A stretch of 64,000 nt of DNA from Cladocopium goreaui. Taxonomy: Eukaryota > Sar > Dinophyceae > Suessiales > Symbiodiniaceae. The position numbers and the translations under genes were made by a program. The stretch spans positions 1-64,000 of the forward strand of contig CAMXCT020001801.1 of NCBI GenBank assembly GCA_947184155.2. Reading direction: 5' to 3'. A model generated the notes under the pieces. It made no database searches. It saw only the letters and a program-made list of their open reading frames with translations, and was not told the DNA's origin. Shown piece by piece: positions 1 through 64,000 of this stretch; the stretch's first letter is position 1; each line of letters begins with the position of its first letter.

Positions 1-240
1 TGCCCAGACATTAATATTGAGAATGTCGTGCTGTCGAATATATGATCGGAGAGATTGCAGAAAATACTGCGTATACGTAGTGTTTTCCAGTTTGGGATTC
101 AAAGTTTTCAGAGCCTAGGTTTTAGGGTTTAGGGTTTTAGGGTTTGGGATTTTAGGATTTGGTTTTTTTAGGGTTTAGGATGGTTTAGGGTTTTAGGGTT
201 TAGGGTTCGTCATCTGGGAAATCTCAAAACACTGGCCCTC
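1..240 (+). repeat. Dispersed repeat with interstitial telomere-like TTTAGGG tract
   Basis: An imperfect palindrome near 66-98 (GAAAATACTGCG...TAGTGTTTTC) is followed by degenerate TTTAGGG/TTTTAGGG repeats at about 115-210 and the tail TTCGTCATCTGGGAAAT...CACTGGCC. A second copy with the same order of parts lies inverted at about 29887-30022. This marks it as a mobile or dispersed repeat containing telomeric-type sequence, not a chromosome end. Confidence 0.6.
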
Positions 241-557
241 CGCAGTGTGTGAGCATGTTGAAGGATAATGTTTAAACATCCCGCCGGGTGCGGAATCGCG
301 CGTGTAGGCGCATCACCATTGTCAAAAAATAACAGCCCTTTCAGTGTTTCGTATCCGTCTCAAAGCTTTTTTTTTAAAAAAGGTCATTTTTCTTGCGTTT
401 GGCAACCCTTCCACACGAAATCCGGACCTTTTTTTGCCTTGCCAATTTCAATAATCATTGTGCATGTAGACCTGTGCTGTTTTTTTCAACAGGTTAGGAC
501 ACAACGCGTTTTCCCATCTCCATTGCCAGGATCGAATGTATTGATCAGGATTTCCCC

Positions 558-1500
558 ATGCTCAGCGTAGCATCAGTGGCGTGTTCAACTTCAAACGAAC
601 GTTCACATCCGCACCCCACCCCATGCTCAGCGTCGCATCAATGGCGTGTTCAACTTCAAACGAACGTTCACATCCCTACCCCACCCCATGCTCAGCGTAG
701 CATCAATGATGTGTTTCAACTTCCAAACGACCTTAACATCCCCACCCACCCCACCCCATGCTCAGCGTCGCATCAATGGCGTGTTCAACTTCAAAGGAAC
801 GTTCACATCCCCACCCCACCCCATGCTCAGCGTCGCATCAATGGCGTGTTCAACTTCAAACGAACGTTGACATCCCCATCCCACCCCATGCTCAGCGTCG
901 CATCAATGGCGTGTTCAACTTCAAACGAACGTTAACATCCCCACCCCACCCCATGCTCAGCGTCGCATCAATGGCGTGTTCAACTTCAAACGAACCTTAA
1001 CATCCCCACCCCACCCCTGCTCAGCGTCGCATCAATGGCGTGTTCAAATTCATCTCAAACGAAAGTTCACATCCCCCCCCCACCCCATGATCAGCGTAGC
1101 ATTCACTGGCGAGTTCAACTTCAAACGAACGTTCAACATCCCCACCCCACCCCACCACCGCTGCTCAGCGTCGCATCAATGGCGTGTTCAACTTCAAACG
1201 AACGTTCACATCCCTACCCCAACCATGTCAGCGCCTAGCAATCATGGCTGGTTCAACTGCAACCCAACGTTAAAATCCCCAACCCCCCCACCCCATGCTC
1301 AGCGTCGCATCAATGGCGTGTTCAACTTCAAAGGAACGTTCACATCCCCACCCCACCCCATGCTCAGCGTCGCATCAATGGCGTGTTCAACTTCAAACGA
1401 ACGTTAACATCCCCACCCCACCGCATGCTCAGCGTCGCATCAATGGGGTGTTCAACTTCAACCGAACGTTAACATCCCCACCCCACCCCACCCCAGCCCA
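558..1500. repeat. 65-bp minisatellite array
   Basis: About 14 tandem copies of a unit with a CCCCACCCCACCCCATGCTC part and a GCATCAATGGCGTGTTCAACTTC part. Copies at 758, 823, 888 and 953 are spaced exactly 65 bp; edge copies are diverged. Because 65 is not a multiple of 3, every frame is open for long stretches, which produces spurious repetitive ORFs. No coding role is supported. Confidence 0.9.
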
Positions 1501-1724
1501 TCCCGCGTTGCCAGTTACGTGAACATAAGAGTGCAACATGGTGTGTAAGCTCAAAAACATGATGTGAAATTGGGAATGTTGAAAATGTGTGTCACTACAC
1601 GTACGGTTTTGCACCCGTTAGCTTAAACATGTTCGCTGCAACCCCTACGTTGCTCCGCGTCAGAATCAGAAGTGGCCGAAGTATATAATAATACATACCA
1701 CATATATCATATATTACATCACAT

Positions 1725-2340
1725 ATAAGTCAGAGGGGGTCCCAATTTTTGATCCCTTAAGAAGAAAAGTTGATGTAATGATCCCTGTCAACGTAGTAGT
1801 CAGAGGGGGTGGCGGATTTTGATCCCTCAACAAGATAAGTTCATGTTCTTATTATCATCAACATATAAGTCAGAGAGGGTGGCAAATTTTGATCCCTTTA
1901 TGAAGATAAATTGATGTTATGATCCCTGCCAATGTAGTAGTCAGAGGGGGTGGTGGATTTTGATCCCTCAACAAGATAAGTTCATGTTCTTATTATCATC
2001 AACATATAAGTCAGAGGGGGTGGCACATTTTGATCCCATTCTGAAGATAAGTTGATGTTATGATCCCTATCAATGTAGTAGTCAGAGGGGGTGGCGGATT
2101 TTGATCCCTCAACAAGATAAGTTCATGTTCTTATTATCATCAACATATAGGTCAGAGAGGGTGGCAAATTTTGATCCCTTTATGAAGATAAGTTGATGTT
2201 ATGATCCCTGTCAACGTAGTAGTCAGAGGGAGTGGTGGATTTTGATCCCTCAACAAGATAAGTTCATGTTCTTATTATCAGCAACATATAAGCCAGAGGG
2301 GGTGGAAAAGTTTGATCCCTTTATGAAGATAAGTTGGGGA
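1725..2340. repeat. Two-monomer satellite, 70/71-bp units forming a ~141-bp higher-order repeat
   Basis: The core CAGAGGGGGTGGCGGATTTTG recurs at 1731, 1801, 1871, 1942, 2012, 2083, 2153, 2224 and 2294. Alternate units differ: one carries CTCAACAAGATAAGTTCATG, the other an (A/G)AAGATAAGTTGATGTTATG type. The true period is therefore about 141 bp. Confidence 0.88.
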
Positions 2341-2390
2341 TATGGATTGGATCCTTTGGATCATTCCCATTCCCTATCAAGCACCAGAAA

Positions 2391-2420
<30 letters not shown>
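2391..2420. repeat. (GAT)10 microsatellite
   Basis: Ten uninterrupted GAT triplets immediately after the satellite array. Confidence 0.95.
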
Positions 2421-2421
<1 letters not shown>

Positions 2422-3461
2422 CTCTTGAGGTGTGGAGCAACGTCCGGGTTGGAGGGAACATGTTTAAACGCCATTTGAACCTTCCGGGCAACACACAGCG
2501 CCTGGCCTTAATATTATTTATCTTTTTTTAAATATATATATATTATTAGTTTGCTAAACAGTTTCTTTATATATATGAAAAATTAATTAACCATTCAATG
2601 GCCGAACAAAAAAACAATGTCCAATCGCATCTATGTTTATATTTTCTGAAATATACAACCCTCCCAATTACAAATCCTTTATGAAATCAAAATTATTCCG
2701 TTAAAAAAAACATATCAAAATCCAAAGAAATTATCATACATTATTTAGATTTACTTGATTCTAGTAAATTTCATAATAGAACAACTACATCATGCCCTAA
2801 ACCTCATTTCCCAGGTCCCAAGTCAAGCCAGAAAAAATGATAAACATGCTGATCCGGAAAAGGCTTTAACTTGTACCTATCCCATTTTCCCAGTCCCACG
2901 AGGCTTCCTTCCTAATCTACCACAACATAGCTTTACTATGTTTTTTCACCTTTTCTTTCCATGTTTTTCTGAAATCTTTCCCTGAGAAGCTGGTAAGCAA
3001 AAGGGGGATGAGAACGGAGATACATACATTCTTACCAATTGTCTTGGCTGCCTTCTGCAAACACATATCCCCAGTATCTGTGTATCATTTTGGAACAAGA
3101 TGAAGACAAGTAAAATACATATATACATCTAGATACACATTTTCCACCCAATCCATCTTGACATATTTTGACTTTGAAGACATCAGTTCACATCAATCCA
3201 TCAAACATTCACCATCATTCACCAACCGTTTTACCGAGAGGTGAGCCCATCCCCATCTTTAACCAGGTAAGTCTGAAAATCATCACCAATTTGATCATGG
3301 AAACGATGGTCAACAACAGATGCACCAATGGATTAACCATTGGTGGCTTTTGTTACCATTGGTATTCATTGGTTAAGTTGGGATTAGCCATTGTTTAAGT
3401 TGAGAATTGGTGAGTTGCTTTCTGCAACCCATTTTTCTCCAAGTTTTGTAAAACCACAAAC
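2421..3461. other. AT-rich stretch without a recognisable gene
   Basis: Low-complexity AT-rich DNA. Short ORFs here lack coding character and splice context. Nothing further is supported. Confidence 0.5.
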
Positions 3462-3509
3462 CCCAGATCGACGAAGCGTCATCCTCGTCATCCTGCGGTG
3501 TCCGTGGTG
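3462..3509 (-). CDS. Possible acidic exon at the 3' side of the CCCH gene
   Basis: The minus strand reads an acidic peptide, RTPQDDEDDASSIW, after an AG acceptor and before a GT-type donor. The phase (two leading bases) is compatible with the phase-1 ends of the CCCH exons. Composition is coding-like (Asp/Glu/Ser) in AT-rich surroundings. Function unknown; it could be a downstream exon of the CCCH gene or chance. Confidence 0.3.
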
Positions 3510-5462
3510 CTTCGTTCGGTGCGAAGGCAACATATCACTGTTGGTTCTGATGCAGAACATCTATGCGGTAATCATAGATATCCATTTCTGAGTGGTAAAA
3601 CACCAAAAAAGATGCACAACAGGTCATAAAATTGTTACCGCTCAAGGAATCCGATTGGAGTTTGCTTTTCTGCATCATGGTGATTTCATGTGTTTTCATA
3701 ATAAATTGATATCATGAGACACCAAAGGAGGATGTGATCAAAAAGTAATTCTATCATACTAGCATTACAACAGGAGGATTTTGTCCCACACCCCAGTATA
3801 TATTATATCTATGCACCCCGTTTACGATAGCTAAGTTGTCTTTTTTGACTTGGTTAAGGGTTGGGTTTATTGGGAATACAACTATAGTTAAAACGAACTT
3901 ATAACTGACGGGCCTGGTAATAGGGTACCCCAAAATCCGCGAGTGTTATGTCTTAATGTCTGTCAAAATTGCTATTTAGGGGAATCAGTAGGGCGTATAC
4001 ACAATTTTTAGGCACTCCCACAGCATAAAAACAGCATTTGCGAATGTTTTTGGGGCAGGTCCTCGGCATGCTGGCATTGCCAATCTTGGATAACCTGCTT
4101 TTTTTTTGCTAGCTAGTAGAAAAATCCCCGTTTACAGCAAGAGATAAACCAGGAATAGTATGTATCTAACGAAGATTTGAGTCACTAGTCTTTGAGGTAT
4201 GGTTTCAGAGTCGCATGTATTCTTCCCACATTTTCCTTGCATTGACTGATTTTACATCCCTTTCACTGACATTTATCAATTGTTTGAATCCTAGGAAACA
4301 TAGGCTTCCCCGTCTCGAGACATGTACCTGGCTCAGGTTTTTGAGGGTCTTGTAAATTCTTAATCGCTTGCCTGATTTCCCCATGCCTCATAAAATTCAT
4401 GGGTTGTTATATTTTCGCTAGGTTCCAAGTATCACGTCCTTGCCGTTTACAGACTATCCCAATCAGTCCCTATCGATCTGTGTTGATTTGAAGTTGCATC
4501 TTGTTGATAAGAAATATTTCTAAGTCCCATGTGTCATTTGGCTCTCTCCTTCCGGCTGCAAAAAGCCATTGGTTGATTATTTGATTGATGGTTTGGGTTG
4601 GTGGGGTGTAGTCCCAACAACACCATAGGTTTCCATGGGTATCCCCCAAGATTCCAAAGCAATCTCTATCGGCTTTAGTTTTAATGAGCAAATGGGACGA
4701 TTCACCTCCAACAAAAAACAAACGAAGCAAACAACAAGAAACCATCTCATATAACAACAAAAAAACATTATAATTCAAGAATTATTCAAATTCCCTATCA
4801 AAAGTCACATTTTTGGTCGGTCCCTGTCCCCTGAAAAACGCGTCACCTCTACTTAGACTCGTGCTTTGGCTCTGATCGGCCCATAGTGAGGCACCTGCAT
4901 TGGAATCATCGGAAATCAGCTCCATATATAAGTGGAAGGTTGTCCATGTCCATGTTTGGTTACTGGAGGCTATGGGAGAATAGTGAGATAGTTATGGGCC
5001 AATAGGATAGTGAGATAATTCTAAGAAGTCGCAAACTGGCATGGCCAATCTTTGATATCACCATCAAAATAACCAAATATCAAAGTATTGGAGTACCCAC
5101 CCAAGGCTTCCCGTATAATTGGTTTTCATAATTCCAACCATTCTTGTTTGCACCCTCACTAATATATATATATATAATTATATATATATCTGTGTATGTG
5201 TATGTGTATGTACATATATATAACTAATTATATACATAATGGCTAACAGCAAATTGAACCATACAAAGCAGCCACCCATTTATGTTTGTTGCTGCGTACA
5301 TAATGTACATATGGCCACCACAAATCCAACAGTTGTTGCAGTTGTTACAGTAATCCGACTGACTCATCTTGGTGATACCACATTGCATAGGAAATTGCTA
5401 GGTCCCATATGTTCATGTTCCACATGATAAAATTGATCTCTCACCCAATTACATGTAAACCA
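3510..5462. other. Non-coding AT-rich stretch with TA/TG microsatellite
   Basis: No supported exon. A TA-rich and TATG-rich microsatellite lies at about 5160-5235. The remainder is unique AT-rich sequence. Confidence 0.45.
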
Positions 5463-5606
5463 TACAGGATGGTGCCCCCCAGTGATGTTTGTTGGTTTAT
5501 AAATCCCATGAATACTATAGTTCTATCTGCCATAAACCATAGGTTTTATGGGAGTTATGTGAACCCCAACTTAGCGATTTGCCTCACTGGGGCACCACCT
5601 AACGTA
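5463..5606. mobile_element. MITE-like foldback element, family III
   Basis: Begins TACAGGATGGTGCCCCCCAG and ends ...CTGGGGCACCACCTAACGTA, so the termini are inverted repeats. Internally it carries ATAAACCATAGG-type inner repeats. Related copies lie at 9594-9720, 35560-35657, 38514-38635 and (right part) near 27040-27104. Confidence 0.7.
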
Positions 5607-5657
5607 CCCAACTCGCCTCCTCAGCTCCATCTTGACCTGGAGTTTCCCCTTAACCAT

Positions 5658-5769
5658 CTGGTTGGTGGTTGACCTACCCCTCTGAAAAATATGAAAGTCA
5701 ATGGAAATGATTATCCGATTATCCCATATATGAAATGGAAAATAAAAAATGTTTGAAACCACCAACCAG
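5658..5769. mobile_element. MITE-like foldback element, family II
   Basis: Starts CTGGTTGGTGGTTGACCTAC and ends GAAACCACCAACCAG. Copies at 10952-11048, 27262-27370, 29226-29310 (truncated), 35254-35358 and 42440-42473 (right end only) share the ends and the inner CCCCTCTGAAAAATATGA motif. Confidence 0.75.
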
Positions 5770-5934
5770 CCATAGTTGTTGAAAAACTCTCTTTTAACGT
5801 CCTTGGATCATTTCGATGATCCCAAACCAGGGCGGAGAACCTCCGCGATTCGGGAGTTCTCCAAAAACACCTCTGGTAATCTTTTTTGTAGCCAGCCGAT
5901 TTCTAGATGACTTAAGGAACAAGAGCAAAATTGC

Positions 5935-6001
5935 CATTTATAGTTGATTTACCCAGTGAAAATGGTGATTTTTCATAGCATATGTTAAATTACCAGAGGG
6001 C
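5935..6001. mobile_element. Family I foldback element, right half only
   Basis: Carries the right arm (TTTTTCATAGCATATGTTAAATTACCAGAGGG) of the family I element but lacks the matching left terminus. A truncated copy. Confidence 0.6.
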
Positions 6002-6626
6002 GTCCGCTGTGCACAACTGCATTTCTTGACCATTTTGGTGGGAGATGCGTTCAGGTAGATATTTCTTGTATGGACAAACATCACTAACAAATCACAGATC
6101 ATATCCGTACTCCCCACCAAACCTTTCGGACCCGCTTAATCATGTATTTGGCAATACAAGTATTCAAAATCAAGGTTTTTGGCCACCTTCCGGTAAACTA
6201 ACATATGGACAACAAAAACAATTGTTTCCCAAGGAAAATGATCTACAAACGGTGGATTTTCCATATCTACACCTTAGCTTAGTGGAGGGTATAGCCATCT
6301 TTGTCTTGTCAAACCTTGTTGGTTTACATTCATCCTTTCCAGAATTACCCGTAACAATTAGCCGCAAGCAAAACAAGTCCAGCTGGCCCCTAGCAACGAA
6401 CGAGCTGTGCCGCTATCCGAACTTGCAGCGGCAAGAGTCAGCACAATCAACAGAACAATTTTCCACATATGGGGATGGGTCAAACCCTGGTACCTAGTGA
6501 ACCCCAAAATAGCTGGTAAATGGATGTTCATCCCACTAAAATGTATCTATAGGTATTGACCCATACCCATATGGCTTTTGGTAAACGTCTCTCAAATTGA
6601 GGTTGAACGCTAACGTCTGAGTGTTG

Positions 6627-6678
6627 ACTAAGCAGTGCATCGAAGCTGCGTCATCCAGACTTGGGGGCCAGCTCTTCT
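6627..6678 (-). CDS. Possible exon downstream of the last CCCH finger
   Basis: After the acceptor CGCCAG the minus strand reads KSWPPSLDDAASMHC with two leading bases, the phase needed to follow a CCCH exon that leaves one base. It carries Asp-Asp like the DDR microexons but lacks the AG|G ending, so it may be the terminal or a degenerate exon. The low coordinate is uncertain. Confidence 0.4.
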
Positions 6679-6969
6679 CTGGCGAAGAGTTAAGGGAGAA
6701 TCAGTGGGAATCAATCAAGTGCAGCTGCTGCAGCTGAAGATCATTTTGCAAAGCCTTGTCCAAGTTCATTTCAAATGCACACAGTTGTGCACGGATTCTG
6801 TTTTTAGTCTTGATCCCAAATTCTCTACCTGCGACTCGAAGCTGCAAGACATGGCTGAGCCCTGGCTGATTTCATCGGAGACGGCTCGCAGCCATCCAGT
6901 TCTTCTTTCAAAATTTATTGATGAACCAAGCCCCACAACAGACATCTCTCTAAGCTGAGCATCCCTTAC

Positions 6970-7034
6970 TATGGGAGAAGCGGCAATGGTCTCCATAGGT
7001 GCATTTGCTCTCCAGGAAATGCCGGCAAATCGGC
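6970..7034 (-). CDS. CCCH finger exon 1 (most 3')
   Basis: 65 nt, phase 1/1. Acceptor ...GTAGCCAG|G, donor ATA|GTAAGG (canonical). Reads CRHFLESKC-TYGDHC-RFSH with all four zinc ligands. Follows the DDR exon at 8126-8219. Confidence 0.75.
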
Positions 7035-10000
7035 CTGGCTACTGGATTCTGTGGTAACATGAAAACGAATCTCCTTGAAACACACCATCGGTTTTTGACC
7101 AACAAACTTGGGGATATAAGCGCAGTGACAAATGATCAGCAACAAACTTCTTATGATTGAATGGGTTTTTTACCGACTGGGGTGCCATATGAGCCAGGAC
7201 CGGTTACCCTTTACGATATGTGGATAAGGCAAAATTTGAGGGATTTGGGACATACAACCTGGTAGGCGTCCGAATGCTCCTTTCTGAATATCAACATGGT
7301 GGCTGGGTGGAGATACGCGCTTGATATTCAAGGAAAAGTGGCAGGTTGGGATATTCTTGAACTCGGATGAACTCGGCACATGCTGTACATGCTGTTCCCC
7401 CGGAACATATTCTATTCATCTCTATTCCCCCACCGGCCAGCCGGTTATCAGGGAGCATCATATCATCCAGGCGCAGTGAGTGTTTCAGTCCCTGAGAAGC
7501 TGGACAACACCAACACCAACACACCAAACACACACACAAAGCAAAACGCAATGTGCTTCATTCATAAACAGGGATATGTTCATTGACAATTCCAGTTTCG
7601 GAATCAATTTTCTACAGTCATGTGGCTCTTGCTGAAAACAGGCTACCTAGAATTCCGTGGTTTCAAACCTCATGTTCCCCAATCCACTAACCATAGATTA
7701 AGGGCAAAACTACCGAATCTGGTTGGTTTACCAACACTTTTGTATACTTTCGTTGGTTAAATCCCAACCATATCTGGACACACCAAAATTTGGAACCTCT
7801 TTCCATTCAATGGTTGACAATTTTGTTGTTGTTTCCGCATTATAGAAGGCCGTATTATTGAAGGCCCTCACACTTAGTAAGTCGTTAGGAATCATAGTGT
7901 TTGACCCGTTTATACATTGGGATTCTCCCGTGAATGTTGGACTTATGATATTATCACGATTATTGACCACTTACAGTATATCCCTCTGATTTTGTTTCTT
8001 AATTCCAATATAATGCTTGTGAAATAACCACGAGCAAAACAGTTTCAGTTGATCAAATCCAGATTTTGCTTGGACAAAATACATTGCTGCTGGCTTAAAC
8101 ACCATCGTCTTTGTTGATGAAGCGCCTATCATCCATCGGCTGCGGCCGCATGGGCGCAGGCGCAGCACGGTGTTGTGCGGCAAAGGCCGCAGGCAACGCA
8201 GGCGCCGCACAACTCTCACCTAAAGGGGATTCATGAATAATTTATGAATCATATATATATATAACGCATCGATATAGTACATAGATATAATTCATGAGTT
8301 TAAAAATCCAACCTTTCATTTTGAATATGATAGAAGTTGATAGATATCATCGAGATCTATCTCACTGTTATTTCCAAATGTATATAGATATATATGTGTA
8401 TATATATATATATGTAAATATGTATATATATATATATGTATCTATGTATATATATATGTATATATATATGTATATATAACGATACAAAATGATGTACAGT
8501 AAATCAAACATGTGATCTCAGTATTCCACCGACCTTCAAAGTTGTGCTGAATATGAATGATAGAAGTTGATAGATACAATGGATAAACTATATATACGTA
8601 TACGTATTATATCATTGTTATTTGAAAATATATATACGTATATATAACATGATATAAATCACATATTATACTAGTATTCAACCAACCTTCCATTTGTGAT
8701 TTTGAATATGAATGATAGATACAATGGTGATTCATATCACCGTTTTATGAATATATATATATATCATACAGTATTTATAATTTCATTAAAAACGCCCTCT
8801 AATATGAATGATATATATAATCTATACAAACAATGATTTTTGATATGTTTATACGTAGGGATATCACTGGATTTCTTGATGATATCAATTTTTACATTAC
8901 CAATTAAACATGTGGTTTGCTTTGTTACGATAATGACTTCGTGTTTAAGCCCATATTATCCAGGTAAATCTTCTACTCAGGTATCGTCATCGACATTGCC
9001 AGGTCTGATTGCACCAAAGGGCAATCCGTGCGGGGGTTTAAAGATCAAATCTAAAAGTATCACAATGATATAACATAAATATGTTCAAGGTGTGAATAAT
9101 TCAAGATCATTTTTTCGGCAATGATTAAGATTGCCCTAATTTTTCCTCTTCACATCATGATGTGCTATATCATGAACAAACATGAACAAACACTAATCGT
9201 TAACGATTAATGATTATTTTCATGTATTCTTCACGAATCAAGGCAACGGGACCACGCTTCAAGCCTAAACGAAAAAAAACAATGCAATACTCACAAGGAA
9301 CATCAAGGAACCGGGTTATCCTAAAAACATATCTTAACATGATATGGCCACCTTAGATTCTGATTTCATAGCATGCCATTGCATGCCAAATCATGCATGT
9401 TTTTGAAAACGCCACAGAATAGGAAAAGAACACGGGCCTGCAATGATTGGCTAGCTTAGTGGTTAGATCGCACAACATCCAACACATAGTTGCCAACAAT
9501 TGCCATGTTGAATCGCTGGATAGAATGAAAAAAAATCCATACCCGGATCCCAATGGCTAGATTCTAGACATCCAACAACATCCTACAACATCCTACAGGA
9601 TGGTGCCCCCCAGTTATAAGTTGGTTTATAAACCCCATTAACTATAGTTATATCTGCCATAAACCATAGTTATGGGAGTTATGTTCACCAACTTAGCTAA
9701 CTATGGGGCACCACCTTGTAGAATTGCCAACAAAAAAGCTGTTTTTTTGTTTCGCAACGAAGCTTTCACCATGACCGCTAGGGGGTGGCACCTGGGTGAA
9801 TCAGCAAGCGTATCACAAAAAAGCGAGCTACGCGAAAAATGACTCTATGACACACATGGGGAAGTATGTGGACATGCTTTGCTTATCATACCAGTATATA
9901 TATATGTATATATATGTATATATATGTATATATAATATCGAATAATGTGAATCATCTTTATATACATAATATTTATATACATCATATTTAAATATGTTAT

Positions 10001-13000
10001 GTGAATATGTGAATATCTTAAAATATGTTGTACTCCAATATTCATCGCTCGAAACTTCATTCTTCCACCGAAAAACAAACGGCCTCCATGTCGGAAGCGA
10101 CACATGTCACCGTAGGTGCAACGGCCCTCCAGGAAGTGGCGACATTGCGGCCTGGTCGCAATGACAATCTGCATGATCGTAGACAGCATCGAACCATGCA
10201 CATCATCGAAACATTGGGGAATTATGCATATCATAGCTGATTTTTGAACTTGAACATGCTGGGCAATCTGGGAACATGTCTGAACATATGTTTATATCCT
10301 TTTATGGGGCTTTGTCCAGAAATGTGTAGCCACTTACAATTTATGTGGCCGTTCGAAACCACAGGATTTTGGAGCACAACCTGTCTCGGCCCACCTGTCA
10401 TCCAGATTTGAAGGTGCGCCTGCACCACAACGGCCAAAAACTCATACCCTTTGCTAGTCAAACGTGGCAATGGGAATCCCCGCAAATGGAGATTTTAATT
10501 GGAAAAAACATATTTATTGGACAAGCATCTATAAATTGGAACATCATCTGCTTCACCATGTTTCAACACATCCCCTAAACATTCATTGATGATCAACCCA
10601 TTACCCTCTGGTGACTTAAGAGTTGCTCTGGAAGCTACTGTATTTATAGATTATTTTGCCAATTCAAAATGACAATTTTCCATGGTTTTGGAAGCCATCA
10701 GCCAGCCACACCTTTAAATTTCGGGACAGATGCATGTTACTTTCAACCATTTTCCATGTAGTCTGAAAAATCCTTTCCCAACAAAATCACAGAAACCCCG
10801 CTTTTTTGGTGCCCCAAAATGAATGAATCCTTTACTGCTCATCAGGTTTAGCGGGGCGCTGGGCATTCCGGTCGTGCCGCCCCTGCCTTGTGGGACAGTC
10901 TGATGCCGGCAAGGAAAGGACCTGCACATGGCGATGCACCTAACATGTCTACTGGTTGGTGGTATACCTACCCCTCTGAAAAATATGAAAGTTAGTTGGG
11001 ATGATTATTCCCAATATATGGAAAAACAAGTTTCCAAACCACCAACCACTCGAATATGTCTAATCTTCATGCTGGGCCAATGACCCGCCAATGACCTTGC
11101 CGGAAGACACGTATCAAAACCCTCGCCACCTGGATACTTGTGCAAGTCATGAACCTAGCTGGTTATGGGTCACAACGATCACAATATGGTCAGTACAAAA
11201 TGGTGAACATACCCTCTGGTAATTTAACATAGCTATAGAAAATCACCATTTTTAATAGGTAAACCATCTATAAGTGGGCCATTTTCCATAGCCATGTTAG
11301 TTTGCCAGAGGGTAACTCCCCTAACAGCAACGGGTTTATGCTAGCTATGCTGTGTCGAAGTAGTTCATGAAGCCGGCCTGTCATCCACAGTCATGGGGCC
11401 TGCAAGTAATGAAGATTCTTGACCTTCGTGGCGCACGCAGAAACGAACACCAACAAGAGATACAAGGAAAAGTCTGAGAAAAGTAGAAAAATAGAAAAAA
11501 TATGAACAAGTAATCCAAACAAATCCAATATACTTGGACTATGACCAACAGGTGATTGTTCTAAGTTACGCTTGCTGCATCAAAACACGACAACAAACCA
11601 GTAGCGCCATGGCACCATGGCTGAAGCGGCACTGATCGCCGTAGTTGCACTTCCCCTCCAGGAAATGCCGGCAAATGGACCTGCAACGAAAGGCTGAAAT
11701 CAAATCTTCATTGGATTCAAGCGTCTACAGTGCTGTACCTGCATTACCCACACAAGTCCCATGTCCTATGTGCTGACAACAGGTATGTGATGGTGGGCGA
11801 ACTTTGCTCTTTCTTGAACGTGGTTACGATATTGAACATGCGCGAGTAGATATCACAGTAATCACCACCATATCGGCAGTGAATGTCTGTTTCTGTAGAG
11901 TGTTTATACATCATCTGGAACATGTTTGGCACCGATGTCCACAACTGGTTGGACTGTGCTTTTGCTTGCCTGTCATCTCCTCTCATCGTGGAGTCTGCAG
12001 GGGAACACAAACAAAGCATCAGCAGTGTAGGGTGCAGCACTCGCAGTTGTTGGAAACTGAACACGTCAACTAGAAAGCGACGGAAAACAGTGATTGCTTT
12101 ACGAATTGAGGGAGCTGGTTGCATAGTTCCTCTGTCTTGCATCGGAACAAACAACAAGTCACCACTGCACTTTCCATCACTTTCCAGTCCTTCGGTAGAA
12201 ACATGCAAACTGGTGATAAAACATTTTGGAACGGTACAACACTCCTGCTTTCAACATTGAAACAATGTGCTCCCCCTGCCTTGTGAGACAGCCTGGACGG
12301 GGACGGGGGCCAGCAATTCATGCACTTCATGGCTGAAGCGGCACAGATCGCCGTAGTTGCATTTACCCTCCAGGAAATGCCGGCAAATGGACCTGCACAT
12401 CGAACAAAAAGGCTCTCAAAGCTTCATTAGGTGAACAGTCACTTGACGTCCTCATGGTTTGGCACAGAAACGTTGTAACTGAAAGATAGTCATGGCATGT
12501 CATGGTAGTCATGGTCGAGAAGATATAGAGATCGAAACAACAAGAGTTGCAACATGATACAATTGTATATTGTACATTATTGTACACAGTATAATTATTA
12601 TAATAAATGTTTTGTTTATATGTTTGATCGCCTCTTATTTGTCTGTCTATCTATGCTTGCTAAAAAAAACAAAAACATGGTGGACGGGATATGGTCATCC
12701 CATCATTCTGATTGTCGGACATCCCTGGTACATAAAACCTTATTGATCAGGATGTGACCATCCCCAATGTGGGCATATCCAACTGTTGAGCACGGCAAAT
12801 CTAGTGCCCATACATCTGAAACATGTTTGGCAACGGTGTCCACAACTGGTTGCACTGTGCTTTTGCTTGCCTGCCATCTCCTCTCATCGTGGAGTCTGCA
12901 GGGGAACACACACAAAGCATCAGGAGTGGAGGGTGCAGCACTCTGATTTGAGGGAGCTGGTTGCATAGTTCCTCTGTTGTCAGAACACACCAAAACGAAT

Positions 13001-14331
13001 ATAACAAATCGACACTTTGCAGTGCAAACAGACACGCTTCTGATAAGACATGATAGAACCATACGCAACTCCTTGATTCAAGTGGACCGCGAACGCGCTC
13101 AATTCAGAAGCTGGATGCAGCTATGATCTCCACTATCCATGCTTCCAACATTGAAACACTGTGCTCCCCCTGCCTTGTGAGACAGCCTGGACGGGGACGG
13201 GGGCCGGCAATTCATGCACTTCATGGCTGAAGCGGCACAGATCGCCGCAGTTGCATTTGCCCGCCAGGAAATGCCGGCAAATGGACCTGCACATCGAACA
13301 AAAATGCTCTCAAAGCTTCTTTAGGTGAACAGTCACATGACGTCCTCATGGTTTGGCACAGAAACGTCGTAACTGAAACATAGTCATGGCATGTCATGGT
13401 AGTCATGGTCGTGAAGATATAGAGATCGAAACAAAAAGAGTTGCAACATGATACAATTGTATATTGTACATTAATGTACACAGTATAATTATTATAATAA
13501 ATGTTTTGTTTATATGTTTGATCGCCTCTTATTTGTCTATCTATGCTTGCTATAAAAAAAAAAAACATGGTGGACGGGATATGGTCATCCCATCATTCTG
13601 ATTGTCGGACATCCCTGGTACATAAAACCTTATTGATCAGGATGTGACCATCCCCAATGTGGGCATATCCAACTGTTGAGCACGGCAAATCTAGTGCCCA
13701 TACATCTGAAACATGTTTGGCAACGATGTCCACAACTGGTTGCACTGTGCTTTTGCTTGCCTGTCATCTCCTCTCATCGTGGAGTCTGCAGGGGAACACA
13801 AACAAAGCATCAGGGGTGGAGGGTGCAGCACTCTGATTTGAGGGAGCTGGTTGCATAGTTCCTCTGTCATCAGAACACACCAAAACAAATATAACAAATC
13901 GACACTTTGCAGTGCAAACAGACACGCTTCTGATAAGACATGATAGAACCATACGCAACTCCTTGATTCAAGTGGACCGCGAACGCGCTCAATTCAGAAG
14001 CTGGATGCAGCTATGATCTCCACTATCCATGCTTCCAACATTGAAACACTGTGCTCCCCCTGCCTTGTGAGACAGCCTGGACGGGGACGGGGGCCAGCAA
14101 TTCATGCACTTCATGGCCGAAGCGACACAGATCGCCGTAGTTGCATTTGCCCTCCAGGAAATGCCGGCAAATGGACCTGCACATGGCGACAAAAACCTGT
14201 GGCACACCAGAAAGCCCAGAAAACTATCACCGGCAAGTCTTGTCGCAACTTTTTTTAAACATTTTTTTATATATTTTTTAAATGTGTATATGCAGAATGT
14301 CACAGGATGCTCAAGGTGGTGTGTGTGCGTG

Positions 14332-14362
<31 letters not shown>

Positions 14363-17300
14363 TTCTTCACAAACTGAGACAGCCTTTTGCGATTCAGGAA
14401 AGGCGCACAAAACTAGCAACCCCTGTAAAGATAGAAATGATAGACAAGTCATTCAACATTAGTTAATACTATTTTGGTAGGATCTCTGGGTTACCATTTC
14501 CATTTGAGAAACCTTAGGGCCTCAAGCCTAAGATCGCCAAAAGGCATGGGTCATTTGGCTCATCAAGTCACTTGTTTCAACAACGATGGAAAATGACAAT
14601 CTACATTCTAACCCCCCAGAATACACGGCTAATCGTAGACAGCCTGGCAATTTCGAGATCAATTTCAGCTGGACACTATCTTTTTGCAAACATATCACAT
14701 AGACGGTATATCAGGGTACATTGACACTTTCCGTCTTTAGCAGTGTAGCAAAAATATGTAAAACACTTGCCTCCCAAAAATGCTTCCAAAGCTAGAGGGC
14801 TAGCCAAGAAAGGCCTATGAGTTTCCCCCACACCAAACCGATTGAAATCATTCGAAATCTACCACCAGTTGACGATTTCCACACGCCTGTCATCTTCATG
14901 CTTGGAACCTGCAGAGGCAGAGGGTTCCATGATTCGAACTTCAGGCCCGAACAGTCCCTAACACTTTGCCCCCATATGTGGGTTGTGAAATGTTGTGAAT
15001 ATATCATTACAAATTATTATACCATATTACAACTGAGGTTTACACATCCGAAACATTCCGAAACTCAGTTAGGATAATCCCATGTCATTTTTCCCAAGTT
15101 TTTCCCTGGCCATGTTGACCCCCCCATTTTCCAGTTGCCTTGCCTGGTGGAGCGGTCAAAGCAGTCACTTCATGGCTGAAGCGACAGAGGTCGCCAAAGG
15201 TACACTTCTTTTCCAGGAAGTGGCGGCAAATCGACCTATCGGGCGCCTTGAAGGTTCTGGTTCTGGATGATGGTAAGCACATTTGAGCAAGTGGATTTTA
15301 TCCAACATTCTACTCATACATTATGATTGGGTTGTGCCAATGCTACCTTTAAAACATTAACTTGAACTTCAGGCATGATACCAGCAAGGTGTCGAAGTGC
15401 AACACATACATCATGCCCGGCCACAGGAAAATTCCAAGCAACTTCGATCTGCAAATCCCCAGTGATTCCTCAAATCCTCAGGTCTCTGGCCTGTCCATTG
15501 ATGTTGGCTCAAACATGGCCCAAACATGGGTGTGTAATCTTTAATACCCTGCAAACAAGTTTTTTTTTTCAGGCTGGGTATGAACTATTGCACATTTATA
15601 TACATTTATAGCGTAGAGCAACAAACATAACCGGCCGTTCACCATCCGGTTTACCCAGAAATGCTTCTTGAGCATCATTTTCTCCGATTACAACATGCCA
15701 TTGAGGGGGTGCCCTCTGGTAATTTTGAAACTTGGCTGGAGATTACATCATTTATAGATGATTTCCGTTGATTTTCCCAGCGAACGAAACCTCCATTTGT
15801 ATCCATTTGTAGGGGATTTCCCAGCCACGGCCGCACCTGTCATCTGCTGTGCCTGTCGGCAACGGCGCCGCATGCGGTGCATGCTTGCCTCGAAAATATG
15901 GCCACGGCTGGTGGTTGAGCCCCTCAGCCACCGATATCAAGCTTGCCCTCTGGTAATTTAACATAGCTATGCAGACTTGACCCATTTATAGATGATTTAA
16001 CTGTCTAGATATCTTAAATATTCTTCAATTACGGGAGGTATGATGCACACTTCGTGGTTCATCCCTCTTAGTAAGTAGGGTTCCGGCACAATGACGACGT
16101 ACGATTTTTGTTATGACATGATCCATTTGCAACTGACATAAAACGGGGAAATCACATGAAATTAAGTAGCTACCGTCTAGTAATTTTTGCATAGCAATGG
16201 AATGAACATGGCCCATTCATAGATGAGCCTATAAAAAATGGGATTTTCCATAGCAACGTGTTAAATTACCAGAAGGTAACCAAGCGCTGATTGGTGGTTG
16301 GCTCGGCATTCGGCATCGCCGGGATCTAGATCCAACGACGGAGGCTGGAATTTCTGACGGTGTTTCTTCCAAAAATCCATAGATTCCACAGCCTTTTCTG
16401 CGCAAGAATTTCCATCATTTGAAGATTACCAGCTGATTTTAAGTGACTTTGGCCACTCAAAGCGGATTTTCGCCTGACGGGGGGAACAAGTTGGGTTTCT
16501 CTAAGACTGCAGCATAATTACCACCAAAGCCAATGGTTTCCAATCTCAAGCAAACCTTGCTTGGATCCATTCGGATTTTTCGATGTTTTTCGTCGTTGTC
16601 AATTCCTTGATATTCCTTGCGCCATTTGGTGATTTAACTGCACTCCGACCTGACACAGACTGCGAAATTCTGATGTTTAAGCACCAGCTGATTGGTGTGG
16701 CCTGTCCCTAAAATCATCCCAAGGATGCCCAAAAAAACTTGGCATTCTGCCTGCTATCATCTACTTTCATGATTTCGAGGTGGACCACTCAAACCATGTT
16801 AAACTGCATTTTCTCACTGGAATCCTCAGAAAATGACCACCAGAATCAGGCGGAACTCCAGGTGGAAACACCCCGTTGTTTCCCCGATGCCGTAGGATCT
16901 CCTTGGTGGCTGAAACCACAGCCGTCGCCGTAGGTGCACTTGCCCTGCAGAAAATGTCGACAGACCGGCCTGCAAGCTGTGAGATGGGATGGGATGGGAT
17001 CATAGTTTTTTTCGGCCATGCATTCCATCAGCCTGTTTTGGGGTACGTAAAACCCATCAGGCAAAAAAAAAGGGCGTGTCAAATGATATCGTTTTATGGC
17101 TTTTTACATGTGGCTACAAAATAGGTTATATGTAGATTTCAGTTTCAAAGTGATTTATACCCCGTATAAGATTTATACCCCGTATAAAACCTATCTACGT
17201 ACATGTGTATATTATATATATAATGATAGCTGGGTATATTGCACACACATATATTATATATATATATGTAATAATACACACACACATAACTCGGTATAAT

Positions 17301-19199
17301 TCGCTTACTACCAACGTACGAAGAGGGATGCACTCCCAAGTAATATTCAATGATCTCTCAAAGCATGGTATGATTGTTGTTGCTTAATTTCCATGGGGGC
17401 ATTGTGTGGTTTGGATATCAAACTACATGTACCATGAAAGTCAAACACGTACCAGTCTTTACAAAAGCAGGAAATAAGATAAAATGCTAGTGTTGGGATG
17501 CAGTTCTAAAGACCCCAGCTATATATTATATCAACTATTGGGTTATATCCAAATGGCTCACATAACGATTGAATCCGTGAGGCCTCTTTTAGTAGCTATG
17601 GACCTCTCTGCGTTGGATGAAGTATCAGCAGATAGGCTACCCCCAAATCCCATGGCTTTTCACATCGCTATTTTTCGAGGTATACCCAATTTCTGGATAA
17701 ATCATGCTCGACCCATATCCAAAATTTGGGGACTCCCAACATACACAACTTCATTAGGATCATCAACCATTACCAGGCCTTGATCTACTAACTGTACAGA
17801 CTCCGAATGCGAGGATCATCCCAGAACTCAGAACGGAGCTTTCCGAAGTCATGGGGGCACCCCAAATTCATCCAGTTGTCATGGATGATCATGACTTAGT
17901 ATTGAAACCATGGTGACGACTGGGGATCCCCCCATGCCTTTTGGGACCCCACGCCTGTCATCGGTGAAATGCTTGAAGTTGCACGTATCACCTAAGCTGA
18001 GGCACAAGAAACGGTGCTACCAGGCTGTTGTTTCAGATGTGCTATGGCTGCCAAGGTCAACTCAAATATTTTTATGGTCATCCCACCATCAGGATTCGAT
18101 TTACTATAATATGATTTGATGAGTTATTGATCCCTGTTATGAACATGGATTGATGACCATCCTCTCAATATGGGTGTATAATCCAAGTCTCAACTGTGGC
18201 ACAAATGATGATGGGTATCTATTGGGAGCATAGCCCATTTTCAGACACACATACATATATATATATCCTGGTGTGGTTTGGTGTGTTGATTCTAACTACC
18301 AATCATTCAGCTAACTCAGGAAACAGCACGAAGCGTGGTTGCACATGGCCCACTTCTCAACACGATGAGATAATGAGTCCAGGGTCCTGCGAATTCTCTG
18401 CGAACTCCAAGCAACAGTCACCAGTCATCCCGAGGATTTGGTGAGGGCCTACTGTAATCACTGTGATATCACGGTTGACTGGCAATTAGCCCCTTGTTTC
18501 ACAGGGAGAAATCCTGCCACGTTGGATTCCCATAGCTCCTGAATGCTGCCAACATCTCCCAACCTCAGGCATCATCTCACCTATCTCTAAGGTTCTGGCC
18601 GTAGCTACACTTTCCCTCCAAGAAGTGGCGACATACATCAGCTGCGGCCAGCATAGTGGCGCCTGAGCATGATGTCGTGATCCCAAACACCTTGGGTTTC
18701 AATACTAAAATTATCTAAAATGATTTTAAGATGGTCTAATTTGGGATGATTTGGGTACCCCATTTCAGGAAACCTCCATTTTATGCCCAAACAGGATTGA
18801 ATCGTCTAATATTGATAATATCATGTCAACCAGGCGAATAAAGAAAGGGAATGAAGCAAAAAGAGAGATACGGTACAGCAGAGATACTATGTTAATTGCT
18901 GCGTTCATACGTACGGACACCCCAGGGGATATGGGTGAAAACAAGTATATTATCATATATTATCAATTATCACCAGCACCAGATATTCAAGCAGGGTTCC
19001 TAGACACAACAAACAAACGCATGGTTAACAAAAAAAGCAAATGGTGGCGACCTCAAGTTGAAGTCACTTTGAAAATTACGAGTTGAACCTGCCAACCATC
19101 CGATGGTTCCAAATTTTGCCTCTACCTTGGGAGGTCATCATTCAAGACCTGCTTGTGTCAGAGCGAGCAATCTCTGGCGCCTGTCATCTGGAGATACCA
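6970..19199 (-). CDS. Multi-exon gene: alternating DDR microexons and CCCH zinc-finger exons
   Basis: Overall extent of the modular gene on the minus strand. Each module is a microexon ending GAT GAC AG (Asp-Asp-Arg across the splice) followed by an exon with one CX7CX5CX3H finger. DDR exons are 2 + 3n + 2 nt and finger exons 1 + 3n + 1 nt, so joining all modules keeps one frame reading ...DDR-S/P-x-C-R-H-F.... CCCH fingers of this kind usually bind RNA, so an RNA-binding regulatory protein is inferred; nothing else shows its target. Donors are GT, GC or GA and acceptors AG|G, as known for dinoflagellates. Eight fingers have all ligands. True start and stop are unknown; candidate outer exons are at 20221-20280, 6627-6678 and 3462-3509. 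Confidence 0.75.
7035..8125. other. Intron-like stretch
   Basis: Lies between the DDR exon at 8126 and the finger exon at 6970. AT-rich, with no further exon supported. Confidence 0.4.
8126..8219 (-). CDS. DDR exon, long Ala/Pro-rich form
   Basis: 94 nt (2+90+2). Acceptor CCTTTAG|GTGAG, ends GATGATAG|GCGC (GC donor). Reads an Ala/Pro/Gln-rich segment ending APAPMRPQPMDDR. It is GC-rich against AT-rich introns. The longest of the DDR exons; phase matches the finger exon at 6970-7034. Confidence 0.65.
8247..8830. repeat. TA/TATG-rich microsatellite region
   Basis: Repeated TATATATA, TATATATGTA and GATATATATG blocks, plus a duplicated motif AATGATAGAAGTTGATAGATA (8326 and 8558 areas). Non-coding. 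Confidence 0.7.
8831..9593. other. AT-rich stretch without a gene
   Basis: No exon with splice context was seen. A tRNA A-box-like string at 9450 was examined and rejected. Confidence 0.4.
9594..9720. mobile_element. MITE-like foldback element, family III (best copy)
   Basis: TACAGGATGGTGCCCCCCAG at the left pairs with CTATGGGGCACCACCTTGTA at the right, with inner arms (AGTTGGTTTATAAACC / ATAAACCATAGTTATGGG). About 127 bp, no ORF. Confidence 0.75.
10084..10151 (-). CDS. CCCH finger exon 2
   Basis: 68 nt, phase 1/1. Acceptor GCGACCAG|G, GC donor GGAG|GCCG. Reads CRHFLEGRC-TYGDMC-RFRH, all ligands present. Preceded in the transcript by the DDR exon at 10395-10419. Confidence 0.75.
10395..10419 (-). 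CDS. DDR microexon (25 nt)
   Basis: Acceptor TGCAG|GCGCA, donor GATGACAG|GTGGG. Reads (G)APSNLDD(R) in phase 2/2. The split Arg codon is completed by the G opening the finger exon at 10151. Confidence 0.7.
10601..10685. mobile_element. Family I foldback element, diverged/partial
   Basis: Begins CCCTCTGGTGACTTAAG and has the inner TTATAGATTATTTTGCC and TTTTCCATGG parts. The right terminus is not recognisable. Confidence 0.5.
10887..10921 (-). pseudogene. CCCH exon with the finger core deleted in frame
   Basis: 35 nt in phase 1/1, with the same acceptor (TGCAG|GTCC) and GC donor (CACAAG|GCAGGGG) as the 113-nt finger exons at 12280, 13174 and 14064. It keeps PCRH at the start and TVPQ at the end but lacks 78 nt (26 codons) covering the other zinc ligands. 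It can still be spliced in frame, so this looks like loss of one finger without loss of the reading frame. Confidence 0.6.
10952..11048. mobile_element. Family II foldback element
   Basis: CTGGTTGGTGGTATACCTAC ... TTTCCAAACCACCAACCA, with the CCCCTCTGAAAAATATGAAAG core. Confidence 0.75.
11210..11314. mobile_element. Family I foldback element (introner-like), complete
   Basis: TA | CCCTCTGGTAATTTAACATAG ... GCCATGTTAGTTTGCCAGAGGG | TA. Terminal inverted repeats of about 30 bp, an inner TTTTTAATAGG / CCATCTATAAGTGG section, and TA on both sides suggesting a TA target duplication. CTG|GTAA and GCCAG|A at the ends look like splice sites on either strand. Confidence 0.75.
11378..11399 (-). CDS. 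DDR microexon (22 nt)
   Basis: Acceptor TTGCAG|GCCCC, GC donor GATGACAG|GCCGG. Reads (G)PMTVDD(R), phase 2/2. Precedes the finger-deleted exon at 10887-10921. Confidence 0.65.
11616..11680 (-). CDS. CCCH finger exon 3
   Basis: 65 nt. Acceptor TTGCAG|GTCC, canonical GT donor CATG|GTGCC. Reads CRHFLEGKC-NYGDQC-RFSH, complete ligand set. Confidence 0.75.
11970..11994 (-). CDS. DDR microexon (25 nt)
   Basis: Acceptor CTGCAG|ACTCC, GC donor GATGACAG|GCAAG. Reads (D)STMRGDD(R). Flanking intron sequence resembles that of the microexons at 12871 and 13761, so all three derive from module duplication. Confidence 0.7.
12280..12392 (-). CDS. CCCH finger exon 4
   Basis: 113 nt (1+111+1). Acceptor GTGCAG|GTCC, GC donor CACAAG|GCAGGG. 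Reads CRHFLEGKC-NYGDLC-RFSH, then a tail EVHELLAPVPVQAVSQ. All ligands intact. Confidence 0.75.
12871..12895 (-). CDS. DDR microexon with Asp to Gly change
   Basis: Same 25-nt exon as at 13761 but GATGGCAG replaces GATGACAG, so the motif reads Asp-Gly-Arg. Splice sites and phase are retained. Confidence 0.65.
13174..13286 (-). CDS. CCCH finger exon 5 (variant)
   Basis: 113 nt with the same splice sites as exon 4. Reads CRHFLAGKC-NCGDLC-RFSH: Glu to Ala, and Tyr to Cys before Gly-Asp. The extra Cys lies inside the finger. All four canonical ligands remain. Confidence 0.72.
13761..13785 (-). CDS. DDR microexon (25 nt)
   Basis: Acceptor CTGCAG|ACTCC, GC donor GATGACAG|GCAAG. Reads (D)STMRGDD(R), phase 2/2. 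Confidence 0.7.
14064..14176 (-). CDS. CCCH finger exon 6
   Basis: 113 nt. Acceptor GTGCAG|GTCC, GC donor CACAAG|GCAGGG. Reads CRHFLEGKC-NYGDLC-RFGH with the same tail as exon 4. Complete ligands. Confidence 0.75.
14331..14364. repeat. (CT)n microsatellite
   Basis: CT repeats with one interruption, in an intron. Confidence 0.9.
14365..14886. other. Intron-like stretch
   Basis: Between the DDR exon at 14887 and the finger exon at 14064. No further exon supported. Confidence 0.4.
14887..14908 (-). CDS. DDR microexon (22 nt)
   Basis: Acceptor CTGCAG|GTTCC, GC donor GATGACAG|GCGTG. Reads (G)SKHEDD(R), phase 2/2. Confidence 0.65.
15144..15235 (-). CDS. CCCH finger exon 7
   Basis: 92 nt (1+90+1). 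Acceptor CCGATAG|GTCG, GC donor CACCAG|GCAAGG. Reads CRHFLEKKC-TFGDLC-RFSH, then EVTALTAPP. All ligands present. Confidence 0.75.
15711..15830. mobile_element. Family I foldback fragment
   Basis: Starts GCCCTCTGGTAATTTTG and has the inner TTTATAGATGATTT. A second left-end copy (GCCCTCTGGTAATTTAACATAG) lies at 15944-16010. Right termini are missing in both. Confidence 0.5.
15837..15852 (-). CDS. DDR microexon, only 16 nt
   Basis: Acceptor GCCGACAG|GCACA, canonical GT donor GATGACAG|GTGCGG. 2+12+2 nt reads (G)TADD(R). A longer alternative would use an upstream AG and include the GC-rich HAAPLPTG segment. Phase agrees with finger exon 7. Confidence 0.5.
16171..16278. mobile_element. Family I foldback element, diverged
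   Basis: TA|CCGTCTAGTAATTTTTGCATAG ... AACGTGTTAAATTACCAGAAGG|TA. The left end has lost CTGGT (now CTAGT). Inner sections match family I. Confidence 0.65.
16902..16969 (-). CDS. CCCH finger exon 8
   Basis: 68 nt. Acceptor CTTGCAG|GCCGG, GA-type donor CACCAAG|GAGATC. Reads CRHFLQGKC-TYGDGC-GFSH, complete ligand set (Arg to Gly before Phe). Confidence 0.72.
16970..17954. other. Intron-like stretch with TA/CA microsatellite
   Basis: TA-rich and ACACACA tracts at about 17196-17290 and a duplicated TTTATACCCCGTATAA (17155-17190). No exon supported. Confidence 0.4.
17955..17991 (-). CDS. Hybrid exon: remnant of a finger fused to DDR
   Basis: 37 nt (2+33+2). Acceptor GCTTAG|GTGAT, GC donor GATGACAG|GCGTG. 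Reads (G)DTCNFKHFTDD(R). GDTCNFKH matches the second half of a finger (GDxCxFxH), and the upstream DNA also aligns (HRFLC) but has a stop where the first Cys should be. A decayed finger apparently now serves as a DDR exon. Confidence 0.5.
18581..18641 (-). pseudogene. Degenerate CCCH exon
   Basis: Reads CRHFLEGKC-SYGQN-LRDR. The first two Cys are kept; the third Cys and the His are gone. The phase at the possible acceptor does not fit the module. The GT donor AGATAG|GTGAG is good. Probably decayed. Confidence 0.5.
19181..19199 (-). CDS. DDR microexon (19 nt), most 5' found
   Basis: Acceptor GAAGCAG|TGG, GC donor GATGACAG|GCGCC. Reads (V)VSPDD(R), phase 2/2. Confidence 0.55.
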
Positions 19200-20220
19200 C
19201 TGCTTCGCTTGCTGTCAGGAACATGTGGCAGTTTCTCCGAATGCTAATAATCAAGGGATCTTTCGAGGGCTGGATGGTTTTGGTTGGTTTTGGCAGGCTT
19301 CTAATGGCAAAATACTATTTATTGAGATGTAGAGGCTTTGATATCTCTGGCTAGAATTGAACACTTTTACATGTTGAATGATTCTGCGACAGGGGGCAAA
19401 CCTTCAGCAGCTGAATCTATTCCGTGGTAAACTCAATGATAAACCAACCGGTGACTTGAGCAACTCGAGCCAGGACGTCACATGCGTAATGGTGGTGATT
19501 CGCGATGGTGAGACTTCTCATTGGCTTAGCCAACACATAGAGAGTATTTTTTTCAATTATTTCTATTTCCTAATCAGGTGGTCCATGGTGCTTGAGTTCA
19601 GGGATCCATAGGGGTCCCAGTTTATAGAAAGCGTAACACATAGCTTCATGATCATCATTGAACAGAACTATGATCGCTAGCTGCCTCCGATAATCTAGCC
19701 TGGCTGTGAAGATTCCGATGTATAGGTGACTTTCAATCAAACATGGGCATTTCCCAATGGGACAATCACCCTACCAACTTTTTCCGTTTCTCAATAAATT
19801 GGATTGTCAGAGAACGATCGAACATATCTATATAAACATATCTAAACATTGGAAACCATGGAGAAAATAATGGAAAATTCTATCGATCGATCGAACCCAA
19901 GGGCATCTCTGAGTACATCAACATCCTTCGCCATGTGCGAAGGGAAGGGCATCCCAGCATGGTGACTCGATGATTCGTGAAGTGGGAAAAGTCTCCACTG
20001 TATTGACCATTGAAACCCTTGAACATACTATATTATACCACACTGTTATATCATATATATATTAAGACACTTCCCTCCTCAGATATCAAACATCATCAAA
20101 CCCTTCTTCCAAAATTTGAGACAGCGATCAAACACAAACAAGTTTGGTCACTTTTAGTGTAACACTCGAATTTTGCGGGGCTATTAATCTCTTGGAACCA
20201 GAAACACATCTGCCTTTGAC
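19200..20220. other. Stretch without supported exon
   Basis: AT-rich unique sequence, possibly the 5' intron of the CCCH gene. Nothing else supported. Confidence 0.35.
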
Positions 20221-20280
20221 CTAAAGCAGCTCGCGTTTTCTGCGCGTCTTGTGCGAACCATCAGCCATCAGCCCAGCCAT
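20221..20280 (-). CDS. Possible first exon or small ORF, basic N-terminus
   Basis: An ATG at 20280 (minus) opens MAGLMADGSHKTRRKRELL and a stop. Composition is coding-like and basic, ahead of the CCCH modules. It could be a first exon if an internal GC/GA donor is used, or unrelated. Confidence 0.25.
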   Translation of the reverse strand: MAGLMADGSHKTRRKRELL

Positions 20281-20819
20281 CGTTCCGATCGTTCTGGGGA
20301 TCAACACCTGGGTACCTGCGTCGAGGAAACGGCCAACAAATAAGATGCATAACAAATCTGTGGACACCGCAATACACACACTGGTCTGGCTTTTCCACAA
20401 TCTTCCGAAATCAAATTCTACCAAGACACATCAAGACAACAAAATTTGGGACCGCTACGGATCGCCCTGGCGATGGCCTGTAAGCATTGACAATTCAAGG
20501 AGACACGCAACGATCGGCAGCGATCTACCTTCGCCTGCACGAGGAGGTCAAACAGTTCACCAGTTTCACAGTTCATCATGGAAGGAACATCCTATTATCT
20601 TATGTTCCATCCATGATCTGATATCATAAATGTTGGAAAATATTGAATAATAAGGCATATCTTATGTACTTGAATAAACACAAACACTATATTAAAAAAC
20701 ACCAAACAAAAAAATATTAGAAGATATCTTGAAAAAATCTTTAAGTATACATGGTGAAACAGTTGGTGCATGTTGGTACCCAAAAAACTCGGAACTTGCG
20801 CGATGTCTTGTGGAGGATC

Positions 20820-20930
20820 CTAAGCTTCAACCCCCCAGCCGCGGTTACGCCTCAGGGGAGCTTGCAAACAGCTGCGGCTGAACTGCAAATTCTCCAGCAG
20901 CCGCTCCTGACGCGGCGACTTTTCAAACAG
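20820..20930 (-). CDS. Probable terminal exon of the coiled-coil gene
   Basis: 111 nt. Acceptor TTTCCCAG|CTG. Reads 36 residues, LFEKSPRQERLLENLQ...RRNRGWGVEA, then TAG. Charged, helical at the start and basic at the end; GC-rich in AT-rich surroundings. An alternative is a GA donor at the stop. The nearest upstream exon found is 24065-24127, across the satellite. Confidence 0.5.
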   Translation of the reverse strand: MFEKSPRQERLLENLQFSRSCLQAPLRRNRGWGVEA

Positions 20931-21509
20931 CTGGGAAACTGTGCCACGGATTTGATAAAATTACTGTCACATCATGGAAAGTGCCACATGCACAGCAAAA
21001 ATCTGTGTGGGTGGGGAATCGGGTTCTCGGGTTCTTCATATTTCTTGGGCATTCACGACACCAAAGAACTGCAAACACTTGGTATGGATGGCAGGAGATC
21101 CACCAGCTCTTTCGCTGTTTGCTTCTCCGCACCACATTTTATTGATCAACATTGATCAAGGGATTCCCAAGGGATATCAAGAGTTTAGACTTGTCATCTC
21201 TCCCAGTATTTGGGCATGCGGCACGCATCCAAATTACAGGATGAATATTTCATGTTACTGCTTGGCGAGGGCCAATAGCTAGTTTTGACCCATCGCCATT
21301 GCATGCCATCGATTTCATGAACAATATCCAGGTCTACATTTACAAATGGTTGCATCCACTTATTTATTCTTCACCATGCTGCGGCAGGGTTATTTCCAGG
21401 TTAAAACCATTGAAATCCATGTAAGTCATATCTATTTTCCTTCTAAGTTGGCTTAACGCTATTTTCGTCGGATTACCCCAATCATGTGATGGTGGTTACC
21501 CCAATCATT

Positions 21510-23870
21510 GCGCTATATTCCCCAAAGGCCACGCTGAGGGGTTCTTACGGTAAGTGTTAAGGCCCGGTGTTTAGTCGAGGTGGTATCATCCGTGTCCGGC
21601 CAAGTCCCTGTAAATCTCCAAGCAAAATGGTTCTTGTGAAATGTCCATGTGCATTTCGACTGCAAAAACTCGCACAAAACGATGTCCATGGTCGTCGCGT
21701 ACGGCATTTTCCGTGTAAATTTTGATGCCAAATGGCTCTTGTGAAATGTCCATGTGCATTTCGAGTGCGCAGGCTCGCACGAAACGGTGGCCGCGGGATT
21801 CGCATCCGGCATTTTCCTTGTAAATTTCCAAATAAAATGGCTCTTGTGACATATTCATATGATTTCGACTGCGCCGGCTCGCGCAAAACGAGAAATCTCG
21901 CACAGACATCTTGCCAAGAGATCTCTTATAGGGAGTCTGTACAAAGATCTTGCCAACAGAGCTCTTTTTGAAATCTTGTGCAGAGATCTTGCCAGAAGAC
22001 CTCTTATAGAGATCTTGTACAGAGACCTGGTGCAGAGAGCAGCGATCTTGCTCAGAGACCTTCTCTAGAGAGCTTGAACAGAGATCTTACTTTGAGATCC
22101 CCCACAGAGATCTTCTATGGAGATCTCTTATAGAGAGAATTCTTCAAGAGTCTTTCCAAGAGACTTTTTATAGAGATCTTGTACAGAGATCTTGCCAGGA
22201 CACCTCTTACGCAGACCTTGTACAGAGACACTGCATAGAGATCTGTTGCAGAGATCTTGCCAAGAGGTCTCTTACATAATTCTTGCTAAGAGAACTCTTC
22301 TAGAGAGCTTGTACAGAGGTTTCATAAAGAGATCGTGTACGGAGACATTGCATAGAGATCTGTTGCAGAGATCTTGCCAAGAGACCTCTTATAGAGATCT
22401 TGTACAGGGATCTTGCCAGGACACCTCTTATGGAGACCTCGTGCAGAGACATTCCATAGAGATCTGTTGCAGAGATCTTGCCAAGAGGTCTCTTACATAA
22501 ATCTTGCCAAGAGAACTCTTCTAGAGAGCTTGTACAGAGGTTTCATAAAGAGATCTTGTACGGAGACATTGCATAGAGATCTGTTGCAGGGATCTTGCCA
22601 GGACACCTCTTATGGAGACCTTGTACTGAGACATTCCATAGAGATCTGTTGCAGAGATCTTGCCAAGAGGTCTCTTACATAAATCTTGCCAAGAGAACTC
22701 TTCTAGAGAGCTTGTACAGAGGTTTCATAAAGAGATCTTGTACGGAGACATTGCATAGAGATCTGTTGCAGAGATCTTGCCAAGAGACATCTTATAAAGA
22801 TCTTGTACAGGGATCTTGCCAGGACACCTCTTATGGAGAGCTTGTACTGAGACATTGCATAGAGATCTGTTGCAGAGATCTTGCCAAGAGGTCTCTTACA
22901 TAAATCTTGCCAAGAGAGATTTTACAGAGAACTTGCACAGGGATCTCACAAAGAGATCTTGCCAAGGATCTCTTATAGAGATCTTGTCCAGGAGGTCTTG
23001 CCAAGACACCTCTTCTAGATATCTGTACAGAGATCTTGCCAAGAGGTCTCTTAGCGAGATCTTGCCAACAGAGCTCTCATAGAGATCTTGTGCAGAGATC
23101 TTGCCAAGAGGTCTCTTTTAGAGATCTTGTCCAAAGCTCTTGCCAAGAGACCTCTTATGGAGATCTGTTGCAATTATCTTGCCAAGAGGCCCCTTACAGA
23201 GATCCTGACAAGAGACCTCTTATAGAGATCTTGTACGGAGATCTTGCCAGGATACCTCTCATGGAGACCTTGTACTGAGACATTGCATAGAGATCTGTTG
23301 CGGAGATCTTGCCAAGAGGTCTCTTACATAAATCCTACCAAGAGAGAGCCTTTATAGAGAGTTTGTGCAGGAATTTCAAAAAGAGATCTTGCCAAGAGAT
23401 CTCTTATAGAGATCTTGTCCAGGAGGTCGCCAAGAAACCTCTGGTAGAGATCTGTGCAGAGATCATGCCAAGAGGTCTCTTACAGAGATCTTGCCAACAG
23501 AGCTCTTATAGGGATCTTGTACAGGGGTTTTGCCAGGAGACCTCTTTTGGAGATCTCGTGCAGAGACCTGGTGAAGAGAGCAAAGGTCTTGCTCGGAGAT
23601 CATTTATAATTAGATAGTAGCTTAAACAGAGATCTTGCTTTGAGATCCCTTACAAAGATCTCCTGTGGAGATCTCCTATAGACACTTTGTACAGCCCTAC
23701 ACAGGGATCTTGCACAGCAGCTTCTACAGAGAACCTGTTAAGGAGATCTTGCGCACGATCTTCTACAGAGATCTTCGCAAAGGGAACTTGCAGAATCTTA
23801 CCTGGTATCTCTTCTTTTCACTACTAGGGTCGCTCTGGTCCTGCTAGCTTGCAGCCACTGATGCTTTTAG
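21510..23870 (+). repeat. Satellite-bearing repeat element, copy A
   Basis: Head at 21510-21900 (AAGGCCCGGTGTTTAGTCGAGG...), including three ~105-bp tandem units starting at 21609, 21714 and 21819. The body at about 21900-23750 consists of AGATCT-rich ~30-40-nt monomers (AGATCTTGCCAAGAGACCTC, AGATCTTGTACAGAGA). Longer-period blocks place GCCAGGACACCTCTTA at 22194, 22415, 22597 and 22818 (spacings 221, 182, 221). The tail is CTTTGAGATCCCTTACAAAG...GACACTTTGTACAGCC. All reading frames through it are open, but the peptides are repeat artefacts. Confidence 0.85.
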
Positions 23871-23934
23871 GTCCGCCTACACACTGTTTGGGCCATGTTT
23901 GGGGTCTCTTGCCGGGATAATTTTGATGGTTTCC

Positions 23935-24027
23935 TGAAATGGAGGTGCCCCCAGATCATCAATTTTAATAGGATTTATAAACCATCCATTTCGGGTATCC
24001 CCATTTATGGAAACCTCCATTTGGGAC
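23935..24027. mobile_element. Family IV foldback element
   Basis: GAAATGGAGGTGCCCCCAGATCATC...GGGTATCCCCATTTATGG. Reverse-complement relative of 34915-35005. Confidence 0.55.
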
Positions 24028-24064
24028 TCAAGTCATTCCCCCAGTGGAAATACGGCAGCTTCGC

Positions 24065-24127
24065 CTTCTCGGCGGCCAGCTGTCTGGCCAAGTGCGCCAC
24101 GTCCAGGTGCTCTTGCAGCGCGTGTTC
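24065..24127 (-). CDS. Coiled-coil exon
   Basis: 63 nt, phase 0/0. Acceptor TCGGAAAG|GAA, GC donor GAGAAG|GCGAAG. Reads EHALQEHLDVAHLARQLAAE-K, a clear heptad-like helix. GC-rich exon in AT-rich DNA. Part of the minus-strand microexon gene. Confidence 0.65.
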
Positions 24128-24487
24128 CTTTCCGACGTCGACGCGTGAACAACAGTTAGACACTGAACTTACGGGGATTCAAGCAACAAAAACCCATCAT
24201 GAATGATGGTGATTTAGAGGACTTACCCATCATGAAATGATTGTGATTTAGCGGATAACCAACAAAACACCTTGACAAAAACCAGGTGGTTTTTCAACCA
24301 CTGGGATTTTTCCTAAGAAACATGGCAAACCAGCAAAAACCAGCTACAACAGGGAGTCTTTTCAGCAGCACCATGGAGATCCAATCGACTTTGTCGTGGG
24401 GATGTGACCATCAAACATGATTCATGATGACTTAAAGTTACACAGAGAACAAACTTACGGGGATTTTAGACACACCCCACTGAAAAT

Positions 24488-24580
24488 CGGATCCTGGTGC
24501 GTGCTAAACGTAGGGTTGCTGGGGGTTGCTGGGATGATGAATGTCCCAGCAACCCTACGTTTAGCAAGCACCGGGATCCG
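24488..24580. repeat. 36-bp inverted repeat (hairpin), 2 mismatches
   Basis: Arms 24488-24523 and 24545-24580 (CGGATCCTGGTGCGTGC... / ...GCAAGCACCGGGATCCG) around a 21-nt loop. No ORF. Confidence 0.85.
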
Positions 24581-24673
24581 ATAAAGGCTCGTTGGCGACT
24601 CTGAAGAAAACGGATCCCCCGATTCCAACGGATGTTTTTTAGTACCATCCCCATTGACATGGCCATTATATAT

Positions 24674-24794
24674 TACCCTCTGGATCCCTCTGGTATATTA
24701 ACATAGACCCTGGCAGTCATCGGGGTTGGAAGACTAGTGAAACCACTATAAATTGGTCAACTTCATGGTCAACAAGTAAATTTTCCAGAGGGTA
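24674..24794. mobile_element. Family I foldback element, diverged
   Basis: TA|CCCTCTGGATCCCTCTGGTATATTAACATAG ... AAATTTTCCAGAGGG|TA. The left end carries a short internal duplication of CCCTCTGG. Confidence 0.6.
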
Positions 24795-25855
24795 TATATA
24801 TATAAATGCGTATACCCTATTTTCTGACACACGCATTTGACACAACCAATAAAGGGGGGAATGACAAACTCTGAAACTTTGGCAAACATAGGAATATGTA
24901 AATTCATATAAATAGGACTATATTCAAATTCTACTGAACTATGATTTATTGAGTGCATATTTGCACATATTTGCACACATGTTGCCAACCTATGACATGA
25001 ACATCAAGGATTAGGGCTGAGATCATTTCCCCTATCTAAGTTTCCGAGTATTATTCTATATTTTATTTTTATATAGCCTTCAAATTCAAATATGTCCGGA
25101 CTCTCGAATTTCTACGTGGTACGGGAGAGTTTCCCGTACATTTTTTAACATTTTTTAACCATTTCCTAGATGTAGTGAGTTCGCAGTGAGGCGATTGTGG
25201 CCCTGATCCCTTCAAATCTTCAACTGGCATCTTCCCGTGAAATCGACAAAAATCACCAGCCAATCGACTGGCACAAATAAGGCGCTGGTCACCTCCCTAT
25301 TTTGATGGTGATATGGTGGACCAAAAGGACACATCAAGGGCCCCAGGGCGGCTCTTTGGGATGGGAACTGGCACGGGGCTCTAACAAAAGCAGGCTGAGA
25401 CAGCCATGAATTTTTCTGAAGTATCTATCGCCGTTTTTTCTTGGTGCCTCTTTAAAGTTCCTAGCCCTCGTAAATAACGATAAAGTTAAGAACCACCCAA
25501 GCATAGTGTGAGAAGCCCTTCAAACTGGGGAACCAAATGTGGAACATCGTGATAAAATATGAAACTACCTCGTTGTGGTTGTAAGAGCCTCTTGTTGGAG
25601 GATAGAACCACAAAGGGTGAAAAGTGAGCAGCGGAAGAACCCCCTGCTGAAACTGCATCACAGGGCTTTGTAGATAGGAGATCTCAATCATCCAGTTCTC
25701 TCCTAATGAAGGGTACAAGCCCTTAATGGATCTATATATCTTGGTCTCGGTTCAGCTTTGTATGAAATATCTCACAATATGAAAATCACAACATTGAACC
25801 AGCCCCGCTTTACCGAGTGGTCGCTTCTCTTCCCCATCAGTCCAGTTTTTAGGTC
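24795..25855. other. Intron-like stretch
   Basis: AT-rich, no exon supported. Confidence 0.35.
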
Positions 25856-25928
25856 CTGCGCTGTGGAGACTTTCTCCTGCTCCACTCTTTGCTTCTTCTC
25901 CTGTTGAGCTGATGCCAACCGCGAGGTC
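25856..25928 (-). CDS. Coiled-coil exon
   Basis: 73 nt. Acceptor GTGTAG|GACC, GA-type donor GCGCAG|GACC. Reads SRLASAQQEKKQRVEQEKVS, then TAQ. Glu/Lys/Gln-rich helix, strongly coding-like. Confidence 0.62.
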
Positions 25929-26676
25929 CTACACTGCATTCTGTAGTAACTTTTTGGCATTCTTCTGTATCAATTGGGGCACTATTTTGCAGCTGTTGTC
26001 CCCATTATGAATCGTTGATTGTACGCACCATGGTTACAACAACATCGCAACACTGAAACCACTGACCAGTTGGCAGTCCCGAGTTCCTTGGACTTTTGCA
26101 GTGGATGAAATCATAGAAAATCCATGGATAGACATGTTTTTTTTCCGCGGAAATCATCTATGAATGGGGTATCCGGGCTTCATGGTCGACCCTTAGTCTT
26201 CTCTTGATACGCAATTTCTGCCCTCCCTATCAAAAAAAAGTTTTCTCAAGTTTTCCCAATCCCATGCAGAAATACCCCAAATTGATCCAAATTTCTTTTT
26301 GGGATTCTGTAATACCTAAAACCTGACAAGACTTAGGGATCTTGTGCTGAAATTATATTGTTAATCGAAATTTTCCTGAAAAAATATCTACTGCATTTTG
26401 TATTCCCAATAAACATCCGAAAGACAAATGGTAAACAGAGAAATATTGAGAGTTTTTTCACAAAACACATATGGACGACCTACAATGGCAAACCTATTTA
26501 TGCTAATTTAGCATATTTTAGTGACACCTCCCTCGAATTCTGGGTAAATCCAACAATGGTTGACAAAAGAAGTTCCATTTCTCATCACTAATCTTGTCGT
26601 CATTTTATCCCCTGATTATCCCATAATTTTCCCGCTGAATTCCAAACATTTATCCCATGGATTCCCATAAAAAGGC

Positions 26677-26721
26677 CTCCCGCAGGTGCTGGACATGATC
26701 CACCTTCTCACGCACTAAGGC
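26677..26721 (-). CDS. Coiled-coil exon
   Basis: 45 nt, phase 0/0. Acceptor TGCGCCAG|GCC, GC donor CGGGAG|GCCTTT. Reads ALVREKVDHVQHLRE. Confidence 0.6.
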
Positions 26722-26749
26722 CTGGCGCAAGCCATAGAAATAACGGGAC

Positions 26750-26895
26750 TTGACTTGACTTTTTGACATGACTCGTTTGACATGATTTACCTATGTTTTG
26801 ATATGATCTAACTATGATTATTATGATCTTTAAGCATGATTTAGCTATGATGTGACACAAGTTAATAATGATTTGACTATGTTAAAAAACTATGT
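26750..26895. repeat. Degenerate ATGATTTGACTATG-type repeats
   Basis: Irregular repeats of TGACATGATTT, CTATGATTATT and similar. Non-coding. Confidence 0.5.
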
Positions 26896-27039
26896 GACGT
26901 GTTGGTAAGTGGTGAACTTAAGCCATTGTTAACTGGTGCAAAACTCTCACAACTGGATGAACAAAATGTGTTTCTCCTCGCCATTTGGAAGTTGGTTATA
27001 ACTTGGTTGAGTGTTGGGTGTATGGTAGATATATCTACC

Positions 27040-27104
27040 TTATCTACCCTTAGATGGCTCTATAAACCAAAATACACATCACTCAAAAGCGCCACCTTGT
27101 AGAA
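27040..27104. mobile_element. Family III foldback fragment
   Basis: Right part of a family III element (CTATAAACCAAAATACAC...CGCCACCTTGTA). Confidence 0.4.
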
Positions 27105-27261
27105 TGACCAGCCATGAAAATCAGCAGTCACTGTAGTACGTTAAACATTAGTCCATTTCCATGGCTAATCTTAGAGACTTAGCGGCAAACAAGCAATCAG
27201 TTGCTTGGCCGCTTGGCCCTTTTACATATTGTATATATATAAATAATTATGATTATTTATA

Positions 27262-27370
27262 CTGGTTGGTGGTTTTAACCATCTTGAAAATATGAGTTCG
27301 TCAATGGGTTGCGGATGACATCCCATATATGATGGAAAATATAACATTCATGTTTGAAACCACCAACCAG
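27262..27370. mobile_element. Family II foldback element
   Basis: CTGGTTGGTGGTTTTAACC ... GTTTGAAACCACCAACCAG. Confidence 0.75.
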
Positions 27371-27677
27371 CCATAGAAATAGTGGATATTGCAACATATT
27401 GCAACATGGATTTACCCAGCTATAACCTGGTGATTTTCCAGTGGAAAAAACCAAAAAAATGGATCCGACGATCCGGTCCGAGCCCAGATTAGTGACAAAA
27501 ATTGTGCTGTTGATGGTCGTAGGATTTTTTACAAAAACTTTTTTGCAACGAAAGAGAACTAAAGGATGACTAAAGGATGACTAAAGCTATCCAAGGATAG
27601 TCTGGATGCTTAGTAGTTTCTGCTAAGTTTCTGCAGTTTTGAAGCCAATGTCAGACCAAGGGGGTCCGATCCCAGAC

Positions 27678-27728
27678 CTGTTCTTGTTCCACGGCTTCTT
27701 GCGCCCTGGCGACATTCCATGCAGAGTC
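27678..27728 (-). CDS. Coiled-coil exon
   Basis: 51 nt, phase 0/0. Acceptor GTGCAG|GAC, canonical GT donor GAACAG|GTCTGG. Reads DSAWNVARAQEAVEQEQ. Confidence 0.65.
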
Positions 27729-27819
27729 CTGCACCGAGGTGGCGAAGATTTACCCCAAAAATGGCTGTGGGAGATCTTTGGAGCAACGGAGTTAGGATGG
27801 TTTTGGGCTATTTCCCACA

Positions 27820-27925
27820 TACCCTCTGGTAAACGTATACATAATTATGGAAAATCACCATTTTTAATGGGAAAATCCACTATAAATGGCCATTTTCAAT
27901 AGCTATGTTTGTTTACCAGAAGGTA
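27820..27925. mobile_element. Family I foldback element (introner-like), complete
   Basis: TA|CCCTCTGGTAAACGTATACATAAT ... AGCTATGTTTGTTTACCAGAAGG|TA. Arms match along about 30 bp. Confidence 0.75.
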
Positions 27926-28102
27926 ACTCTTCTTTGAAAGTCCCCGAAAGAAGGTGTCTCAATCAGCCTGGCTGGGATTTCCCCAATGCTTCAAGTCAAG
28001 TTACGTAGGAAACGTGCTAGTTCTATGCCACGTAATAACCATTAACAAGCCCCATGGATTCCAGGTGTGCTACCAGCTGTCCTTCTTGCGGTCGTGGTAG
28101 AC

Positions 28103-28139
28103 CTGGAGCTGGGCAACTCGGGATACCGCGCAGTTGAAG
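28103..28139 (-). CDS. Coiled-coil exon (short)
   Basis: 37 nt. Acceptor ATTAATAG|C, GT donor CTCCAG|GTCTACC. Reads FNCAVSRVAQLQ. Confidence 0.5.
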
Positions 28140-28459
28140 CTATTAATAGGTATAAAACTATGATGACACTTGGGGGGGGCCTAGTCAGCTATAGCCTATA
28201 GCCGCACTATAGCCTATGTAAGTATGGTTCATGATGGTTATATCTTAATCTAGAACTGGAACTGCACTTCCAAAAGCCAACGGCTTCGCCCCAGTGGCGG
28301 GTTCGTATCAAGTCCTGTGCCGAAAAATTCTGGGATGGGCTACGCCAGCTATGCGTTTCGGAAATCCGATGATATCTTCATCGGATGGCCTCAACAAAAA
28401 ACAGAAAAGCGGTCAATGTCACTATTTGGGCGACATCACCAAGATACATAGATTTCATA

Positions 28460-28552
28460 TACCAATATATATAATTATATATAATTCTATCTCTATAATT
28501 ATATATATATATATCAATCCATATAAATATATGTATACATATATATATAAAG
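28460..28552. repeat. TA-rich microsatellite
   Basis: ATAATTATATATA and TATATATATAAAG blocks, non-coding. Confidence 0.7.
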
Positions 28553-28881
28553 ATAATATCTGGAATTCAAGTGACCCTGCTCTCAAAGGTTTTGCAAAGA
28601 ATCGGGGGCTAACCACCAAATCTGGCCCACGTACATATGGCTGTCGGCATTGGGGTACCCAGAGATAGATCGCTAATACTACACAACTAAACCAAAATCT
28701 GCAGTCCCCAAGTCTTGAAATAGTATAAGTTATTTGCATATCATACACTATTGTTATAACATAGACCCCAACCTAGCTATTGATATTATTATACACTATT
28801 GTTATTGATAACCAATAGTTATTTGCACCAATCTTAGCTAACGCAGCTAACCTCCCATCATCTCCCAAGTCTGCCACTGAC

Positions 28882-28915
28882 CTCAGTTTGCAGCTGCAAC
28901 TCTTCCTCTTTGGTC
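28882..28915 (-). CDS. Coiled-coil microexon (34 nt)
   Basis: Acceptor CATCCAG|GACC, GT donor ACTGAG|GTCAGTGG. Reads TKEEELQLQTE. Confidence 0.58.
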
Positions 28916-29225
28916 CTGGATGGGAAAAGGTGCCATTCCTACTGGGGAAAATATGTCACGAACATCCCCAAAATCATGGATTAAGATCCCAAATATTGAA
29001 GACATTGTTTATCATCATGGATTATCCTAAATTATTTAAATTATCCAAAATTAAACTATGATAAACCCCACAACTGCTCATGGATTCTTGGATAAGAATC
29101 AACTCATATTCGAAACGGCGACAGAATGGGTACCGCCGAGCCCCAGGGATCCTTCATTTGTTCATCAAACATCTGGTGAATGATTGTCGACCAATGGGGA
29201 AAAAACAACAATAACGAAGGAATAA
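28916..29225. other. Intron-like stretch
   Basis: AT-rich with ATTATCCTAAATTATTTAAATTATCC-type low complexity. No exon. Confidence 0.35.
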
Positions 29226-29310
29226 CTGGTTGGTGGTTTCAACCTACCCCTCTGAAAAATATGAGTTCGTCACTTGGGATGATGATTCCCAACTGAATGG
29301 ACAAATATTA
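29226..29310. mobile_element. Family II foldback element, truncated right end
   Basis: CTGGTTGGTGGTTTCAACC with the CCCCTCTGAAAAATATGAG core. The matching right terminus is absent. Confidence 0.55.
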
Positions 29311-29678
29311 TGGTCACATGGTTCATTTTTACCGACGCACCATTTTGATCAATACTCACATTTGATCAACAAACCAATGATGCATACACGCACATTTTAC
29401 AAATGCTTCATGTGAGGAATCCTCTTTGCAACTACACCACATGAAGCACATCAGCAGTGTGTATGCGACGTTGATTCATGTTATTCGATTATCTTGGTTA
29501 AGAACGGGATTCCAAGTTTATGGATGATGATATTCCCCAATATATAAAGGGTAATAGGTTAATAAAGCTGGACGGAATCAACCAACAGGGGTGTCCCACG
29601 CAGCGGCCATGCACTTCACTGGTCTCACGCTGCGGTAGTTCGAATCCTTGAAACTTGAGACGGACACAACATATCATA

Positions 29679-29793
29679 TACCATCTGGTTATTTAACATA
29701 GCCATGGAAAATCCCTGATAAATGGAGGTTTTAATGGGAAAATCATCTATAAATGGACCATTTTCCATGGCTATGTTAAATAACCAGAGGGTA
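29679..29793. mobile_element. Family I foldback element (introner-like), complete
   Basis: TA|CCATCTGGTTATTTAACATAGCC ... GGCTATGTTAAATAACCAGAGGG|TA. Includes an extra inner segment (CCTGATAAATGGAGG). Confidence 0.75.
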
Positions 29794-29886
29794 ATTACGG
29801 CAAGACCCTATGGTTTGCCCGCAAGGTTAGAACGGAGCTCAACCATGTTCAATTTCGACATGCTCACAAACCTGCGCGGTTGGCCA

Positions 29887-30022
29887 GTGTTTTGGTATTT
29901 GCGAGACGACGAACCCTAAAACCCTAAAACCCTAAAACACTGAAACCCTAAAACCCTGAAAACTCTGAATCCGAAAGCAGAAAACACTGCGGTCTACGCA
30001 GTATTTTCTGCAGTTTCTCTTC
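29887..30022 (-). repeat. Telomere-like dispersed repeat, inverted copy
   Basis: Reverse complement of the arrangement at 1-240: CCCTAAAACCCTAAAACC tract followed by AAAGCAGAAAACACTGCGG...CGCAGTATTTTCTGC. Confidence 0.65.
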
Positions 30023-30387
30023 TGTTCGACGACAGGGAATCCTCAATCTTGCCGGGCAAACCACCGGGGTCTGTGCGTATAAAAAATATGATGCCACAAC
30101 GAGCTCTAGAATGAGAATGTCATATCCCAATCTCACTGTCTGATGTTTGCTGGTGTATTGAAAACCAACCATGGACCATCATCAACCTATCCCCATCTTT
30201 TTGGCAAGATTCTTGAAAACATCCTGGTTGGACCCACTTGAACACAATCAGCCCATCATTGATCATTCCAAGGAATGAAACAGAAATCCTCGACACAGAT
30301 GTTTGAACATGATTCGCGAAATTCCCTGACCAGCAATCGATTCACTGCAGAAAACTAAGCACACAACTTTTTCAAGACCTCCTCTAT

Positions 30388-30448
30388 TCTTCCTCCCGCG
30401 TCTCCTGAGCTTTGCTTCGCGCTTGAATTTCAAAAAGTCTTTGGACTC
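30388..30448 (-). CDS. Basic, coiled-coil-like exon
   Basis: Acceptor ACGTCCAG|GAG. Reads ESKDFLKFKREAKLRRRGRK. The donor is uncertain (CTCAG|GAGACG at 30405, or further on). Confidence 0.5.
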
Positions 30449-30929
30449 CTGGACGTGACGCCACTGGTGGTTTGCACAGCCATGATGGCAAAATTACCAC
30501 CACCATCCACCACCCACCTCAGTGGGTTGATATATCTTTTTAGATGATGGGTGTTTAGTTAGTCAACCAAGATCAAGTGATGAAACTGGCATAAGCTGCT
30601 ATAATCTGGCTTGATTCTTGAAAAACCCAAAGGATTTCAAAGGTGTTGGTGGATTTCTTCATCAGCCCGGCACTGTGTTCGGCCTATGGTACCTTCTGTC
30701 AGTGGTAGAAACACAAACATGAGTCATCCATGCTACAGTAGTATGCCTTTGGCAAAACAGCAACACTTCGCAGTTCTCCTCTCTTACTTACGCTACCACT
30801 TTCTACATCATTCTTCAAAATAGATCTAAAGCTGCCTAAGATTTTCCACTTAAACGCGGATCCAAATATTCCATCACAACAAAGCTGACCATCTTCACCA
30901 GGTCAGAAACGAGAGACGGACCATCGGAC

Positions 30930-30992
30930 CTGGAGATCGTTCACCTTGGCTTCCTGCGCCCTTTGCACTGCCAAGGCCTTCATTCCTTCAGC
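30930..30992 (-). CDS. Coiled-coil exon
   Basis: Acceptor CGTTCAG|GCT. Reads AEGMKALAVQRAQEAK, then donor GCCAAG|GTGAAC (48 nt) or, with VNDLQ added, CTCCAG|GTCCG (63 nt). Both keep phase 0, so alternative donors are possible. Confidence 0.62.
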
Positions 30993-32129
30993 CTGAACGA
31001 CGCATAAAAGGGATGCTGAGCTTTAAGGCAAGAAATAGGAGGCAACACTATATATCGTGTATATATACAAAAATGGTTGTTAATCAAAATTCCTTTATCC
31101 GGGAACGGCCATTCTTCGCGAATAAACAAAATTTCTATCTATCTATATATATATATTTATTATAGTGTATTTATGTATAGTTCATATTAAGGAATACCTA
31201 TATTCACCAAAATTATCTACATGAATCATTAATCAATCATGTTTCTCAACAAAAACATAAATAACCAAGCATGATACGGTAAACAAACATGTGAGGGGGT
31301 TCTATTCCTTGGAAGGACTTGGAAATACTACTGGCATGGGGAGGAATCGTGTCCTTCCGATTGGTTGGATGATGAATCGAGTGCAGGATCCGACGCTTCT
31401 TCTCCCCTATGAAGACTGTGTATCTCCCAGATATATATATATATATAGAGATAGGGACCCGAAAATCGCGCCGTTGTCAACCATTGAGCAAGGTCAAACA
31501 TCATCCTCAGTTGTTTTCGTCGAGCGGTCGTCCAACGGCCAGAGCTCTAGGAAGATCTGACCACGAAACCGACAGTTTTTTTGGCCTCCGAATTGGAAGA
31601 ATTAATAAGAACTATGTGGAAGCTTGTGGAAATATCATTCGTGCCATAGGCATCCATAGGCCATAATGGGGCCATATAATGCCATAATTACTCAACAAAT
31701 ATCCTTTCGTTCATGACTTTCTTCCAGCAGCTCAAAAAATTGTGGACCCCTCAGATCACACCGTTTTTCAACCTGGAGCTTTTGTCAACTTGCTTCATCC
31801 CACAACAAACACACTGGAGATCCCCTGGCAGAAGCCCCGGGCTTTCCAGCTGTATCTCATCTCCCAGACTTCCAGCAGGGACCGTCAACTGGGGTGCTTT
31901 TCCATCACGAATCATCATTAAATGATATTCAATGGATTGGTTTAAGGCTATAAGAAAGCATGGTTTTTACTTTTTACCATCAGATATATGTCATGTACAA
32001 TCTTGCCATATGTAAGGGTTTCCTGCAGATTTTCTCATTTCCAATTCTGAACATCATATGAAATCGTTTTATGGTGAGGAGGTCGCAAAAAAACATCCGG
32101 CACTTCAAACACCGAAACACACAGCGCGC

Positions 32130-32198
32130 CTGCTTCCAGCGCCATTCGCGAAGCTCACTTTGGGTGGCAATCGTCTGCGCCAGCTTGTCCTTCCGCTC
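32130..32198 (-). CDS. Coiled-coil exon
   Basis: 69 nt, phase 0/0. Acceptor GTTGCCAG|GAG, GC donor AAGCAG|GCGCGC. Reads ERKDKLAQTIATQSELREWR, then WKQ. Confidence 0.65.
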
Positions 32199-32863
32199 CT
32201 GGCAACGAGAGATCGTGATTTGGGGGGATGGTTTAGTATGGTTTAGTATTGTTTTTTCCATCAATTTTTCATCGTTTTTCCATCAATCCCAGCTATTTTG
32301 TGGCGGGAATTCCATGGGATGTGACCCAGAAGAACCATCTACTGAATACCCATCAGGTGGTTTATTACCCAACTGCAGTTCTAATCCCTTCCTCCTGGTT
32401 ATTCCACATCCCCGTTACGGTCCCAAAAATCTGTAAATTTATCCCCCAAACGCGATGGAATTCTGCTGGAAAGCAGCCTCAGTTGTTCTGGCCCCATCGC
32501 ACCTCTCGATTCACCTGCCACTTGGTCTTTGATTCCACCTCGTTTCCATCCGCTTGCCCGAGAGCGGTCAATTATGGTAAAATGATCTGCTTCTGAAATA
32601 TCCCATGGCGAAACAAACCGCTTGAACCACCATGAAAATCCATGGAAATCCGTTGCGATTCCACCAAAACAAATCCATACAAATCCCTGTGTTCGTATGT
32701 TTTCGTCCATGTGATTCGCACGAAATCCCAACTGAAGTGCGTTTTCTCATGGGAATCCCCATCCTGGATGATAGATCTCTGGGTCTTCTCTTCAGGTCCG
32801 TGTCAGAGTCCAGATTTCGCACCGTTTGGGGGTCCCAAAACCATGATTCAACCTAGGAGTCCT

Positions 32864-32990
32864 ATGATGATTAATGATGATGAATGATGATTATATAATG
32901 ATGATTGATTAATGATGATTGATGATAACTAAGGATTCATGATGATTGAGGGAATATTATTGGTGATTTTTTGTATGATCAATCGATGAT
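32864..32990. repeat. Degenerate GATGATTAAT repeats
   Basis: Irregular ATGATGATTGATTAATGATG tract. Non-coding. Confidence 0.7.
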
Positions 32991-33718
32991 GAATTGACAC
33001 AATACCATCATAAACCTTCGTGGCATCAGTGGAGTTTAGCTCGTCTGGTTGTCAACTATCTTCAGGACAAACCAGGTGATTCCAGGCCCCCACATTAAGT
33101 ACCCCCCAGCAAGGCCTAAGGGGCCTCTAAAATGAATCAAAGCCATAAAAACACCCAGGCTATCCAGGGGGGCCATTTAACGTGCAGAGCTTGGCGGCAG
33201 CATATACCACTGCACTAACATTGGCATCATGAGCACTAACAGGGCCATACGGACAAGGGTAACTTATAACATAATATATATAGTCTCAGAACATCATCAG
33301 AACATACCGACTTTTATTACAAATCAGCACATCATCAGAACATCATCAGTTATAATTATATATCTAATACTTTTGTATACTTTTGTATCATCATTCAATA
33401 AATCTGGATGATATAATTATCATAATCTGGATATTAACATCTGGTAGTGTCATTTTATAATCTGGATATCATAACCTGCCAGCTACATACCTGGTGGGTC
33501 AAAGGCCTGGATGTTTTCTGGTGTCGTAACAGTGATCTCAGGGCCCCGCGGCACGGATTTCGCGCACCTGGAGAAACTGGTGACTGCTGGCTGCTCACAA
33601 GGCACGCAAAGGATTTATCATGCCAACATGTCTCTGATTGCTGGTAGTTTCTGAAAATTTGAGTCACGTGATACTTACACTATACACTGAGACTCCCCCA
33701 AGCAGCACTTCCAAGCAC

Positions 33719-33754
33719 CTCCTTCTTAGTTTCTGCGATCATTCGTTTCAATTC
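33719..33754 (-). CDS. Coiled-coil microexon (36 nt)
   Basis: Phase 0/0. Acceptor TGTGCAG|GAA, GT donor AAGGAG|GTGCTT. Reads ELKRMIAETKKE. Confidence 0.62.
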
Positions 33755-33879
33755 CTGCACAGATCCATCACTTTGGCATGGGCAAGAGACTAGATCAGTG
33801 ATACATGCAAAGCTTCTGTCCAACCCACTTCATGAATCTTCATGATATACCCATTGGATAGCATACATATGTGTATATC

Positions 33880-34235
33880 TTTAGGTATGTATGCATGTAT
33901 GCTTGCATGCATGCATGTAGGTGTGTATGTATTACAGTATGTATGTTTATGTATGCAGGTAGCTCGGTGGGCAGGCAGACAGGCAGGCAAGTAGAATGTA
34001 GGCCTATATGTTTGCATATCTGTATGTATATGTGTACATGTGTATATGTGTATCTAAGTATGTGTACATGCATATGTAATTTACATATAATGACATATAT
34101 AGAAAGCATCATAGAACAAAATATAATATAGAACATATATAATACAGTACGATACCATGAACAATACTCATAATGTATATATATATAATTAAATATATAA
34201 TTATATATATAATATTCATATATATATAATATACA
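33880..34235. repeat. TATG/TGCA- and TA-rich low-complexity tract
   Basis: Degenerate GTATGTATGCATGTATGC repeats, then TATATAATTA tracts. Short ORFs here are artefacts. Confidence 0.7.
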
Positions 34236-34914
34236 TTCATACAATTTCATACTTATAAGATCTTGTAAGTACGTTCATACTTATAAGTGCTATCCCGTTC
34301 CCGTTCTGGTGGATGTCCTCCACCGATGGCAAGTCCATGGCTGTTGCAGGAGATCCTGAAAGAAACGGCTCGGATTTTTGCCACGTTGGCCACAAAAACC
34401 ATGGTTGGTAAGAAATGATGGTTAGAAATGGTGAAAATGATGTCTTGTAATGCTTGTAATGATATTGTAATGGGTTTAACATGATTGATCATCGTGACTT
34501 GTCCGGTGTCATCAAACATAGAAAAAAATAAGGATATCCCCAAGTGCTGCATGGAGGTTTCCATGGGAAAATCATCTATGCGCACAGCATTGGAAAACCG
34601 TGTTGTTAGTCATACTCATTGGGAAATGATACTGAGAATAAAGAACATTTCAGCCCAATAATTAACATAATAACATTTGTCCGTCTCTATTCTTGGAAAA
34701 CCATTTTGCCAATTATCTGATCAACTTCGGTTTGTTTCTAGGGTGGATGTCAAACAACCACCAGTCATCGCTTTGCACTGGTTGTATCAATGAAATGATC
34801 TTTGAACAACTCCAAACCGTAGCTTTTTCTGACAAAACAAATCCGTAACTCTCTGGAGGAACTAATCACATAAGAAACCTCATGAAATCTTTGTCATGCT
34901 CAATTTGGAGTCTT

Positions 34915-35005
34915 CCTGAAATGGGGGTACCCCAAAATGGTTGGTTTACAATGGAAAATCCTACTAAAATTGATGATTTGGGGGTACCATGGGGTACCCC
35001 CTGAA
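34915..35005. mobile_element. Family IV foldback element
   Basis: GAAATGGGGGTACCCCAAAATGG ... GATTTGGGGGTACCATGGGGTACCCCC. Opposite orientation to 23935-24027. Confidence 0.6.
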
Positions 35006-35253
35006 GATTTCATTACCTAATTAACCGCACACGTTCACGCATCAACAGCATCATTTTTTTTTTCGCATGTCTAACCCCACTGATATATTACACCATCAGA
35101 GAATTAGCCAAGACTGGTGTAAACATGTGTAAACTCCAAATCTTCTGGCTACCAGAAATCCAACTTGAACATCCTCAAATCACCCGTATTTGAACCTTTG
35201 AAGTCACCTCAAACCCATCTTGAAAAATCTTGGCACAGAACAAAAAACAAAAC

Positions 35254-35358
35254 CTCGTTGGTGGTATACCTACCCCTTTGAAAAATATGAAAGTCAGTTG
35301 GGATTATTATTCCTAATTTTTTGGGAAAATAAAATTCATGTTCCAAACCACCAACCAG
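35254..35358. mobile_element. Family II foldback element
   Basis: CTCGTTGGTGGTATACCTACC ... TTCCAAACCACCAACCAG. Confidence 0.7.
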
Positions 35359-35432
35359 AAACACACCCAACCCCCACAACATCACCCCCACACGTACCAC
35401 GTTTTTGGGACGCCGTCCTGGTGTCCCGCTAC

Positions 35433-35515
35433 CAGTGCGCATCAACTGGCTGGCGCTCTTGGAGGTCCCAAGGGTCCCACGGGACGACAGCGTCGTGCTC
35501 GAGGACCTTGTAGGC
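35433..35515 (-). CDS. Coding-like exon, unknown
   Basis: Acceptor CCATCCAG|GCC, GT donor CACTG|GTAGCG. Reads AYKVLEHDAVVPWDPWDLQE, then RQPVDAH. GC-rich in AT-rich surroundings. Not recognised. Confidence 0.45.
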
Positions 35516-35559
35516 CTGGATGGAGGTCGTTGGGAAACTCATCCACAATCCCTTCCCCC

Positions 35560-35657
35560 TACAAGGTGGTGCCCATAAAACCTATGGTTTATGGCAGATA
35601 TAACTATATTTAGATGGGTTTATAAACCAACTTATAACTGGGGGGCACCATCCTGTA
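35560..35657. mobile_element. Family III foldback element
   Basis: TACAAGGTGGTGCCCATAAAACC ... CTGGGGGGCACCATCCTGTA. Confidence 0.7.
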
Positions 35658-36549
35658 TTACTAAAGTTACTAAACCTCCCCCAAAAACTACCTGAGGTGT
35701 TTATTGAGGGGAGGGCGTTTAGTATTAGGGGGAAAGGATTAAATGATACATGGTGGATTGTGTGCCATGTTTTAAACCTGAGGGGAAAAAAGAGGTAACA
35801 CACATATGACCATGCTTTCCTTGGATCATTATATATGATTACGAACAGAGTTGCGTGTCGAAATGTTTTGCGCGCGAAATGGCTAAAACATTCAGCAAAA
35901 AAGTGGAGGTACTGAACCATCGTTGCACTTCCAAGAAAACTAGTTGCTTTGTTTTTAATCTATCCTCTAAAACCTACTTATATTATACAGCTAAATTCAT
36001 ATCTATTTACAACAGTGTGAAATGGGATGATCATGCCAGATACTGTAGGATTCCAAAAAAAATGAAAATATTTGGAAACATTTGGAAACAAACTATTTGA
36101 AGCGTTGTGAAACAAACAAACAACCAACATGGAAAGTTAACAACGGAAATTGACACATGAATTTTAGATTGTCTTTTTGATATGGTATCACATGTTTGCA
36201 CTATTACCCATGTTGTCTATCACTTGTCAAATTTTAAATGACAACCCACCCAGCTAGGTACATCAATGGGACTGCGCGGATAGATGATTTCCAAGATTTT
36301 TTCAACGAAAAAATGGTCGCCTATTGGTATTACCTGCTCATATCATGCACTATTGGCCCGTGTATGCTTTTGGCATCTTTTGGCTGCATATTTGATCTTT
36401 GGGCGATGCTTTCTGGAAGTCTGTCTGTGTAAACACGTGCCACACGTGTATTATGTAGGTGGATGAATGCGAAGAGTTTAATTCACATAAACAACGCACA
36501 GCAGGCAACAAACCCAACCATAGCTATACCCACCAATCTCAACCCTTCA

Positions 36550-36930
36550 CTGCAACTCAACCCGCTGGTGCCTTGGTGAAACTCGAGATTGGCTTCGACC
36601 CAGCGTGTCACCATCAGATCTTCTCACACTCTGTGGTCTTACCGTCGGAGTTTGAGTTCTCCTAGCACTCTGAGGTCTGGCGGCCCTGGCAGTTTGAGGT
36701 CTCGCCAAATTGCGTTGGCTGCTGCCCAAACTCCTTTCCCGCACGCCCCGGGCAGCCGGCGCTGGCGGGGTGGGGGTTACGGCCGCAGGTCTGCTGGCGG
36801 GCGCTGTGAGGCTCTGCCCGGTCCGGCGGGGTGCCGGCCGCGGCGAGACCTGCCGTGGCTGCGCGGGGCTGGCGGCGCGGGCAGTGGCGGGGCGAACATC
36901 CTGGCTCTTGGAGGAACGAAGGCCACAAGA
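36550..36930 (-). CDS. GC-rich, possibly coding Arg/Pro/Gln/Ser-rich segment
   Basis: A GC-rich island in AT-rich DNA. One minus frame from 36744 reads RNLARPQTARAARPQSARR with repeated RPQ(S/T)(A/V)R units. A GTAAGA donor-like site lies within it (36640 area). Exon borders cannot be fixed. RPQSAR-type repeats occur in cytoskeletal protist proteins, but no function is claimed. Confidence 0.35.
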
Positions 36931-37244
36931 TTCGCCTGGCGACCAGTGATCGAAGGATTCTGGAAGGTATCAATGGATTGGATTAAGGGAAGTCCTAATT
37001 ACATGAAACCATGGCTTTCAAATGATTTCTGAAATTTTTCCCTTAAACTGATCCAGTGAACTTAGGGTCAGTTCTTGGGGTGTAGCATAAAAAAATGATT
37101 GAATCATGAACGCACATCTGAGAATTGCTAACAACAATCATGATACAAGATAGACCTCCAAAATACGGTATCCCAAAGCGAAATGGTCCAAAATAACATA
37201 AGACTCATAAAACCCCAAAACGAATTCTCGCGACAACCTAAGTT

Positions 37245-38190
37245 TACCCAGTAACAAAGCGCTGTACAAGGTGTCTATAGGAGATCTCCACAGAAGATCT
37301 ATCTGTGTAAGGGATCTCAAAGCAAGATCTTTGTTCAAACTATGTAATAATGATCTCCGAGCAAGACCTTTGCTCTCTTCACCAGGTCTGCGTACAAGAT
37401 CTCCAAAAGAGGTCTCCTGGCAAGATCTCTGTACAAGATCTCTATAAGAGCTCTGTTGGCAAGACCTCCCGGACAAGATCTCTATAAGAGATCTCTTGGC
37501 AAGATCTCTTTATTAGATCTCTGTACAAGCTCGCTATAAAAGCTCTCTTGGCAAGATTCATGTAAGAGACCTCTTGGCAAGACCTCTGCATCAGATCTCT
37601 ATGCAATGTCTTTGTACCAAGGTCTCCATAAGAGGTGTCCTGGCAAGGTCTCTGTACAAGATCTCTGTATGAAACCTCTGTACAAGCTCTCTAGAAGAAT
37701 TCTCTTGGGAAGATTTATGTAAAAGACCTCTTGGCAAGATCTCTGCAACAGATCTCTATGCAATGCCTCTGTACAAGATCTCCATCAGAGGTATCCTGGA
37801 AAGATCTCTGTAGAAGATCGCTTTAAAAGATGTCTGAGCAGGATCGCTGCTCTCTTCACCAGGCCTCTGTACAAGATCTCTATCAGAGGTCCTCTGGCAA
37901 GATCTCGTGCAAGAACTCTATAAGAGCTCTGTTGGCAAGATCTCCCGGACAAGATCTCCAAAAATTCCAGAAGGGGTCTCTTGGCAAGATCTCTGTACAA
38001 GCTCCCTACAAGAAGTGTCTTGGCAAGATGTCTGTGCGAGATTTCTCGTTTTCTGCGAGCCTGCGCAGTCGAAAAGCTATTTTTAAAGGACAAATGCCAA
38101 ACGCTAAGGATACCACCTCGATTGAACACCGGGCCTTAACAGTTACCGTAAGAACCCTCAGTGTGGCCACACTCTTTGTTTGGGGAAAAA
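37245..38190 (-). repeat. Satellite-bearing repeat element, copy B (inverted)
   Basis: Reverse complement of copy A with both ends shared. The tail GCTGTACAAGGTGTCTATAGG...GGGATCTCAAAGCAAG is at the left. The head, with CACCGGGCCTTAACAG and GATACCACCTCG, is at the right (about 38060-38160). The monomer body is only about 0.75 kb against about 1.9 kb in copy A. Confidence 0.85.
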
Positions 38191-38513
38191 ACACATTCCT
38201 ATTGCTTTATAGGTTCCCCAAATGGTGGATGTATCAAGTAATCCCTTGTAATCCGTTCCCCCTCAGAATCGACACCAGTCTACACCCGGTGGTGGAGTGT
38301 TTTGGCTCTATTCATGACCTGGGATCGCTCTAATGGGGGGTATGTAGTGGGGGGAATGGATTGATTATCAGGGGTAGGTTTTTTGTTTCATCTTGGGCTC
38401 CAGAGGATCTTTTTTTGGAAGCGAAGAAAGACATTTTTCATGATATGTGCCATAGTCAAAACATGGTAAAGGGGTTATGGTTATCACGCAACATGGTAAA
38501 GCATATGAAACCC

Positions 38514-38635
38514 TACAAGGTGAGGCCCCCCAGTTCATGAAAACAACATTTGTAAACCCACCAACATAGGAGTAGTTCATTATATCCCATAAAAACTATG
38601 GTTAAACAAATGATGTGCCACAACTTAGCTGTCAC
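38514..38635. mobile_element. Family III foldback element, diverged
   Basis: TACAAGGTGAGGCCCCCCAG at the left, AAAACTATGGTTAAAC and GTGCCACAACTTAGC at the right. Confidence 0.5.
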
Positions 38636-38764
38636 TTAAATCAACTATATAAATCCCATTCAATCCCCATGTTTGTCTGTTTAATTCTCCATGTTGAACA
38701 CTTTTTGGTTCCAGTGGAATGGGTGGATGACCATCCCCTTCTATGGGAACCCCATGTGAAACGC

Positions 38765-38819
38765 CTTGTCCCATCGCCATGCGTCGCGGGGCGCCGGGCG
38801 GAGCCGCCACGGAGCCAAC
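38765..38819 (-). CDS. Coding-like Ala/Pro-rich exon
   Basis: 55 nt. Acceptor TCACTGAG|GTT, GC donor GGACAAG|GCGTTT. Reads VGSVAAPPGAPRRMAMGQ. Confidence 0.45.
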
Positions 38820-39199
38820 CTCAGTGATGGTGACCGACACGAACACCTAAATTCTGATAATACCTGTTCTTACATATTTTCTATGTATTTAATGTATTTG
38901 TTGCTTCCATGATACCTGACTTAATACAAATATAAGAAATAAAGAACTATGTATATAATTATATATAATTACACACATTTCACACTAAGCCGGTTGTGCA
39001 ACAGATTTACTGCTGGATGATGAATTGTATATCCTTGCAATTTTCAAATTTCAGCAAATGATTTCAGCATACAACAAACCCATCCTTCAGCCTTCAACTA
39101 GCTTGCACCATATCTCAAACTGTGTGTCCTACATGGCTCTTGAATTTCCAAAACCAAAGCATGTCTAAAAACACGCTGGCAGCTGCTTTCACCCTGTCT

Positions 39200-39360
39200 C
39201 ACGCCACCCCATCTCAACCCATGCCATCTCCGCTCATCTCACCTCTCATGCCATCTCCTTCCATGCCACCACATCTCATCCCATTTAAGTTCATTTCATC
39301 CCACATTACCTCCTCCACTGCCATCTCATCCCATCACACCTTATTTCATCTCTTTTCCAA
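39200..39360. repeat. Degenerate CATCTCATCCCAT-type repeats
   Basis: Pyrimidine-rich irregular repeats. Non-coding. Confidence 0.6.
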
Positions 39361-39529
39361 GACGTGAACTTCCATACCCCCAACCCTTAATATTGTGTAT
39401 TCGATTTGATGGAAAGAATCATGTTTCCAGGTGAAAGCCGCCCCTCTTGGCTGATCAACTCACTTCTTACTACTCCTCTTCTGGTGGGTCCTGGGCCATC
39501 AAATCCCTGAAGACAACCAACGGTGGTGG

Positions 39530-40680
39530 TGTCTAGGTGCCGCCCGTGGCTGGCCACATCTGTGTAAGGCTGGGCAAACCCTTCATAGGCTTCCTTGGCA
39601 GCCAGGGCCTACTCCAATACACCCATGAAAAGTTGGGGCCCAAGCTGGCACCCAATGGGCGTGGTGAAGGGGCAGAAAAACATCTTCACCGCCCCCCTCA
39701 TGTATTCACAGGCTACTTGCTGTGACCGCACTGCTTGCAGCACTTTCCTTGATCCGCTGGAGGGGGTCAGGCGTCAGCTGCTTTTGCAGCCATTCGGCAT
39801 ACACATGCCTCATTTGCCTCACCTGAAAATGAACTTGTCCTCCTCAGCCTCAGGGTCTGTTTGCTTGAGAAGGAAACCTTGCATGGTGAGGGCTCTTTGT
39901 GGCTTGGCCCACATGTATAAAGCCCGTGCTGCCATCTCCTTGCTTTGGTACGAGTGGGACTGGTTCTACCTTCTCCCCTGGGCCAAAAAGCTTCTTGTAA
40001 AGATTGTGCCCTTTTGCCTCTGCTTGTTCTGGCAGTGGCGGTGCTTGTGGAAGGGGAGCTTTTTTTTTTTTGTCTTTTTCAGCTCCTCGCTGACCATTCC
40101 ACCACAGCCAAAACCCACAATGCCCTGCATGCTGTTAATAGAAAACTAAAAGGATGTCCCCTTGTTCCTGGTCCTTCCACCCCAGCCCAAGCCCACAATG
40201 CCCTGGATGCTGTTTCTGGATTGGTGTAGGAAACTAAAAAAAACCTCCTGTTCCTGGCCCATATCCTACTAGGTACTGGAATTGCATCACGTTTCTCGCA
40301 ATTTCTTTTCTGGCCCTGTGATCTTTCATGTCCACCTCCTTGGGGCCAGGGCAACAGGTGCTTGTGGTGGCTGTGCTCGTGCTGGAGGTGCTTCTGGTTG
40401 CAGCTGGAAATGCTAATGTTTCCTCAGCCATGCCTGGCACCGAGCTGGGGTTGTTTTGGCTGTCTCCCTAATATTCCTTTTCCACCTTTTGTCCTTTATT
40501 TGTTTCTTTTCCTTCTTCTCCTTTCTCTTTTTTCTATCTTTTCTTCCTGCTCTTTCTTTTCTTTCTTTTCCATCTTTTCTTTCATGGCACCCTTCCTGGC
40601 ACTCTGCATGGCACACTGCATTCACATAATTTAGATGCGAATTCGGGATTACGCCAGGAATAAAATCAATGAATTTCATC
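39530..40680 (-). pseudogene. Decayed coding block, unidentified
   Basis: GC-rich minus-strand sequence in which coding-like peptides change frame repeatedly. These are a Lys/Glu-rich segment (40413-40640), ARKEIARNVMQFQYLVGYG (40250-40310), EMAARALYMWAKPQRALTMQ (39890-39950), RHVYAEWLQKQLTPDPLQR (39755-39810) and EYMRGAVKMFF (39690-39720). Stops and frameshifts separate them. Two imperfect direct repeats (CCCACAATGCCCTG at about 40115 and 40191) are inside. Probably a retrogene or mobile-element remnant. Confidence 0.4.
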
Positions 40681-41082
40681 TATCAAACATGGGAAACTAA
40701 TCAAAGAAGATCGGGACAAACAAATTGATTTGACATGGCCAACATGTTGAATTATGAGAAATTTCACCCAAACATAGTGAGTAGAGGAAGAACAACAAAG
40801 GGTATATCAACCGGCTGGGGATCTCAGCAAAAGCTCCAACAACGGAATGAACCGGTGGAAACTGTGGCGGTTTCTGGCTGGGAAGAAAAGAAGGGTTTTT
40901 TGATGGTCGGCCTCGTATAATATACTCAAGACATCTCAAGATTGGTTGTTTTTTATAGATTTAAATAGATTTAAATAGATGTTAGTCAATCGATTCATCA
41001 GCCAATTAATATAATTAATGGCAAGGGACATGTCCGGGTTGAAGGTTCACCCTCCTCAACACTCCAACACTTCAACCTGGAC

Positions 41083-41120
41083 CTCATGATCATCATGATC
41101 ATCATGATCATCAAGATCAT
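41083..41120. repeat. (ATCATG)n microsatellite
   Basis: CATGATCATCATGATCATC repeats. Confidence 0.85.
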
Positions 41121-41141
41121 CAATATCCCCATTCCCCAGGC

Positions 41142-41192
41142 CGCACAATCATCGCCCACGAGGAACTTGTCGGACTGGAATGCTTCGACCTT
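41142..41192 (-). CDS. Coding-like exon
   Basis: 51 nt. Acceptor ATGCAAG|AAG, GC donor TGTGCG|GCCTGG. Reads KVEAFQSDKFLVGDDCA. The following codons (AWGM) resemble the CAAWDM of the exon at 45948-46014. Confidence 0.4.
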
Positions 41193-41404
41193 CTTGCATG
41201 AGCATCCATCAGGGAAGGCACATGAACATGGATCAAGTTTTGAGTGCTGTTTTTACAGTGTTCGGATCATCCCACGACTCGTGCTCGTCTTTAGTAACAG
41301 GATGGAACTGGGCTTAGTTCACCCATGTATACATGGAACATTGCAAATAGAATAATCCACGAAATGGGGGCGAATAGTGGGATGATCCAAGTAGTTCTCA
41401 ACAG

Positions 41405-41460
41405 CATTTGCCGCGTCTCCTTGGCCGGAATCCAAAAAGCTGGACCGATGTTCGTCATTT
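41405..41460 (-). CDS. Possible exon
   Basis: After the acceptor CGGTCCAG the minus strand reads FLDSGQGDAANAVENYL. Donor not fixed. Confidence 0.3.
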
Positions 41461-41784
41461 TTTGGACGATCCAGGAATAGGTGAAAACTAACGTTCCCTA
41501 AGCATGGGCTAACCTTAGTGAACGAGGACAAAACCACCTCAATATCTCTGGCCGTGCTAATCAATACACACCTGGGTGGTTCCCACTGCCCTGAAAGTTT
41601 AACTTCTAATGATTATGTATACAAAGTACCGTTATCCCCCTAAACATACTACAAATCTGAGAGGATGGCTGGGAATTATTGCAGGTGTTTACTCAAATTC
41701 ATCCAAATTCAGCAACCAACCCCCATTTGGACCCATTTTGGGTGTATGAAAAAAAGTACATGGATAGCCTTGTGTTTAGTAAAG

Positions 41785-41855
41785 CCTAAATTCCGAAGCA
41801 GTTGAGCCCTAAAGCCGTTAAAACCTAAATCCCAAAGCCCTAAGCCCTGAATTTC
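41785..41855 (-). repeat. Degenerate CCCTAAA-type tract
   Basis: GAGCCCTAAAGCCGTTAAAACC and AAAGCCCTAAGCCCTGAA: a third, weak telomere-like tract. Confidence 0.4.
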
Positions 41856-42439
41856 ACGAGAACACCTGGGGAAAAACCGTAAAGGCAAAACACCTATATA
41901 TCCTATATACCGTATACCCGCAATAATTCCGAAACCCATCGAAACCTCAAACCAAATTTGGTGATGGGCGAAACGGCGATGCCCGGTTGGTGCCTGGGTA
42001 AATCCTTGATGAACGACAAACCCAGTCATCAAATGGATGGTGCATCCAATGATATCCCAATAAAAAATCTCATTTTCTGCAAAAAAAATGGCTAGAAACC
42101 CTTAAAATCATCCCCATGAAAATTGTACATCCGATAAAAATGAATCTCATTTTCATATCCCATTATATATATATATATATCACCATCATATCACCCGATG
42201 GTATCACCATTATATCGCAATTATATCACCAGCGTACAAACATATTATTTCTATCCCTCTTATATAACCAGAGACGGGTTGGTTCTATGCACACCTGTTT
42301 GGCTGGTTCAGTCCTCAGCTGGTTTGAACCACTGTATCACAACCTCCCAAAAAATGGGTGATATCATACATTATATTCCCACGTATATTCTTACCAATAT
42401 ATTCTCACTTCTCTTATATCGCCATAAACTGGCCATAAC

Positions 42440-42473
42440 CTGCAGAGATACAAATTTCAAACCACCAACCAGA
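42440..42473. mobile_element. Family II right-end fragment
   Basis: Ends AATTTCAAACCACCAACCAG. No left end found. Confidence 0.45.
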
Positions 42474-42937
42474 AATAGTGGTTGATCATAACTCTCACCA
42501 TAATGGCCACGACATGGGGGCGCCTGCAGCCTTTGCAGCAGCAGGCTGCACCTCAGAAAACGTTGGGAGTTTTTCCCATGTGGATAGATTGAAATGGGGG
42601 CTCAATGAGAAAATACATCTTTAAGGAACTTCAAGGATTATCCAGCGGGATGGCGGCCAAACGTGGGGCGGCTGGTCATTTTTCAAAATTAGACCAGCCA
42701 AATCTTACAAAAAATCTACCTGATTGCTAGTTTCAACGGCTCAACATGTTTCAAACCAATTGAAAAGCACTGATCGAATGAATTGTGGATCAGTACCTCA
42801 GTTTTGGTGCGGAAACTAAACATGTTTGAGCAATAGGGGTTGTTTGCACCCTGGTACTCGGATGAATCTCTCTAGAATGAGCAGAGAAGATTTTGTTGGG
42901 ATGTTGAAATACACAATTTTGGCTACAGGGTATGTAC

Positions 42938-42994
42938 TTTGCTTGCACCGCTTCCATCTTCGTTGCCACGTCTGAAGTTCAAAATTCTGAAGCT
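42938..42994 (-). CDS. Coding-like exon
   Basis: 57 nt (2+54+1). Acceptor TGATGCAG|AG, GT donor AGCAAA|GTACAT. Reads LQNFELQTWQRRWKRCKQ. Upstream in the same frame is NSGGIGLTDAE, so a longer exon is possible. Not recognised. Confidence 0.55.
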
Positions 42995-43139
42995 CTGCAT
43001 CAGTCAAGCCAATTCCACCCGAGTTGCCAAGTTTATAGTTAATAACATTTGATAACTCCAAACAAGATGCAGAAAAGTCATTGATCGTACTCAATTACTT
43101 TCTTCGAGTGATCCCCACCCTGCCACATTATTCTGACAT

Positions 43140-43195
43140 AGTAAATATTGGGTATATATATATATTACATATATATTTATATTTATTATGTATAC
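43140..43195. repeat. TA-rich microsatellite
   Basis: TATATATATATTACATATATA. Confidence 0.8.
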
Positions 43196-43197
43196 AT

Positions 43198-43320
43198 ATT
43201 CTGACATTCTATCTGACATTTTTCTAGCATCTACTCTGACATTCTTTCTGGCATTCTATCTGGCATCTATTCTGCCATTCTATCTAACATTCTATTCTGG
43301 CATTCTTATCTGGCAGTGCC
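43198..43320. repeat. TCTGACATTCTA / TCTGGCATTC degenerate repeat array
   Basis: About ten irregular copies of (T)CTGRCATTCTAT, 10-16 nt apart. Confidence 0.8.
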
Positions 43321-44063
43321 CACTGAGATCTGGCGCTCGCGGTCGCGGTTGAGGAGAAGGACAAGGACAAGGAGGAGAAAGCAACTCTAATCAAAACTAG
43401 AGACCCTCACCTGGCAGGTTGGGGAAATAGTTACAAAACTTTGATTAGATGTGATTTGATCTAGTAACCCTCACAAAACTCATGTTCCATTAGATAAAAC
43501 CTAATCTTTTGGGGGTTACTATATCTATTGAAAACCATGTGTTTTCGTTGCTGGAGTCCGTCCCTGTCCGACGTGTTCCTGTGTCCTCCAACCATTGGCA
43601 CCCGTGGACTCAAGAGCGTTGGGCCTCAGGGATAGGTAGCACAACCGCGACAGTCGGACATTTCCTGGTCCATTCAGTCTACATACTTGTCATTTCATGT
43701 GCTGTATATACAATCTGTATTAGTAAATATATGTATATACATAATATATAGATATAATGTAATATAATATATATAATGCACAATTGTATGCCAGCAATGG
43801 CTTAGTTTGCAGATTTCAGCCAGGTCGATTGTACTCTCCTATGGGAAATACACTTCCAGGTCCCAATTGACCTTCGTTCCCGGAGTTGGATTAAGGAATC
43901 TACAGGATATCCGCCAACCAAAAGCAGGCTGCTAAATCCACCCTTTTCCCGGTAAATTTCACAAAAAAAATGCAAGCCCAAAGAAAGTCATTAGGTGTAT
44001 CATATACATATTTATGTATCTATATTTGTTGAATAAGTTATTCTGAATAAGATCAAACCTTAC

Positions 44064-44133
44064 CTGGATTTTCGGCAAAGTCTGCTCAAATTTTGGTAGC
44101 CAATGGCCTCATTGCCATCAAAAAGCCTCCAAG
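44064..44133 (-). CDS. Coding exon, unknown protein
   Basis: 70 nt (2+66+2). Acceptor TGTACAG|CT, strong canonical donor TCCAG|GTAAGG. Reads WRLFDGNEAIGYQNLSRLCR, then KS. The open frame between good splice sites supports a real exon. Family not recognised. Confidence 0.6.
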
Positions 44134-44181
44134 CTGTACAGATGCCGGAAGGATGAAAACTAAGGACATCCATATGTGTAA

Positions 44182-44377
44182 TTACAAATCGAGCATTGAC
44201 AGCATTTCCTTGATATTCAAATGATATTCGTTCGATCTGTCATCAAGAGCGGCTCCTGCAAATCTTCCGAACAACCAAGTATCTAAATCCTGGTTCAGGT
44301 GTATGTTCAGGCCGGATCCCATTTCAAAAGTAACTCCATGATCCAACATATATGTCTTTACGACTGAAGCTTGCTTC
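44182..44377 (-). CDS. Coding exon, unknown protein
   Basis: About 196 nt: acceptor CGATTCAG|G, then 63 open codons (KQASVVKTYMLDHGVTFEMG...DLDTWLFGRFAGAALDDRSN...IKEMLSMLDL) and TAA. It may end at this stop, at the donor GATTT|GTAATT, or at an internal GA donor. One of the longest single-frame exons of the host gene. Balanced, globular-type composition; no family recognised. It includes LDDR, perhaps by chance. Confidence 0.6.
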
Positions 44378-45436
44378 CTGAATCGGCATCAGAAATCCGA
44401 AATCCATCAAACATCTCAGCATAGTTTCAGCACAGTCGTCATGTAGTGAAGGGTGCGACTATGTGCTACTGTATCTAACTCTATTCATTCTGGAAGGTAC
44501 AAGAAATAGGGAAATCCAAACAAACGGGATTGGACTCGAGCACCCGACTTCACATTTGAGTCAAGGAAAACATGTAGCCTGTCACATTCATCTCTAATCA
44601 AAAGCAAACATAATACATATTCATGTATGTATTTAGTATGACATATGTGATATTGTTATATTTATATATATGCATGGCAGATGGCATACTTCTCACAATT
44701 TGGCCTACAGTAGTTGGGGGAACACGTTGAAAATTCTAACCAATCTATGCGGCCAAAAGTGTCAATGGCTCGGACACGTCACTAACGTTGGGGATCGTAA
44801 CCCTCAAAGTGACAGTAGCCCACATCACTTGGAACCAGTCGTTTGGAATCAGTGAAACACATTCACTTTTTGTTGCTAATCCAAATGCAGAATAGACCTC
44901 ACCCACTGGTTGTCATGTGGGGCTACAGTTTCTCCATTAACCGTGCAGACTCACGTCCGCACGCTGAGGTGTCGTTGACGTGGTGGACAAATGCAAGGGG
45001 GTTGTTAAGGCGGAGTTCAACGTCGAGATCTGTTGAAACGGGCAATACTTATATAATGTTAGTAAAGCAATGCCAGAAACCATCCATATTTTGATTTGTA
45101 CCACACACAAAAATAGTATCTATTTTTTTGGATTTGGTAGACCTAGTGCTTTACTAACATTGGGGTGTTTTTTTTCTGTATTTATGTCTATTTTCAATTG
45201 CCGTACTTTATAGGGAATGTTCCATTTATGGGAAGGTTTCAGAACATGTTTCAGTGCAAAAATCATCTGCAAATGGGAGCTTTTGCGATCTGGCTTCAAA
45301 TAGATGCATATGTATATATGTACATATTTATATATGTATAATTGTATATTTATATAATATACAACATATGATTCCATCCCCCAACTCTTCGAAAACCGCC
45401 TCTGCATGTGCAGACATGTTGGTCCTTGGGAATCCG

Positions 45437-45530
45437 ATGCGAACCATGGTGCTGGTATATTTACCTACATGACTGCCCGAAGAAAATCACCCAGTCATGT
45501 AGGTAAATATACCAGCACCATGGTTCGCAT
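45437..45530. repeat. Perfect 38-bp inverted repeat with 18-nt loop
   Basis: Arms 45437-45474 and 45493-45530 are exact reverse complements (ATGCGAACCATGGTGCTGG... / ...CCAGCACCATGGTTCGCAT). No ORF in the arms. A very stable hairpin if transcribed. Confidence 0.95.
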
Positions 45531-45947
45531 ATGGGTATAACTACATTACAAGAACCCTGTCAGGGTAGTCTTGGAGAACTATGCTTACCAATCAACATTG
45601 AGGTCAAAGATGGTCAAAGGATAAAACATACCATGTGACCAATAAGCTTGAGTATCGCGCGGGCTCTTGGGTAGTATGGGCTCTACATGGCTCTACCTAG
45701 AAAGATCCGCTTTCCACCGGCACAATTTCTGGTGATGACTATTTCTGTTAGCTATTAATCACCTTAATCACCCCCCTAAAGTCATTAGTAAATTATAGTA
45801 AATTATACAAAATTGATGTCTTGCTAAACAAATTTCATTCAACTTCAGCTTTGCCTTTTTCGGATCTGTCTTCAACCCCGAAGCTTGGATGAAAAAAATC
45901 ATAGTCTTGGAGTCGGTTTCGAGGCAGCGGCCCGGCTCATCTCCTAC

Positions 45948-46014
45948 ATGAGCATGTCCCATGCGGCACATCGTCCGCAAATACCCAGAGAAGCATTGAA
46001 CAAATCGCGATCCC
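45948..46014 (-). CDS. Coding-like Cys-containing exon
   Basis: 67 nt (2+63+2). Acceptor AGTACCAG|GG, GT donor CTCAT|GTAGGA. Reads DRDLFNASLGICGRCAAWDM, then L. The CxxC may be structural. Not recognised. Confidence 0.45.
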
Positions 46015-46719
46015 CTGGTACTCCTTTTAACTTGCCTTAGCACGGAGCGTCACGTGGTAAGAACAACGACTCATAGCTACTCTGGGCGTTCAACCCCAAA
46101 GCCAGGATTTAAACATATTTAATCCTTTAGTACTTTAGTTCTATTCAATTTAAGTAGTATCAAAAAAAAAACACAAATATAACACGTTTCCAAATCTTGA
46201 TCCAGTAATCTGAAAGCCTTGAAAACCATGCAACTTGTGGATGTGTGACATATCTTTCGACTTCTGGCAAACTTTGTACTGTAAACATTGTAACCATCAA
46301 TCTACAGGAAGTCAATTGGCCACTGATCATGCAAAACTTGAGAATCCCCTTGTGGACTTCATACCCTTGAAGAGATTCAACCTCTGCTGATGGGAAGCCC
46401 ACACTTTCAGTGGGTACATCACTTGCCTATTTGCAGATTCTCCAGTTCATTTTAGCCATGCAAAACTACAGTGAACACCTGCAGCCTGCAGCATCCTGCA
46501 ACTAACCTGGTTTTAGGCACCGTCTTGTTGTGTTTTTTTCCAAGGGACGCCTTTTTTTCAACAAATCCAAAGTCTTCGAAATGTGAAGTCAACGCATCAA
46601 TGGGTGTGTCTGAACATGGGGGATATCACTGCTCAAAATTTTCGGGAAGATGTTGATAGTCGGACGTTGCAAGTCCCTTTTCACCCCCAAGTATGAAGCC
46701 TGGTAGATGGAACATCTAC

Positions 46720-46848
46720 TGGGTCGGCCACAGCTGTCGCATCAGAATCTGGGAACCCAAGTTCACCCCACGCCACATCGCAACGTGGCCCAGTGGCAGC
46801 CGGGGCATTGCCAGACCAAACATCCAGGCGCTGCTTGACATTCCAGGC
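46720..46848 (-). CDS. Coding-like exon, 43 codons
   Basis: 129 nt. Acceptor CTTAAAG|GCC, GT donor GACCCA|GTAGAT. Reads AWNVKQRLDVWSG...CDVAWGELGFPDSDATAVAD. GC-rich against its surroundings. Not recognised. Confidence 0.55.
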
Positions 46849-46964
46849 CTTTAAGTTTCTCCACCACTGAAGCCGCCTCCAACTGTGAAATCAAGGGGAT
46901 GGGGAAAGCAAGTGATGAAGATAGAATGGGATAGGAATCATGGAGACTAGTTGGATATCGATAT

Positions 46965-47035
46965 CATTGATATGTCATTGATATCATTGATATCATTTAT
47001 ATATATATATATTAATATATATATATAAACCAACA
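46965..47035. repeat. GATATCATT and TA-rich low-complexity tract
   Basis: TTGATATCATTGATATCATT followed by TATATATATATTAATATATA. Confidence 0.8.
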
Positions 47036-47356
47036 GCATGTGGGTTTGTCTCAAAACGGAAGTACCCCAATTGATGGCTGTGATTCACGAACAACTTGTT
47101 TTTTTCTTTTTAGGTCGAAACGTAGGGGCCAAAGGCACGCGCGAGGCATTAAAAATACGACGTTTTCACATCATACGAGTACTAGTTGGTTAATCAGTTT
47201 CCCTGCCATGGATCATAATCCCAATTAAACCAGGTAGTATAATCCCCTATTTCATAACCAATCATCATCAAGGGTATTTGTCCATAGGTTTTGTGGGTTT
47301 ATGGCCACCGGGTTTCGCATCAAAAATGGGTGTAGTCATAAGATGATGTAGTCATC

Positions 47357-47429
47357 CTGAAGTCTTGCATCGGCATTCGACGTTCAGACACCCTTCACCA
47401 GCTCTGAAGCCCAACCGGTCTTCCCAGAG
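47357..47429 (-). CDS. Coding-like Cys-rich exon
   Basis: 73 nt. Acceptor CTCATAG|CTC, GA donor CTTCAG|GATG. Reads LWEDRLGFRAGEGCLNVECR, then CKTS. Confidence 0.45.
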
Positions 47430-47744
47430 CTATGAGAAACTATCCTTGGGATAATCATTACTAGCCTTTTATCAACCGGTTTCCCAAAGAATGTATGTAG
47501 TTTCCCAGCTTTTCTCATACATTTTGCTGGGAAACTCTGATTGTAGCTCCCAACCGGCTCCCCTTAGCTCCCCACTAACCACCACTAACCACTGGTTAGC
47601 TGATGATAGACCATTTAGCCGTAAAAAACGGGGTATCAAGAATTGTTACCAATGATTTGCCATTGTAACATGGTTTCTAAAAAATATCTTTGCGATATAT
47701 GTTAGGATGACTATATATATATAATGCATATATATATATATATC

Positions 47745-47898
47745 ATGTATGTATGTATGTATGTATGTATGTATGTATGTATGTATGTATGTATGTATGT
47801 ATGTATGTATGTATGTATGTATGTATGTATGTATGTATGTATGTATGTATGTATGTATGTATGTATGTATGTATGTATGTATGTATGTATGTATGTAT
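47745..47898. repeat. (ATGT)n tetranucleotide microsatellite, about 38 copies
   Basis: Uninterrupted ATGT repeat for about 154 bp, flanked by TA tracts. Open in several frames (Met-Tyr-Val-Cys...), all artefacts. Confidence 0.97.
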
Positions 47899-48126
47899 AT
47901 ATATGTATATATATATATGTATATGTATGTATATGAGCTAAGTAGCCATATATATATATTATATTGCTATAATATGGCTATATTGTCATACGTACCTGGA
48001 AAGCATAGTGTACCACTTTTTTGGTGCGTCACAAAGTGCACCATTTTTGGTGTCACAACGGAGTCTTGTGGGGTGGGCAACCTCCAAGAAATGGTCACTA
48101 GCTCAAGTTGTGGACCATTAACTTAC

Positions 48127-48163
48127 AGGCAACTGACACGTTCCAGGTACCATGATGTAGCCT
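48127..48163 (-). CDS. Possible exon downstream of an intron-like MITE
   Basis: Lies between the right end of the family I element (TTTACCAG|AGGC) and a perfect donor GCCT|GTAAGT. Reads GYIMVPGTCQLP or WLHHGTWNVSVA, depending on which AG is used. Confidence 0.4.
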
Positions 48164-48269
48164 CTGGTAAACGTTTACATAACTATGGAAAATCACCCTG
48201 ATATTAATGGGTAAACCAACTATTTCTATGGCCATTTTCAATAGCAAACCGTTAGTTTACCAGAGGGTA
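48158..48269. mobile_element. Family I foldback element (introner-like) between coding-like exons
   Basis: TA|GCCTCTGGTAAACGTTTACATAAC ... AAACCGTTAGTTTACCAGAGGG|TA. On the minus strand its left end gives CTCTG|GTAAAC at the close of the coding-like exon 48261-48402, and its right end gives TTTACCAG before another coding-like stretch. Confidence 0.7.
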
Positions 48270-48402
48270 CAATACATTTTTCCTCCATCGAAATCCCATT
48301 TCAGTTCGTATGATCCAGGTCCTCCCGTTGCGTTGGTCGTTGGTTCTCCGTCCTCGTCCAGCAGACGATGCGTTTCGCAGCAGCCTGAGCGCTCGGAAGG
48401 CA
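48261..48402 (-). CDS. Coding-like exon ending in the MITE terminus
   Basis: 142 nt (2+138+2). Acceptor with pyrimidine tract TTTGGTCCTGGCCAG|TG, donor CTCTG|GTAAAC supplied by the family I element. Reads PSERSGCCETHRLLDEDGEP, then TTNATGGPGSYELKWDFDGG and KMYCTL. GC-rich. Not recognised. A plus-strand reading of the same island was considered and rejected. Confidence 0.5.
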
Positions 48403-49244
48403 CTGGCCAGGACCAAAGCAAAGGCAAAAGCCTCGGTGCTTGGTGCGGGCCCCACGGATCAGATCTCTGGTGTATAATCCATATTTATATGTATTATATA
48501 TATATAATTATATGGATAATCCATATAATCCCATATATAACTGGGGGTACAACCCGTTTACTAAGTGGGATGCACCCGCAAGGGGAGAAACAATGGCGCG
48601 AACACGAAATGAAACTGAGATCCAGAAAATTCAATGGTTCAACTCAACAAGTGTGCTAGTGGATGAAGAAATGAATGGGATTTCACCAACAACAATTGGG
48701 GATCCAACCTTCAATCCGAGAATACAGGGGAAGTTTTAAAGGAAACCAATAGCTGCTTTGTCCAAACAAAAAAATTAGGGGTGAAGCCTATATCCTGTAT
48801 CTTTTCACAGAGAATTGGGCACAATCATGGAGATTTCAACCAATAAAATGCTCCCATCCTAGTGGCTCATCATCCCAGCGAAAGGAAAACAAAGGAAAAC
48901 CCGGAGATTGACCCAGAAGTTAAATATGCAACCAGTTATTACCATTGAACATGCTGGAAGATAGGGTTTGTTCACTTCTATGTTACAGTAAAGTATAGCG
49001 ACCCCCGAAACAATACCAGTAAACAAAAACAATTGAAACCTGGAAATTCTGGGGAACACATCATTTATACAATCCTGGAAGCACTTGTTGGCATCTCTTT
49101 TTGTTGGGTTCTATATTATGTTAAGAGCGTCCCTGAATCATGAAAGGGTCACCCGTTGCGCCAGGAATGGAAATGGGAAGTGCATCCCATAACCATAGTA
49201 TAACCTACATGTCTACGACCTCTCTCTCTATATGTATTATTGCA

Positions 49245-49345
49245 CATGGAATGTAATTATATACACATATATCTATCTATCTATATATATATATTATTAT
49301 AACAATTATATAATTATATGATATTATATGCATAATATAAACAAA
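49245..49345. repeat. TA-rich microsatellite
   Basis: ATATATCTATCTATCTATATA and ATTATATAATTATATG blocks. Confidence 0.75.
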
Positions 49346-49399
49346 ATAAACCTGAAGTAGATAGTTTTAGTACATTTTAGTGACGACGTTTTTAAACAT

Positions 49400-49474
49400 C
49401 TCCCGGACTCGCCGAGCTGCGACTGCATCCGTTCCTCCTCCAGCATGGGCTGGATGGCTTCATACCGCGAGGAA
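49400..49474 (-). CDS. Coding-like charged exon
   Basis: Acceptor GGCTCGAG|T. Reads SSRYEAIQPMLEEERMQSQL, then GESGR. Helical and acidic. Donor uncertain. Confidence 0.45.
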
Positions 49475-50103
49475 CTCGAGCCTTATATGGGGGTCTTCAC
49501 CAGAAATCATGGCAGAAAGGATGGTTTTAGTATGATTAATATGTTCATAAGTGAGATATAGCTGATATAACACAATCTAATATATGGGCAGGAACAGAAC
49601 ACGTTCAAGAGTATCAAATCAATATGTGAATATGTGTCATATACGACTGTACTTGTAGTAGAACAAGAATAAGGAATTTGCTAAAAAAAATGTATATTAC
49701 GAAATAACATGAAATAACACAATTTTTCGGAAGTGGATGGACCCTTTTCCAGATTCGTAATTGTTGGAAGCCGTGGGAAGGTAGCAACGGTAGCAACCAC
49801 AAACCCGGGGAAATGACCGGACCAACAATGGATGATTCCCACCACCCTGCTGGGAGGATCAGCGTTCCTGAGCTAGGCTCTGTAAAGCTTGGCGAGGCAC
49901 TTCTGAAACACTCAAGATTATCCATGAATCAAAGTCTGAAATGCTACCAGCAACAACCACCAACCACTAATGTCACTAATGATATCTAATGATAGATGGT
50001 TTTCATAAACCCTTATTTTCATGATGGTTGGTTGCCAATAAACCCTCAGTGAATGTTGATGGTTAATAAACCTCGATCAAAAAAACACATCAACTCGCCC
50101 AGC

Positions 50104-50143
50104 CTCTCATCGGAGCGCTGCTCGTGGATGGAGATTGCAACTC
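50104..50143 (-). CDS. Coding-like microexon
   Basis: 40 nt. Acceptor CACAGCAG|GA, GC donor GATGAGAG|GCTGG. In phase 2/2 it reads VAISIHEQRSDE(R), similar in ending and phase to the DDR microexons. In phase 0 it reads ELQSPSTSSAPMR. Confidence 0.4.
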
Positions 50144-50212
50144 CTGCTGTGGAATCCCAGGGTCACCCGGAGACTATGCTGATCAATGGGCCATGGCTTC
50201 CATTGCTATGTA

Positions 50213-50224
50213 ACAAATGACATA
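50213..50224. other. Target-site duplication (left) of the LINE
   Basis: ACAAATGACATA, identical to 60944-60955. It directly adjoins the 3' A-rich tail of the element. Confidence 0.8.
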
Positions 50225-50499
50225 CTTTTTCACTTTCACTGGCGGACAAAGGTGCTATACCTTGCAGCCTAAGATGCAAATCTAATTGGGTGCCAAAAAT
50301 CTCTACCCTTGGAAATCTGGGAGCCAGACAGCATCATTGCGGATGTCTTGGCAATTACGTGCAACTTCGTGCACCCAACCAGACTGGGGAGACGGCAGTT
50401 CAGGTGGCGTACGCAGCAAACGGGCGCGAAGGTTGCGCATCAGTTGCTTTGCGATCGCACTGGCAAACCCAGCAGAGAGTCTGCTGGGATACTCTTTGT

Positions 50500-51210
50500 G
50501 ACATGACGTGCGAAAATTCCCCTCACTATCAACACCAATTGCATGGCTAGAAGGTCGTACTGCTTGCGGATCTGCATGTGCAAAGAGATCGCCCAGAAAA
50601 TGTGGCATCCTCAGCGCCAAGAGTCCTGTAGGCTTAACAGTCGAAGCCCCAAAGTGCCATTGCCCGATCTCGTGCAATTTGATGTCTGGATGACGTCGAA
50701 AAAGCCGTAGGATCGCGCTCTTCCAGATAGAAGGATGGTGTGGTTGGAGCGGAATACCGGGGTGCTCCTCAAGGTAAAGTCCTCCGAAGGCCACATGGCA
50801 CGCCAGCGTCCAAACTGTCTGGAGGAAAAATGCACTGCCAAGTCGTGTTCGGCGGAGCTCACGGAGTCGGCGGTGGTCCAAGCCGAAGAGCCTGAGCGCA
50901 GTGCGCAAAGGCCGCGGCCAGCGAACATGCTGCAGCTCCTGTGGTGGGTCCGTCCACCTTGCTGATGAGAAGGTCTCGCAAGGGTGCCCCGAGATCGTCG
51001 CCGCGATATAGCCCTGCATGTAGAGCTCTTCCAAACGCGCCCAAGTCTCGCCCTTGGCCTCCAAATTACCGAGGACGGGAGAGATCGCCGTATCCAGTGA
51101 TAAGATGGTGAACGAGATGTTGTGCTGCAAAGCCCATTGGTCCAACCAAGCGTGCAGGTCAGTGCTGCGACGACGTCCTGCAAAGAGGTGGACAATGATG
51201 AAGGTCGGTC
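50500..51210 (-). other. ORF2 C-terminal domain resembling C5-cytosine methyltransferase
   Basis: Order of motifs seen: IIVHLFAGRRR (51171-51203; like motif I, FxGxG), ILSLDTAISPVLG (acidic residue after a beta strand, like motif II), SGHPCETFSSARW (50955-50993; like motif IV, PPCQxFS, with the catalytic-type Pro-Cys), LYLEEHPGIP (Glu as in motif VI), and FGASTVKPTGLLAL (50600-50650; positioned like motif VIII FGVPQxRxR, but without its Arg pair). The changes from canonical motifs mean activity is uncertain. DNMT capture by dinoflagellate retrotransposons has been reported; whether this domain belongs to that group is inference. Confidence 0.5.
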
Positions 51211-51919
51211 GGGGTTGAAGCCCTCTCACATAGGGAACGTATGGGTCTGACGGCAAATCTTGCCATTGGACACGCTCCAAATCCTGATGCCACTTTTCCT
51301 GGTCATGGAATAGACGAGGCACAACTTGGAGAGGAACGGATCGTGGCCGTGCATCTCGCTGTGGAGGTCGGACAGGGCGATGCGGTTCCGCAGGGGGGGG
51401 CGGCTGCATTGCCGCTGCTAGCTGTCGATCAAGAGCTTGCAAGCGCCCCTCCAGCCAAAACTCATCGAACTCTGCAGCCAAGTCCGCATACTCCGCATCC
51501 AGATATGCTTCAGCGGCACCATCAAAAAGGTTGCCGATGATGTCCGGAAGCAGGTGACGCCCCCACAAAATGAAGACACGCGCCGTCCATGATTCAAATT
51601 CAGCAGGGAGCCGACATAGGACATCCAACCAACGATCTTGCGGTTTCTCAACTGCATCGATCCTGTGGTGCGCCTCTTCAAAATCGCGAAACCATGCCCA
51701 AGTTGTGGCCGACAAAAGGTCACCCAGCCTTTCGCCTGCTCCTTCGGAATCCTGAGGTTGCACGTAGTCAAAGAACTCAGTCTCTAAGGCAAGCTTGCGG
51801 GCTCGCAACTCAGCCAGGTGCTTGTCTCTGGCTGGGGGGCCACAACCATAGGGTCCAGCAGCAGGGAGTGCGTCCAACCTCGACTGTCCTTTCATAGCAC
51901 GTGGCAGGTGCTCCACTGC

Positions 51920-51993
51920 ATAGGAAACGGAGTAGCCCATCTGCTGGAGATACGCAATAGGAAACGGAGTAGCCCATCTGCTGGAGATACGCA
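51920..51993 (-). repeat. 37-bp exact tandem duplication breaking ORF2
   Basis: Two exact copies, 51920-51956 and 51957-51993 (ATAGGAAACGGAGTAGCCCA...). 37 is not a multiple of 3. The peptide AYLQQMGYSVSY is read in the upstream frame from one copy and in the downstream frame from the other, so the duplication alone accounts for the frame change. Confidence 0.92.
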
Positions 51994-52029
51994 AAGCAAG
52001 GGTTCGGTGCACCACTCCGTGGCATATAC

Positions 52030-52200
52030 GCAAGATGTTGCTGAAGACGCTGGGTATTCCACAAATAAGTCAAACATGCCGGGCAAGTTGCTGAATCAAG
52101 GAGGTGGTGCTCCAAGCTGTAAACACCATGCATCTTCCGTCTGTGAGTATGTACACCCTGAGGAGTGCTAAACCATTTGTTGCAGTCTGGACAGGGAAAA
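52030..52200 (-). other. C2H2 zinc fingers after the RT
   Basis: CPDCNKWFSTPQGVHTHRRK followed by MH gives CX2CX12HX4H (about 52130-52197). A second unit, CPACLTYLWNTQRLQQH (52020-52085), has CX2CX12H and a non-canonical last ligand. C2H2 fingers after RT occur in several LINE clades and may bind the nucleic-acid target. Confidence 0.75.
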
Positions 52201-52810
52201 ATATTTTCCTGCAAATTCAGCTGCAAAGGGTCAGGCTGGAAGGTAAAGGCATTGTTGCGGAGAATCTTAAAGATATCCGCATGCCATTGCTGGACTTCAT
52301 GCATCATGGCTTCCTGATAAAGATGTCGCTGGGCTGCTCGCCGGACTCTGGACTTCCAGCGGCCCTGATCTCGCTGCCAATAATCAATGAGCAATGTGAG
52401 GTCTTCGTCCAATAGCATGGGATCAGGCTCAGCTTCAACCCCGTGCATCCACTGCATGTCATACTGCAAGCCCACAAGCCAAGAATGCTCATGCTGTTCA
52501 GCTTCCGCATGAACCATCAATTGCAGGAACGCTGGACCATGATGAAAAACACGTTGTGCATAGGCTAGACGTTCAACAGCAATTTTGGCTCTAGGGTCAA
52601 GGACACCTGCATGGGTCAATAGTTGGCTGGTCGATTTGGTCGGAAGGGCCGGCCCATAGACGATCTTCACCATCCGAGCAACCGCATTCCGCAATTTGGC
52701 GATTTGTCGACCCGTAGGGGTGTGCCAAGAGCCAACTGCAAAGTAAAGCTTGGAGAGGATCAGCGAGCGAAAGAGTTGCAAACGCAATGGCAGAGGGAGA
52801 CGTCGATTGG

Positions 52811-52900
52811 CTAAAATCCGGCGGCGTATCTGATCAAACGCTGCCCTTGATGTCCCGATGCGGAACGAGATCTCTGCATCGAAGTGAAGAGGGTACCCAA
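52811..52900 (-). other. Frameshift in ORF2, RT thumb region
   Basis: The RT frame runs to HLGTLF and then gives an unrelated tail and a stop at 52811. The expected continuation (FDAEISFRIGTSRAAF, then RRRILANRRLPL) is in the next frame from about 52880 and runs through 52787 to 51957. A single-base loss or two-base gain near 52880 explains it. Confidence 0.8.
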
Positions 52901-52949
52901 ATGCCGGTATGAGGGAGTCATATGGACAAAATGTTCTTGACTATCAGAA

Positions 52950-54030
52950 AAGGCGTGCAAAGTCCCCGGCTGGGGTGTCAGCTGAAATCGCTTGCGCATT
53001 GCAGCAGACCCTGGCCCTCCAAAAGTTGCCACTATCCCAGTCTTACCCTTCGCCAAGTTGAGGATAAAGCCACGCTTGGCAAACTCCACCTGAACAAAGT
53101 CCAAGAGCTGCAGCATCTGTGGAACCAATTCCTCTGCACTCACAGTAAGGATGGGGACTGCAAGGTCGTCACTCCAGATGACCATGTCAATGTCCATGTC
53201 AAGGTGGGTCGCAAAGACAGTCGTGTGGCCTTGGGTATCAAGATACTTCTTCAGCTCTAAAGAGAAGTCGTACATGATGTAATGAAAAATCGCATCTGCC
53301 AAAGGCGAACCTGGTCTTGTCCCTCTATGGGTACGCAGGGTATCATGGCCATTGACCGTAGTCCATGTTGAATCATGGATGTTCCGCATGAGCCGGACCA
53401 AATAGGCAGGAGCACCCAGTTGTTCCAGAAGGCATGGCAAGGCCTGTCCGAGCTGGATTCTTTGTTGCGCATCGCTGCTCCACGCAAGTGCCTCCATGAC
53501 ATACTGCAGCTTGTCGTGATCGCCAATACCAACCACCATTTCTCGAATCAAGCAATGGAAGGCGGTCGTCAAATCAACAAAAAGGACACCAAAACTGAGA
53601 TTTTTGGCAGCTGCTGTTCGACCCGCAATCCTCAATGCCTGTGACCCAAAGAGAACTTCCTGTTGGCTAAAGCCTCCAAGTTGGCCAGGGAGTCGTTGTG
53701 GTGAAAGGAGCCCAATGATGCGCCTGCGCAGCAAGGAGTGAAAACTCTTGGCCAGCGTAGGGAGCAGTAAAATGCCTCGAAAATGTTGTGCCATCGTGGG
53801 ATGAACACGTTTCGGGATCAGGGCCATAGGACCTCCTTTGTATTGAAGGGGCTCCTCACCCCACATCCACATCTTCATCATCAGTGGAAAAGCATGCTCC
53901 GCCAGCTCTGCGGCATGGTTGTGGTACAGCGCCGATGATACCGGATCATGGCCTGTGGCACGCCCAGGTTTGTTCGCCCGCAAGGAGTGCTCTAGGTCAA
54001 AGAGGGTAGGTATGTCAGCAATAGTGGGCG
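52950..54030 (-). other. Reverse transcriptase domain
   Basis: Motifs in order: PMALIPKR (motif 1/2 region), QQEVLFGSQALRIA, motif A FVDLTTAF (about 53570), motif B RGTRPGSPLADAIFHY (about 53300), motif C IWSDDLAV (53165-53170, with the Asp pair) and LNLAKGKTG (motif D). The position usually Tyr/Phe-Ala before the Asp pair is Trp-Ser, which is unusual but keeps both catalytic aspartates. Confidence 0.9.
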
Positions 54031-54759
54031 GCTGGTCTTGTCGTGCTTTCACATGAGTACACTTGGCCTCTGCGAGGAGGTGACTGGGGTCAAGAATGCA
54101 ACCTGCTTCGAGGGAGGTGAAGTGCGGATTCCACTCCTCTTCAAGGGCCATAATTTTCAAAGGGTCAACAGCGATGCGCCGTTGCCGATACTTGGGCAGC
54201 GCCTTCTTGATTGTCTTCCAGAGGTCACGAGATTGATGCGGTTGAAGGAACTGAGCGCCTTCAGCAAGGACTTCCTGGAAGAATCGTACATCATCGGCTC
54301 GGCTTGACTTCGTGACAAGTCTACCCAAGTTACGAAATTCATGAAGCGCCTTGGCGATGAACTTGTCCTGGTCTGCTAGGATACGGTCGCCATCATGGGG
54401 CCAAACTGGTTGAAGCTCTTGGTGATCTGGAGTCACAGCCATACGCCAGTTGGCGAACAAGATTTGCAGGCATGTTGATCTCTGAAGGTCATTGGCTTCT
54501 CGAAGAGCCGATCGCCACTGGCGCTTAGCTAAAACAAGGCTCCATGTTTCATCTGACATAGTCTTCTTCAGCCGTGTGGGGCCCCTTGAAGTGGATCTGG
54601 GAAGGCACGCTACGATCTGCTCTTGTAGTTGTCGGGCTTGCGAATGGACGTCCAAGCCAGGTGCAATCGGAGCATAATTGCGCAGAGGTCCAAGATCAGC
54701 TGTTTCTGCCCGAAGCTTCTGGATGGAGTGGTGGCGTGCAGTAGTGGTCTTCTGGAGGT

Positions 54760-55570
54760 CCATATGCAGGCGAACCAGAGCAGCTCGATGATCTTCGTGA
54801 TGAAGCGAGACATCAATGTCATCTGGGAGCCATGATTGGCAACTGGTGGCTGGCCATGCAGTGGGTAGGGCAATATAGTCATTCCGTGTCCATACTCCTG
54901 AATGATGCCGCCAGGTACCAGTTTCTCCAGTGTGGCAGTCAAATGAACAAGGAAGCCATAGCCCTTGCGCTCTCACAAATGAAGTAAAGGGAATCGCTTT
55001 GTCACCTCCAGTCTCTGCCCCAACATGGCCAATGCAATGGCATACATCATCTCCAACCTTTGCATTCGCATCAACCATCAAGACAATCGGCCAGTCACGA
55101 AGCACCAAGGGAATTGCATCACTGAGGGCTGCCCGCCAAGCTTCGATCTCAGATAGAGCGTATCCCGAATGTGGAGCATGGCCTGCAATGAGGACACAAC
55201 GAAGCCATGGTGTCTTCAAGCGCAGGATGACATATCGCGCAGTGGCCACAACAAGGGAAACATCTTGGGCAGTAAAACAGAGGTCATGTTGCTGTCCACT
55301 TCGATCGGTGTAGTATCCATATGGAATAACAGTGCTGATAGCAATGAGGACGCCGTGGTGCCCTTGCGGAGTTGCATCACCCTTGAAGACTAGGTAGTCA
55401 AGAAGGGTCTTGCTGCACTGCCTGAGACGAGTCTCTTGCAGCGCAAAGATACAAGTCCGGGTGTCACGAAACTGCTGAAAGACAATTTGCTGTCTAGTAG
55501 GGCCAGTCAGGCCAAGGTCGCCATCATCAGCTTTGTGTGCTGAACGCAAGGTCAGCACATTGCATGTGCC
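54760..55570 (-). other. APE-type (EEP) endonuclease domain
   Basis: FGTCNVLTL (Asn), ALQETRL (catalytic Glu), IAGHAPHSGY, VDANAKVG (Asp/Asn), TRNDYIALP and HHEDHRAAL (catalytic His) appear in the usual order. The full catalytic set seems present. In LINEs this domain nicks the target DNA to prime reverse transcription. Confidence 0.88.
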
Positions 55571-55789
55571 GAAGGTGCAGTCAAAAGTCGCTGTTTCTGC
55601 ACACTCAGTGATAGTAGATGGGTCTGGTAGAACATCTGCTGCAGGTGGACCATCGGCTTCAAGCGGAAGACAAATGTCACCATTGCGCCACCAGCTTTTG
55701 ATGGCTTCACTGTAGAAAGTCCAAAACCAGGCAGCATGAGTGGCAAAGGAAGGGTCAAAAAGAACATCTTGCCATTGTTGAAGGTCAGA

Positions 55790-56250
55790 AAGTGGTCTTC
55801 CTTCAGCCGCATCACCTGCAAGGGTATCTGCAATCTCATTGCCAATATCACCTCGATGTGCAGCAGTGTAATGTGAAGTCCACTTCTTACCAAAACGATG
55901 CTCTGCATAGACCAGAAGATGCCGAGCAAGTCTGGCAGTGCAAAAGTCTGCATGGGCATTCCAGTTACCGATAATCTGGTTACCAACCGCTGTGTTGTCA
56001 TGTAGAAGACAAACTGAAGGGGCCTCTGGCTGAATAATGGTAGCAATCTTAAGGATGTCAATCCCAAATTGCACAGCCAAAATTCCTCCTCTCAATTCAG
56101 CACCATAAGAGGTCACCTCCGCATCAAGGGCAATGGAAACCGCGCCACCAAAAAGCCATCCTTTGTCACATTGCCGCACAAATGCAACAGCAGCTGCTCC
56201 AACCCCCTCGGCACGCCGCGAGCCATCATGATAGATCCAAACATCTGAAA
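55790..56250 (-). other. RNase H domain (upstream of the endonuclease)
   Basis: YHDGSRR (first Asp, ~56226), SYGAELRGG (Glu, ~56095), LLHDNTAVG (Asp, ~55997) and AAHRGDIGNEIADTLAGDA (His and last Asp, 55809-55863). All four acidic residues of type-1 RNase H are present. In described LINE clades RNase H lies after RT; here it precedes EN and RT. Confidence 0.85.
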
Positions 56251-56399
56251 TGGGTGATTGACAATCCCACCAGCTATCAAGCCACGTGGTAACATCAGCC
56301 CATTGCGCCAAATCATAGCTGGGTAGGAGGTAGATCTGGTCGTAGATGTCAAATGAGTGTCGCACCTTTTCCATGGAGAGTGGGACAACTTGCTCAGCA

Positions 56400-58200
56400 G
56401 GTACCTCTGGGCTCTCAACAGTAGCTATCAGCGGCTGGAGATCAAAACCAGGGAGCGGCTTGAGCTTCTCAAGGAACGTGTCAATGAAAATCATGAGGTT
56501 TGCTGTTTGGTGTGAAACTTCCAGATCACAGGCGGCGTCCTCTGAACGAAGCGGGACTGCATGATAATGAAGCTCATTGTCTCGCCAAACTGGGGTTCTT
56601 CTGACTTGGATGACAATGCCAAAACCGTTTTGACCTTGTAATGGCTGGCCCAATCGTAGGAAGGCGTTTCGGTGCCATGCCAAACAGAGGAATTGAGAAG
56701 CTCGCAATACACATTGATCAGCATAGCCCATGGCGAGAGCCAGATGCTCAAGGTAGATCTGCTCCGTCGTGGTAACTGCGCGGCGGAAAAAACGGTCTTC
56801 ATCTTCAGTGTCAACCAAATCAAACAATGTCACCAATGATGTGATCCAATCTTCACGTGCATGTTGGATGACAATGACGTGTGCAAAAATGCCTTGCTCA
56901 AGGCGTGGAGGGTGTGGTTGGACATGATGGAGTTCCAACGGTGCGCCAACTTGAACATAATCTTGCCAAACTTGTTTGATATCATCTTCCCAGTTGGCTG
57001 AAGTAGCCCACAATCGCAAGCGTCTTGGAAAGAGTCCATGTGGCACTACCGCCGAGTGGTCTGCAAACCAAACAAGAATTTCACCTGAGAGGGGCTCATC
57101 TCCCCAACTTGCAGCGGCTGCCATCCACGCGAAACGCAAGCTTTGCATAAAGGCACTGGGGACAAGTTGATGTGATTGCCCCGGCACAAAGGCTCTTGCA
57201 TCAGCATTCATGCGGGGTTTCTGGCTTCCTGAGGAACTCCGTTCATGTGGCACACCTTCAATAGTATCAGCAGGAAGAGACCCAGGACGAGGTAGGGATA
57301 CAATCTGCAGAAGAGCAAGGTCGGCAAAATGTTCATCCGCTTCATCGCCTGGTGGGACAGGAAGCTGTCGCAGACTTCGTGGTGGTGCGATCCGTGTGCA
57401 CATATTGAAGCCAGAGTTCAAGTCTTGGGCAATAATGAGGTGTAAGGGTTGGCCATTTACTGTAGTGGTGCACCGGCGTGTGTCACAAAATATGTTCAAG
57501 CCCAGCTCATCAATGACATCGGCAGATCGGACTATCCGAGGCATCGTTGTCGCAAACTGCTGTAGAGCGTCATGTCCTTCACCTTCAAAAAGGTTGGTGA
57601 TGACGCCAGCAACGCGATGTGGTGGTTGGGCTTGTTCAAAAAGAATGTGACATGCGTAACCTTGGTACCGCGGTTGTGGAGGACGAGGCAACACCAAATG
57701 TACTGCAAATGGGAGTCTACGGTCCCACCGATCCCTCCAAGCAAAGCGGAATTCTTCTAACCAGGTAATCATCGCATTGTCAAGCCTGATGGGGCGTGGT
57801 GCCTCACATCTTGCATGATGCACATGGTGCACGTACCACGTCTGGACATAGAGAAGGGGCGCCCCACCATGTACCTCACTGACAGCTTCCGCACGGAAAA
57901 TTTCAGCAAGCTGATCCAGCCATTGCATGTTTCCGTCGTGACGTGGTCGAAGTCGGGGTAGTCGTGCTCCCGGTGGGAAAGTCATGGGCACATCAATATC
58001 ATCTTCCTGGTCGCAGGGGCGTGATTGCCGTGGAGCCGCTACTGGAGGTGGATCACTTTCATACTCATGCTCCAGGATTTGTGAGGCAAGTTCATGAGCT
58101 TCAGGAAATCCAAAAAGAGAACCAACATCTTGAGCTACACGTACCGCAGCTGCTGTGTTCCAATGCGGCGTAGGCGGAGGCGGCAGGAGAATCTTGATGT
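56400..58200 (-). other. ORF2 N-terminal duplicated module, unknown
   Basis: Two similar blocks. One holds TWYVHHVHHARCEAPRPIRL ... W-E-E-F ... LPRPPQP ... HILFEQAQ ... GVITNLFE (about 57880-57500). The other holds LVWFADHSAVVPHGLFPRRL ... WEDDIKQVW ... VQPHPPRLEQG ... HVIVIQHA ... LVTLFDL (about 57080-56780). Each has the pattern aromatic-His, Pro-Arg-x-x-Arg-Leu, Pro-Pro, a beta strand and a final Leu-Phe. No known family recognised. Confidence 0.55.
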
Positions 58201-59241
58201 ACATGCCATGTAAGGTGTCCCGCAGGGCAGTATCTCGAAGGGGCCAGGGCTGGTTGTTGAAGTAAACAATGCACTGCTGCTGGACCCATTCGCAGTATTC
58301 ATCAACACCTGCAATGGCCAAGAGATGCCGTCGGGCCACCTGCGGCAAAACTTTGTGGACTACCCGAACCACTGTTGGTGCTGGCGGCACTTGTCCTGTC
58401 ATTGGGCGGCTATGCATGATGATATCAAAAACCACAAGCTTCTCCGTAGAACCTACCGCAAGGTCGTGGATGTGCTGGAGAATAATGGCATCTTCAGCTT
58501 CTTGCAAGCCATCCAAACGAACTCGCATGTAATGAAAACCTGTCAGGACGTTCAATGGCATGCTGGCTAACCGCGATGCATCTCTGAGGACAGTATGGTA
58601 TGTGCTCCAGTCTACATGGCCGAAAAGATGAGGTCTGCCGAGCCTGTAAACATGGAGTGCTTGCGGATCCTCATCAGAACTGAAGTCATCATCTGCTGTG
58701 GGGGGACCATCACCAGGGTGGGAGCCGTCAGGATCATCTCCACCCAGGTCATCACCTTCCTCACCTCCAGCATCTTCATCACTGCCTCCTTCTGCATGGT
58801 CATGGCCATCTGGTTCCTCATCAGAGCCTTGTTGTCTGGAGGGAATGTCATAGAATGCGTCTGTAGCCCTGCATTGGACTGAAGATTTCGGGGCACGTAG
58901 GGCCCATGGTTTCCTTGTCCAAGCACAAAACTGGGACTCCAGCATCTTTTGAATGGAAAATGAAAAAGAATCATCATCACCAATTGCAACCTCAACTGCA
59001 TCATCGAACTTCACCTGACAAACCCTCAAGGCAGGGAGGTTACGGTTGCAGCGCTGGGATGCACAAAAGTGTGTACTGGTGTAGCAGTCAAAATCCATGG
59101 CAAGTTCACATGCGTCTTCAACTGCTTGCCACTCACTGAGGAAATCGTGCTTATAGCAAATTCGATGAGTCCACTTCATAGTAATCCATGGTAGCGCAAA
59201 ATGCGCTTGGGCTCGCCCTTGACAAGTGTACACATTTGTCA

Positions 59242-60396
59242 CTACTTGCCGGGCTCTTGAAAATGAGCCTTCTCTGAACGTGGGGCAAATGGTTCGAGGG
59301 CACCACTGCCCGGTGGCCTGGCAGCTGACGACTGCACTGCAGCAGAGGCGCCAAAGCCATCCCCTTCTGCCACACGTTGTCGCTTGGCTGCTTGCTCTTC
59401 TGCCGCAACTGATTGCTCGGCAGAGGTCCTCAGTGAGACCAGATTTGCTGCCATCTGCTCCAAATTCTCCTGGAGTGCCTTGCCAGACATGTTCTCGGGC
59501 GCTTTGTCTGTCATAGCATCGTCTGGTGCGACTGTGCCACAGAAAGCGTGGAGGTCGTCCTCGGACAGCGCCTGCTTGCTGCTCTCGAACCGCTCTCTGG
59601 CATTTGCCATGACCATTTTCGCCTGCTCGATGGCGTCTTGGAATTCCTTCTCCTGCTTCTGGAAATCGGCAGTGTACTCCTGCCAGCGGGTAACCGCTGA
59701 AGCAAGAAAATCCCTCCATCTCACATGGTTCTGGTATTGGCCGAGACGAGCAGCGTCTAGGGCTTCTCGGGCTCCACCAAGGTCGTCCACAGCTTTCAAC
59801 ATCTGGTCCTTGGCGTTCAGACCCTCGATCATAGCAGCACCTTGAAGTATCGCATGGACTTCTGGGTCGTACTGGTCGGGCCTTTTCTTGATGACCGCTG
59901 TCAACTTCGAAAGAGTCTGAGCAGCTTGTAAATCTGGATGAGGTGTCGCTGGCGGCGGCATCGGCGGCAATGACGGCATATTGGGAGCGGTATAGTTCCA
60001 GGGCGGCTCCGGCGGGAGAGTCCTGGTGGATCCCTGCACTGCTGCATACCCCTCGTGGTTCGCAGTGGGCGTCTCTTGCTTTCCTTTGCCCTTGGAATTG
60101 GACTTCTGCTTGGCTTGGCCTTTGTGACCAGATTTCCCAATCCGATGCCGCTGCTGTCTGGGCGACTGGGGCCTCTGATTCCAATTGGCATCCTGACGTT
60201 GGCTCCGAGGACTTCGCCCATAATCGGCTACGTCCCAATTCTGTTCCCAGTCTGATTGATGTTTCTTCTTGGACTTCGATCTTTCTGGTGGCACAAAATG
60301 GGGGTTTGCATCCTCCCAACTGGCCCCGCAGTGGGCACAATGATAAGCAGTTGCCTTTGCTATCTTCCGACAGTATCCACACTGCCAGGGCTCCAT
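59242..60396 (-). CDS. LINE ORF1: RanBP2-like zinc finger and coiled-coil protein
   Basis: 384 residues from an ATG at 60396. Residues 4-21: W-x-C-x2-C-x10-C-x2-C, a RanBP2-type zinc finger pattern. About 35-110: basic, Ser/Lys/Gln/Gly-rich (RSKSKKKHQS, HKGQAKQKSNSKGKGKQ), suited to RNA binding. About 120-155: Pro-rich. About 160-350: long helical, charged segments (AREALDAARLG, KQEKEFQDAIEQAKMVMANA, EQMAANLVSLR), likely coiled coil. ORF1 proteins of LINEs bind and package the element RNA; that role is inferred. The ORF is intact. ORF2 lies in the -1 frame and opens just after the stop. Confidence 0.75.
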   Translation of the reverse strand: MEPWQCGYCRKIAKATAYHCAHCGASWEDANPHFVPPERSKSKKKHQSDWEQNWDVADYGRSPRSQRQDANWNQRPQSPRQQRHRIGKSGHKGQAKQKSNSKGKGKQETPTANHEGYAAVQGSTRTLPPEPPWNYTAPNMPSLPPMPPPATPHPDLQAAQTLSKLTAVIKKRPDQYDPEVHAILQGAAMIEGLNAKDQMLKAVDDLGGAREALDAARLGQYQNHVRWRDFLASAVTRWQEYTADFQKQEKEFQDAIEQAKMVMANARERFESSKQALSEDDLHAFCGTVAPDDAMTDKAPENMSGKALQENLEQMAANLVSLRTSAEQSVAAEEQAAKRQRVAEGDGFGASAAVQSSAARPPGSGALEPFAPRSEKAHFQEPGK

Positions 60397-60943
60397 GTTT
60401 GAATGAAACTTGATCTGCTTCAGAAAAGATCAGTCTCGAGAATGATGTGCTGCAAGGATGGATCTGAGTCGAAGCAGGGCACTTTTGGACAATCTGACTA
60501 TTCCACGACAGTGCAGATGCCAAGCAAGGCGTGCTTTGGCTCGTTTCCTTCTCAATGTGCGTCTCAAAGATGAATTGATGATGAATAAGGGCCAATAGGC
60601 AGCAAAAAATGAATCGCATACGAAAACCAGAAAAATCAATGGCAGTCCACAGCGAAATCACAAAATGCAGGTGGCCACAAATTCAAAGAAGTAGAATTGC
60701 AAACCAAATAATGATTGGGCGACGCCAGCGGATTAAACTGCAGTGGGGCCGCACCAATAGAACCGAGCCAGAGGCAAGCGCGGGTTGCTCAAACCCAGGT
60801 GATACTTGGCCTGCACAGGACCAAGCAGCGCACTTCCAGGTAGCAGCGGCGCAAGGCTACAGCAAAGTAGCCCGCGGAACTCGATGGCGCGAGTACCGCT
60901 AAGGTTATTGGGAGCGGGGGAACTAGGCTTGACCCAAAACCTT
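60397..60943 (-). other. LINE 5' region
   Basis: About 550 nt upstream of ORF1 with a GC-rich block (60740-60930). On the minus strand the extreme 5' end reads AAGGTTTTGGGTCAAGCC, similar to the end of the dinoflagellate spliced leader (TTTTGGCTCAAG; 11 of 12 match). Any promoter here is undetermined. Confidence 0.5.
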
Positions 60944-60955
60944 ACAAATGACATA
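60944..60955. other. Target-site duplication (right) of the LINE
   Basis: ACAAATGACATA, identical to 50213-50224. Confidence 0.8.
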
Positions 60956-62386
60956 ACAAATTAAAACAAATAACATGGGAGGATACTTTCAGAACCATCC
61001 TACTCAGTATGTATCAGTACGTTGCAGTATCATACCACCTTTGCCTCCAACATGTTGCCCTCATGGATAAGGTGTTGCACGATTACACACGTTTTCTTTT
61101 CACAGCACGTCGCGGGCAGGCTGGCAAATTCATGCCTAACAGCATGGTGGTTAAGAATGCGACACATATTCACTGAACAGGATAATGATTGGCTTGTTCA
61201 TCCAGAATCGGGTAATATTGGCCCATGTTTTACTATGTTTTACTGGCATGGCTGGCTAGATATCCCCACTCAAAGTGCAGCGTTTGGGTAACAGGTCCCC
61301 ATTTAGTCCATTCAAGGTTGACCCAAACAATTGGATAAGCACTCAATCTGTGGAGATGACGCTGAAGCGTGTCCATGAATCGCTGGAAAACGAGGGGCTA
61401 AAAAAACCTTTCCTGGTTGCCCTGTGAGAAAACTTGCACGCCTTTTGGGGCAACAACATTCTCTCTACAAACTGAAATGGTCATCTGTATTAAATCCTCT
61501 TATTTTGAAAGCCCACTTGATTCAAACAAGATCGGCAATTCCCGAAAGTTTCTTGTAGCATAGCTTGACAACAAGCAATCAATTCTCCTTGGCAAGAAAT
61601 GGAAATCACCCACTTATCCATGATCTTCCTATGAAACATAGGGAGTGTCCATGATATTCCATGGTTGTCCCTTCCTACGTTGGAGTACAAAAGGGTAACA
61701 ATTATACTGTGTACTGGTTGGTGTCAACTTATATATCCCAATCATACTAGTCACTTCGGATTATCATACCAAATAGGACCAAATAGGATGGACCTTAGAA
61801 ACTAAAATTTGACCCCCGAACAAGTTATATAATTATACAGTGTATATAGTTATATAATGTTATATAGTTATATAATTTGACCTTTCTTGCACTCCGGTGA
61901 CTGGCTTTATCAAGGCTATATCACCATTGCCAGGTTGGGTTTGTCTCAAAATGGAGCTCCCGATTCTGGGTTCATCTAACGTCTGAGAAAGATGAGAGTA
62001 CACATCAATAGTCAATAGCCCAACTTATAAGTACCGGCCCCCCATCACCATTCAAGCGGTTCAAGCTGATGGTGAACTACCCACGAATCGTATGTGGATG
62101 ACAATTTGCGTGAATCGAAGATTGCCCCTACAGTCCGTAGCCTATTGGATTGAGTGGGATCATAACCCACTTGCGATTCCTGGGGTGAGCCTTTCAAGCT
62201 ACTGAAATAGTTAAGTTATATGTACATATATATATATATAATACCAATATATACATAATGCTATATAATTACATAAATATACATAGTGAAGACTCACATA
62301 CTGAAAAAATAGGCTACCCCGAAGTCAATAGATTCTCACCATGTTCCCTATCATTTGATGGCTACTTGGGGGTCTATCCCCATGAC
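60956..62386. other. AT-rich stretch, mostly non-coding
   Basis: Contains a family II-like left end (CTGGTTGGTGTCAAC, ~61714) and TATAGTTATATAATG repeats (61820-61880). A weak minus-strand reading RFMDTLQRHLHR at about 61345-61380 is possibly an exon but unsupported. Confidence 0.35.
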
Positions 62387-62444
62387 CGGCAAACGGCGCC
62401 TTGGCCCCAAAGTAGTCGATGTCAGGAACGTCGGCATCGAAAGA
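62387..62444 (-). CDS. Coding-like exon upstream of the LINE
   Basis: 58 nt. Acceptor CCCGTGCAG|TCT, GT donor TTTGCCG|GTCATG. Reads SFDADVPDIDYFGAKAPFA. GC-rich in AT-rich DNA. On the same strand as the exons below 50.2 kb, so the LINE may lie in an intron of this gene. Confidence 0.55.
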
Positions 62445-62810
62445 CTGCACGGGAAAGAAGAGTAATGTTAACCACAGATGAATAAACCACCAGTTTATTA
62501 TTTAATATTATTTATATGGGGGTTCCCAATTAGTAAACTAGGGGTTTGTTAAACTTGGGTTGATATCATTTGAAGAGGTGTGAATTATTTATGACACATA
62601 CCCAAATTGGTCTTTCTGTGAGATATGGATTGCATTTGGGCATTTGGTATGCAGCAATGCCTGAACATTAATAAATGTTATAATTTCATGGATTATCTTA
62701 TTTTATCTTAGAAGGCAGTGGTAATCCATGATCATCCAGACCCCCAGAGAAGCCAATTGGAATCCAGGCTTTCTCCCAGCCCAAAGACCATCTGGTTATG
62801 ACATTCACAG

Positions 62811-62906
62811 GGCCAGCCATGGAAAGATCCACCATGCTATTAAGAACGGTAAACCATCTATAAATAGGCCATCTATTCCATGGCTATGTTAAATAAGCAG
62901 AGGGTA
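62811..62906. mobile_element. Family I foldback element, left terminus lost
   Basis: AGCCATGGAAAGATCCACC ... ATTCCATGGCTATGTTAAATAAGCAGAGGG|TA. The left CCCTCTGGT end is missing, and the right CCAG is changed to GCAG. Confidence 0.55.
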
Positions 62907-63038
62907 CCTCTTCTGGCAATTATTTACCTAAACATACCTAGACATACCATTGAGGTCCTGCAAATATGAGGATCCAAGCAATCTCCATCGCTGGGAGGGT
63001 TGAATCTTGCTGCCTCATTCAGGCTGAACTTCACCCGA

Positions 63039-63115
63039 TTCTACCATGTTCTACCATGTTCTACCATGTTCTACCATATTCTACCATGTTCTACCATGCT
63101 CTACCATGTTCTACC
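63039..63115. repeat. 10-bp tandem repeat (TTCTACCATG), about 7.7 copies
   Basis: Eight units with two single-base variants. Confidence 0.95.
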
Positions 63116-63364
63116 TCCAGAAATGTCATGTTGGTGGCTTGTTGATCTCTTGCAAACAACAACTTTTAGTGGGATATCTTGTAAGCCTGTCTGATGGAAA
63201 CAAATGACCATATCCAAGTGCGGAACATCATCTTCCAAACATGTCCAAACTATTTTCCCGGTGTTCCATGTTTTTTTGGGGGGGCTGTGAGTGGCGTATG
63301 TGTGCGATGTGACTACAACATGGTCAATTTTGGATACAATGCATGTGTTTTTCTTTAGTTGGCA

Positions 63365-64000
63365 AGCAAACATATGTATACATATAATACATATATATGT
63401 AAAATATTCGATACATTCCCATGTATGCCACAAATGAAGAAAACCACTAAAGGACCCACCCAAGGTTGACCAAGACAATGTAGATAATTTTGCCAACGAG
63501 TTCCCTATGGGTTTCCCACATCTTGTAGTACGCTTACCCTAGGGTAACCAACCATATTTAATAACACAGACCAATTGATGGTATAATGGAAATAGAATTT
63601 CCAAGGACTAAAGTACTAGTATTCAACAGTATCTTTCACTACACAATATTACACACATCATTCTTTTTACATGAATATAGCATCTGGCAGCATCTATATA
63701 TATATATACATAACATATACAATGTAATGCATATGTATATATATATACACAGTAATTACTATATATATCTATGTATCTGTTTACAGATGTAAAGTCACAT
63801 ATATATATATATATATATACATATAGTCAATGGCATCTATATTAATACTGCAGTCCACAGTTACATATATCTTGTCACTATATACTAATAATAGTAATAT
63901 ATAATAGTCCAATTACTAATATATACATATACTAATATACTATTGTCATATATATATATATATGGGTAAATTATAATATTTCACTAACCTGATTTTTTAG
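63365..64000. repeat. TA-rich low-complexity DNA
   Basis: Many TATATATA and ATACATATA blocks, especially 63690-63970. No gene seen. Confidence 0.7.

Follow-up and report, generated by a model that had tools for sequence, protein, structure and literature searches.

CPSF30/Yth1 carries five CCCH fingers that differ from one another and follow a fixed order, and tristetraprolin (TTP/TIS11) has two CX8CX5CX3H fingers with a YKTEL-like lead-in. For gene structure, the closest described case is tandem exon duplication with symmetrical phases, in which the duplicated unit lies between introns of equal phase and the reading frame is safe. Splicing in the Symbiodiniaceae has a character of its own: according to the accessible text of one source, GC donors in Symbiodinium minutum come close to GT donors in frequency, a G frequently follows the acceptor, and the mean is 19.6 exons per gene (PMC4083563), and that of another, on Cladocopium goreaui, gives donors of 43.6% GC, 36.6% GT and 19.8% GA, AGG acceptors at 96.1%, and a mean of 17.2 exons of 120 bp per gene (PMC9412976). 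The locus described here lies on the minus strand of the window, a 64,000-nt stretch of a C. goreaui contig (CAMXCT020001801.1, hereafter C1801). Judged from its sequence, it is very likely a single gene in the nuclear genome of a dinoflagellate, coding in 19 exons for a protein with nine CX7CX5CX3H fingers and DDR linkers.

The predicted protein consists of the nine fingers and short linkers ending in Asp-Asp-Arg, and almost nothing else. As a whole it scored 185 bits against Pfam PF00642 (cut-off 20.5) and 207.7 bits against PF18044 (cut-off 24.6); each of the nine CCCH stretches matched both families at an E-value limit of 1, which places the protein in the CCCH family. Its best match among solved structures was CPSF30 (6fuw_C, 2.7e-10), and four domains were aligned in the profile match to CPSF4. 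The best solved match to the finger profile fell on finger 2 of CPSF30/CPSF4 (9oxe_C, 5.2e-9), which shares the CX7CX5CX3H spacing. Whereas the fingers of CPSF30 are dissimilar, the nine fingers here are nearly identical and separated by DDR linkers; identity with CPSF30 was rejected, as finger number and order differ, and the likeness is one of finger type only. The match to TTP was weaker (1m9o, 7.4e-5). TTP likewise has CCCH fingers, which bind single-stranded AU-rich RNA, but nine CX7 fingers, led in mostly by DDR[SP]x and never by a YKTEL-like sequence, put the protein outside the TTP/TIS11 group.

For the gene model, the minus strand was read from 23.0 kb to position 1, CCCH-like patterns and GATGACAG-like 8-mers were located across the window, phased candidate splice sites were tabulated around every single-exon finger and DDR, and the exons were then joined using the window alone. 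The resulting 19-exon model runs from 18654 to 6950 (1095 nt, 365 aa, no internal stops), with 18 introns of 216-1864 nt and an exon GC3 of 0.64 against an intron GC of 0.41. Eleven columns are invariant across the nine fingers (C R H F L, C, G D, C, F, H). The lead-in is DDR[SP]x in seven fingers, DGRS in one, and AADV in finger 1, which has no preceding DDR; in finger 5 a Cys stands at the place of the Tyr found in most fingers.

All exons that follow are on the minus strand; finger exons are lettered fA to fH and DDR exons numbered m1 to m9. The first exon, E1 (18600-18654), holds the candidate start and the first half of finger 1 (MLAAADVCRHFLEGKCSYG; half-finger peptide VCRHFLEGKCSYG) and is identical in a second genomic copy of the gene. 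The second half of finger 1 and a DDR are encoded by m1 (17955-17991, 37 nt; DTCNFKHFTDDR; half-finger peptide GDTCNFKHFTDDR), and the two exons join in phase 1 at G|GT (YG|D), restoring the CX7CX5CX3H pattern. Finger 2 (PVCRHFLQGKCTYGDGCGFSH) is encoded by fA (16902-16969), for which a GA donor was picked, the GT donor at 16872 being another in-phase choice. There follow m2 (15837-15852, 16 nt, TADDR), fB with finger 3 (15144-15235), m3 (14887-14908, 22 nt, SKHEDDR), fC with finger 4 (14064-14176, 113 nt), m4 (13761-13785, 25 nt, STMRGDDR), fD with finger 5 (13174-13286), m5 (12871-12895, 25 nt, with the variant GATGGCAG, read as DGR), fE with finger 6 (12280-12392), m6 (11970-11994, 25 nt, STMRGDDR), fF with finger 7 (11616-11680), and m7 (11378-11399, 22 nt, PMTVDDR). 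Next is an exon without a finger, fX (10887-10921, 35 nt, SFPCRHQTVPQ), also identical in the second copy, and then m8 (10395-10419, 25 nt, APSNLDDR), fG with finger 8 (10084-10151), m9 (8126-8219, 94 nt), an Ala/Pro-rich linker ending in GATGATAG (MDDR), and the terminal exon fH (6950-7034, coding 7034-6953), with finger 9 followed by SKGCSA and a TAG stop. The first Cys codons of the eight single-exon fingers lie at 16962, 15228, 14169, 13279, 12385, 11673, 10144, and 7027. A 10-nt version of m4, with an AG|G acceptor, is in frame as well, and the equivalent versions of m5 and m6 are also in phase; the 25-nt form was preferred for all three because its acceptor, tccccTGCAG, is pyrimidine-rich.

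The original prediction, made from the letters of this region, had described nine microexons alternating with eight finger exons, and much of that description stands. The eight single-exon CX7CX5CX3H fingers are there, on the minus strand, with a 1+3n+1 length in seven, exon fH being terminal; the total, however, is nine, since finger 1 is split between 18654-18600 and 17991-17955. The nine short exons keep their predicted lengths and ends, save that 17991-17955 is half a finger plus DDR, and the alternation holds for most of the gene and is interrupted once, by fX between m7 and m8. At the 5' end, the ATG at 18654 is the predicted start, with an additional in-frame 5' exon as a candidate, and CAG|GCGCCACTATG at 18662, just upstream of this ATG, is a candidate spliced-leader site. 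The dinoflagellate spliced-leader sequence had 172 exact matches in the genome (81 + 91), against none for the control, which marks the genome as that of a dinoflagellate.

The modelled donors are GC in 14 introns, GT in three, and GA in one; acceptors were picked as AG, so that all 18 are AG by construction, and the AG is followed by G at 15 of 18, the exceptions being m4-m6. These are splice sites of the Symbiodiniaceae type (GC, GT, or GA donors, AG acceptors followed by G), although, set against the published averages available, the gene is richer in GC donors (14/18) and poorer in AGG acceptors (15/18). A gene of 19 exons is ordinary in this family, since the published exon averages accessible to us are of that order; exons of 16-25 nt and a strict two-exon module are, in our judgement, less ordinary.

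How much of the exon layout could arise by chance depends on which ends were chosen. The outer exon ends were picked for phase, and a suitable in-phase site is common, with a YAG acceptor at 31% and a G|GY donor at 33% of random positions, so that the 5' phases of the short exons and the 3' phases of the finger exons weigh less; the earlier argument from the chance agreement of 17 phases was overstated on this account. Other in-phase sites exist at several exons (three donors for fA, seven for fG), and conservation between the gene copies does not separate them. More than chance is nonetheless at work, as had been claimed. The nine DDR donors were not chosen for phase, and a GC (seven) or GT (two) directly follows DDR in all nine cases, against 11% of random positions. 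AG|G lies exactly 7 nt ahead of the first Cys codon in all eight single-exon fingers, an AGG being found at 1.4% of positions. Because fingers C-F and exons m4-m6 were copied recently, these counts come down to about five independent cases for the fingers and about seven for the DDR exons. On the minus strand of the region, GATGACAG occurs eight times (seven exon ends and one intronic site at 13864); in 300 Markov shuffles the mean was 0.22 and the highest count three. The motif ends seven of the nine DDR exons, the others ending in GATGGCAG (12871) and GATGATAG (8126), and all nine (37, 16, 22, 25, 25, 25, 22, 25, and 94 nt) are of length 2+3n+2.

All nine DDR junctions complete an AGG (Arg) codon and keep the frame, and the intron divides the DDR at the same place each time, as predicted; the other nine junctions complete Gly or Asp, so that the claim of an Arg codon at every junction is true of one half of them. 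The junctions 10395-10151, 13761-13286, and 14887-14176, singled out beforehand, are all present in the model. Two further occurrences of GATGACAG were rejected: that at 13864 as an exon end, since an AG follows and no in-phase acceptor precedes the upstream stop, and that at 19181, within the range of the original prediction, as a DDR exon, since with the phase of a DDR exon it runs into a stop once joined to the exon that follows. A permissive tblastn search of the window with three finger queries found no additional fingers, matches at E<1e-5 falling only on exons of the model.

The phases have a consequence for skipping. Loss of any single internal exon breaks the frame (0 of 17 skips keep it), with an early stop in 14 of 17 and none for m7, m8, and m9, whereas skipping of any adjacent internal pair leaves an in-frame, stop-free message (16 of 16). 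Isoforms might then be produced by skipping whole two-exon modules, one locus giving arrays of varying finger number, and in the accessible text of a study of the dinoflagellate A. gibbosum exon skipping is the main kind of alternative splicing (PMC11453091). The frame property, however, follows automatically from the alternating phases and does not speak for its use; we consider such isoforms possible but doubtful.

Growth of the array by whole modules, in comparison, was seen directly, as the original prediction had proposed. Unit C (13305-14195, minus strand, 890 bp) comprises fC, an intron, m4, and most of the next intron; unit D (12411-13304, minus strand, 893 bp) comprises fD and m5; and the two are 96.9% identical over 895 aligned bases, introns included. 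The copied unit begins about 19 nt ahead of the finger exon and stops before the next finger exon, and thus consists of a finger exon and a DDR exon with their introns, with phase-2 introns on both sides. Units C and D are adjacent, similar through their introns, and in frame, and so belong among tandem module duplications. Partial matches occur in units E and F, fE-m6 being a shorter, partly matching relative. As in tandem exon duplication with symmetrical phases, the duplicated unit lies between introns of equal phase and the frame is safe; unlike it, the unit is made of two exons of differing phase, one of them only 16-94 nt long.

The array would have grown because this two-exon unit has introns of equal phase on either side: phase 2 for a finger exon and the next DDR exon, phase 1 for a DDR exon and the next finger exon. 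Copying or losing a whole unit would preserve the reading frame, and losing a single exon would break it. Fingers C, D, E, and F are recent copies. Comparison of six divergent fingers (1, A, B, C, G, and H) gave pS 0.68 and pN 0.20 (15 non-independent pairs of 21 codons), as expected of old duplications in which the peptide was kept; the young pair C-D has no detectable constraint, its pN/pS being 0.90. One module has also been reduced: fX is a finger exon that has lost its finger through a net in-frame shortening of 78 nt, or 26 codons, having 35 nt where fC has 113, while its splice sites and phases are unchanged. Similarity to unit C persists in the 5' part of fX, and similarity to units C, D, and E at its 3' end.

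The fixed intron in the Arg codon of DDR would most simply have been passed on through the duplications and not inserted afresh each time. An opposing account has introners, recognised as families of similar introns with terminal repeats and duplicated target sites, inserting late, at AGG sites, into a once continuous finger array that was duplicated afterwards. All nine DDR introns do lie at an AG|G site, none of the other eight fingers has an intron corresponding to the one in finger 1 (YG|D), and dinoflagellates are reported, in the available text of PMC11453091, to gain introns in this way. Yet when all 18 introns of this gene were compared with one another, no whole-length intron family was found outside the C-F units, only internal matches to a dispersed element common to introns fA-m2, m2-fB, and m7-fX. 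No exact terminal inverted repeat longer than 7 nt was found in the terminal 40 nt of the 18 introns, a sign that old introners could have lost by decay. The same DDR position nine times over is simpler by inheritance, and late insertion is unlikely.

A dispersed element with GGTAATTTAACATAGC was seen at 5964-5994, 11218, 15952, 24692, 27902, 29687-29785, and 62883; at up to three mismatches it has nine sites in place of 0.68 expected, two of them in introns of the CCCH gene. Over about 105 bases, the copy in intron m7-fX can be aligned with its own reverse complement.

A stronger test of the exon layout than agreement in phase is the comparison of gene copies. Searching the genome (1,165,616,438 bases in 6202 contigs) revealed a second full copy on contig C3534, to which all 19 exons align without exonic indels and with two differences in 1095 bases, one Pro/Leu and one silent. 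In the introns, 152 of 10,431 bases differ and 33 gaps are present. Divergence is thus 0.18% in exons and 1.46% in introns; the intron rate predicts about 16 exonic differences, where two were observed. None of 1664 circular shifts of the exon layout had as few as two events (mean 32), and with the fastest intron masked seven of 1664 were as low (mean 18). The modelled donor and acceptor dinucleotides are kept in 18 of 18 introns of the second copy. The copies are young (about 1.5% intron divergence), their two exonic changes are uninformative on dN/dS, and identical stretches of 611, 471, and 394 bases between the copies also occur in upstream or intronic sequence. The 611 bases (18689-19299 of the window) lie upstream of the gene and include the GATGACAG at 19181; the ATGACAG at this site could form a 5' exon that joins E1 in frame, in phase 1. 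A partial third copy, 99.97% identical to the second, lies at the end of C3534: an 11.7-kb stretch with the 5' part of the second copy (5001-16718) is repeated 45 kb further on (50096-61813), either because the segment was duplicated in tandem or through an effect of the assembly. No intron-less retrocopy was found in a genome search with the 365-aa protein, high-identity matches being confined to separate exons on C1801 and C3534 (112 of 1382 candidates scored).

That the finger and DDR exons are relics of an older gene, a decaying duplicate whose protein is no longer made, is very improbable: one exon is without its finger (10921-10887), one DDR has become DGR, and segmental copies exist, including the nearly identical partial third copy, but all 19 exons are free of frameshifts, stops, and broken splice sites in both full copies, exons have diverged far less than introns, and the finger was lost in frame. 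Exon-specific conservation between the two copies, together with a pN/pS of 0.29 among the divergent fingers, supports a functional coding gene. With considerable confidence, then, we regard the CCCH locus as a real, functional-looking gene and an instructive variant of known principles, as far as sequence can tell.

Many-finger CCCH loci are not unique to this gene, since two other contigs of the genome also have them. Contig C4669 has 14 fingers spread over several short frames at 58.3-69.0 kb, some of them nearly unchanged repeats; it resembles the present gene in its many fingers and differs in its mostly (Y/F)KTxxC-like lead-ins, candidate AG|G acceptors mostly in phase 0, and mixed donors. 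Neither GATGACAG nor any of three variants was found in three of the finger-bearing loci there (L001-L003). At about 59.2-66.2 kb of this contig (L001-L003 and L040) is a gene or cluster in which the finger peptides of 64.35-64.87 kb recur almost without change at 65.76-66.14 kb. On contig C2143, at 47.3-48.0 kb (L004), seven CQFFxKSGWCKxGDxCxxxH fingers lie in a single open frame. A genome search with PF00642, in which 150 of 3392 candidates were scored, gave at least 150 matches, many of which lie within long open frames, and the 26-aa finger gave at least 26 (150 of 678 candidates scored): eight on C1801, ten on C3534, and eight elsewhere at 55-63% identity. Five of these last eight were viewed (L027, L028, L029, L031, and L034), of which L028 has no complete finger by pattern.

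Elsewhere in the window, arrays of a 13-bp unit (AGATCTTGCC-like and its complement) occupy 21895-23519 and 37394-37944, with periods of 26, 39, 65, 91, and 221 bp among others, and interstitial telomere-like TAGGGTT and AACCCTAA repeats occur at 116-207 and 29912-29969. A 2616-aa open frame (52811-60661, minus strand) lies in a GC-richer stretch at 50-60 kb and has no Pfam match at 0.001; a Pfam search of three ORFs at 50-61 kb returned no families, as did an Rfam scan of the window. An IMG/VR scan turned up three pattern stretches, none of them a relative.

The pre-mRNA would be spliced as modelled, and exons of 16-25 nt would then sit between introns with mostly GC donors. By analogy with other CCCH proteins, we infer that the product binds RNA through its array of like fingers; this small, almost all-finger protein is probably RNA-binding. 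The fingers would bind zinc as well as single-stranded RNA. Like other multi-CCCH proteins, the array would hold a repetitive or A/U-rich RNA by avidity, through many weak contacts that are nearly identical. A literature search on dinoflagellate CCCH genes and exon duplication, with subscription journals mostly outside its scope, had no title naming such a gene among those listed. The principle of module duplication is already known, and the gene described here is an unusually clean example of it: the locus records growth by whole modules, in which older and more recent steps are both preserved, together with one in-frame loss.

A more speculative reading, which we hold only tentatively, is that the locus encodes a frame-protected, length-variable RNA-reading array, whose modules would be gained, lost, or skipped only whole and whose finger number would differ between strains or isoforms. 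If true, CCCH proteins would have their own equivalent of the evolving PPR or C2H2 arrays, here in organisms mostly under post-transcriptional control. Dinoflagellates are held to regulate their genes mostly after transcription, according to a review whose accessible text gives little detail on CCCH proteins (PMC12787238), and in this group the locus offers a testable multi-CCCH protein.
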